NCBI GenBank assembly: GCA_947581905.1
Contig: CANPWC010000005.1
Span: 1 to 34,095, forward strand
Length of the DNA stretch: 34,095 nt
Direction of reading: 5' to 3'
From: an uncultured Acetatifactor sp.
GTDB taxonomy: Bacteria; Bacillota; Clostridia; Lachnospirales; Lachnospiraceae
Under the pieces are notes generated by a model. That model searched no databases, was not told where the DNA came from, and saw only the letters and a list, made by a program, of their open reading frames with translations. Positions 1 to 34,095 of this stretch are shown piece after piece. Numbering within the stretch: the stretch's first letter is position 1; each line of letters begins with the position of its first letter. The translations under genes were made by a program, and so were the position numbers.

Positions 1-960
1 CTGATAGGTAAGGTCGTGCACCGTGCCGTTTTCCTCACAGGGGCTGATTTCCTTAAGGAGCGAGGCAAGCTCCTCTAGGCGGTCGGTATAGCGGCCGTGC
101 AGGTCCAGGTAGGCCTGCTGGGCGTAATAGAGCTTACGCAGCTCCCATTTGCGCCGCTCGTCCTCCGGGATGCGATAGTCGGCATCCTCCTGGCCAGCGC
201 CTGCGAAAAACACGAAAGCCCACAGTTCGGGATAATGGATGTTGACCACGCCTGTCGGGGCCCATACCCAGTTGTCCTCCGGCAAGGGCTGGACGCCGTC
301 TTCGCGCAGGCGCTTATGGAACGTGCCGTCCGCCACGTCCACTTTCCATTGTACACGGGAGAAATTCATGCGGTAATACTCTCCGGGAACGGGAGGCTTC
401 GTGCTTTCGGAGCATTCTTGCAGGGTGGTGAAAGGGATCACGACCTCCACGGACCAGAAATGGTTCTGGCTGCCGGGGCGGTTCAAGGTCCCGTCGATGT
501 GGACCGCGGACCGAAGCCCCTTAAGCTCCAGGCCGTTCACGGGCTTGCCCATGTCGCGGTAAGCCTTGGTCAAGAGCAGGTCCCAGGTGGTATTTAACGC
601 GTTCATTTCATATTCCACATAGACCTGGGTGTCAGAGTCCGGATCGATGAAGATCTCGAAGTCATTGTCACGGAAGATCACGTCATCATGCTCCGTAACG
701 CCTGCCCAGATCTCGTCCCCTTCTAGGAGGGCGGCGATGTAAAGGTTCTCCTGGTTCCAGCAGATCTTCGCACGGGTGCGGAAGCGGGGGACGGGGCGGA
801 TATCGCCCTCGATGTCCGGGAAAGCCTCGGTATAGGGGATTTCTTCCCAAAATTCCTTGTCCAGGCGTCCGTCCAGGACGAAAGGCTTCGGGTTATAGCG
901 GCAGACGTACACGGGCGGGGCGAAGCCCACCGCCGGTACGGGAATGCGGATTTGGTTCAT
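1..960 (-). CDS. CBM9-like carbohydrate-binding protein, 3' end cut off by the window edge
   Basis: An uninterrupted minus-strand frame starts with ATG at 960 (MNQIRIPVPAVGF) and stays open to base 1, giving 320 codons. It is missing from the ORF track because it has no stop inside the window. The region around residues 20-230 looks like a family 9 carbohydrate-binding-like beta-sandwich: FVLDGRLDKEFW near the start, then FRTRAKICWNQENLYIAA, and FRDNDFEIFIDPD, the usual hallmarks of these Firmicutes proteins. No signal peptide is visible, so the protein is probably cytoplasmic or exported by another route. A GAGAGG ribosome site lies 8 nt before the ATG and a good promoter lies about 50 nt upstream. 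It diverges from the GH3 gene, suggesting shared use on plant or host glycans. The substrate is unknown. Family call fairly sure, function unsure. Confidence 0.8.
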   Translation of the reverse strand, partial: MNQIRIPVPAVGFAPPVYVCRYNPKPFVLDGRLDKEFWEEIPYTEAFPDIEGDIRPVPRFRTRAKICWNQENLYIAALLEGDEIWAGVTEHDDVIFRDNDFEIFIDPDSDTQVYVEYEMNALNTTWDLLLTKAYRDMGKPVNGLELKGLRSAVHIDGTLNRPGSQNHFWSVEVVIPFTTLQECSESTKPPVPGEYYRMNFSRVQWKVDVADGTFHKRLREDGVQPLPEDNWVWAPTGVVNIHYPELWAFVFFAGAGQEDADYRIPEDERRKWELRKLYYAQQAYLDLHGRYTDRLEELASLLKEISPCEENGTVHDLTYQ

Positions 961-1010
961 GTCGGTTTCCTCTCTTTCCATAAATGTTGGTATCGTTCTT
1001 CGGTAGGTTG

Positions 1011-1039
1011 ATTATAGCATCTTGCTTGGGGAAAGTAAA
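1011..1039 (-). promoter_or_regulatory. Sigma-A promoter of the CBM9-like gene
   Basis: Read on the minus strand, TTTACT is followed after exactly 17 nt by a perfect TATAAT. The predicted start of transcription is near 1004, leaving a leader of about 45 nt before the ATG at 960. The placement and spacing fit a housekeeping promoter firing away from the GH3 gene. Confidence 0.75.
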
Positions 1040-1080
1040 GCGGGGAAACCAAACAGGTGAAGGAAGCGGCGCGGACCGGC

Positions 1081-1115
1081 TTGTCATTTGCCTTGTCATG
1101 GAAATTCATGGAAAT
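1081..1115. repeat. Phased short direct repeats upstream of the GH3 gene
   Basis: TCATGGAAAT occurs twice head-to-tail with no gap (1096-1105 and 1106-1115), and TTGTCAT occurs twice 12 bp apart (1081-1087 and 1093-1099). They sit 30-70 bp before the GH3 start codon, in the divergent intergenic region where no clear forward promoter could be found. Ten-bp phased repeats of this kind are a common layout for activator sites, but no known motif was recognised. Confidence 0.45.
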
Positions 1116-1147
1116 GTTTGCTTTAGAGATAGAAGAAGGAGGACGAA

Positions 1148-3274
1148 ATGGAGATTACGATGAATCGTGAGAAGCTTTCCGAGTATCGGGAGCGCGCCCG
1201 TAAGCTGGTGGCGCAGATGACCCTGGAGGAAAAGGTGGAACAGACCTTGTATAACGCTCCCGCGATCGAGCGGTTGGGCATCAAGGCCTATAACTGGTGG
1301 AACGAGGCCCTGCACGGCGTGGCGCGGGCGGGCATCGCCACGGTCTTCCCCCAGGCGATCGGGCTGGCGGCCACGTTTGACGAGGATCTGCTTACACAGG
1401 TGGGGGACGCCATATCCACCGAAGCGAGGGCCAAGTTCAACATGCAGCAGGAAAAAGGGGATACCGGCATTTATAAGGGGCTGACCTTCTGGTCCCCCAA
1501 CGTGAACATTTTCCGGGACCCCAGATGGGGGCGCGGCCATGAGACCTACGGGGAGGACCCGTACCTGACCTCCCGGATGGGCGTGGGCTTCATCAAGGGC
1601 ATCCAGGGACATGACGAGAATTACCTGAAGGCGGCAGCCTGCGCCAAGCATGTGGCGGCGCACAGCGGCCCGGAAGGCATCCGGCACAGCTTTGACGCCA
1701 AGGTAAGCAGGCAGGATTTGTTCGAGACCTACCTGCCCGCTTTCAAAGCCTGCATCCAGGACGGCCATGTGGAGGCGGTGATGGGCGCTTACAACTGCAT
1801 CAACGGCGTGCCAAGCTGCGCCAATAAGGAGATCTTCCAGGACATCTTCCGCGGGGAATGGGGGTTTGAGGGGCACGTGGTCAGCGACTGCGGCGCCATC
1901 GAGGACATCCATGCGGGGCACCATATCACGGACACCCCGGTGGAGAGCGCGGCCCTAGCCATGAACAACGGCTGCGACTTAAACTGCGGGCACATGTACT
2001 ATTTCCTGCACCGCGCCCTGAAAGAGGGGATGGTCAAGGAAGAGCGCTTGGATGAAGCCCTGGTCGCCCTGTTCACCTCCCGCATGAAGTTGGGCGTGTT
2101 TGACGAGAAAAAGAAGAATCCTTATGACGACATCCCTTACAGCGTGGTGGACAGCCCTGCCATGCGCGCCTTGAACCGGGACGTGGCTTCTAAGTGCCTG
2201 GTGCTTTTGAAAAATGAAGGGAACCTGCTTCCCCTTGACAAGTCCTCCATCAAGACCGTGGGCGTCATCGGCCCCAACGCCAACAACCGCAAAGCCCTGG
2301 TGGGCAACTACGAAGGCACCGCGTCCCGGTACTGGACGGTGCTGGAAGGCATCCAGGAGTACCTGGGCGACGACGTGCGCGTCCTGGCTTCCGAAGGCTG
2401 CCATTTATATAAGGAAAGAGTGGAAGGGGAAAAGGGCGACCGCCTATCCGAGGTGCGGGGCGTCTGCGACTTAAGCGACGTGGTCATCGTCTGCCTGGGG
2501 CTGGACGCGAGCCTCGAGGGAGAGCAGGGGGACGCCAACAATGAGTATGGAAGCGGCGACAAGCCGACCCTGAACCTGCCCGGGCTGCAGGAAGAGGTGC
2601 TGAAGACGGCGTATGAAAGCGGCAAGCCGGTGGTGCTTTTGCTTCTGTCGGGAAGCGCCCTGTCCGTCAACTGGGCCGATGAGCACATTCCCGCCATCCT
2701 GCAGTGCTGGTACCCTGGCGCGCAGGGAGGGATGGCCATCGCCGAAGCGCTGTTCGGGGACCGCTGCCCGGAGGGCAAGCTTCCGGTGACGTTCTACCGT
2801 TCCACGGAAGAACTGCCTGATTTTACGGATTATAGCATGAAAGGCAGGACATACCGCTACATGAAGCAGGATGCCTTGTATCCTTTCGGCTATGGACTGT
2901 CCTATACGGACTTCGCTTATAGCGACATATGCTTAACGCGCCCGGATGAGGACCCCGGGGCCGCGCTGGTAAGCGCCCGCGTGAAAAATGTGGGAAAATG
3001 CGCCGGCGCGGAGACCGTGCAGGTCTATGTCAAGGTTTGCAAGGAGGGCGCACCGAATTACCAGCTGAAGGGGATCAGCAAAGTGCGCCTTGCGCCGGGG
3101 GAGGAGCGCGAAGTGTCGATCCGCCTGCCCAAGGAGGCGTTCGGGCTGTATGATGAAGAGGGCGTCCTGCGCATCGGGGGAGGCAGGGTCGAGGTCTTCG
3201 TCGGCGGCCAGGCCCCGGATCGGCGAAGCGAGGAACTGACCGGGAAAAAGGTGGCGAAAATCGTCCTGGAATAA
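1148..3274 (+). CDS. Glycoside hydrolase family 3 beta-glycosidase (beta-xylosidase/beta-glucosidase type)
   Basis: This 708-residue protein has the complete GH3 layout: an N-terminal TIM barrel (about 20-300) with YNWWNEALHGVAR at 48-60, FRDPRWGRGHETYGEDP at 122-138 and the KHVAAHSG loop. The nucleophile Asp lies in VVSDCGA (Asp247). A C-terminal alpha/beta domain (about 345-590) carries LEGEQGD near 456, which contains the likely acid/base Glu. A fibronectin-III-like domain starts near 600 (NVGKCAGAETVQVYVK). The YNWWNEALHG motif is typical of Xyl3A-like beta-xylosidases, but related glucosidases and N-acetyl-free exo-enzymes share it, so the substrate stays open. There is no signal peptide, so it is expected to act in the cytosol on imported oligosaccharides. 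Start chosen at 1148: AAGGAGG lies 5 nt upstream, whereas the ATG at 1160 is too far away. It diverges from the CBM9-like gene. Confidence 0.95.
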   Translation: MEITMNREKLSEYRERARKLVAQMTLEEKVEQTLYNAPAIERLGIKAYNWWNEALHGVARAGIATVFPQAIGLAATFDEDLLTQVGDAISTEARAKFNMQQEKGDTGIYKGLTFWSPNVNIFRDPRWGRGHETYGEDPYLTSRMGVGFIKGIQGHDENYLKAAACAKHVAAHSGPEGIRHSFDAKVSRQDLFETYLPAFKACIQDGHVEAVMGAYNCINGVPSCANKEIFQDIFRGEWGFEGHVVSDCGAIEDIHAGHHITDTPVESAALAMNNGCDLNCGHMYYFLHRALKEGMVKEERLDEALVALFTSRMKLGVFDEKKKNPYDDIPYSVVDSPAMRALNRDVASKCLVLLKNEGNLLPLDKSSIKTVGVIGPNANNRKALVGNYEGTASRYWTVLEGIQEYLGDDVRVLASEGCHLYKERVEGEKGDRLSEVRGVCDLSDVVIVCLGLDASLEGEQGDANNEYGSGDKPTLNLPGLQEEVLKTAYESGKPVVLLLLSGSALSVNWADEHIPAILQCWYPGAQGGMAIAEALFGDRCPEGKLPVTFYRSTEELPDFTDYSMKGRTYRYMKQDALYPFGYGLSYTDFAYSDICLTRPDEDPGAALVSARVKNVGKCAGAETVQVYVKVCKEGAPNYQLKGISKVRLAPGEEREVSIRLPKEAFGLYDEEGVLRIGGGRVEVFVGGQAPDRRSEELTGKKVAKIVLE

Positions 3275-3312
3275 GGGCTTTATCGGGATTTGGGCAAGGC
3301 GGGGGCGCGCGG

Positions 3313-3390
3313 CTTCCCCTCCTTGTCCGCCCGGGGAAGAGCGGGAATGCGCCTTACGCGGCATGACCCGGGCCTTGCGCCTGTAAGGCG
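3313..3390 (+). terminator. Two tandem inverted repeats downstream of the GH3 gene
   Basis: CTTCCCC (3313-3319) pairs with GGGGAAG (3333-3339), and CGCCTTAC (3350-3357) pairs perfectly with GTAAGGCG (3383-3390). Neither is followed by a T-run, so this is not a classical intrinsic terminator. It may be a 3'-end-protecting structure or a Rho-assisted end for the GH3 transcript. Low confidence on function, high on the repeats. Confidence 0.4.
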
Positions 3391-3412
3391 GGGGGGGCCT
3401 GCTTCCCGTGGC

Positions 3413-3430
3413 TGTGCATAGATGTGCATA
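3413..3430. repeat. Ten-bp-phased direct repeat upstream of promoter P1
   Basis: TGTGCATA occurs at 3413-3420 and again at 3423-3430, one helical turn apart, followed by the related TGTTGTATA. The pair ends 28 bp before the -35 box of P1, a typical position for an activator such as an AraC-type protein or response regulator. No named binding motif was recognised. Confidence 0.4.
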
Positions 3431-3458
3431 AATGTTGTATAAAAATGGGCTATAATGG

Positions 3459-3487
3459 TTGACAAATTCCCTGAAAAAGAGTAAGAT
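3459..3487 (+). promoter_or_regulatory. Upstream promoter P1 of the solute-binding-protein operon
   Basis: A perfect TTGACA (3459-3464) is separated by 17 nt from TAAGAT (3482-3487, 4 of 6 matches). Initiation is expected near 3494. The resulting RNA would begin with a GCGCC-GGAT-GGCGC hairpin (3497-3510) and meet a terminator-like structure about 100 nt later. Confidence 0.6.
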
Positions 3488-3493
3488 AATGAC

Positions 3494-3594
3494 AGTGCGC
3501 CGGATGGCGCTTCATAGCGGAGTTCTTAGACTGGCAACGACGAGGCTGCTTTATTTGTGGATTTGGCAAATTGTCGCTGCTTTTTCTTTTTTTT
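3494..3594 (+). ncRNA. Candidate short attenuated leader or small RNA from P1
   Basis: Between the predicted P1 start and the T-run at 3581-3594 lies a roughly 100-nt segment with no plausible ORF. It contains a 5' hairpin (GCGCC/GGCGC with a GGAT loop) and a 3' terminator-like hairpin. It matched no riboswitch or sRNA family that I can recall. It could be an attenuated leader whose read-through feeds the operon, or a free-standing small RNA. This is inferred from structure only. Confidence 0.35.
3534..3594 (+). terminator. Intrinsic terminator/attenuator between P1 and P2
   Basis: GCAACGAC (3534-3541) pairs with GTCGCTGC (3573-3580) with one A-C mismatch, and an inner ATTTG/CAAAT pairing is possible. 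The right arm is followed at once by T5-C-T8 (3581-3594). It lies upstream of promoter P2, so it would stop P1 transcripts but leave P2 transcripts untouched. Confidence 0.55.
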
Positions 3595-3689
3595 GTGCAA
3601 GATGTCCGTAAATCATCATCAAAATAACAAACATCATCCCCATAAAAGTAATATTATAAACAAAAAATGAAGAATTATTAAAAAAGAAA

Positions 3690-3718
3690 TTGACAAATTG
3701 TTTAATAAGGCGTATAGT
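3690..3718 (+). promoter_or_regulatory. Main promoter P2 of the solute-binding-protein operon
   Basis: Perfect TTGACA (3690-3695), 17-nt spacer, TATAGT (3713-3718, 5 of 6 matches). The 30 bp just upstream are almost pure A/T with A-tracts, resembling an UP element. This is one of the strongest promoters in the window, fitting the high demand for a binding protein. The predicted start near 3725 gives a leader of about 165 nt. Confidence 0.8.
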
Positions 3719-3742
3719 AAATACAGTCTTTAACTTTGACTG

Positions 3743-3800
3743 TTCGTGCGTCCTAACATGTATTGCCCACATCGTCAAATGTGCGCACGGGACGGACGAA
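3743..3800 (+). promoter_or_regulatory. Structured 5' leader of the operon mRNA
   Basis: TTCGTGCGTCC (3743-3753) pairs with GGACGGACGAA (3790-3800) over 10 of 11 positions (one G-G mismatch), and CACAT/ATGTG (3768-3772 with 3779-3783) forms an inner stem. A separate 8-bp palindrome AACGCGTT sits at 3858-3865, just before the ribosome site, and could be a repressor operator. No known riboswitch class was recognised. Confidence 0.4.
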
Positions 3801-3891
3801 GGAAGAGGATAGCAATGGTCCCGATTGAGGGAGCAGTCGGTGCCTTTGTTATAGAGAAACGCGTTAAGCGTAATTTTAAAGGAGGATTATA

Positions 3892-5457
3892 ATGAAGAAG
3901 AAGTCAATCATGAAGTTCTGCGCCATTGCTTTAACAGTGGCAATGATGGGCACTCTGGTTGCTTGCGGCGGCGGCGACACCCCTGCGGATGACTCCAGCA
4001 GCAGCACCGGCACCGGTACGGAAGCCCCTGCGGACAGCACCGGCACAGAGACCCCTGCGGACGAGACAACCCCTGCGGACGATGCGGCTCCTGCGGACGA
4101 CGCAACCGATGATCAGGCTGCAGCCCCTGAGGAGACCTACGATTTCGGCGGCCAGGTCGTCAAGGTTTACGGAGGCGACTGGAACAAGCTGAATCCGGAC
4201 TCCACCGACGACAACACGCTGGCCCTGGATGCGGCAGCCGCTGTTGAAGCGAAGTACAACATCGACCTGGTTTACAACAACCCTGGTGACGATGGATACA
4301 ACCTGGCTGATCTGCTGATCAGCTCCTACAACGCTGGTGAGAGCGCGGTTGACATTTGCGCCGGCACGCCTGACGGCCTTATCTCCCTGATCGGCTCTAA
4401 GGTTATCGCTGACATCACGGATTCTTACCAGGAACTGGAAGTCGGCTCCGTTTACACCGACGCCGTTTCATGGAAGGGTCATGTATATGGCCTGACCTTC
4501 GATAACATCGGCGACGTTTACGTTCTGGCTTACAGCCGTGACTATTTGGATCAGATCGGTATGGAAGTAACCCCTACCGAGAAGTTCATGAACGGCGAGT
4601 GGAGCTATGACGATGTGATCGAGTACTTTACCGAGATGAAGTCCAAACTCCCTGAGGGCGTATATCCTATCGGTACCCATTACTTCCATTGGGCTTGTAT
4701 GGCAGGCGCTGCCAACGGCGGCGTTCCCGCGGTCAGCTCTGACGGCGTGATCGGAATCACGGATGAGCATTACATTGAAGCTATGGAGTTCTACAAAGAG
4801 CTGATGGATCTTGGCCTGGCTGCTCCTATCACTTTCGAGCATGATGATGCCGGCACGATCACGAACGATAATGTTCCTTATGGCTCTGGCGGACTGAACA
4901 CCCAGTATGTGATGACCATGCTGGAGGCTTGGCAGCTTTCCGGTTTGACCGATTCCATCGGCCAGTTCGGCATCACCTTCTGGCCTTGGGGCGATTCCGT
5001 TACCTGTGATGGCGACTACACCACCTTGAGCGACAACTACAAGCTGGCCCAGGCTTACTGGGGACCTTCTTTCGTTATGGCTGACGCTGCCCAGAGGACC
5101 GGCATCGACAACATCACCCTGTTAAAGATCGCTATGGATTACTTTGGCGGACTTGATCCCAACAGGACCACCAAGATGCATGCGGTTTGGGAAGCTGAGC
5201 AGGCTGGCGAGACCCCTGTAATCGGATTTAATGCCGGCGCTGCCAGGGACTTCTGCACCGAAGAAGACATCGCTCTGTATGACTGGGCACACACCAGGGT
5301 CATTTATGAGTGGGCGAAGCCTTTCGATGATGGCGGCGTGCTGAATGTATGGATGAACGCGGCTTACATCATGGATGGCCAGGATGCAAGGAGCACGGCC
5401 GAGAGCTATGCGTCTGAAGGCCTTGCGAAGATGCAGGAAATGGGCATCGTTGACTAA
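3892..5457 (+). CDS. Carbohydrate ABC transporter solute-binding lipoprotein
   Basis: This 521-residue protein starts with a lipoprotein signal (KKK basic start, hydrophobic stretch, lipobox LVAC with Cys25). A low-complexity linker follows to about residue 80, rich in P-A-D-D/T repeats, which would hold the binding domain away from the membrane and through the cell wall. The rest (about 83-520) has the size and look of a family 1 extracellular sugar-binding protein (VKVYGGDWNKLNPD, then alternating Rossmann-like lobes). The start is supported by AAAGGAGG 6 nt upstream. It is the first gene after promoter P2 and is followed by a large hairpin that may raise its mRNA level relative to the permeases. 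It probably delivers ligand to permease pair 2 or pair 1. The ligand is unknown; a beta-mannoside is a guess from the nearby GH130. Confidence 0.9.
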   Translation: MKKKSIMKFCAIALTVAMMGTLVACGGGDTPADDSSSSTGTGTEAPADSTGTETPADETTPADDAAPADDATDDQAAAPEETYDFGGQVVKVYGGDWNKLNPDSTDDNTLALDAAAAVEAKYNIDLVYNNPGDDGYNLADLLISSYNAGESAVDICAGTPDGLISLIGSKVIADITDSYQELEVGSVYTDAVSWKGHVYGLTFDNIGDVYVLAYSRDYLDQIGMEVTPTEKFMNGEWSYDDVIEYFTEMKSKLPEGVYPIGTHYFHWACMAGAANGGVPAVSSDGVIGITDEHYIEAMEFYKELMDLGLAAPITFEHDDAGTITNDNVPYGSGGLNTQYVMTMLEAWQLSGLTDSIGQFGITFWPWGDSVTCDGDYTTLSDNYKLAQAYWGPSFVMADAAQRTGIDNITLLKIAMDYFGGLDPNRTTKMHAVWEAEQAGETPVIGFNAGAARDFCTEEDIALYDWAHTRVIYEWAKPFDDGGVLNVWMNAAYIMDGQDARSTAESYASEGLAKMQEMGIVD

Positions 5458-5494
5458 TTTGTTCCGACACACAACTGAAGTATGATTCATGACG

Positions 5495-5538
5495 CTATGT
5501 GGCTGTTGTCCTGCCTTGCGCAGGCTGCAGTCACATAG
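5495..5538 (+). other. Intercistronic stem-loop after the first binding-protein gene
   Basis: CTATGTGGCTG (5495-5505) pairs with CAGTCACATAG (5528-5538) over 11 bp with one G-U, and CCTGC/GCAGG (5510-5514 with 5520-5524) forms an inner stem. No T-run follows. Such hairpins between a binding-protein gene and its permeases commonly protect the upstream mRNA from 3' decay, giving an excess of binding protein. The GTG start listed in the ORF track at 5499 falls inside this stem, another reason to reject it. Confidence 0.6.
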
Positions 5539-5564
5539 TGCTAAGAAATGGAAGGGCTGATGGG

Positions 5565-8513
5565 GTGAAAAAGAAGAAGAATAGAACCCGCATTCGCAAT
5601 ATAAGCATTCTGGTGGCTCTGATCGTCGTGGCGATCGTGGCCCTGAACATCGCTTCCAGCGACGAATACGCCCAGACGAGGGTGGACGTCCTGGCGAAGT
5701 ACCTGGGCTATGATGATTCTACGGCCGTTACCTATTCGGATTATATGGCGCAGCACTTTAAGGAGTATGTGAGCGACGATGTGGCCGACATTACCGTTAA
5801 GGGCGGCGACTATGCGGAGGCCGACATGGAGGGCATCACCGAGGACGGCGGCATCGTTTGGACGGACGACGAGGGAAGCATCACTTACGGCTTCGACGTG
5901 CCGCAGGCCGGCCTGTACAAGATCCGCCTCACCTATTATCCGGATACCACAGGCACCCAGAGCATATTGCGCAATGTCTATATTAATGGGGATTTACCTT
6001 TTGACGATTGCGAAGATATCACGATCGACCGCCTTTGGGTGGACGACAACAAAGATTGGTTGATGAATGTCAACGGCAACCAGGCCGCTCCCACGCAGGT
6101 CCAGGAAGAGGGACCGGCTGTTGCGTACATTGAATCAAATGACTGCGATACTCTTGGAAGCTATATGTTCTACTTCAACGAGGGGAACAATACCGTGACC
6201 CTGGAGTCTTCGCAGGCGAAGCTGGGGATCAGCGAGATCACGCTGGTGCCCGCCAAGGAATATCCTTCTTATGAGGATTATGTGGATTATTATGAAGATA
6301 CGCTCGACGCCGAAGTCGTGGACGCCAATAACGTTCCGGGCGGCGCGATCATCATCCAGGCAGAGGACAGCACGGTGAAGTCCACCTCTTCCCTGTCTCC
6401 GAACAATGACCGTACTTCCGTGGCGACGCAGCCGTATCACGCTTCCAACATCGTGTACAACACGATCGGCGGAGACAACTGGGCGACGGCAGGCCAGACC
6501 ATCACCTGGACGGTGGAGACTAGGCGCGCAGGCTTCTATAAGATAGCCGTCCGTTTCAAACAGTATTTGAACAGAGGATTTTACTCTGCCCGTTATCTGA
6601 CCATCAACGGAGACCTTCCGTTTGAAGAAGCGGCGCAGATTAAGTTTGATTATGCTCCTGACTGGCAGATCGCTTACCTTGGCGATGAGAATGGGGATTA
6701 TTACTTCTACCTGGATGAAGGCGTGAACACGATTTCCATGACTGCCACCTTGGGAGACCTGGCGGAAGCGGTAGATCTGGCGAGCCAGAGCGTCAACAAC
6801 TTGAATGAGTTGTACCGCGAGCTTACCGCCGTGACCGGGACCAACCCCGACAGGTATCGTGACTATCAGATCACTACTTACGTGCCTAATATGGTGGATG
6901 ACCTGGAAGTGGAGTACACCAGGCTCAACGCCGTAATGCAGATGTTCGGCGAGGACATGGATTCCGCCAACAAGACCTCCAGCGTAGTGGATATGATGAA
7001 CAGCATGATACCGCTGATCAAGAAGCCGGACGATGTGGCGAAAGACCTGACGGACTTCAACGACAAGCTTTCCGCCCTGGGCGACTGGATCAACAGCATC
7101 AACAACCTGCCCCTGGAACTGGATTACCTGATCGTGACCGGGGACGGCTACACCCTTCCGAAAGCGAACGGCAACTTCTTCCAGAACGTTGCCCATACCT
7201 GGAACGCTTTCATCGGTTCCTTCACCAATGACTTCAAGGTACATACCGGGACCTCGGACGGCAGCAAGAAGCAGCTGGACGTGTGGGTAACGGTTGATGT
7301 GAGGAGCCAGTACGACATCATCCAGAAGATGATCAACGCCTCGTTTGCAAACAGCGATTATGAAGTGAACCTGAGCATGGTGCAGGGCGATACGGTCCTT
7401 CCTGCGACGGTTGCCGGCGAAGGCCCTGACGTGGTCTTGCAGTCCAGCTACAGCCAGCCGACCAACTTCGCATACCGCAGCGCGGCTTATGATTTGACGC
7501 AGTTTTCTGATTTTGAAGATGTATTCGCGCGCTTCCCTGCCGGAACGAGGCCGTTCCTGGAGTATGAAGGCGGCGTATATGGGCTTCCTGACCAGCTGTC
7601 CTTCCCGGTGCTGATCTATCGTACCGACATCCTGGACGCTTTAGGGCTGGAAGTTCCTGAGACCTGGGAAGACCTGATCTCCATGGTTCCTTATCTGGAA
7701 GCCGAGAACATGGACGTATACCTGGCAAGTAATGAGTATATGACCTTGGGCGGCGGCACAAGCTCTACCACGGTTCCTGTGAACGCCATCTTCTTATCCA
7801 TGCTGTACCAGCAGGGCTATGAGCTTTACAACGATGCCCATACCTACACCCTGATGGACCAGGTGGACCAGATGAAGGTATTCAAGGAGTGGACCGAGTT
7901 CTACACCAACCAGGGACTGGAGTATTCCGTGAACCTTGTTACCAGGTTCCGTACCGGCGAGATCCCTGTGATGGTGGTTGACTACACGTATATCAATACT
8001 TTGACCGTATCTGCCCCTGAAGTCTCCGGCAAGTGGTCGATCGCGAAGATGCCTGGCACCCGCAAGGCTGACGGCACGGTAGACCATTCCGCGGCCAGCA
8101 TCATCGGCACCTGCTTCATCGTGGCCTCCACGGTGGCGGAAGACGGCATGGCCAATGAAGCCTGGGATTTCTTAAAGTGGTGGACCGACGCGCAGACGCA
8201 GGTGAACTACTCTACAGAGCTTAAGGCGGAGAACGGTGAGGCGGCGGAACTTCCTGTCGCTAATATGGAAGCCATCCAGAATGGCGGCCTGAACGAAGAG
8301 TTCAAGACCGTGGTGCTTTCCATCCTGGGAGACCTGCGCGCTGAGCCTCAGATCCCCGGCGGCTATATCACCGGACGTACGATCAGGAACGCGTTCACTT
8401 CCGTCGTAACTGAGAACTTAGAGCCTGTGGATACGCTCTATATCGAATTGGATGCGATCAACACAGAGATTACCAACAAGCGCAATGAATTTGGCTTGAA
8501 TACGGCAGAATAG
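5565..8513 (+). CDS. Membrane-anchored solute-binding protein with two N-terminal carbohydrate-binding domains
   Basis: I moved the start to GTG 5565 (982 residues): GGAAGGG lies 8 nt upstream and the protein then begins with a basic run and one hydrophobic anchor (ISILVALIVVAIVAL) without a lipobox Cys. Residues about 60-235 and 255-410 are two related beta-rich modules with the matching phrases YINGDLPFDDCEDI and TINGDLPFEEAAQI; the second begins IIIQAEDS, as in CBM6/35-like domains. A mostly helical stretch follows (about 415-560). The C-terminal 400 residues are a family 1 extracellular binding protein (GVYGLPDQLSFPVLIYRTDILDALGL, later AWDFLKWWT). It ends 10 nt before the first permease. 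It probably captures a polymer or large oligosaccharide at the membrane face and hands it to permease pair 1. The fusion to two binding modules is unusual for a binding protein. Confidence 0.85.
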   Translation: MKKKKNRTRIRNISILVALIVVAIVALNIASSDEYAQTRVDVLAKYLGYDDSTAVTYSDYMAQHFKEYVSDDVADITVKGGDYAEADMEGITEDGGIVWTDDEGSITYGFDVPQAGLYKIRLTYYPDTTGTQSILRNVYINGDLPFDDCEDITIDRLWVDDNKDWLMNVNGNQAAPTQVQEEGPAVAYIESNDCDTLGSYMFYFNEGNNTVTLESSQAKLGISEITLVPAKEYPSYEDYVDYYEDTLDAEVVDANNVPGGAIIIQAEDSTVKSTSSLSPNNDRTSVATQPYHASNIVYNTIGGDNWATAGQTITWTVETRRAGFYKIAVRFKQYLNRGFYSARYLTINGDLPFEEAAQIKFDYAPDWQIAYLGDENGDYYFYLDEGVNTISMTATLGDLAEAVDLASQSVNNLNELYRELTAVTGTNPDRYRDYQITTYVPNMVDDLEVEYTRLNAVMQMFGEDMDSANKTSSVVDMMNSMIPLIKKPDDVAKDLTDFNDKLSALGDWINSINNLPLELDYLIVTGDGYTLPKANGNFFQNVAHTWNAFIGSFTNDFKVHTGTSDGSKKQLDVWVTVDVRSQYDIIQKMINASFANSDYEVNLSMVQGDTVLPATVAGEGPDVVLQSSYSQPTNFAYRSAAYDLTQFSDFEDVFARFPAGTRPFLEYEGGVYGLPDQLSFPVLIYRTDILDALGLEVPETWEDLISMVPYLEAENMDVYLASNEYMTLGGGTSSTTVPVNAIFLSMLYQQGYELYNDAHTYTLMDQVDQMKVFKEWTEFYTNQGLEYSVNLVTRFRTGEIPVMVVDYTYINTLTVSAPEVSGKWSIAKMPGTRKADGTVDHSAASIIGTCFIVASTVAEDGMANEAWDFLKWWTDAQTQVNYSTELKAENGEAAELPVANMEAIQNGGLNEEFKTVVLSILGDLRAEPQIPGGYITGRTIRNAFTSVVTENLEPVDTLYIELDAINTEITNKRNEFGLNTAE

Positions 8514-8523
8514 GAGGGTGAAC

Positions 8524-9459
8524 ATGGCTAAAGCGAAATATCAGATTTCAATGAAAAGACGAGTTCAGTTGATTCTCCGAGACATGAAGAGGAGCATTCC
8601 TTTGTACATCATGATTGCTCCGTTCATGATTCTGTTCGCGGTCTTCGTGGTTTATCCCGTGTTAAAGGCTGTCTGGTACAGCTTCACGGATTACAACGTG
8701 TTGGAAGCGGCGAATTTCGTCGCATTGGGTAACTACCGTAAGCTGTTCTTGGACGACAGCATTTTCATCACTGCAATTAAGAATACGTTCATCATTGCAG
8801 TCATCGTGGGTCCCGGCGGATATATCCTTTCTTATCTGCTTGCCTGGATGATCAACGAGCTGCCCCATACGATCGGCACGGTCCTGACGGTTATCTTCTA
8901 TGCGCCCAGCATGGCCGGTTCCGCCGTTATTACAGTATTTGCTCAGATTTTCTCCAACGATAGCAATGGTTATTTGAACGCCGCCCTCCGCAACCTGGGG
9001 ATCACGCAGGAAGCGATCCTGTGGCTGTCCGATGAGAAATACGTCATCGTGGTCGTCATCCTGGCTTCCCTGTGGATGAGCATGGGCGTTGGCTTCCTCT
9101 CCTTCGTGGCAGGCATCAAGGGCGTTGACGAGGCCCAGTACGAGGCGGGTGCTATCGATGGCATCAGAAACCGTTGGCAGGAATTGTGGTATGTCACACT
9201 TCCTAATATGAAGCCGCAGCTATTGTTTGGCGCAGTCATGACCATTACGAGCTCCCTGTCCGTTGGTTCGGTGGGCGACTCCCTGGTCGGCTTCCCCAGC
9301 CCGAACTACGCTTCCCATACGATCGTCAACCACTTGAACGACTATGGTTCCATCCGTATGGAGATGGGTTACGCGTCAGCAATCGCGGTGATCTTGTTCC
9401 TGATCATGATCATAGCGAACATGCTCATCCAGAAGCTGCTTCGTAAAGTCGGAACCTAA
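8524..9459 (+). CDS. Sugar ABC transporter permease, MalF/UgpA type (pair 1, first subunit)
   Basis: This 311-residue integral membrane protein has about six predicted helices (IPLYIMIAPFMILFAVFVVYPV near residue 25). Its C-terminal EAA loop (YEAGAIDGIRNRWQELWYV) contacts the ATPase. I prefer ATG 8524 over the tracked GTG 8518 because TAGGAGG abuts the GTG but sits 6 nt before the ATG. It starts just after the CBM-fused binding protein and 19 nt before its partner permease, so the three are co-translated. It forms the transmembrane channel with the next gene. No ATP-binding subunit is encoded nearby, so a shared MsmX/UgpC-like ATPase from elsewhere is expected. Confidence 0.93.
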   Translation: MAKAKYQISMKRRVQLILRDMKRSIPLYIMIAPFMILFAVFVVYPVLKAVWYSFTDYNVLEAANFVALGNYRKLFLDDSIFITAIKNTFIIAVIVGPGGYILSYLLAWMINELPHTIGTVLTVIFYAPSMAGSAVITVFAQIFSNDSNGYLNAALRNLGITQEAILWLSDEKYVIVVVILASLWMSMGVGFLSFVAGIKGVDEAQYEAGAIDGIRNRWQELWYVTLPNMKPQLLFGAVMTITSSLSVGSVGDSLVGFPSPNYASHTIVNHLNDYGSIRMEMGYASAIAVILFLIMIIANMLIQKLLRKVGT

Positions 9460-9478
9460 GCGGGGAGGAAGAGTGAAT

Positions 9479-10405
9479 ATGGCAGTGATTCAGAATTTAT
9501 ATCAAAAGCATTTACAACGTAAAAAGTCCAACGACTTTACACCGTTCGTGAAGAAGTCGCAGAGAAGCTTCTGGGGCAATGTGATCCTGTTCTTGTTCCT
9601 GATCCTGATGGGCGTTGTATTCTTCTTCCCGGTAATTTACATGGTAAGCCAGTCCTTGAAGCCGATGAACGAAATGTTCATCTTCCCTCCCAGGATCATC
9701 GTTTCCAACCCTACCATGGACAACTACCGTGACTTTGTAAACGTCTTGGCGAATACCGTGGTACCGGTCACCAGGTCCTTGTTCAATTCCTTGTTCGTGG
9801 TGGTGGTCGGTTCGGTCGGACATATCGTGATCGCGTCCCTGTGCGCCTATCCTTTGGCAAAATATAAGTTCCCCGGGTCTGCGTTCTGTAACCAGTTGAT
9901 CGTCTATTCCCTGATGTTCAACGCTACAGTTACCATGATCCCCAACTTCTTGACCATCGCCGGTTTAGGAATGTTGGATACCCAGTGGGCGATCATCATC
10001 CCCGGCTTCGCTTCCACCCTGGGCCTGTACCTGATGAAGAACTTCATGGAGCAGATCCCTGACAGCTTGATGGAAGCGGCCCAGATCGACGGCGCCGGAT
10101 ATGTTCGGATTCATTTCACTATTGTCATGCCGGTAGTAAAGCCCGCCCTGGTGACGGCGTTCATCCTGGTGTTCCAGGCTTTCTGGACCAACACAGGCGA
10201 CAAGTTCATCTATACCGAGGCGAACAAGGGCTTTGCTTATGTAGTACAGCAGTTGGCGAGCGGCAGGATCAGCGGTGTAGGAAGCTCCTATGCAGGCATC
10301 TCCTCCGCGTCCGCGGTAATCATGTTTGCCGTTCCCCTGGTCGTGTTCCTGATCATGCAGAACAACGTGGTATCTACAATGGCAACATCTGGTATGAAAG
10401 AATAA
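9479..10405 (+). CDS. Sugar ABC transporter permease, MalG type (pair 1, second subunit)
   Basis: This 308-residue membrane protein of the carbohydrate permease family has an N-terminal helix FLFLILMGVVFFFPVIYMVSQ and the EAA loop EAAQIDGAGYVRIHFTIVMPV, typical of MalG-like subunits. The track begins at GTG 9473. I chose ATG 9479 because the same GTGAA(T/C)ATG arrangement occurs at the previous permease, but the spacing to GGGAGG (4 nt to the GTG, 10 nt to the ATG) leaves the choice open. It pairs with the preceding permease and is followed after 10 nt by the Yip1/NHL gene. Confidence 0.93.
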   Translation: MAVIQNLYQKHLQRKKSNDFTPFVKKSQRSFWGNVILFLFLILMGVVFFFPVIYMVSQSLKPMNEMFIFPPRIIVSNPTMDNYRDFVNVLANTVVPVTRSLFNSLFVVVVGSVGHIVIASLCAYPLAKYKFPGSAFCNQLIVYSLMFNATVTMIPNFLTIAGLGMLDTQWAIIIPGFASTLGLYLMKNFMEQIPDSLMEAAQIDGAGYVRIHFTIVMPVVKPALVTAFILVFQAFWTNTGDKFIYTEANKGFAYVVQQLASGRISGVGSSYAGISSASAVIMFAVPLVVFLIMQNNVVSTMATSGMKE

Positions 10406-10415
10406 GAGGTGGCGT

Positions 10416-12494
10416 ATGCAAAAATCAAACAAGATTTGGAGTAAGTTCGTCCCAATGCTTGCTCTTGTAATATGTGCCATCCTTGGATTTGGCACGGTGT
10501 CCTATGCAGCCGAATCCTATTCATATGACATCTGGGGCAACGTTACCGCTGCACCCGCGGCTTATGAATTGGAAAAGACGATATATGCCAGAGACCTGGG
10601 CCTGGACAGTATGTCAACCGTATCGAACATATTCTATCGAAATGACAAGGTTTACCTGGTCTTAAATGGTTATATCGTAATTGCTGATAAGGAATTTGAG
10701 AATGTGGATTACATCACGGAGTACACGAAGGAAGACGGCAGCCAGGTCGCGATCGGCGCCCCGTCCGGACTGTTCGTGACGGAGGATGGACATATCTACA
10801 TTTCAGAAGAGTCCAGAGGCGAGATCATTGAGTTCGATGAGAATTACAATTATGTGCGTTCTTTGGGCGACCCCCACTGTACCGGATTGACCGTGGCCTA
10901 TCGGCCCAACAAGATCGCGGTGGACAGCGTGGGACGTATCTATGTGCTGATCACCAACTGTTACGAAGGCTTTGCGGAATTGGATCCGGAGGGCAACTTC
11001 AACCGTTATGTGGGCGCTACGGAAGTCACCTACAGCCTGTGGGACCTGTTCTGGCGTTCCATCGCTACGGAAGAGCAGTTGGCACGTAGCGAATTGTGGC
11101 TGCCTACCACCTACAGCGACCTGGCGATCGACAACAATGGCTTCATCTTCGCCAGCGTTGGCGGCGGCGGCGTGGAAGAACCGATCAAGAAGCTGAATTC
11201 TTCCGGTGAGAACGTCCTTTCCATGAGCGATTTCATCGAGTACCCCATGGGCGACTATGAGAACAAGGCTTCTATTTCCAACTTAAGCCGTATCGCGGTG
11301 GCGGACGACGGAAGGTTCGCGGTCCTGGATGCGACCCGTTCCAGGATATTCGTCTACAGCAGCGACGGTTATCTGATGTATGAGCTGGCCGGCAGCGGCG
11401 ACGCGGAAGGCTTGCTTCGTTCCCCGGTAGGCCTGTGCTTCATGGACGACAAGATCTTAGTCATCGACATCGTGTACCAGTCCGTTGAAGTCTACATCCC
11501 TACGACTTATGGTTCTTTGATCAATTCCGGCTTGGAGGCCCAGTCCCGCTATGATTATGCGACGGCGGCGGATTACTGGACCCAGGTGCTGGACATCAAC
11601 AGCAATTTCTATTATGCGAACCTTGGATTAGGCAAGTACCAGATGCGTTCCGGCGAGTATGAAGAGGCTATGGATAACTTCTACAAAGGCGCTGACAGGT
11701 CTTACTATTCCAACGCGTACGACAGGGTTTCCGGCGAATGGATGGACAACAATTTCGCGACCATCCTGGGCATCATAGCCGTGCTGATCGTCCTGTTTGT
11801 CGCATACAAGATTTATCGTCACTTTAGGCCCGCGCAGCCTAAGGATACCAAGCTTCGCAGGTTCTGGGAGAAGACGAAGTTCACGCTCTTCAAATGGCCC
11901 GCTTATGTATTGTCCAGCCCGTTCAAGGCATTTGACGATGTGAAGTATTATAATGACGGTTCCCTGGCATTCAGCATCATCGTCATCATCGCGTTCGGCT
12001 GGATCAGCCTGATCAAGTATCGTTATTCAGGCTTCCTGGTGTCCTTTGTGGACATTAGTTATGTAAACGTACCGCTTATCGTCGGCAGCGCGATCTTGCC
12101 TTATATCGCGTTCATCATCGGCAACTGGGCGGTAGGCGTGCTCCTTTCCGGTAAAGGTAAAGTCGTGCACATCATCAAGGTCGTGGGTTATTCCCTCTAC
12201 CCGGCATGCTGGCTCTACCTGGCTGGAACGTTCCTTTCCAACCATGTGACGCAGGATGAAGCGGCCCTGGTGAATGCCCTGTTCGTGTTCGGCATGGTGC
12301 TGTTCTTCTTCTACATGTTCATTGGGACGATCATGGTGCATCAGTATACGTTTACGAAGAATGTGGCTACCTTGCTGTTGTCCGTAGTCGCAATCTTGAT
12401 CATTTGTTTCGTAGCAATGTTGTTCGCGACTCTTCTCGGACAGTTCGTCAATGATGTTTTGGAAATCGTTCGAGAGTTCCGCATGCTTGTGTAA
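10416..12494 (+). CDS. NHL-propeller/TPR protein with C-terminal Yip1 membrane domain
   Basis: In this 692-residue protein, residues 1-31 form a signal peptide ending near VSYAA. About 40-365 contain repeated NHL/SMP-30-like blades (GLFVTEDGHIYISEESRGEI, KIAVDSVGRIYVL, RIAVADDGRFAVLDATRSRI, GLCFMDDKILVIDI), predicting a six-bladed propeller outside the cell. About 370-440 look like one or two TPR helices (YANLGLGKYQMRSGEYEEAM). A transmembrane helix lies at about 449-466 and a Yip1-family domain with about five helices fills the last 200 residues. RBS AGAGG is 6 nt upstream. It lies between permease pair 1 and the DUF5696 gene. Proteins of this build recur in Firmicutes sugar operons beside DUF5696 proteins, by my recollection; their role is not established. 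A scaffold that links the surface glycan apparatus to the permease is an inference. Confidence 0.8.
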   Translation: MQKSNKIWSKFVPMLALVICAILGFGTVSYAAESYSYDIWGNVTAAPAAYELEKTIYARDLGLDSMSTVSNIFYRNDKVYLVLNGYIVIADKEFENVDYITEYTKEDGSQVAIGAPSGLFVTEDGHIYISEESRGEIIEFDENYNYVRSLGDPHCTGLTVAYRPNKIAVDSVGRIYVLITNCYEGFAELDPEGNFNRYVGATEVTYSLWDLFWRSIATEEQLARSELWLPTTYSDLAIDNNGFIFASVGGGGVEEPIKKLNSSGENVLSMSDFIEYPMGDYENKASISNLSRIAVADDGRFAVLDATRSRIFVYSSDGYLMYELAGSGDAEGLLRSPVGLCFMDDKILVIDIVYQSVEVYIPTTYGSLINSGLEAQSRYDYATAADYWTQVLDINSNFYYANLGLGKYQMRSGEYEEAMDNFYKGADRSYYSNAYDRVSGEWMDNNFATILGIIAVLIVLFVAYKIYRHFRPAQPKDTKLRRFWEKTKFTLFKWPAYVLSSPFKAFDDVKYYNDGSLAFSIIVIIAFGWISLIKYRYSGFLVSFVDISYVNVPLIVGSAILPYIAFIIGNWAVGVLLSGKGKVVHIIKVVGYSLYPACWLYLAGTFLSNHVTQDEAALVNALFVFGMVLFFFYMFIGTIMVHQYTFTKNVATLLLSVVAILIICFVAMLFATLLGQFVNDVLEIVREFRMLV

Positions 12495-12512
12495 GTGAGG
12501 AGGCGAAAGAAA

Positions 12513-15077
12513 ATGAGAAAGAGAAAAGCATTGTTATACTCAGTTATGACGGCTCTTTGCCTTACACTATTGGGAGGCTGCTCCTCTTCCGACGCGGACG
12601 CGACCACCGATACGGGGACGCAGGAAAGCTATTGGGAGAACCAGCAGTATGATTCCTTTACGGGATCCGATTTCGTGGAGGTGGCGTCTAGCGGAGACAT
12701 GAGGCTTTTGCTGAATCCCGAGTCCGGCACCATCCGTTGGATGGACGCTGCGACAGGCGCCTATCAGGACACCAATATGAGCCACAGCGAGGGGATGCAG
12801 AACCTCTCCAACCGTCAGCGTTCTGACGTGGTCGTGACTTATTTCTCCGGCACCAAGAAGAATAATGTGTTATATAACACGACTTCCAGTTATGATTCAT
12901 TTTCCATGTGCGTCGACTTAGGGCAGCTTAGCTACCAGAAGATCGATAACGGCGTGCGCATCATCTATAACATGGGAAATGACGACATTACCTACAAGAA
13001 CTTCCCGCTGCGTATTTCTGATGAGCGTATGCAGGAATTCGTCCTCCAGTACTTGGATGAATCCCAGATCGCCCTGATGAAAGGCTATTATGCACAGCTT
13101 AGTGATGGCAGATGGCAGAGGAGCTTTAACACCAACGACCAGAACAAGATCGGCCCTATGGCGTTAAGGGAAATTGAGAACTTCTTCTATAACATTGGTA
13201 CTTATACCATCGATGAGCTGTACGTGGATTTGGAAACAGAAGGCGTCGATCCTGCGGAATATCCTGGCAACCTGTTCATCCGCGTCCCCGTGGAATATTA
13301 CCTGGAAGGGGAGCAGCTGGTAGTGAACGTGGATACCAAGATGATCGAGACCGGCGCTGACAACCCGATCAACAAGATTGACCTGATCCCTTATTTCCTG
13401 ACCTCCGCGGCAGACCAGGATCTGGAAGATGGCTACATGTTCATCCCGGACGGCAGCGGCGCCCTGATTTACTTAGACAGCGACAAGGTCAAGGAATACC
13501 ACTTCGCTGGAACCTATTACAACGGGGATAAGCTGGTTGACGCCACGGTTTACAGCCAGCCAAAGAGCATGATGCTTCCCGTGTTCGGCATGAAGACTTC
13601 CAACAGCACCATTTTCGGCGTGATCGAGAACGGCGCGGAAGTGGCTACCATGGATGCTTACGTGAGCGGGCAGGATAACTCCGAGCCGTTCTGCAAGGTG
13701 AAGTTAAGCTTCGACATCCAGACGCAGCAGAAGCCTTCTACCGGCGCTTCCAGCGGCTCCGCTTCGAACTTTGACCTGTACAAGGCGACCTCGGACGTGT
13801 ATGACGACAACATCACCCTCCGTTATTATTGGCTGGGCGAAGACGCGGACTACGTCGACATGGCGAACTGCTATGCGGATTACCTGGAGACGAAGGGCAT
13901 GGCGTCTGAGCAGGCGGAGGACGAAGCCCCGTTCTATGTAGAGCTGATGGGCAGCACGGATAAGACCCAGTTCATGCTGGGGATCCCTTACAAGGGCAAG
14001 CAGGCCCTGACCACATTCGACCAGGCGAAAGAGATCCTGACCGATCTGACGGGCTTGGGCATTAAGAATGTGAAGCTGATCTACACCGGCATGGTCAACG
14101 GAGGCATGAACCAGCGCGCCTTGACCGACGGCGTGAAGCTGGCATCCGGCCTGGGCGGAAGCTCGGCATGGAAGAGCTTAAAGAGCTACGCGGATTCCGT
14201 AGGCGCACAGATATTCCCGAACGTCACGCTCCAGACGGCCCATACCAAGAAAGGCCTCTCAAAGAGCGTCGTGGCTTGGGACATCGTGAACCAGCGGGCG
14301 CAGATTTATGATTTCGACCCTGTGAAGAGGGAAGTGGACGAAGAGGATGAGTATCCGGTATTCGTCATCAACCCGAATTACCTGGGCAAGTACCTTTCCA
14401 AGGCGAAGACGTCTTATACCAAGAAGATTGGCTTAAGCACGATGGCGTCTGACGACTTCTTCTCCTTCATCCCGACCAATTACCAGGCTACGGAGGTTTC
14501 TCCTTCCACCGGTAAGGCGATCATGAATGAAGTCGCGGCACAGATGACCGATGGCTTGACTTTGATGTTGTCGAACCCGATCGGTGATGCGTACGCTTAC
14601 TCCAATTACTTGACGGATATTCCGACGGAAGACAGCGGCATGAGGATTTTGGATGCCTCCATTCCTTTCATCGAGATGGTCCTGGATGGCCGTAAGACCT
14701 ATTCTTCCGAATCCCTGAACCTGGAGAGCACGGATGTATACGCGAACTTCATGCATGTGCTGGAAGGCAACAGCGTACCGAAGTTCACGTTCATGTATGG
14801 CGACAGCTCGCTGTTGTCCAAGACGAAGCAGGAAGACCGTTTCGCGGTGGACTACAGTTATTGGAAAGACCGGATCGGCGCGTACTATGACGAATACCAG
14901 AGTTTCCATAATGCCGTGAAAGGCGCTGTCATCGTGGAGCATGAGTTGTATGAGCGCAATGAGTATCTGCGCGTGGTAACTTATTCCAACGGAGTCAAGG
15001 TATACTTCAACTACAGCGATCTGGATGAGACGATAGATGGAGTGGCGGTTCCGGCTCTCAGCTATGTCATTAAGTAA
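12513..15077 (+). CDS. DUF5696-family surface lipoprotein
   Basis: Start moved to ATG 12513 (854 residues), because the GAGGAGG ribosome site lies inside the tracked ORF and 9 nt before this ATG. The N-terminus is a lipoprotein signal with lipobox LLGGC (Cys about 23). The first half is beta-rich (MRLLLNPESGTIRWMD, then PDGSGALIYLD). The second half, from about 480, has the rhythm of a TIM barrel (GIKNVKLIYTGMVNGGM, GAQIFPNVTLQTAH, GLSTMASDDFFSF, RILDASIPFIEMVLDG), recalling distant glycoside hydrolases. I assign DUF5696 from memory of these phrases. No catalytic pair can be named with confidence. It is expected on the outer face of the membrane. It lies between the Yip1/NHL gene and permease pair 2, so it may trim or bind the glycan before import. 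Confidence 0.75.
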   Translation: MRKRKALLYSVMTALCLTLLGGCSSSDADATTDTGTQESYWENQQYDSFTGSDFVEVASSGDMRLLLNPESGTIRWMDAATGAYQDTNMSHSEGMQNLSNRQRSDVVVTYFSGTKKNNVLYNTTSSYDSFSMCVDLGQLSYQKIDNGVRIIYNMGNDDITYKNFPLRISDERMQEFVLQYLDESQIALMKGYYAQLSDGRWQRSFNTNDQNKIGPMALREIENFFYNIGTYTIDELYVDLETEGVDPAEYPGNLFIRVPVEYYLEGEQLVVNVDTKMIETGADNPINKIDLIPYFLTSAADQDLEDGYMFIPDGSGALIYLDSDKVKEYHFAGTYYNGDKLVDATVYSQPKSMMLPVFGMKTSNSTIFGVIENGAEVATMDAYVSGQDNSEPFCKVKLSFDIQTQQKPSTGASSGSASNFDLYKATSDVYDDNITLRYYWLGEDADYVDMANCYADYLETKGMASEQAEDEAPFYVELMGSTDKTQFMLGIPYKGKQALTTFDQAKEILTDLTGLGIKNVKLIYTGMVNGGMNQRALTDGVKLASGLGGSSAWKSLKSYADSVGAQIFPNVTLQTAHTKKGLSKSVVAWDIVNQRAQIYDFDPVKREVDEEDEYPVFVINPNYLGKYLSKAKTSYTKKIGLSTMASDDFFSFIPTNYQATEVSPSTGKAIMNEVAAQMTDGLTLMLSNPIGDAYAYSNYLTDIPTEDSGMRILDASIPFIEMVLDGRKTYSSESLNLESTDVYANFMHVLEGNSVPKFTFMYGDSSLLSKTKQEDRFAVDYSYWKDRIGAYYDEYQSFHNAVKGAVIVEHELYERNEYLRVVTYSNGVKVYFNYSDLDETIDGVAVPALSYVIK

Positions 15078-15089
15078 GGAGGGACAAAG

Positions 15090-16040
15090 ATGAAAAAAGG
15101 TGAAAATAAGGCAGTTAAGAAGAAAGCCTTTAGTTTGTCCTATAAGAAGTTGGATTATGAGAAAAAGACTGCCGTATGGGGCGTGATCTTCCTGCTTCCC
15201 TGGCTTCTTGGCTTGATCTTCTTCTTCCTGCGCCCTTTGGTAAACACCGTTTGGTATTCCCTCTGCAGCATGCAGATGGTGGATGGCAAGTTTACCGGGA
15301 CTTTCACAGGCTTAAACAATTTCAAGTATGCCCTGACGGTAAATGCGGACTTCACGCAGTACCTGGCGGAGGCATTCCTCAACATGCTTAAGGAAGTGCC
15401 GTTCCAAATCTTCCTGGCCCTGTTCATTGCAATGCTGCTGAACGGTGAATATAAGGGAAGAGGCTTCTTCCGCGCGATATTCGTCATCCCCATCATCCTG
15501 GCGACCGGCGTGGCGACCTTTAGCTTGAGCGAGACCAGCCTGGCGGTAACCGAGTCCGAAACCGTCATGGATATGCAGTGGCTGACGGACCTGGTCGTAA
15601 ACTCCGGTATTCCGACGGAGCTGACCAGCCTGCTGACAAGTTATGTTGAGAACATTTTCACGGTGGTGACTACCTGCGGCGTGCAGATCTTGCTCTTCCT
15701 GTCCGGCCTGCAGGCCATCTCCCCGACCCTGTATGAGGTGGCTCAGATGGAGGGCTGTACGGCGTTTGAGACTTTCTGTAAGATCACGCTGCCCATGGTA
15801 TCCCCTACCATCCTGGTTTGCCTGGTTTACAGTATCGCGGAATCTTTCGCGAACGCGAAAGTGTCCGTAGGCCAGCAGACAGTAGCGCTTTCCTCTTACA
15901 TCCATGACGTCACATTCACCGGCGACCCGATGTACTATGGTTATGGTTCCGCGATGAGCTTCATCTATTTCGCGGCCACCCTGGTCACAATCGGCGTGAT
16001 TTGCGGCATCGTTTCCAAGGGGGTGTTCTATTATGACTAA
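15090..16040 (+). CDS. Sugar ABC transporter permease, MalF/LplB type (pair 2, first subunit)
   Basis: This 316-residue membrane protein opens with a basic cytosolic segment, then AVWGVIFLLPWLLGLIFFFLRPLVNTVWYS, the signature opening of MalF-like permeases. The EAA loop is EVAQMEGCTAFETFCKITLPMV, with Cys replacing the usual Gly-Ala stretch. A TAAGGAGGG site lies just ahead of the ATG. The gene overlaps the next permease by 8 bp (ATGACTAA), a sign of translational coupling. It follows the DUF5696 gene by 12 nt. Its binding-protein partner is not adjacent; the first lipoprotein of the operon is the likely one. Confidence 0.92.
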   Translation: MKKGENKAVKKKAFSLSYKKLDYEKKTAVWGVIFLLPWLLGLIFFFLRPLVNTVWYSLCSMQMVDGKFTGTFTGLNNFKYALTVNADFTQYLAEAFLNMLKEVPFQIFLALFIAMLLNGEYKGRGFFRAIFVIPIILATGVATFSLSETSLAVTESETVMDMQWLTDLVVNSGIPTELTSLLTSYVENIFTVVTTCGVQILLFLSGLQAISPTLYEVAQMEGCTAFETFCKITLPMVSPTILVCLVYSIAESFANAKVSVGQQTVALSSYIHDVTFTGDPMYYGYGSAMSFIYFAATLVTIGVICGIVSKGVFYYD

Positions 16041-17097
16041 ATTGACCAGAAAAGAAAGAATGCAAAAAGCCGAAGAAATGGCCGGCATTAGCTTTTGGGT
16101 TGACCTGCGGAAAGGACGTCTGTCCAAATACGCCATCCAAAAGAAGGTCAGGAATTTCATCATGTTGTTCTTCCGTTATGCGATCCTGATCTGCCTGGGC
16201 TTCGTGGTGATCACGCCCTTATGGAAGCTGGCCAAGGACGCTTTGACGGATCCTAACGTGCTGGCCGATAAGTCCAGTATCTGGATCCCCCAGAAGACGT
16301 CCGGACTGTTCCTTGACATGGCGATGTCCAAACAGCTTTTGAACTATTGGGGAAGCTTAGGTTATACCTTGCTTACCACCGCCATCCTTACTTTCCTGCA
16401 GGTCCTTTCCGCAGGTCTGGCGGCTTACTCGTTCGCGAGGCTGAAGTTCAAGGGCAACAACATTTTGTTCTTCTTCGTAGTCCTGACGATCGTCGTTCCC
16501 AGCGACGGCATCATGCTGGCGCAGTATGCGGCGTTCCGTAACTTCGATATCTTCGGGCTCATAGGATTGATTACCGGGCATGGGCTGAACCTGATCGGCA
16601 AGCCCTCATCCCTGTACATCCTGTCCGGCCTTGGCATGGGCGTAAAGAGCGGTTTGTATATTTACTTCCTGCGCCAGGGCGTCAAGGGCCTGCCAATCTC
16701 CATCGAGGAGGCGGCCCATGTGGACGGCGCCGGATTCCTGCGCACTTTCTTCAGCATCGTGGTGCCCAGCATGTCCGGTTCCATCCTGACCGTGTCTGTT
16801 TTGAGCTTCCTGTGGAATTATACGGATACCTATTATAAGGGACTGTTCCAGTTGGGAAGCAAGAACCTGGTATACAACTACTCGACCTTGCAGTCTAATA
16901 TCAGGTGGGGCATTGACGCGGCCGCGAGGACCAATCAGGCTTGGTTGGAGCAGGTGAACCCCTCCAGCCCGTTCATCCAGAATTCTACGATTTCTGCTTG
17001 CGCCCTGTTGGTCGTGTTACCGTTGTTGATCATGTATTGCTTCGTTCAGAAGCGTTTCGTCCAGGGCGCTGCCAGAAGCGGTCTTGGCGGAGATTGA
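16033..17097 (+). CDS. Sugar ABC transporter permease, MalG type (pair 2, second subunit)
   Basis: This 354-residue membrane protein has an N-terminal cytosolic tail of about 40 residues and is longer than pair-1 MalG (308). The first helix is FMLFFRYAILICLGFVVITPLW and the EAA loop is EEAAHVDGAGFLRTFFSIVV. Translation starts inside the stop region of the previous gene. It is the last gene of the transporter cluster; inverted repeats follow within 70 bp. Together with the previous gene it makes a second complete permease pair in one operon, again without an ATPase. Confidence 0.92.
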   Translation: MTKLTRKERMQKAEEMAGISFWVDLRKGRLSKYAIQKKVRNFIMLFFRYAILICLGFVVITPLWKLAKDALTDPNVLADKSSIWIPQKTSGLFLDMAMSKQLLNYWGSLGYTLLTTAILTFLQVLSAGLAAYSFARLKFKGNNILFFFVVLTIVVPSDGIMLAQYAAFRNFDIFGLIGLITGHGLNLIGKPSSLYILSGLGMGVKSGLYIYFLRQGVKGLPISIEEAAHVDGAGFLRTFFSIVVPSMSGSILTVSVLSFLWNYTDTYYKGLFQLGSKNLVYNYSTLQSNIRWGIDAAARTNQAWLEQVNPSSPFIQNSTISACALLVVLPLLIMYCFVQKRFVQGAARSGLGGD

Positions 17098-17139
17098 TCT
17101 TTTGCACTACTTAGTCCTACAGTTTGGCAAGTTATTGGC

Positions 17140-17165
17140 GGTGCCGGGAGCCATATCCCGGCATC
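17140..17165 (+). terminator. Hairpin after the transporter operon
   Basis: TGCCGGGA (17142-17149) pairs perfectly with TCCCGGCA (17156-17163), extended by a G-U and a G-C pair, with a 6-nt loop. The following sequence (GCTTCTTGCGCTTT) is only moderately T-rich, so termination is probably partial and the GH130 gene may be reached by read-through. Confidence 0.5.
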
Positions 17166-17184
17166 GCTTCTTGCGCTTTCATGA

Positions 17185-17281
17185 GTGCCGCTTCTTTAGG
17201 GAGGATGTGGGAACTGCTTCCTTAGGTGGGCTGTGGGAACCGCTTTCTTAAGGGGCTGTGGACGCCGCCTCCTGCGGCGTG
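17185..17281. repeat. Imperfect tandem repeats, about 25 bp each
   Basis: Three to four degenerate copies share the form GTGGGAACYGCTTYCTTARG: 17185-17206 (diverged), 17207-17232, 17233-17257 and 17258-17281. The last copy has become a hairpin, ACGCCGC (17262-17268) with GCGGCGT (17274-17280), followed by GATTTT, which could act as a weak terminator. The repeats fill the gap between the transporter operon and the GH130 gene. A further weak stem (ACCGC/GCGGT, 17292-17311) follows. No promoter for the GH130 gene was convincing. Confidence 0.5.
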
Positions 17282-17358
17282 ATTTTAAAAGACCGCTGCG
17301 TAGAGCGCGGTTATGGATGTTTAGAGTTACTAATTAAGAAAAGGATAGGGGTCAAAAC

Positions 17359-18357
17359 ATGAGCAAAATAATTGGAAAACCTTTGCCGCAGATGCCTTGG
17401 CAGGATCGTCCGCAAGGCTTAGACAAACCGGTATGGCGTTATTCAGAGAATCCCATCATCGGCAGGCACGACATCCCGATTGCAAACAGCATATTCAACA
17501 GTGCGGTCGTACCGTTTGGGGATGGCTATGCAGGCGTATTCCGCTGTGACAGCCTGTCCGTGAGCATGGATATTTTCGCGGGCTTCAGCAAAGACGCGAT
17601 TCATTGGAACATCAACCACGAACCCATCACTTTCATCGGGGAGGACCCGGAAGTGACGAAGAGGGAATATCGTTACGACCCCAGGGTGACATGGATCGAG
17701 GACCGTTATTACATCACCTGGTGCAACGGCTATCATGGTCCGACCATCGGCGTGGCTTATACATATGATTTTGAAAAATTCTATCAGCTGGAGAACGCGT
17801 TCCTGCCCTATAACCGCAACGGCGTGCTGTTCCCCAGGAAGATCAACGGGAAATATATGATGCTGTCCAGGCCCAGCGACACAGGGCATACGCCATTTGG
17901 CGACATATATGTGAGCCAGAGCCCGGATATGGAATATTGGGGACATCACAGGTTCGTCATGGGCACGATCCCCGGGGATTTGTCCGCTTGGCAGTCCATG
18001 AAGATCGGTCCCGGGCCTTGCCCGATCGAGACGGACGAGGGATGGCTCCTCATTTACCATGGCGTGCTTCGGACTTGCAGCGGCTATGTGTACCGTATGG
18101 GCTGCGCCCTGCTTGATCTGGACGAGCCTTGGAAGGTGAAAGAGCGTTCCAGGATGTACCTGTTGGCTCCCGAGATGCTTTATGAGCAGACCGGCGACGT
18201 GCCTAACGTGGTATTCCCTTGCGCGTCCTTAGCGGATGCCCAGACCGGCAGGATCGCCATCTATTATGGCTGCGCCGATACCGTGACCGGGTTGGCGTTC
18301 ACCACTGTGGACCTTTTAATGGATTGGATGAAGAAATATCCGCTTAAGGAATCATGA
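17359..18357 (+). CDS. GH130 beta-mannoside phosphorylase (subfamily 2 type)
   Basis: This 332-residue protein has the GH130 five-bladed propeller signature: [19 protein letters not shown] at about 46-64, [19 protein letters not shown] from 106 with the proposed catalytic Asp107, and [20 protein letters not shown] at about 156-175. From memory it resembles the gut metagenome enzyme Uhgb_MP along its length. That enzyme is a GH130_2 phosphorylase acting on beta-1,4-linked mannosides, including the mannosyl-chitobiose core of N-glycans. The expected reaction is beta-mannoside plus phosphate to alpha-mannose-1-phosphate plus a shortened acceptor, in the cytosol. RBS AGGATAGGGG is about 7 nt upstream. 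It follows the transporter operon and ends at a strong terminator, making it the likely first intracellular step for the imported sugar. Plant mannan oligosaccharides are an alternative substrate. Confidence 0.92.
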
Positions 18358-18395
18358 ATCGTGGGAGCATGGAACTTTTGACTTGAAATGGACGG

Positions 18396-18445
18396 CTGCC
18401 CATAACCCTGAAACTTTACGTTGAAAGAGTTATGGGCAGATTTTT
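18396..18445 (+). terminator. Strong intrinsic terminator after GH130
   Basis: CTGCCCATAAC (18396-18406) pairs perfectly over 11 bp with GTTATGGGCAG (18429-18439) and is followed by ATTTTT. The loop holds a small CTTT/AAAG stem. This closes the carbohydrate locus. The remaining bases up to 18560 show no convincing promoter. Confidence 0.88.
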
Positions 18446-18560
18446 CGCCGGAGGATAGGGCTGGCATGCGGATCTGTTGAGGGAGGATGTCCGCAAAAGG
18501 AATGGTATCTGCAGGGAGCGGGGGCATCAAAAACTTTAACCTAAAACGAGGATGGATGGA

Positions 18561-21392
18561 ATGTTCACAAAGGCATACGGAGAAGAAATAAAAGGTTATT
18601 TCCTGGAACAGAGAGAGCGATTGGAGCAGCGCAGGCAGCAACTGGTTGGAGAGGGGACGGCAGTCCGTCCCGCCCAGGGTGGGATGTTGGACGCAGGGCG
18701 GCACACCCAGGCAGAAGGGGCGGCTCCGTCCGCCGCGACATGCCTGCGGGAGGCATCTGCCGCCTTGCTGGAGCGTAAGATTGAAGAGATCGACCATGCC
18801 CTGGAGGGCGCAGGAGAGGAAGAGGCGGAGGCGCTCCGCTTCCTTTATAGCGCCATGCCGGTCAGCGACATGCTGGACTATCCGGCGGATGTATTCCTTT
18901 CTTATGCGAAGCATGCCGTGTTCCTCTGGAATGAGGGGCCTTACGCAGGGAAGGCGCCGGAAAAGCTTTTTGCCAATTATGTCCTGCATCATCGGATCAA
19001 TAATGAGGATATCACGGATACCAGGCGTTTCTTTTATGATAAATTGATCGGACGCATAAAGGGGCTTGGGATGTATGATGCCGCCATGGCGATCAATATC
19101 TGGTGCTCGGAAGAGGCGACTTATCAGATGACCGACCCACGCGCCCAAAATCCTGTGACGATGTATTATACCGGCATAGGCAGATGCGGGGAGGAATCCA
19201 CGTTCGCCATCACGGTTCTGCGTGCGCTCGGCATTCCTGCCAGGCAGGTCTACGCGCCGCTCTGGTCGCACTGCGACAGCAACCATGCCTGGGTGGAAGC
19301 CTGGTGTGACGGCACCTGGAGGATCCTGGGGGCCTGCGAGCCGGAGGAAGAGCTGGATATGGGCTGGTTTATCGGACCGTCCACCCGGGCGATGCAGATT
19401 CATTCAAGATGGTATGGCAAGGATAAGCCGCAGGACCGCGTGGTGGGCAAGAAAGGGATGTCCTTGGTGGTCAACCACCTGGGGCGTTACGCGCCTGCCG
19501 GCATGCTGAAGGTCCGTGTGGAAGGGGAGGATGGCAAGCCCGTGAACGGGGCCCGTGTCGATTTCAACGTATTGAACGGCGCACATTTCGGGAATGTGGC
19601 ATTCCTTGAGACCGGGGCGGGGGAGGGCCGCGAAGACGGCTGCGTCACCTTGGAAACCGGCTTTGGGAGCCTGCTCGTCTGTGCTTACGCGCAGGATGGA
19701 AGATATGGGGAGACCTTAGTTACGCTGAACGATCGGGAAAAGCCCATGGAAGAGGCCGTCGTGGTGCTCCACGAGCGGAAGCTTAATGAGGATGTCTGGC
19801 AAGACATGGATTTCTATGCGCCTCGGGAGACCGTGCGCAACCAGGAACTGACTGACGCGCAGATCAAGTCACAGGAGCAGAGGCTGAAGGATGCCGCCAA
19901 GAAGAGGCAGGCGAAAGCGGAAGGCTTCTATCAGGAAGAACAAGCGCAGCCTGCGCTTATGCGGTTTGCGCCTGCGGACCGCAAGGAAGTGGAAGAGATC
20001 CTGCGCAAGTCCTTGGGACATTTGCCGGAAATCCTGCATTTCCTGGAATGGGACGGCGGAAAGCTGGCAGAGCGTCTGCATGAGGGGGCTACCTTTGCGG
20101 ATGAAAGCGGAACGGATGCGAAAGAGGACGGGGAGCATTGGAAGCTGGAAGTGCTCAAGGTCCTGACGGAAAAGGATTATTGGGACTTGGACAGTGAGGT
20201 CCTCAAGGAATGTTGCGACTGCGCGGCTCCTTACGTCGACCAGTATCCGAAAGAAATATTCTACCGTTTCCTGTTAAGTCCCAGGGTAGCGATGGAGATG
20301 CTGCGTCCCGGACGGGGACGGCTGGCCGGTTTGCTGGGCGAGGAGGAAAAGAGGGCGGTTTTACAGGCTCCGGAGACTTTGCCCGACAGGATTGGGCGGC
20401 TGGTGGTCTCTATGCCGGACCAAGAATATGGGAATTTGATCACTTCTCCCATCGGTTGCCTGACGGGAGGGATCGGGAATGAGTTCTCCCGGGCCGTGCT
20501 GTGCGTGAACTTGTACCGCGCCTTAGGGATTCCTGCACGCTTGCGCCGCCTTGACCGTGCCGTGGAATTTTACCGGGACGGCAAATTCTGGACGGCGGAA
20601 GAGGCGGTTAATCATCCTGGCGCTGCGGGTGCGGACGGCTCCGTGGTCTCCGATGCGGCCATGCTTCATCTGCATGCCCAGGGAGGGCTGGATTTCTCCG
20701 AATGGGGCCATTATTCCGTCAGCAAATACGAAAAAGGGCAGTTCCGCTTCTTGTTCTTAGGCGGCGGCAAGATGCCGCAGGGCAAAGACCTGGAAGCCGT
20801 CCTGGAGCCCGGCATGTATCGCGCCGTCACCACCAACCGCCTGCCTAACGGCAACCAGTTTGCCAGGGTCTATGACTTCGTGCTGCATCCGGGAGAGTCA
20901 AAACACCTGGAGCTTACGCTGCGGCAGTTTTCCGTGGACGCGCTTTTGCGCCGATATCCCTATGAGGATTGCCTCATGCGACGCGCAGGCGGGAAAGACT
21001 GCCTCCTTTCCGAACTGGCGAAGGACGCGCGGACGCTGTTTTTGTGGCTGGAAACGGGCAGGGAGCCTACGGAACATATTTTAAATGAATTGTATGAAAA
21101 ACGGGAACAGGTCAAAGGGCTGACGGACCGCATCTACCTGATCACACGTTCCGATGCGGAATATGAAGAGAACGCCACACTTCGGCGCTTCGTGGAAGCC
21201 TTGCCGGGCATTGGGAAGCTTGTGTGCGATTCCGGGGAAGCCTATCGCAGATTGTCCGAAAGCGTGGAACAGAACCCGGGCAGGCTGCCTTTGGCGATGG
21301 TCATGGAGGGGAAAGGCGTCTGCATCTATTCCGATGGCGGCTATAATGTTGGCATGGCGGATCTGTTGCTGCGGATCTTGAACGAAGCTTAA
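18561..21392 (+). CDS. Cytosolic transglutaminase-like protein with a second, degenerate transglutaminase repeat
   Basis: Start moved to ATG 18561 (943 residues), 8 nt after GAGGA; the tracked ATG abuts that site. No signal peptide. A helical N-terminal region (1-190) precedes a transglutaminase-like core: Cys209 in GRCGEES, RALGIPARQVYAP, His242 in SNHAWVEAW, then LGACEPE, which replaces the classic Asp position. An Ig/carboxypeptidase-regulatory-like domain follows (about 317-410; KVRVEGEDGKPVNGARVDF). A charged linker and a second module around 635-670 repeat the core (TGGIGNEFSRAVL, YRALGIPARLRRLD) but lack both the Cys and the His. The last 120 residues look thioredoxin-like (RTLFLWLETGREPTEHIL) without a CXXC. 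The family is widespread in gut Clostridia and Bacteroidetes, by recollection; substrate and reaction are unknown (peptidase or amidase more likely than crosslinking). Confidence 0.75.
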   Translation: MFTKAYGEEIKGYFLEQRERLEQRRQQLVGEGTAVRPAQGGMLDAGRHTQAEGAAPSAATCLREASAALLERKIEEIDHALEGAGEEEAEALRFLYSAMPVSDMLDYPADVFLSYAKHAVFLWNEGPYAGKAPEKLFANYVLHHRINNEDITDTRRFFYDKLIGRIKGLGMYDAAMAINIWCSEEATYQMTDPRAQNPVTMYYTGIGRCGEESTFAITVLRALGIPARQVYAPLWSHCDSNHAWVEAWCDGTWRILGACEPEEELDMGWFIGPSTRAMQIHSRWYGKDKPQDRVVGKKGMSLVVNHLGRYAPAGMLKVRVEGEDGKPVNGARVDFNVLNGAHFGNVAFLETGAGEGREDGCVTLETGFGSLLVCAYAQDGRYGETLVTLNDREKPMEEAVVVLHERKLNEDVWQDMDFYAPRETVRNQELTDAQIKSQEQRLKDAAKKRQAKAEGFYQEEQAQPALMRFAPADRKEVEEILRKSLGHLPEILHFLEWDGGKLAERLHEGATFADESGTDAKEDGEHWKLEVLKVLTEKDYWDLDSEVLKECCDCAAPYVDQYPKEIFYRFLLSPRVAMEMLRPGRGRLAGLLGEEEKRAVLQAPETLPDRIGRLVVSMPDQEYGNLITSPIGCLTGGIGNEFSRAVLCVNLYRALGIPARLRRLDRAVEFYRDGKFWTAEEAVNHPGAAGADGSVVSDAAMLHLHAQGGLDFSEWGHYSVSKYEKGQFRFLFLGGGKMPQGKDLEAVLEPGMYRAVTTNRLPNGNQFARVYDFVLHPGESKHLELTLRQFSVDALLRRYPYEDCLMRRAGGKDCLLSELAKDARTLFLWLETGREPTEHILNELYEKREQVKGLTDRIYLITRSDAEYEENATLRRFVEALPGIGKLVCDSGEAYRRLSESVEQNPGRLPLAMVMEGKGVCIYSDGGYNVGMADLLLRILNEA

Positions 21393-21458
21393 TGCGCGGG
21401 ATAGCGGGTGGCGCGGGTCAAACGGTTGCGAGTGAACTGTAACATACGCTTTTGGCGA

Positions 21459-21487
21459 TTGCATTTCTTGGATTCTTATGTTAAAAT
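21459..21487 (+). promoter_or_regulatory. Promoter of the LacI-family regulator
   Basis: TTGCAT (21459-21464), 17-nt spacer, TAAAAT (21482-21487, 5 of 6 matches). Initiation near 21494 leaves about 45 nt before the GTG start at 21539. No clear palindromic operator was found over it. Confidence 0.7.
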
Positions 21488-21538
21488 ACGGTCTAAGGCA
21501 AGTGTGGGGCTGATAAAAAGATAAGGGCGGTAGCTACA

Positions 21539-22555
21539 GTGAATAGGGTTACGATGCAGGATATCGCGGACGCTTTGGGGATTTCCCGGATCACGGTGTG
21601 GAAAGTGTTCAATGACCACCCGGGCGTTTCCGCGGCTTTACGGAAAAGCGTGTTGGACAAGGCGAAGGAAATGGGTTATTCCAGGGGACATGCCGACTAT
21701 CGGGAAGAAAGCGTTGGGCGGAACGTGTCCCTCATCGTGTCGCGGCCGGATTCGTCCACGTTTTGGACGGGCATCATCCATCGCCTGGCGCAGGACTTGG
21801 CGCTCCGTAACGTGAACCTGATGTATACCTATATGCCATCGGTTTATTCCGACAAGTTCCGGATGCCCTCCGTCCTGGCCAACCATACGGTGCAGGGGGC
21901 GGTGGTGCTGAATATTTACGATGAGAAGCTGCTGCGCCTGATCAATGAACTGAATATGCCGAAAGTGTTCGTGGACGTCGTCCCCCAGATGGATTTGTTC
22001 GGGCTGAATGGGGACCTGATCCTCCTGGAGGGGTACCATGCCGTTTATCAGATCACGAAGTCCATTTTGGAAAAAGGGGTTCGGCGGATCGGTTTTATTG
22101 GAGACATCCAGTATGCCAAGACCAACAGGGACCGTTATGACGGCTTCTGCAAATGCCTGGAGGATTACGGGATCCCTTTGGACGCCGGCCTGTGCCTGAC
22201 GGGGAATTTGGGCATTTTCTCTTATCGGCAGGAGATTAACTGCTTCCTGGACGCGCTGCCAAAGCTGCCGGAAGCTTTCGTCTGCGTGAGCGACTATATC
22301 GCCCATTTCGTGCAGGCGTATTTGCTGGAACATGCGCACCGCGCCCCGCAGGGGATGATCGTGTCCGGCTTTGACGGCGATAGCGAGCATCCCAAGGAAG
22401 GGGACGTGTTTCCGACCGCCCTGGTCAGGACTGACCTGCTGGGCGGGCGGATCGCCATGCAGATCCAGTACCGCATGGAGCATCCGAACGCCCCTTACGA
22501 ATTGGTTCAGATCAACCCCGCCATCCTGACTTCCCGTCCGTCGGTGAAGGGATAA
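21539..22555 (+). CDS. LacI-family transcriptional regulator
   Basis: In this 338-residue protein, the N-terminal helix-turn-helix and hinge are clear: VTMQDIADALGISRITVWKVFNDHPGVS at residues 4-31. A periplasmic-binding-like sensor domain follows (about 65-330; NVSLIVSRPDSSTFWTGIIH, RRIGFIGDIQYAKTNRDRYDGF, MIVSGFDGDSEHP). The start is a GTG with AAGGGCGG 8 nt upstream; the MNRVT start is normal for the family. It has its own promoter and follows the transglutaminase gene. The effector is unknown. It is the only sugar-type regulator in the window, so control of the upstream transporter or GH130 genes is a reasonable guess, but operator evidence is lacking (only an AACGCGTT palindrome at 3858). 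Confidence 0.93.
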   Translation: MNRVTMQDIADALGISRITVWKVFNDHPGVSAALRKSVLDKAKEMGYSRGHADYREESVGRNVSLIVSRPDSSTFWTGIIHRLAQDLALRNVNLMYTYMPSVYSDKFRMPSVLANHTVQGAVVLNIYDEKLLRLINELNMPKVFVDVVPQMDLFGLNGDLILLEGYHAVYQITKSILEKGVRRIGFIGDIQYAKTNRDRYDGFCKCLEDYGIPLDAGLCLTGNLGIFSYRQEINCFLDALPKLPEAFVCVSDYIAHFVQAYLLEHAHRAPQGMIVSGFDGDSEHPKEGDVFPTALVRTDLLGGRIAMQIQYRMEHPNAPYELVQINPAILTSRPSVKG

Positions 22556-22633
22556 GGAACATTCCTGTAGGACGCGCGCCGCATATGTCGGGACTTTTGT
22601 GGTCGGAGGGTGGATGATAGAGAGGAAATGAGA

Positions 22634-23482
22634 ATGAACGATTCGATCAATATCGCCCTGCTCCAGGTCATGCCTACAGGGAGCATTGGGCAGAACATGG
22701 AAAAAGGCGTCCGCTGCTGCAAAGAGGCCAGCGCACAGGGCGCGGACATCGCTTTGTTCCCAGAGATGTGGAGCAGCGGATATACCATCCCCCATGACGC
22801 AGAGAAGCTGAACGCGCTGGCCGTTCCAGCGGGCGGAGAGTTTGTCATGCGCTTTGCGGCGCTTGCCCAAGAGCTGGAAATGGCCATCGGCATTACCTTT
22901 TTGGAGAAAAGCGGCCAAGGGCCGAAAAACAGCGTATGCCTGTTTGACCGATACGGGCGGCTAGCCTATAAGTATTCCAAGGTCCACATCTGCGACTTTG
23001 GCGAGCCGGATGATGAAAGCGTTCTGTGCGCGGGCGATGAATTTCCCGTTGCCGCGCTGAATACCGCGAAAGGAGATATCATGGTAGGCTCCATGATCTG
23101 CTATGACCGTGAGTTCCCGGAGAGCGCCCGCATCCTCATGCTCAAGGGCGCGGAGCTTTTGCTGGTGCCGAACGCCTGCCCGATGGAGATCAACCGCCTG
23201 TCCCAGCTGCGCGGCCGCGCGTATGAAGATATGCTTGCCATCGCCACCTGCAATTATCCTGCGCCCCACCCGGACTGCAACGGTCATTCCACGTTGTTTG
23301 ACGGAGTGGCATACCTGCGGGAGCTGCCCGGTTCCCGGGATATGTGCGTGCTGGAAGCAGACGAAGCCGAGGGCGTCTTCCTTGCCCGGCTGGATATCGC
23401 CATGCTGCGGGAATACCGCAAGCGGGAAATGCACTACCTGCGAAACAGGCGGCCAGGATTATATGGCATTCTCGCCCATTAA
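22634..23482 (+). CDS. Carbon-nitrogen hydrolase (nitrilase superfamily amidase)
   Basis: This 282-residue cytosolic enzyme has the full Glu-Lys-Cys triad of the superfamily: Glu in LFPEMWSSGY, Lys in YSKVHICDFGEP, Cys in MICYDREFPE, plus the FDRYGRLAYKY turn. These enzymes hydrolyse carbon-nitrogen bonds of amides or carbamoyl compounds; the exact substrate (for example omega-amides or N-carbamoyl compounds) cannot be read from the sequence. The tracked start is a GTG at 22610. I chose ATG 22634 because AGAGG sits 8 nt before it and family members begin with a strand like INIALLQV; ATG 22628 is a near-equal alternative. It lies 78 nt after the LacI gene in the same direction and could be co-transcribed. 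Confidence 0.9.
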   Translation: MNDSINIALLQVMPTGSIGQNMEKGVRCCKEASAQGADIALFPEMWSSGYTIPHDAEKLNALAVPAGGEFVMRFAALAQELEMAIGITFLEKSGQGPKNSVCLFDRYGRLAYKYSKVHICDFGEPDDESVLCAGDEFPVAALNTAKGDIMVGSMICYDREFPESARILMLKGAELLLVPNACPMEINRLSQLRGRAYEDMLAIATCNYPAPHPDCNGHSTLFDGVAYLRELPGSRDMCVLEADEAEGVFLARLDIAMLREYRKREMHYLRNRRPGLYGILAH

Positions 23483-23510
23483 ATCCATTTATTTACCCAC
23501 CTGTTTGCAT

Positions 23511-23723
23511 TTACACCTCTGCTTGCACGATATGGCCAAAGTTAAGCTCATCTTGCAACAGTCCATATACATATGCAGGACTTTCACGGTATAGTCCGGT
23601 CTCTGTATCCAACAATTTCTCGTAAACTTCCGATTCATATATGGTAAGCATGGCGGAGTCAAATTCTACTCCCTGAGATTCCGTAAGCATTTCTACAATG
23701 TCCTGCACCATGTATTCAATCAT
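23511..23723 (-). CDS. Small acidic protein, likely partner of a lost DUF3990 gene
   Basis: This 70-residue acidic protein (MIEYMVQDIVEMLTES..., with YESEVYEKLLDTETGLY and YVYGLLQDELNFG) has no clear Shine-Dalgarno at ATG 23723. An upstream in-frame stop limits the start to this ATG or the one at 23711. From memory, small proteins with the TGLY...YVY..L..EL pattern sit downstream of DUF3791/DUF3990 gene pairs in Lachnospiraceae; that association is a recollection, not a search result. It lies in an AT-rich stretch unlike the flanking DNA and converges on the nitrilase gene. Function unknown; a role in a toxin-antitoxin-like cassette is speculation. Confidence 0.6.
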   Translation of the reverse strand: MIEYMVQDIVEMLTESQGVEFDSAMLTIYESEVYEKLLDTETGLYRESPAYVYGLLQDELNFGHIVQAEV

Positions 23724-23744
23724 CTGTTGCTTTTAATCCATAGA

Positions 23745-24125
23745 CTAATCACCCACCATTCTTAACAAACGTATTGCTTTCTGCGTATGAAAGGAATACT
23801 GATTTGTTATTATTTCAAACGCCACATTAGGATACAAGAAAGTTCTTAATGAATTAATCTCATTTTTACACTTTTCCAGATTTCCTTCCTCTATACCTAA
23901 TATCGGCAGCTTGGGGATTGCTTTATTGTTTTCATCATTTACTTCTTCAACACCCAGAAAAATATACTGTATATCATTATCATAGTAGTTATTTCCATAT
24001 GCACAGATGGTTTTTAATATTTTTGCCAGCTGCGATGCGGAAGCTTTATATTCGATATACGAACATTCACACGATAAACCCATTACTATATCATTAGCAT
24101 CCCGTTTTATTCTTTCATAATCCAT
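23745..24125 (-). pseudogene. Truncated Schlafen AlbA_2-domain gene joined to a DUF3990-like tail
   Basis: The start at ATG 24125 (MDYERIKRD) has a perfect AGGAGGG 5 nt upstream; the longer tracked ORF adds 16 residues with no ribosome site. Residues about 20-105 match the AlbA_2 putative DNA-binding domain (YIEYKASASQLAKILKTICAYGNN, YIFLGVEEVNDENN). Full proteins with this domain usually run to 400 residues or more, while this one stops at 126. The last 19 residues, NQYSFHTQKAIRLLRMVGD, resemble the conserved end of DUF3990 proteins (QISFHTxKAL...). This suggests a deletion fused the AlbA_2 gene to the last codons of a DUF3990 gene near 23805. Strongly AT-rich, probably acquired. It could still make a short protein. 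Confidence 0.6.
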
Positions 24126-24249
24126 GGTTTCCCTCCTGAATCCAAATATCAAACCAAAGATTTTTGCAAGCAAACCATGGTTTTATATCGTTAATATAAA
24201 CATATCGGTCCAAAATATCCCCAACCTATTGCATTTTCTGCGTTCCAAT
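24126..24249. other. AT-rich upstream region of the island
   Basis: This stretch holds a perfect palindrome AAACCATGGTTT (24172-24183), its half CCATGGTTT repeated at 24122-24130, and an inverted repeat TTTATAT-CGTTA-ATATAAA (24182-24200). They lie upstream of the truncated AlbA_2 gene and may form its promoter/operator, though no promoter with proper spacing was found. Confidence 0.35.
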
Positions 24250-24314
24250 GAATTACAGCGCATAAAAAGAACTCCTCGAGTAAACTCGGGAGTTCTTTCC
24301 ATGCGCTGTAATTC
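24250..24314 (-). terminator. rpsI terminator nested in a 14-bp perfect inverted repeat
   Basis: The inner hairpin pairs AAAGAACTCC (24266-24275) with GGAGTTCTTT (24289-24298), plus CGAG/CTCG around a TAAA loop. Read on the minus strand it ends in TTCTTTTTATG, a good intrinsic terminator 10 bp after rpsI. Outside it, GAATTACAGCGCAT (24250-24263) pairs perfectly with ATGCGCTGTAATTC (24301-24314). The whole 65-bp element is an almost complete palindrome at the border between the AT-rich island and the ribosomal genes. Confidence 0.85.
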
Positions 24315-24324
24315 GCAATAATCC

Positions 24325-24720
24325 TTATCTCTTGGAGAACTGAGGCGCGCGCCTTGCGGCCTTCAAACCATACTTCTTCCTCTCCTTCATACGAGGGTCC
24401 CTGGTAAGGAAGCCGGCTTTCTTCAAGGTAGGCCTGTAATCCGCATCCACGGTCAAAAGGGCTCTGGAGATGCCGTGGCGGATCGCCCCTGCCTGTCCGG
24501 TGTAACCGCCGCCGCGTACGTTGACGAGCACATCGAACTTGCCGAGGGTGTCGGTCGCGACTAAAGGCTGGCGAACGATGACCTTAAGGGTCTCTAAGCC
24601 GAAATAATCGTCCATGGACCTCTTGTTGATGATGACGTCGCCCTTGCCGGGTACGAGATAAACTCTTGCAACAGACGTTTTCCTTCTGCCTGTTCCGTAA
24701 TATCTTTCAGTATTAGCCAT
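24325..24720 (-). CDS. rpsI: 30S ribosomal protein S9
   Basis: This 131-residue protein has the family's usual length. It begins [18 protein letters not shown], contains [22 protein letters not shown], and ends with the invariant basic tail RRAPQFSKR that reaches the ribosomal P site. The start ATG at 24720 is preceded by AAGGAGAT. It follows rplM by 22 nt, the standard bacterial arrangement, and shares its promoter. Confidence 0.99.
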
Positions 24721-24742
24721 GATTCTTATCTCCTTTCAACCT

Positions 24743-25171
24743 TTAGAATGTCAGCACTTCCGGCTGCTGGGCCGCATGCTTGTGCTCGGGTCCCGCATAC
24801 ACGTGGAGCTTCTTGTACATCTCTCTTCCTAAAGGTCCCTTGGGAAGCATTCCCTTGACCGCAAGCTCGATTACCTGCTCCGGCTTCTTCGCGATCATTT
24901 CCTTCAGGTTGGTCTCCTTGAGTCCGCCTACCCATCCGGAATGATGATAATATTTCTTCTGGTCTAACTTCTTGCCCGTTACTTTCACTTTCTCGGCATT
25001 GATGACGATCACATAGTCGCCCGTGTCAATGAAAGGAGTGAAAATCGGCTTGTTCTTGCCTCTTAAAACCTTAGCGACTTCCGATGAAAGGCGGCCGAGG
25101 GTCATGCCTGTAGCGTCTACCACATACCATTTTCTTTCAATCGTAGCGGGGCTAGCCATAAATGTCTTCAT
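24743..25171 (-). CDS. rplM: 50S ribosomal protein L13
   Basis: This 142-residue protein has the family's usual length. It carries the conserved opening [29 protein letters not shown] and the middle [28 protein letters not shown], with [24 protein letters not shown] later. GGAGG lies 7 nt before the ATG at 25171. First gene of the rplM-rpsI operon; L13 is an early 50S assembly protein. Confidence 0.99.
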
Positions 25172-25331
25172 TACGTTTCCTCCATTACCTTGTCCTGCGA
25201 TATTTGTCCCATCGACGGACCCCTACGGCAGATGTCCGGGCTGCTGCAAAGGCTTCTCTGGAACCGGTTCGATGAATTATCTTAAACGCCCTGCCGGGGC
25301 TTTGGCAAAGCATTTAGAAACACTGTCACAT
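25172..25331 (-). promoter_or_regulatory. Untranslated leader of rplM-rpsI, possible autoregulatory RNA
   Basis: About 160 nt lie between the predicted start (near 25331) and the rplM ATG. On the minus strand they contain GCTTT-GCC-AAAGC, GCCC-CGGCA-GGGC and the 10-bp palindrome GAACCGGTTC. Firmicutes L13 operons often carry an L13 leader that binds the protein. I could not match the consensus by eye, so the identity is tentative. Confidence 0.35.
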
Positions 25332-25337
25332 TCACAT

Positions 25338-25366
25338 ATTATATGACATCCTCCCGCGTGTGTCAA
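25338..25366 (-). promoter_or_regulatory. Consensus sigma-A promoter of rplM-rpsI
   Basis: On the minus strand, TTGACA and TATAAT both match perfectly and are 17 nt apart. This fits strong constitutive transcription of ribosomal protein genes. Confidence 0.92.
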
Positions 25367-25378
25367 CATCTATTTTTG

Positions 25379-25411
25379 AAAAAAACACGTATAAACGCCG
25401 GCAAAATGCCG
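25379..25411 (-). terminator. Possible terminator of the PfkB kinase gene
   Basis: On the minus strand a short hairpin CGGCA-TTT-TGCCG (25399-25411) is followed 13 nt later by T7 (25379-25385). The distance is long for an intrinsic terminator, so this is weak. It sits between the kinase stop and the rplM promoter. Confidence 0.35.
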
Positions 25412-25466
25412 CATCCAAAATCCGTCTCGGAAAGGAAACGCCGCAGGTCGGACAGGCCCATGCGCG

Positions 25467-26402
25467 TTACGCCAGTTCCTCCTTGGTCGGCATGGCGGGG
25501 ATGGCTCCGTGGCGGCTGGTGGTGATGCTGGCGGCCAGGTTGGCATAGGAAATGATGTCCTCCAGTTCTTCCGCCGTGATCTCGTCCAGGCTGTCGCGCC
25601 GCGCGATGCGGGATAAGGCGGCCCCGAAGAAGGTGTCTCCCGCCCCGTTCGTATCCCCTACGACGCAGGGGACGCCCGGGACATGTCCGGTCTTGTCGCC
25701 AAAGCGGTAGAACGCCCCATTCGGCCCTAAGGTGACGAAGATGAGGCGGATGCCGTATCCCGCCAGGAGGGCGGTGCCCTCAGCCAGATCCTTCGTCCCG
25801 GTAAGCAAGGGAAGCTCTTCATCGGAAACCTTTAAAATATCCACTAGGGGCAGGGGCCCTTTCATCTGGGCGATCGCCGTGGCGGGGTCGCTCCAAAGGC
25901 TTTCCCGGTAGTTGGGATCGTAACTCACCGTGACGCCCAGCTCCTTTGCGCGCCTTGCAGCGGCAAGCGTCGCGCTTCTGGAAGGCTCGCCCGTCAGGCT
26001 GACGCTGCCGAAGTGCAGCAGGCGGGTGCCCTGAAGCAGGTCTTGGGAGACGTCTTCTTGGGAAAGGTTGCAGTCCGCGCTGGGATTGCGGTAGAAGCTG
26101 AACGTCCTTTCCCCCTTTTCATCCAAAGAGACCACTGCCAGGGTGGTATGCTGCACAGGGTCGGTGGAAAGCCCGGAAACATCCACCCCGTTCTCCGTCA
26201 GGCAGCGCCTTAAATAGTCGCCGAAGCTGTCTTTCCCCACCTTGCCGATGAAGCCGGCCTTGGCGCCTAAGCGGGAAGCCGCCACGGCCAGGTTGGCAGG
26301 GGCCCCGCCGGGGTTGGCGTCGAAGCGGGGGATCCCCTGCTCGGTGGTTCCAGACTGCGTCAAGTCGATCAGGATTTCTCCGATTGCTAAAATGTCTAGC
26401 AT
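25467..26402 (-). CDS. PfkB-family sugar kinase (fructokinase-like)
   Basis: This 311-residue protein starts at ATG 26402, where AGGAGGAGG lies about 6 nt upstream; the tracked ORF adds 14 residues with no ribosome site. Ribokinase-fold signatures are present: DILAIGEILIDL at the start, FDANPGGAPANLAVAASRLGA (substrate loop), and the anion hole and catalytic base in DTNGAGDTFFGA near residue 250. The overall look is that of bacterial fructokinases (fructose to fructose-6-phosphate with ATP), but 2-keto-3-deoxygluconate kinases and ribokinases are close relatives. It has its own promoter. Cytosolic; it could phosphorylate a hexose released by the neighbouring glycan pathway. Confidence 0.88.
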   Translation of the reverse strand: MLDILAIGEILIDLTQSGTTEQGIPRFDANPGGAPANLAVAASRLGAKAGFIGKVGKDSFGDYLRRCLTENGVDVSGLSTDPVQHTTLAVVSLDEKGERTFSFYRNPSADCNLSQEDVSQDLLQGTRLLHFGSVSLTGEPSRSATLAAARRAKELGVTVSYDPNYRESLWSDPATAIAQMKGPLPLVDILKVSDEELPLLTGTKDLAEGTALLAGYGIRLIFVTLGPNGAFYRFGDKTGHVPGVPCVVGDTNGAGDTFFGAALSRIARRDSLDEITAEELEDIISYANLAASITTSRHGAIPAMPTKEELA

Positions 26403-26464
26403 GTTTCTCCTCCTCCTAATGATAGATTGTTGAGATATTTTCATTCAGTATTTCTTTGATAAAA

Positions 26465-26493
26465 AGTATATCTTATTCCCTTCCTATTGTAAA
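26465..26493 (-). promoter_or_regulatory. Promoter of the PfkB kinase gene
   Basis: On the minus strand TTTACA, 17 nt, TATACT (5 of 6 for each hexamer). It lies about 60 bp before the kinase start and just after the methyltransferase stop, so the kinase need not depend on read-through. Confidence 0.75.
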
Positions 26494-26527
26494 GGGCTTT
26501 TCAAAAAGCGGACTACTGTCAAGGATT

Positions 26528-27259
26528 TCAGCCGGCCGACCCGTCCCACCTGTCCGCGGTGAATTCAAACATGGCGATGCTGGCGGCGATGGGGAGGTTC
26601 AGGCTGTCGATGTCATGGGAATGGGGGATGACGACGCTCTGGCAGAAATGGGCGTACTCCTCCGCAAGGCCGGTGGCTTCATTGCCGAAGATCAGGGAAA
26701 ATGGTTCCGATTTGGCGACCTGGCGGATGGGCGTGCTGGAATTTAGCATGAAAGCATAGCGCGTATTCTCCGGGAAGCGGGCCAGGTAGTCCTCGATCCG
26801 GTCGAAAGCTTCCACCCGGACATGGAAAATGGCGCCCATGGAGGCCCGCACGACTTTCGGGTCATAACAGTCGACCGCCGGACGGATGATGGCGATGTCG
26901 TGGAAGCCGAAGCCTGCGGCAGTGCGCAGGATGGTGCCCAGGTTGCCCGCGTCTTGGGGGTTGGCCAGTACGATATGGGAGCCTGCCTGGATCGGCGCAG
27001 GATCCTTACGGAACATGCCGATGACGAAGCAGTTCCCTTTCGGGGAAAGGATATGGAAAGCCTTATCGTTTTGTTCCACCGGTATGCCATATTTTTCACA
27101 GGAGGCAAGCAGGTCCGCGATGCCTCCTGTTTTTTCTGTGGAAGAATTTAAGAAGACGCATTGCGCGGACCCAGGCGCGCAGCGGATTAATTCGTAAGTC
27201 AGGGTCGCCCCCAGGGTATAGGAAAAATCCAGGTCGTGTTTGTACCGCTGTACTTTCAT
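26528..27259 (-). CDS. SpoU/TrmH-family RNA 2'-O-methyltransferase
   Basis: This 243-residue protein has the SPOUT knot motifs: motif 1 LANPQDAGNLGTILRTAAGFG (about 98-118), motif 2 LIFGNEATGL (about 190) and motif 3 SLNLPIAASIAMFEF (about 222-236), which form the trefoil-knot SAM site. It methylates a ribose 2'-OH in rRNA or tRNA; the exact site cannot be given. The N-terminal 90 residues look like a substrate-binding region of the RlmB/TrmH type, though they are shorter. The start at 27259 has only a modest ribosome site (GGAAGGCGG). It diverges from the translation GTPase gene. Confidence 0.92.
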   Translation of the reverse strand: MKVQRYKHDLDFSYTLGATLTYELIRCAPGSAQCVFLNSSTEKTGGIADLLASCEKYGIPVEQNDKAFHILSPKGNCFVIGMFRKDPAPIQAGSHIVLANPQDAGNLGTILRTAAGFGFHDIAIIRPAVDCYDPKVVRASMGAIFHVRVEAFDRIEDYLARFPENTRYAFMLNSSTPIRQVAKSEPFSLIFGNEATGLAEEYAHFCQSVVIPHSHDIDSLNLPIAASIAMFEFTADRWDGSAG

Positions 27260-27348
27260 GTCAAGCCGCCTTCCTTATTTTAAGATGCAAAAAATGTCGG
27301 AACAAGTTCCTTGGCTATGCCCACGGCGCGGGCATGCCGTCCATGTAT

Positions 27349-27377
27349 AGAATACCCTACCCACACGGACTTGTCAA
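27349..27377 (-). promoter_or_regulatory. Promoter of the RNA methyltransferase gene
   Basis: On the minus strand a perfect TTGACA, 17 nt, TATTCT (4 of 6). The roughly 85-nt leader contains ATGCCC-GCGCCGT-GGGCAT (a 6-bp hairpin) and the inverted repeat GGAAC-TT-GTTCC, of unknown use. Confidence 0.65.
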
Positions 27378-27431
27378 TCGCAGGCTGAGGGACGTGTGGA
27401 CGGTAACGGACAGATTCAGGCATGGAGGGCC

Positions 27432-27460
27432 TTGAAGCCGAAATGCCGTTGATGTACAAT
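27432..27460 (+). promoter_or_regulatory. Promoter of the GTPase-NYN fusion gene
   Basis: TTGAAG (27432-27437), 17-nt spacer, TACAAT (27455-27460, 5 of 6). The expected leader is about 49 nt, ending in ATAGGAGG 5-6 nt before the ATG at 27516. No long attenuator-type leader of the Tet(M) kind is present. Confidence 0.7.
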
Positions 27461-27515
27461 AGGCTTATGGCAATGGATCTGGCGGAGGCTAAAATTTGTA
27501 CGATAGGAGGCTTTC

Positions 27516-30248
27516 ATGGGCGGACAAGGGCAAAGGGCGTCGCATCGGCCGGTCTGCATCGGTCTGCTCGCCCATGTGGATGCGGGCAAGACGACCCTTG
27601 CGGAGGGCATTTTATATCTGAACGGAAAATTACGCAAGCTGGGCAGGGTGGACCACAAGGACGCGTTTTTAGATACCTACGAGCTGGAACGGGCCAGGGG
27701 CATCACCATCTTTTCCAAGCAGGCGCTTGTTACGCTGGGCGATTGGGAAGTGACCCTGTTGGATACGCCGGGGCATGTGGACTTCTCGGCGGAAATGGAG
27801 CGGGTGCTGCAGGTGCTGGACCTGGCGGTGCTCATCATAAGCGGGGCGGACGGCGTGCAGGGGCATGTGGAGACTTTGTGGAGGCTGCTTGGGCAGTACC
27901 AGGTCCCCACGGTCTTATTCCTCAATAAGATGGACCAGCCCGGGACGGACCGGGCCAGGCTGCTTTCCCAGGTGCAGAAGCAGTTGGACGAGCGCTGCGT
28001 GGATTTTGACGAGGCGCAGGATGGGCAGGCTTTCCTGGAAAACCTTTCCATGTGCGAGGTCGGCTTGATGGAGGAATATCTGGAGAGCGGCAAGATCGAG
28101 GACTCCTCCATCCGGCGCTCGATCGGCAGGCGGGAGGTGTTCCCCTGCTTTTTCGGGTCGGCGCTTCGGCTGACCGGGGTGGAGGAATTTTTGCGAGGCC
28201 TGGAGCGGTATCTGCCGGAAAGCGGGAAAGCGTCCGACGCCTTTGGCGCGCGGGTGTATAAGATTTCCAGGGACGCCCAGGGGACGCGCCTGACCCATAT
28301 GAAGGTCACGGGAGGGAGCCTTAAGGTCAAATCCCTGGTTTCCGGGGAAAAAGTGGACCAAATCCGCATTTATGACGGGGATGGCTACCAGCTGGCGGAG
28401 GAAGCGGGCGCGGGGACGGTGTGCGCCGTGACCGGGCTGGACGAGACGTTTTGCGGGCAGGGGCTCGGCACGGAAAAAGAGCGGACCGTCCCGCTCCTGG
28501 AACCGGTGCTCACGTATCGGGTCCATTCCTTGCAGGAAAGCGACCCGGTGAAGCTTTTGGGGCAGCTTAGGCGGCTGGAGGAAGAGATCCCGGAGCTGCA
28601 TATCGTGTGGAAAGAGGCTTCCAGGGAGATCCATGCCCAGGTCATGGGAGAGGTGCAGATCGAGATCCTGCAGAGCCTGATCCGGGAACGGTTCGGCGTT
28701 TCCGTGGCGTTTGACGCGGGCAGCATCGTTTATAAGGAAACCATCGCCGCGCCGGTGGAGGGCGTCGGGCATTTTGAACCCTTGCGGCATTATGCGGAGG
28801 TCCATCTTTTGCTGGAACCGGGGGAGCCGGGAAGCGGCATGCAGTTTTCCAGCGCCTGCAGCGAGGATGTGCTGGACCGTAATTGGCAGCGGCTGATCTT
28901 GACCCATTTGGAGGAGCGGCGGCATGTGGGCGTGTTGACCGGTTCGGAGGTGACGGACCTGCGCATCGTGTTGGTGGCGGGGCGGGCGCACCAGAAGCAT
29001 ACAGAAGGCGGGGATTTCCGCCAGGCCACGTACCGCGCCGTGCGGCAGGGGCTTCGGAAAGCCCGAAGCATCCTTTTAGAGCCGGTGTATGAGTTCACCC
29101 TTGAGGTGCCTACCGAGGCACTAGGGCGTGCCATCACGGACATCCAGCGGATGCAGGGAAGCATCCAGGCGCCCCAGTCCCAGGACGGGATGTCCCTTTT
29201 GCGGGGCAAGGCTCCCGTGGCGACGATGCAGGGGTATCAGACGGAAGTGGTGTCCTACACCCATGGCAGGGGGAGGCTGCATTGCCTGTTGGGCGGCTAT
29301 GAGCCATGCCATAATGCGGAGGAAGTGATCGCCCGCATCGGGTATGACCCGGAGGCGGACCTGGACAATCCGACGGGAAGCGTGTTCTGCGCCCATGGGG
29401 CTGGCTTTGTGGTGAGCTGGGACCAGGTGGATTCCTATGCGCATGTGGAAAGCGGGCTTTCGCTGGAAAAAGAGGAGCCGCAGGGCGAGGGCGGGGCGAA
29501 AGGCGTAATGCCTTCGGACCGGTCGGCGGGAGGCGCTGCGGCGGGCGGGTCCGCCGCTTCGAAGGATGCCTGGATCGACGAGGAAGAGCTGGAAGAGATT
29601 TTCACCAGGACCTATGGCCCGATCAAGCGGGACCGGAACCGTTTCGGGCAAAACAGGGACCGAAGCAGGATGGAGCCTGACCTGTCCGTGCGGCAAAGCT
29701 TCGCGGGAAGCGGGATGCTTCGGACGCGGACCTGGGAGGCAAGGGCGGATCAGGAAGAATATCTGTTGGTGGACGGCTATAATATCATTTTTGCCTGGGA
29801 GGACCTGAAAGAATTGGCCCAGGCGAACATTGACTCGGCCCGGTCCAAGCTGATGGACGTCCTTTGCAATTACCAGGGCTTTCGGCAAAACACGGTGATC
29901 CTGGTCTTTGACGCGTATAAGGTAAAGGGCAATCCGGGAAGCGTGGAGAAGTACCATAATATTTATGTGGTTTACACCAAGGAGGCGGAGACCGCGGACC
30001 AGTATATCGAGAAAACGGTCCACCGCATCGGGCAAAAGTATCGTGTGACGGTGGCGACCTCGGACGCCTTGGAGCAGATGATCATATGGGGCGAGGGGGC
30101 GGCGAGGCTGTCCGCCAAAGGGCTTAAGGAGGAGATCGCCAGCGTGGAGGGGCAGATCCGGGAGACGGCCAGGGAGAAGCTTCCGAAGAAAGGGAACTAC
30201 CCGTTCCGGGACATGTCCGAGAAGTTCCGGGGCGGAAGCGGGACTTAA
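27516..30248 (+). CDS. EF-G/Tet(M)-like ribosomal GTPase fused to a YacP/Rae1-type NYN nuclease
   Basis: 910 residues. The GTPase domain is complete: AHVDAGKTT at 19-27, RGIT at 61-64, DTPGH at 83-87, NKMD at 137-140. EF-G-like domains II-V follow to about residue 640, in the order found in Tet(M)/Tet(O) ribosomal protection proteins. However, the Tet(M) domain IV tip (SPVSTPADFR) reads HQKHTEGGDFR here, so drug resistance is doubtful. After a charged linker, residues about 745-880 form a NYN/PIN-like domain: LLVDGYNIIFAWEDL, LVFDAYKVKG, ETADQYIEKTVHRIG and VATSDALEQ, the acidic set of YacP. B. subtilis YacP (Rae1) cleaves mRNA in the ribosomal A site. The fusion would bring an A-site nuclease to ribosomes with a factor that displaces A-site ligands. 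Tet-family label sure, joint function inferred. Confidence 0.9.
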   Translation: MGGQGQRASHRPVCIGLLAHVDAGKTTLAEGILYLNGKLRKLGRVDHKDAFLDTYELERARGITIFSKQALVTLGDWEVTLLDTPGHVDFSAEMERVLQVLDLAVLIISGADGVQGHVETLWRLLGQYQVPTVLFLNKMDQPGTDRARLLSQVQKQLDERCVDFDEAQDGQAFLENLSMCEVGLMEEYLESGKIEDSSIRRSIGRREVFPCFFGSALRLTGVEEFLRGLERYLPESGKASDAFGARVYKISRDAQGTRLTHMKVTGGSLKVKSLVSGEKVDQIRIYDGDGYQLAEEAGAGTVCAVTGLDETFCGQGLGTEKERTVPLLEPVLTYRVHSLQESDPVKLLGQLRRLEEEIPELHIVWKEASREIHAQVMGEVQIEILQSLIRERFGVSVAFDAGSIVYKETIAAPVEGVGHFEPLRHYAEVHLLLEPGEPGSGMQFSSACSEDVLDRNWQRLILTHLEERRHVGVLTGSEVTDLRIVLVAGRAHQKHTEGGDFRQATYRAVRQGLRKARSILLEPVYEFTLEVPTEALGRAITDIQRMQGSIQAPQSQDGMSLLRGKAPVATMQGYQTEVVSYTHGRGRLHCLLGGYEPCHNAEEVIARIGYDPEADLDNPTGSVFCAHGAGFVVSWDQVDSYAHVESGLSLEKEEPQGEGGAKGVMPSDRSAGGAAAGGSAASKDAWIDEEELEEIFTRTYGPIKRDRNRFGQNRDRSRMEPDLSVRQSFAGSGMLRTRTWEARADQEEYLLVDGYNIIFAWEDLKELAQANIDSARSKLMDVLCNYQGFRQNTVILVFDAYKVKGNPGSVEKYHNIYVVYTKEAETADQYIEKTVHRIGQKYRVTVATSDALEQMIIWGEGAARLSAKGLKEEIASVEGQIRETAREKLPKKGNYPFRDMSEKFRGGSGT

Positions 30249-30260
30249 GGAGGCGGCGCA

Positions 30261-30292
30261 TGGCGGCAAGCCGTCAGGGCACATGGCCGCCA
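30261..30292 (+). other. Hairpin between the GTPase and TPR genes
   Basis: TGGCGGC (30261-30267) pairs perfectly with GCCGCCA (30286-30292). No T-run follows and no promoter is seen before the next gene, so the two genes are probably co-transcribed and this stem is at most a weak pause or processing site. Confidence 0.4.
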
Positions 30293-30318
30293 GGAAAATA
30301 GGAAAGGGATGAGGGATT

Positions 30319-32841
30319 ATGATGGAGGTTGCGACGATTTTACAGGAAGTGGACCGGCTCCAGGATGAGAACAGGGGCGCGGAAGCGGAAGAATTGATGA
30401 AGCAGGGCATCCGGTCTGCAGTGGAGGAAGAGGACGACGACGCGCTGCTTGTGCTGCTGAATGAGCTGATCGGCTATTATCGGGAGACCAGCCAGGCCGA
30501 GAACTCCTACCAGTTGGCCGACCAGGCGAAGAAGCTGATGGCGCGGATGGGGTTGGAGGGGACGATCCCTTATGCCACAACCCTGTTGAATATCGCGAAC
30601 GCCTATCGGGCGGGCGGCAGATTGCAGGATTCCTTGCAGCATTACCATGAAACGATGGATATATATGAAAGATTGTTGTCTCCTGACGATATGCTGGTGG
30701 CAAGCCTGAAGAACAATATCAGCTTGCTGTATCAGGAGATGGGCGATTTTCAGAAAGCGAAGGAGTGCCTGATGGAGGCGCTTCGCATCGTGGAGAGGCA
30801 GCAGGACGCTTATTTTGAACTGGCAGTCACCTACGCCAACCTGGCAGGCACCTGCTTAAGCTTAAACCAGGATGAGGAAGCGGCAGGATATTTCCGGGAG
30901 GCGATCCGCATCTTCGAGGCCCATGGGATAGAGGAGGCCCATTATAGCGCGGCTTTGGCTTCCCTTGCCACCTATGAGTATAAACATGGCAATTATGAGG
31001 AAGCGGCGCGGCAGTACCGCAAGGCGATGGACTGCGTGCGCAAGTCCTTGGGGGAGAACGAGCATTATAGACGCTTGCAGGAGTACCTGGCAGCCTGCGA
31101 GAAGAAGCTTGCGGAATCTGCAGCGGACGAAGCGGAGGCAGCGCAGGCGGGCGTTGCGGAATCCCCGACGGGCGGCGCGGCAGCAGGAACGCAGGCGGGC
31201 GTTGCAGAATCCCCGGCGGGTGAGGCGGCAGAGGCAGCGCAGGAGAGCGTTGCGGAATCTGCAGCAGGCGAAGCGGAGGCAACGCAGGAGGGCGAAGCGG
31301 AGGCAGCGCAGGAAGGCGGCGCGCCAAACGGGCTTGCGTTATGCAGGGGATATTACGAGGATTGCGTGGCACCTATGATAAAGGATCGGTTCCCAGCATA
31401 TGCGGACCGGATCGCGGCCGGGCTGGTCGGGGAGGGTTCCGACTGCTTTGGCTGGGATGACGCCATTTCCCGGGATCATGATTGGGGCCCGGATGTTTGC
31501 CTGTGGGTGACGCGGGAGACTTGGGATGAGATCGGGGAAGCCCTGACAGAGGCTTATGAGGGCCTGCCCCTGGAATATCGGGGCCTGGTCCGCACGAAAA
31601 GCGCCCGGGGCGCAGGCCGCAGGGGCGTCCAGACCATCCAGGCGTTCTATTCGCGGCTGCTGGGGGAGAATGCCTGGGAGCGTCCCGAGGAAGCTAAGCG
31701 GGGCATGGATTGGCGCGGGGCGGACGACGCCTCGCTTGCCGCCGCCACCAATGGCGAAGTGTTTTGGGATCCGGAAGGGATTTTCAGCAAAGTGCGCCTG
31801 TTTTTGTCCGAGGGCTGCCCGGAGGAGATCCGTTTCCTGAAACTAGCCCAGAGCGCCGCCCTGTTTTCCCAGGCGGGGCAATATAATTATGCCCGCGTGT
31901 GCAAGCGCGGCGACGAGGTCACGCCGCGGCTTTTGTGGGGAGAGTGCCTGAAAGAGGCGATGAAGCTGGCGCATTTTGCGGAGGGACGTTTCGCGCCCCA
32001 TGATAAGTGGCTTTGGAAGAGCCTGTGCGGGCTGCCCGGCTGTAGGAAGGTGGCGGAGCTGGTCTTAGCGGCGGCGAAAGGACGGGCGGAGGATTTCCCC
32101 CGCCATGCGGAGGAACTGGCGCAGGCCCTGGCGGCGAAGCTTTATGAAAAAGGCTTCATCAGCGATACTGACCCCTATCTGGACGCCCATACGGAGGAAT
32201 TGTTGATGAAATCCCGGTTCTCGTCTCAAACGGATGTGGAACTGGTGGAAGATATCGCCAGGCTGGAATTTGAGACTTTCGACAAGGTGCGCAACGTAGG
32301 CGGCCGGGCGGACTGCCAGGACGACTGGTACACGTTTTCCATTATGCGCAAAAGCCAGTACCAGACCTGGGACCGGACCATGCTGCTGCAATATTTGTAT
32401 GATTTCCACAGGGAAGTGGCGCTGGGGCACAACCTGATCACGGAGAAATACGGAAGGATGATGGAAAGCACCGCCCCGGAGGAATATGAGGCGATCAAGG
32501 AGCATTTCCCGGCCTTGAGCCAGGAAAAGAAAGCGATCGTGGAAGCCATCGTGCGGATGCAGGTGGGTTGGATGGAAGAGTTCGAGGCGCGCTACCCCGT
32601 CCTGGCGGGCAACGCCAGAAGCGTGCACACCACGGACGACCGCTTGGACAACACATCCTATGAGACGTATCTGCGTGGGGAGCTTAGCACTTATTCCGAT
32701 AAAATGCTGGAATTGTACGGCAGGTATGTAGTGCGCCACGCCCAAGAGGGGAAGAACCTTACCTACGAAATCATGGAAAACAGCGTGAAGCTGTACGGTT
32801 ACTCTGGCCTTGAGGAAGCGGAACGGGAAATGGCGCGGTAA
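30319..32841 (+). CDS. TPR protein fused to DUF4037 and DUF4125 domains
   Basis: 840 residues. Residues 1-255 are tetratricopeptide repeats (NIANAYRAGGRLQDSLQHY, NNISLLYQEMGDFQKAKEC, ANLAGTCLSLNQDEEAAGYF). A low-complexity Ala-Glu-Gly linker follows (about 262-338). The DUF4037 region (about 340-600) begins with LVGEGSDCFGWDDAISRDHDWGP, which has the Gly-Ser and acidic pattern of nucleotidyltransferases. The C-terminal DUF4125 region (about 630-830) includes GRADCQDDWYTFSIMRKSQY and HTTDDRLDNTSYETYLRGE. Both assignments are from memory. No signal peptide. ATG 30319 is followed at once by a second ATG; the ribosome site GAGGG is modest. Its 3' end overlaps the convergent MsrA fusion gene by 43 bp. 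A nucleotide-transfer role is possible but untested. Confidence 0.8.
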   Translation: MMEVATILQEVDRLQDENRGAEAEELMKQGIRSAVEEEDDDALLVLLNELIGYYRETSQAENSYQLADQAKKLMARMGLEGTIPYATTLLNIANAYRAGGRLQDSLQHYHETMDIYERLLSPDDMLVASLKNNISLLYQEMGDFQKAKECLMEALRIVERQQDAYFELAVTYANLAGTCLSLNQDEEAAGYFREAIRIFEAHGIEEAHYSAALASLATYEYKHGNYEEAARQYRKAMDCVRKSLGENEHYRRLQEYLAACEKKLAESAADEAEAAQAGVAESPTGGAAAGTQAGVAESPAGEAAEAAQESVAESAAGEAEATQEGEAEAAQEGGAPNGLALCRGYYEDCVAPMIKDRFPAYADRIAAGLVGEGSDCFGWDDAISRDHDWGPDVCLWVTRETWDEIGEALTEAYEGLPLEYRGLVRTKSARGAGRRGVQTIQAFYSRLLGENAWERPEEAKRGMDWRGADDASLAAATNGEVFWDPEGIFSKVRLFLSEGCPEEIRFLKLAQSAALFSQAGQYNYARVCKRGDEVTPRLLWGECLKEAMKLAHFAEGRFAPHDKWLWKSLCGLPGCRKVAELVLAAAKGRAEDFPRHAEELAQALAAKLYEKGFISDTDPYLDAHTEELLMKSRFSSQTDVELVEDIARLEFETFDKVRNVGGRADCQDDWYTFSIMRKSQYQTWDRTMLLQYLYDFHREVALGHNLITEKYGRMMESTAPEEYEAIKEHFPALSQEKKAIVEAIVRMQVGWMEEFEARYPVLAGNARSVHTTDDRLDNTSYETYLRGELSTYSDKMLELYGRYVVRHAQEGKNLTYEIMENSVKLYGYSGLEEAEREMAR
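31102..31330 (+). repeat. Degenerate coding repeats for an Ala-Glu-Gly linker
   Basis: Several imperfect copies of a unit like GCAGGCGGGCGTTGCGGAATCCCC are seen, encoding repeats such as GVAESPxGxAAxA. The best pair is near 31146-31168 and 31191-31213. The copies separate the TPR and DUF4037 domains and probably vary in number between strains. Confidence 0.6.
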
Positions 32842-34095
32842 GCCTTGGCGGCCTCAAAATGGGCCGCCCCGATGTGGCAATAGCCGCCGGGATTCTTTTC
32901 CAGGTACTTCTGATGATATTCCTCCGCGTCATAGAAATTTTGGAGGGCCGAAGCCTCGACCGCCAGGGGCTCCTTATAGCGCTTCTGCAAGGCGGCGAGG
33001 GAGCGCTCCACGATTTCCTTGTGGGCAGGGTTGGTGTAGTAGATGCCCGTGCGATACTGGACCCCCACATCCTCCCCCTGCCGATTGACGGAGGTGGGGT
33101 CGATCACCTGGTAATATTGTTCCAACAGCTCTTCCAGGGAAATCCGGGAAGCGTCGAACAAGACCCGCACCGTCTCCGCATGGCCGGTTCCTTCGTGCTT
33201 GACCTGTTCATAGGTGGGGTTTTGTGTGCGGCCGTTGGCATAGCCGACCCTGGTTTCCACCACGCCTTCCAGGCAGTCAAAATAACGCTGGGTGCCCCAG
33301 AAGCATCCGCCTGCCAGATAGATTTCCTGCGGCACATATTTTTCCAAAGTCCTGGCAACGGCTCCGATGCCGCTGGAAAGCTGGGCGAAATATCCTTTCA
33401 CGGCATCCGCCATGCCGATTGCCGTCAAGTCTGCGCCGAAGATCTTGGCATTGCCAAGAAGGCCGTCCAACCGGGACAAGTCCTTGGGCGCGTCGCTCAA
33501 TTCAAATCCTGCCACATAGGGGGCAAGGTCCTCAAATAAGGGGTCCGGGCTTAAAGGGAACGCGTTCCCGGCGTCGTCCACCGCCATCAGGTAGCGCAGC
33601 CAGCCCGCGAATACCAGGGGGATTAGCCTTAGGCTTCCCACATCCAGGTCTTCCCGTTTTTGATAAGCCTGTATGGTCTCGCCGAAACGCACGGCCAGCT
33701 TCTGGGAAGTATCGGTGGCAATCCGCTGGGGGGTGTCCGGCAGGAACGGGTTGGGGATCCGGATGTTGACCACGGTGTCGAGAAATTCCCTAGGATCCAG
33801 GATGCCTGGGTCCGCGGCCACAGGCAGCCCCTCTTGATAGCCGATCGTTTTTGCGAGGGATTTCAATAGAGGGTTCCCCATTTCTTCCGAAATCAGGTGG
33901 TAGCCCAGCAGGCAGCCATAGATTGCTAGGGCGGTATGCAGCGGGTTCAGGCAGGTGCAGACTTTCATCTTCTCCGCCTTTTCAACCGTCTGCCTGTCCG
34001 TGAAAAAGATGCCGCCTTTTTCCAAGGGAGGCCTGCCGTTGGGGAACTGGTCCTCGATGACGAGGTATTCGCATTCTTCCGCGTTCACGAAAGGG
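32799..34095 (-). CDS. msrA (C-terminal part): Mannitol dehydrogenase/UxuB-type domain fused to MsrA; 5' end beyond the window
   Basis: The frame is open through the right edge. The GTG at 34088 listed as a start lies inside a conserved run (PFVNAEECEYLVIEDQFPNG), so the true start is outside. The visible first 245 residues are the C-terminal half of the mannitol dehydrogenase/fructuronate reductase family (CTCLNPLHTALAIYGCLLGY, IRIPNPFLPDTPQRIATDTSQK). The NAD-binding half should lie upstream. From about residue 255 the same frame runs into a complete MsrA: catalytic Cys262 in LAGGCFWG, VGYANGRTQNPTYE, GTGHAETV, NRQGEDVGVQYRTGIYY and a possible resolving Cys in GGYCHI. MsrA reduces methionine-S-sulfoxide in proteins with thioredoxin. 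No ribosome site or stop separates the two parts. The 3' end overlaps the convergent TPR gene. A true fusion or a lost stop are both possible. Confidence 0.88.
   Translation of the reverse strand, partial: PFVNAEECEYLVIEDQFPNGRPPLEKGGIFFTDRQTVEKAEKMKVCTCLNPLHTALAIYGCLLGYHLISEEMGNPLLKSLAKTIGYQEGLPVAADPGILDPREFLDTVVNIRIPNPFLPDTPQRIATDTSQKLAVRFGETIQAYQKREDLDVGSLRLIPLVFAGWLRYLMAVDDAGNAFPLSPDPLFEDLAPYVAGFELSDAPKDLSRLDGLLGNAKIFGADLTAIGMADAVKGYFAQLSSGIGAVARTLEKYVPQEIYLAGGCFWGTQRYFDCLEGVVETRVGYANGRTQNPTYEQVKHEGTGHAETVRVLFDASRISLEELLEQYYQVIDPTSVNRQGEDVGVQYRTGIYYTNPAHKEIVERSLAALQKRYKEPLAVEASALQNFYDAEEYHQKYLEKNPGGYCHIGAAHFEAAKAYRAISRSASSRPE

What the first reader, a model, noticed from the sequence alone, without database searches (positions are those of the whole stretch)
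3892..17097. Eight-gene operon with two permease pairs, a Yip1/NHL membrane protein and a DUF5696 lipoprotein, but no ATPase
Gene order is binding protein, CBM-fused binding protein, MalF, MalG, Yip1/NHL, DUF5696, MalF, MalG. The gaps from the second gene to the last are tiny or overlapping. Two complete import channels flanking two surface proteins of unknown function suggests one coordinated glycan capture-and-import apparatus rather than two unrelated transporters. Neither DUF5696 nor the Yip1/NHL protein has an established role that I know of.
Basis: partly seen in the sequence, partly recalled or inferred. Interest (0 to 1): 0.68.

Follow-up and report, generated by a model that had tools for sequence, protein, structure and literature searches.

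The report
Conserved double-importer operon for plant glycans
Many gut and soil bacteria carry, often in several copies, an undescribed but strictly conserved operon that couples two sugar-import channels, powered by an ATPase encoded elsewhere, to two odd surface proteins, which points to one shared device for taking up plant-wall sugars.

Summary
Eight same-strand genes (3892-17097) encode a lipoprotein SBP, a CBM-fused tethered SBP, MalF1/MalG1, an NHL-TPR-Yip1 protein, a DUF5696 lipoprotein and MalF2/MalG2, with no ATPase. This is a recurrent unit. All five DUF5696 copies in this genome, and all 80 further loci read as far as contigs allow, carry the same set. In 399 Bacillota genomes DUF5696, the Yip1 part and MalF2 occur in exactly the same 41. 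Their copy numbers track each other, up to 19 per genome. In some families the gene order is rotated or shuffled with the set nearly always complete. All four permeases keep EAA coupling loops, and the genome has one orphan MalK/MsmX-type ATPase. DUF5696 has the GH129/GH101 glycosidase fold without NagBb's LHLDGW aspartate; activity is unresolved. Neighbours are mannan, xyloglucan and beta-glucan enzymes. Best reading: two ATPase-sharing importers working as one hemicellulose-oligosaccharide uptake unit. Physical assembly is inferred. Pair 1 relatives can stand alone in one family, with their own ATPases. No held paper mentions DUF5696.

The parts
3690..3718 (+). Promoter-like site upstream of the operon (TTGACA, 17 nt, TATAGT)
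   Evidence: 11 of 12 consensus matches; consensus only, not proof of function
3892..5457 (+). SBP1: stand-alone solute-binding lipoprotein (lipobox LVAC)
   Evidence: aligned with upstream genes of other cassettes, 24/41 of which are SBP_bac_1; 63 of 70 complete cassettes have a second SBP nearby and the 7 others have truncated flanks
5499..8513 (+). SBP2: membrane-tethered solute-binding protein with two CBM35/golvesin-like domains at the N-terminal side
   Evidence: one N-terminal TM; internal repeat E 8e-10; 23/25 relatives hit SBP_bac_1
8518..9459 (+). MalF1 permease (block A)
   Evidence: BPD_transp_1 E 3e-13; EAA loop found in 76/76 relatives
9473..10405 (+). MalG1 permease (block A)
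   Evidence: BPD_transp_1 E 4e-9; EAA loop found in 76/80
10416..12494 (+). NHL-TPR-Yip1 protein: signal peptide, extracellular NHL beta-propeller, TPR, one TM, then a multi-TM Yip1 domain (two separate genes in most other loci)
   Evidence: Pfam NHL and Yip1; AF2 pLDDT 80.6; Foldseek NHL propellers
12495..15077 (+). DUF5696 lipoprotein (lipobox LGGC) with GH129/GH101-like fold
   Evidence: PF18952 E 8e-136; AF2 pLDDT 86.5; Foldseek 5opq E 3e-31
15090..16040 (+). MalF2 permease (block B)
   Evidence: E 2.7e-114 to the cassette MalF2 profile; EAA loop EVAxxEG
16033..17097 (+). MalG2 permease (block B)
   Evidence: BPD_transp_1 E 1e-5, just under cut-off; EAA loop found in 76/78
17138..17167 (+). 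Hairpin after MalG2, possible terminator
   Evidence: 12-nt arms, 92% complementary, 6-nt loop
17359..18357 (+). GH130 beta-mannoside phosphorylase, the likely catabolic partner
   Evidence: Pfam GH130 E 1e-69; GH130 follows other cassettes too
1148..3274 (+). GH3 glycosidase upstream, probably in the same pathway
   Evidence: Pfam GH3

Best explanation
The operon is a coordinated glycan-import unit built from two ATPase-less CUT1-type importers. Block A is SBP2 (tethered, two CBM-like domains) with MalF1/MalG1. Block B is the NHL-TPR-Yip1 protein and the DUF5696 lipoprotein with MalF2/MalG2. A stand-alone lipoprotein SBP (SBP1) completes it. Shown: all parts are inherited together, in many copies per genome, with coupling loops intact in both pairs and one orphan MalK/MsmX-type ATPase in the genome. 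Inferred: both pairs are powered by that shared ATPase. SBP2's CBMs and the GH129-fold DUF5696 protein hold hemicellulose fragments at the membrane. The NHL-Yip1 protein is the membrane scaffold that keeps the parts together. The fragments, in this locus probably beta-mannosides, enter through one or both pairs and are broken down by the neighbouring GH130 and GH3 enzymes.
For: 5/5 cassettes in this genome. 80/80 related loci, truncations at contig ends apart from two loci with parts missing inside the contig. The same 41 of 399 genomes carry DUF5696, Yip1 and MalF2. Copy numbers match across 8 multi-copy genomes. The set is kept when order changes in L121, L125, L133 and L134. Distance matrices of the eight parts correlate at 0.92-0.97. 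EAA loops in all four permeases. Single orphan OB_MalK ATPase. Second SBP at every cassette with enough flank. Neighbouring GH26, GH130, GH35, GH2, GH5 and CBM65 genes. Shared MsmX-type ATPases are established for such importers (PMC5730181, PMC7658222).
Against: No direct evidence of a physical complex or of transport. Linked inheritance alone would also give correlated distance matrices. MalF1-type permeases occur without the rest in one family, with their own ATPases, and L123 has a detached MalG2. Two pairs with two SBPs could equally be two independent importers.
Confidence: 0.52

Rival explanations
1. Two ordinary importers for two breakdown products of the same polysaccharide are kept in one operon for co-regulation, each with its own SBP (SBP2 with pair 1, SBP1 with pair 2). 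NHL-Yip1 and DUF5696 are accessory surface binders. There is no joint machine.
For: Two SBPs match two pairs. The genes fall into two blocks that swap order. Both pairs have intact EAA loops. MalF1 and MalF2 are long diverged.
Against: Independent importers should be lost or exchanged separately, yet pair 2, Yip1 and DUF5696 are never seen apart in 399 genomes, although the neighbouring enzymes suggest several different glycans.
Confidence: 0.3
2. Block B is not a nutrient importer. It is an ATP-driven partner device that uses the importer fold to do mechanical work on or sense the load of the DUF5696 and NHL proteins, handing glycan chains to pair 1.
For: Block B never occurs without DUF5696 and the NHL-Yip1 protein, whereas pair 1 relatives can stand alone. 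MalF2 has an unusual, conserved EVAxxEG loop. MalF1 is much more conserved than MalF2 (63 vs 46% mean column identity).
Against: No direct evidence. SBP1 is available as an import partner. MalG2 has a canonical EAA loop.
Confidence: 0.12
3. DUF5696 is an active exo-glycosidase that trims captured glycans at the surface before import; the rest is a normal importer.
For: GH129/GH101 fold. An aspartate near where DagB's catalytic Asp486 (equivalent to NagBb Asp435, PMC5698469) should fall, window D654, is kept in 49/59 relatives.
Against: The aspartate of NagBb's LHLDGW strand is absent from all 59 relatives. D654 is replaced by T, N or S in 10/59. The D654 equivalence is an estimate from spacing, not a structural superposition.
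Confidence: 0.2

Closest known systems
CUT1-type ABC sugar importers energised by a shared MsmX/MsmK ATPase (B. subtilis AraNPQ, GanSPQ, YtcQP-YteP, YesOPQ; PMC5730181, PMC7658222)
   Same: MalF/MalG permeases with EAA loops, lipoprotein SBP, no ATPase gene in the operon, one orphan MalK-type ATPase in the genome, glycosidase neighbours
   Different: Two permease pairs and two SBPs in one unit, plus NHL-Yip1 and GH129-fold proteins that these systems lack
GH129 glycosidases and relatives (NagBb; DagB/ZgGH129, PMC5698469) and GH101
   Same: Predicted full-length fold: N-terminal beta-sandwich, TIM barrel, C-terminal Ig-like domain
   Different: About 10% identity, a separate Pfam family, LHLDGW aspartate missing, membrane-anchored and tied to ABC permeases
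Yip1-domain membrane proteins
   Same: Yip1 Pfam domain in 19/19 relatives
   Different: Joined or linked to an extracellular NHL propeller and TPR, inside a sugar-transport operon

Membership tests
CUT1-type ABC importer, permease pair 1 | BPD_transp_1 domain and EAA coupling loop | tested here: met
   Pfam above cut-off; EAA 76/76 MalF1 and 76/80 MalG1
CUT1-type ABC importer, permease pair 2 | BPD_transp_1 domain and EAA coupling loop | tested here: met
   Pfam 25.1 and 25.4 bits, just under the 26.4 cut-off; EAA 75/78 MalF2 and 76/78 MalG2
CUT1-type ABC importer | solute-binding protein | tested here: met
   SBP2 in every complete cassette; second SBP in 63/70, the rest with truncated flanks
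MsmX-dependent importer | no ATPase gene in the operon, one shared MalK-type ATPase elsewhere | tested here: met
   one OB_MalK protein in the genome, not next to permease genes
MsmX-dependent importer | uptake is lost when the ATPase is deleted | not testable with these tools
   needs genetics
GH129 (for DUF5696) | overall fold | tested here: met
   Foldseek 5opq E 3e-31, TMt 0.69; NagBb TMt 0.70-0.74; GH101 next
GH129 (for DUF5696) | match to the GH129 Pfam family PF11308 | tested here: not met
   the window protein hits only PF18952 at E<=0.001; PF11308 found in none of 200 Bacillota genomes or the controls
GH129 (for DUF5696) | catalytic acidic residues | tested here: inconclusive
   LHLDGW aspartate absent in 59/59; a candidate Asp435 equivalent, D654, in 49/59 by rough spacing only
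Yip1 family | Yip1 domain above curated cut-off, several TM helices | tested here: met
   30.1 vs 28.6 bits, 19/19 relatives; five hydrophobic stretches

The most novel reading that the evidence does not exclude
The eight proteins form one membrane assembly, a dual-engine importer: two ABC permease pairs are bridged by the NHL-Yip1 protein and fed by a GH129-fold, non-hydrolysing glycan binder and tethered SBPs, so that large hemicellulose fragments are taken up cooperatively.
Probability: 0.3. Interest if true: 0.85.

Novelty: new variant of a known kind. Interest (0 to 1): 0.64.

Why it matters
About a tenth of the sampled Bacillota genomes carry this unit, and some carry 8 to 19 copies. It may therefore be a main glycan-uptake route in many Lachnospiraceae and Paenibacillus relatives, yet no paper in the held library mentions DUF5696. 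If the two permease pairs work together, this would be an importer architecture not described for ABC systems as far as the held library shows, and it gives first roles to DUF5696 and to a bacterial Yip1 protein. Co-occurrence makes the idea directly testable with a few gene removals in a Paenibacillus laboratory strain.

Tried and rejected
DUF5696 as a sequence-level GH129 member: rejected, only the fold matches. DUF5696 as certainly catalytically dead: not claimed, because one candidate acid is mostly kept and no structural superposition was possible. Pair 2 as degenerate permeases: rejected, EAA loops intact. Pair 1 and pair 2 as a recent tandem duplication: rejected, they are long diverged. 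Missing parts in related loci as real losses: most are contig ends. Chance clustering: excluded by recurrence. A search of GH129 proteins in Bacillota to fix the catalytic columns found none.
Full report
OBSERVATION. The window has eight consecutive + strand ORFs from 3892 to 17097, with gaps of 41, 4, 13, 10, 0 and 12 nt and an 8-nt overlap. Pfam gives BPD_transp_1 for pair 1, sub-threshold BPD_transp_1 for pair 2, NHL for the fifth gene and DUF5696 (E 8e-136) for the sixth. The Yip1 domain is recognised once the C-terminal 205 residues are scanned alone. SBP1 and SBP2 of the window have no SBP Pfam hit of their own; relatives of both do. None of the 20 main window proteins scanned by Pfam is an ATPase. 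A good promoter-like site precedes SBP1 and a hairpin follows MalG2. No tRNA or Rfam family was found.

RECURRENCE IN THIS GENOME. The genome (2.35 Mb draft) has five DUF5696 genes. All five lie in the same set: SBP2, MalF1, MalG1, NHL-Yip1 (two genes in two cases), DUF5696, MalF2, MalG2, with 22-28% identity of the other four DUF5696 copies to the window's. They are old paralogues with different enzyme neighbours.

RECURRENCE ELSEWHERE. A scan of genome contigs found 564 relatives; the 80 best (Lachnospiraceae, Butyrivibrio, Paenibacillus, Cohnella, other Clostridia) were kept with 10 kb flanks. With profiles built from the five home cassettes, 66 of the 81 loci in this tally (the window and the 80) have the complete set in the same order. 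The rest are cut by contig ends, except L032, where DUF5696 is not found in the stretch held, and L067, where SBP2 and MalF2 are not found as intact ORFs. Cassette permeases score 125-517 bits to their own role, other permeases nearby about 55-130.

REVERSE TEST. In 399 Bacillota genomes sampled without regard to this operon, DUF5696 (E<1e-50), cassette Yip1 (E<1e-25) and cassette MalF2 (E<1e-50) were found in the same 41 genomes, with no discordance. Of 66 listed DUF5696 genes, 64 have Yip1 immediately upstream and 59 have MalF2 immediately downstream; the exceptions lie in multi-copy or fragmented genomes where listings were capped or contigs end. Re-running eight such genomes without caps gave closely matching copy numbers for DUF5696/Yip1/MalF2: 10/10/10, 19/17/16, 8/8/9, 2/2/2, 11/10/8, 10/10/9, 4/4/4 and 3/3/4. 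MalF1 was found in the 41 genomes and 7 more at E<1e-60. Three of the 7 are SBP2-MalF1 pieces on 3-4 kb contigs (L135, L140, L141), where the rest of the set could simply be unassembled. Four, all one family, are a different operon: MalF1-MalG1 with two MalK-like ATPases and, in three of them, a separate tandem CBM35/CBM6 protein related to SBP2's CBM part, with no DUF5696 or pair 2. Block A's permeases can therefore stand alone; block B was never seen to.

ORDER CHANGES. In L125, L133 (one family) and L134 (another) the two blocks are swapped: NHL-Yip1, DUF5696, MalF2, MalG2, then SBP2, MalF1, MalG1. In L121 the order is scrambled but the set is present. Retaining the set while the order changes is stronger evidence for shared function than fixed order alone. 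One locus, L123, lacks MalG2 beside MalF2; a homologue lies roughly 15-25 kb away on the same contig. Distance matrices of the eight parts correlate at 0.92-0.97 over 66 loci, as expected for joint inheritance; linkage alone could give this too.

PARTS. All four permeases keep the EAA loop. MalF1 is far more conserved than MalF2 (63% against 46% mean column identity). SBP2 has one N-terminal TM helix and an internal repeat of CBM35/golvesin-like domains (E 8e-10) before the SBP. A second SBP lies at 63 of 70 complete cassettes and the other seven have short flanks. The genome has one OB_MalK ATPase, not next to permease genes, as for MsmX-type multitask ATPases (PMC5730181, PMC7658222). NHL-TPR-Yip1 models as a propeller, TPR helices and a helical membrane part (pLDDT 80.6).

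DUF5696. The model (pLDDT 86.5) matches GH129-type enzymes over its full length: DagB 5OPQ E 3e-31 and NagBb 5WZN about 1e-22, then GH101. A profile search agrees at E about 1e-5. The aspartate of NagBb's LHLDGW strand is never D or E among the six commonest residues of that column in 59 relatives apart from none seen in the listing. DagB keeps only Asp486, equivalent to NagBb Asp435, of NagBb's two catalytic residues and is still active (PMC5698469), so loss of one acid does not prove inactivity. By spacing, window D654 is a candidate for that residue; it is kept in 49 of 59 and replaced by T, N or S in 10. I therefore call catalysis unresolved, leaning to a binding role.

SUBSTRATE. Genes after other cassettes include GH26 (9 of 81 scanned), CBM65 (13), GH130 (6), GH35 (4), GH42 (4), GH2, GH3 and GH5. 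The set therefore serves hemicelluloses in general; the window's GH130 and GH3 suggest beta-mannosides.

MECHANISM AND JUDGEMENT. Shown: a conserved unit of two ATPase-less permease pairs, two SBPs, NHL-Yip1 and a GH129-fold protein. Inferred: a shared ATPase powers both pairs, the surface proteins hold glycan fragments, and NHL-Yip1 bridges the pairs. The main rival, two co-regulated importers, cannot be excluded. No held paper mentions DUF5696 or PF18952; subscription papers and preprints were not searchable, so novelty is stated with that limit. The taxonomic spread outside Bacillota was not surveyed.

Noticed in passing
L136-L139 (e.g. L139:8798-16658): In one family (G007, G050, G087, G117) MalF1/MalG1 relatives sit with two different MalK-like ATPases, mostly a tandem CBM35/CBM6 protein related to SBP2's CBM part, and a beta-galactosidase-like binding-domain protein, with no SBP recognised; an unusual importer-like operon.
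   Followed up: partly
L132:3862-6721: MalG1 of this cassette is split by a 442-aa ORF that looks like an IS110-type transposase.
   Followed up: partly
L123:2180-8748: Cassette without an adjacent MalG2; a 1864-aa protein follows MalF2 and a MalG2 homologue lies elsewhere on the same contig (G378:C17:133471-134412).
   Followed up: partly
G077, G037, G058, G125: Up to 19 DUF5696 matches in one genome of about 3 Mb, a striking expansion.
   Followed up: partly
window 27516-30248: 910-aa protein with EF-G/ribosomal-protection-type domains fused to a YacP-like NYN RNase domain.
   Followed up: no
window 30319-32841: TPR repeats joined to DUF4037 and DUF4125 in one 840-aa protein.
   Followed up: no
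window 18552-21392: 946-aa transglutaminase-domain protein between GH130 and a LacI regulator; transglutaminase proteins follow other cassettes too (2 of 81 genes scanned).
   Followed up: no
L031, L046, L047, L066, L071, L075, L083, L087, L089 (gene before SBP2): A gene of about 215-270 aa before SBP2 in these Lachnospiraceae-type cassettes; 9 of the 41 upstream genes scanned are DUF624 (YesL-like).
   Followed up: no

Follow-up and report, generated by a model that had tools for sequence, protein, structure and literature searches.

A coding segment of msrA joined in frame to the uxuB gene in a metagenome-derived Acetatifactor genome

The window analysed here is the entire contig C5 (34,095 bp), one of the 230 contigs of a metagenome-derived genome of an uncultured Acetatifactor species. 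Its end carries an open reading frame in which the C-terminal half of a UxuB-type oxidoreductase is continued by a methionine sulfoxide reductase A (MsrA). Since this contig terminates within the gene, the fusion gene is 5'-truncated. The features of the locus are listed below, with G063 and G132 designating two related genomes.

32799..34094, minus strand: single open frame uxuB (C-terminal half)-msrA, 431 codons followed by TAA, 5' end lost at the contig end
33333..34094, minus strand: UxuB-type fructuronate/mannonate oxidoreductase, C-terminal half (amino acids 1-254), PF08125, 80% identity to relatives
33963-33965, 33945-33947 and 33936-33938, minus strand: Lys44, Asn50 and His53 of the UxuB part, conserved
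33330..33332, minus strand: junction codon Pro255 (CCG), flanked by the last residues with UxuB homology (...EKYV) and the first with MsrA homology (QEIYL...)
33333..33335, minus strand: in-frame GTG (Val254), candidate internal initiation codon from which a free MsrA (MPQEIYLAGG...) could be translated, with GGA seven bases upstream
32835..33329, minus strand: complete MsrA domain (amino acids 256-420), 82-85% identity to the MsrA of G063 and G132
32799..32834, minus strand: new MsrA tail (AISRSASSRPE and stop), antisense reading of the last codons of the neighbouring gene
30319..32841, plus strand: convergent neighbouring gene (TPR repeats, DUF4037, DUF4125), sharing 43 bp at its 3' end with the fusion gene

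The convergent neighbour encodes a protein of 840 amino acids. Elsewhere in the window, positions 27516-30248 (plus strand) encode a protein of 910 amino acids in which Tet(M)-like/EF-G translational GTPase domains precede a YacP-like NYN RNase domain. This protein is also present in the related genome G100 (L148:2992-5757) and scores below the NCBIfam cut-offs for tetracycline resistance (395 vs 775 bits). Such an architecture has been described in ten Clostridiales species (PMC4342817).

Two Pfam models match the fusion frame: PF08125 (Mannitol_dh_C) at residues 37-225 (E-value 1.6e-17, 64 bits for a cut-off of 30.7) and PF01625 (MsrA), over its full length, at residues 257-407 (E-value 9.8e-62, 208 bits for a cut-off of 23.7). 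The MsrA part is also recognized by TIGR00401 (194.7 bits, cut-off 108.1). These very low E-values, and the fact that in relatives the junction is precisely the limit of both homologies, indicate that the join is not a chance match. The sequence-only reading of this locus had proposed one open frame passing from the C-terminal half of UxuB into a full MsrA with its catalytic Cys, with a junction around 33330; the 431 codons are indeed uninterrupted and contain both domains, Cys264 is conserved and the join maps to 33330-33332. The MsrA part keeps the residues Cys264 (in GCFWG), Tyr295, Glu307, Asp342, Tyr347 and Cys406, all invariant in the MsrA alignment, which we take from E. coli MsrA to be the catalytic Cys, the Glu/Tyr/Asp/Tyr pocket and the resolving Cys. 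In the UxuB part, Lys44, Asn50 and His53 (catalytic K/N/H) are invariant among relatives and aligned with those of the structures 4im7 and 1lj8. The alignments show that both catalytic sets are retained in the predicted UxuB-MsrA protein. This MsrA is the only one of the genome. No MsrB domain was detected, either in the fusion frame or in the rest of the genome, so the protein is not a bifunctional reductase of the MsrAB type.

The N-terminal, NAD-binding half of UxuB (PF01232) is present in the UxuB homologue of G100 and was not found anywhere in this assembly. By comparison with a UxuB homologue of 538 residues, 283 amino acids are missing; together with the 431 that are encoded on C5, the full-length fusion is estimated at ~714 amino acids and roughly 79 kDa, rather than the ~75 kDa first proposed for a fused product. 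The gene uxuA sits on contig C196 and is likewise cut by a contig end. As both genes are cut in this way, the expected uxuA-uxuB pair would fall in an assembly gap of ~1.1 kb. In relatives uxuB adjoins uxuA, and from these genomes we infer that uxuA also lies next to the fusion gene here. The same adjacency points to a fructuronate reductase function for the UxuB part; the NCBIfam model NF011611 (fructuronate reductase, cut-off 603) gives scores below its cut-off, 74.7 bits with the fragment and 135 bits with a full homologue.

The two ends of the msrA segment are sharply delimited. On the left, the uxuB of relatives closes with ...TLEKYVK-stop, and the fusion reads ...ARTLEKYV-P-QEIYLAGGCFWG. 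The UxuB homology extends up to Val254 and the MsrA homology starts at Gln256, so that a single codon (Pro255) separates them. Among the 80 nearest uxuB genes from public genomes none continues into MsrA; all 80 stop within a few codons of the junction point (one of them 17 codons later). On the right, the MsrA homology reaches about Arg420, the last eleven residues are the antisense of the convergent neighbour, and the own stop of this neighbour falls within the msrA segment. The homologies to the two parents thus abut within one codon on the left and within a few bases on the right. Joined to uxuB on one side and closed by an antisense-read tail on the other, the msrA segment has neither its own start nor its own stop.

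The comparison with three relatives gives an indication of the origin of this arrangement. G100 is the sister of the window genome in the UxuB tree (support 0.60). Its gene order is the TPR/DUF4037/DUF4125 gene and then, convergent with it, uxuB preceded by uxuA, and there is no msrA at this place. The spacer between the convergent genes measures 98 bp and contains, after uxuB, a GC-rich hairpin that may be a terminator (the shuffle z-score for folding of the spacer is weak, -1.45). In the window genome, this ~100-bp spacer including the hairpin is replaced by ~490 bp of msrA devoid of start and stop. In G063 the TPR/DUF4037/DUF4125 gene is also convergent with uxuB, about 6 kb apart. The closest MsrA sequences, those of G063 and G132, are encoded at another location, behind a LysR-type gene and with their own start. 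From this location elsewhere, the donor could be the msrA of a relative or a former copy of the species itself. As a mark of the old msrA site, a LysR gene was searched for in the window genome, and the best one is 34% identical. A tblastn match that resembled a UxuB remnant upstream of the G132 msrA was a chance extension.

It had been suggested that a stop codon was lost between adjacent genes. This explanation, like a missed stop or a sequencing indel between neighbours, is rejected: uxuB and msrA do not adjoin in relatives, and the whole intergenic region is gone together with the start and the stop of msrA. The finding of separate genes with a stop in close relatives had been proposed as an argument against a real fusion. 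In all relatives uxuB does end with a stop here, but without an msrA behind it, and this combination indicates a lineage-specific insertion.

The fusion is restricted to this genome in all the samples. MsrA is present in 8 of the 138 genomes of the genus and is fused in the window genome only. No other UxuB-MsrA fusion was detected in 397 sampled genomes of the family, nor among the matches listed for 391 class-level and 392 order-level genomes (the samples of family, class and order overlap), and the literature searches yielded no report on a fusion protein pairing MsrA with a mannitol dehydrogenase. Such a survey of related genomes had been proposed in the sequence-only reading. Long MsrA frames were considered as further UxuB fusions, and those inspected are MsrAB proteins or joins with rhodanese-like, thioredoxin-like, TadA-like, SNase or PepT partners. 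The joins SNase-MsrA (L168, G886) and MsrA-PepT/M20 (L167, G781) were each seen in a single sampled genome. One frame of 495 amino acids (L197, G918:C58) appears to start with a TadA-type deaminase, to which MsrA and then MsrB are joined; the TadA-like, thioredoxin-like and rhodanese-like partners of MsrAB were recognised by reading of the sequences. From these various cases, in-frame joins of MsrA to unrelated enzymes appear as sporadic events.

Fusions of MsrA to MsrB are known, for instance the MsrAB of H. pylori (PMC8000184) and that of S. pneumoniae (PMC2713860). As in these proteins, the MsrA domain of UxuB-MsrA is included in a longer polypeptide, and the solved structures nearest to its MsrA part are those of MsrAB proteins and of the central domain of Neisseria PilB. 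In contrast to MsrAB, MsrA is joined here to a sugar-acid dehydrogenase and occupies the C terminus, the genome has no MsrB and a single species is concerned. The thioredoxin-like and rhodanese-like MsrAB frames (L199, L157-L159) also have an N-terminal domain before MsrA, but there the partners are redox or sulfur domains, followed by MsrAB with its MsrB. The SNase-MsrA, MsrA-PepT and TadA-like-MsrAB joins are similar to UxuB-MsrA in linking MsrA in frame to an unrelated enzyme. However, their downstream partner keeps a Met near the usual start (MNRKVIYLAGG in the SNase join, MNVIKQIYLAGG in the TadA join and MDAVKRFLEY in the PepT join), which fits the loss of a stop between neighbours, whereas the msrA of the window lost both ends. 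The UxuB part belongs, like 4im7 (UxuB/YdfI fructuronate reductase) and 1lj8 (mannitol 2-dehydrogenase), to the long-chain polyol dehydrogenase family with the K/N/H motif, and unlike them it carries MsrA at its C terminus. UxuB-MsrA stands out by the nature of the partner and by the fact that msrA lost both ends.

We consider a genuine lineage-specific fusion as the best explanation, with a probability of roughly 0.78 for the whole scenario. As the comparison with G100 shows, the coding sequence of msrA, ~490 bp without start or stop, replaced the ~100-bp spacer between uxuB and the TPR/DUF4037/DUF4125 gene together with its hairpin, so that a UxuB-MsrA protein of ~714 amino acids would be encoded at the end of the uxuA-uxuB operon. 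The two domains most likely work independently in one chain of ~79 kDa. The UxuB domain is predicted to convert D-fructuronate into D-mannonate with NADH, and the MsrA domain to reduce methionine-S-sulfoxide with thioredoxin. The main effect would be to tie production of the only MsrA of the genome to expression of the uronate operon. The structure prediction (AlphaFold) gave a pLDDT of 60 with a shallow alignment and of 35 without alignment, values too poor to describe domain packing; this low-confidence model displays the expected order of elements, with the last UxuB helix at residues 245-253 and the first MsrA strand at residues 256-262, separated by a two-residue linker.

The alternative that survives best is that two products are made: the fusion by translation through the junction, and in addition, or mainly, a free MsrA from the GTG of Val254, msrA being expressed in both cases through the uxu operon. 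This GTG is exactly at the usual MsrA start (MPQEIYLAGG, compared with MKEIYLAGG and similar starts in others) and the GGA located 7 bases upstream is a weak signal in its favour. On the other hand, this codon is not special, since uxuB natively has this valine codon in G063 and other relatives, and without a stop in uxuB every ribosome completing this gene must make the fusion. A free MsrA may perhaps be made at the joint beside the fusion; we regard the two-product scenario as tentative, with less than an even chance.

The second alternative is a decaying uronate operon, in which the constraint on uxuA and uxuB is relaxed and the insertion is neutral debris that keeps the frame by chance. 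The terminal branch of the UxuB half is indeed unusually long (0.25 vs 0.05 in the sister G100), this half differs from near-invariant residues at 7 sites (the second highest value of 77) and UxuA (L169, G000:C196) also has a long branch compared with sister species (0.098 vs about 0.016). No clear acceleration over relatives is observed for RecA and its neighbours, for MsrA or for the DUF4125 gene, and the RecA region does not support a general fast evolution of the lineage. The uronate operon of this species thus seems to be under relaxed or shifted constraint. The decay scenario is nevertheless rather unlikely: the uxuB part present on C5 contains no stop or frameshift, the catalytic residues are kept, and the pairwise dN/dS is low (~0.09), with values far under 1 for both parts, although synonymous positions approach saturation and the divergence is probably for the most part older than the fusion. 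The only pyruvate kinase matched in the window genome (L194, G000:C31:17026-17994) is about 47% identical to the common version of relatives, with a branch of 0.999. This gene could not be used as a rate control since the window genome has a different version, which suggests a replacement or a binning problem.

An artefact of assembly or binning, by which the contig would wrongly join uxuB to msrA, is improbable. The evidence comes from one metagenome-assembled genome in numerous contigs, the fusion gene is cut by a contig end, about 760 bp from the junction, and no other genome has the fusion. However, both outer flanks follow the gene order of G100, so that two independent false joins would be required, both of them exact to the base, with the reading frame preserved at the left one. 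Contig C5 contains no second copy of any 14-mer of the junction, while a k-mer chimera would need a k-mer shared by both sides. GC and GC3 are almost equal in both parts (GC3 of 0.72 and 0.74 on the two sides of the junction).

It is also quite improbable that UxuB-MsrA was selected as a bifunctional enzyme, in which attachment of the only MsrA to UxuB would let repair be produced with the uronate pathway, or act on it, when host uronates and oxidants coincide in the gut. The absence of the fusion from all other genomes examined leaves such a selection without evidence. A redox or moonlighting coupling, as evoked in the sequence-only reading, with MsrA repairing the oxidised methionines of UxuB or tying NADH chemistry to repair, finds no support beyond the two intact active sites and is highly improbable, the fusion being conserved in no other genome examined and the UxuB half evolving faster, not slower. 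UxuB uses NADH and MsrA uses thioredoxin, so that the domains share no cofactor and, without a thioredoxin or flavin domain as electron carrier, direct interdomain electron transfer is unlikely.

The lineage-specific insertion of msrA at the uxuB spacer thus probably reflects a recent accident of evolution rather than a known coupled machine, and the UxuB-MsrA fusion alone does not show a new biochemical link. It calls for caution in annotation, as the only MsrA of this genome is hidden within a "mannitol dehydrogenase". If expressed, the protein would pair MsrA with a partner that is without precedent in this analysis, and the locus would represent a cleanly resolved case of the birth of a bacterial fusion gene, in which a coding segment without start or stop replaces an intergenic spacer.
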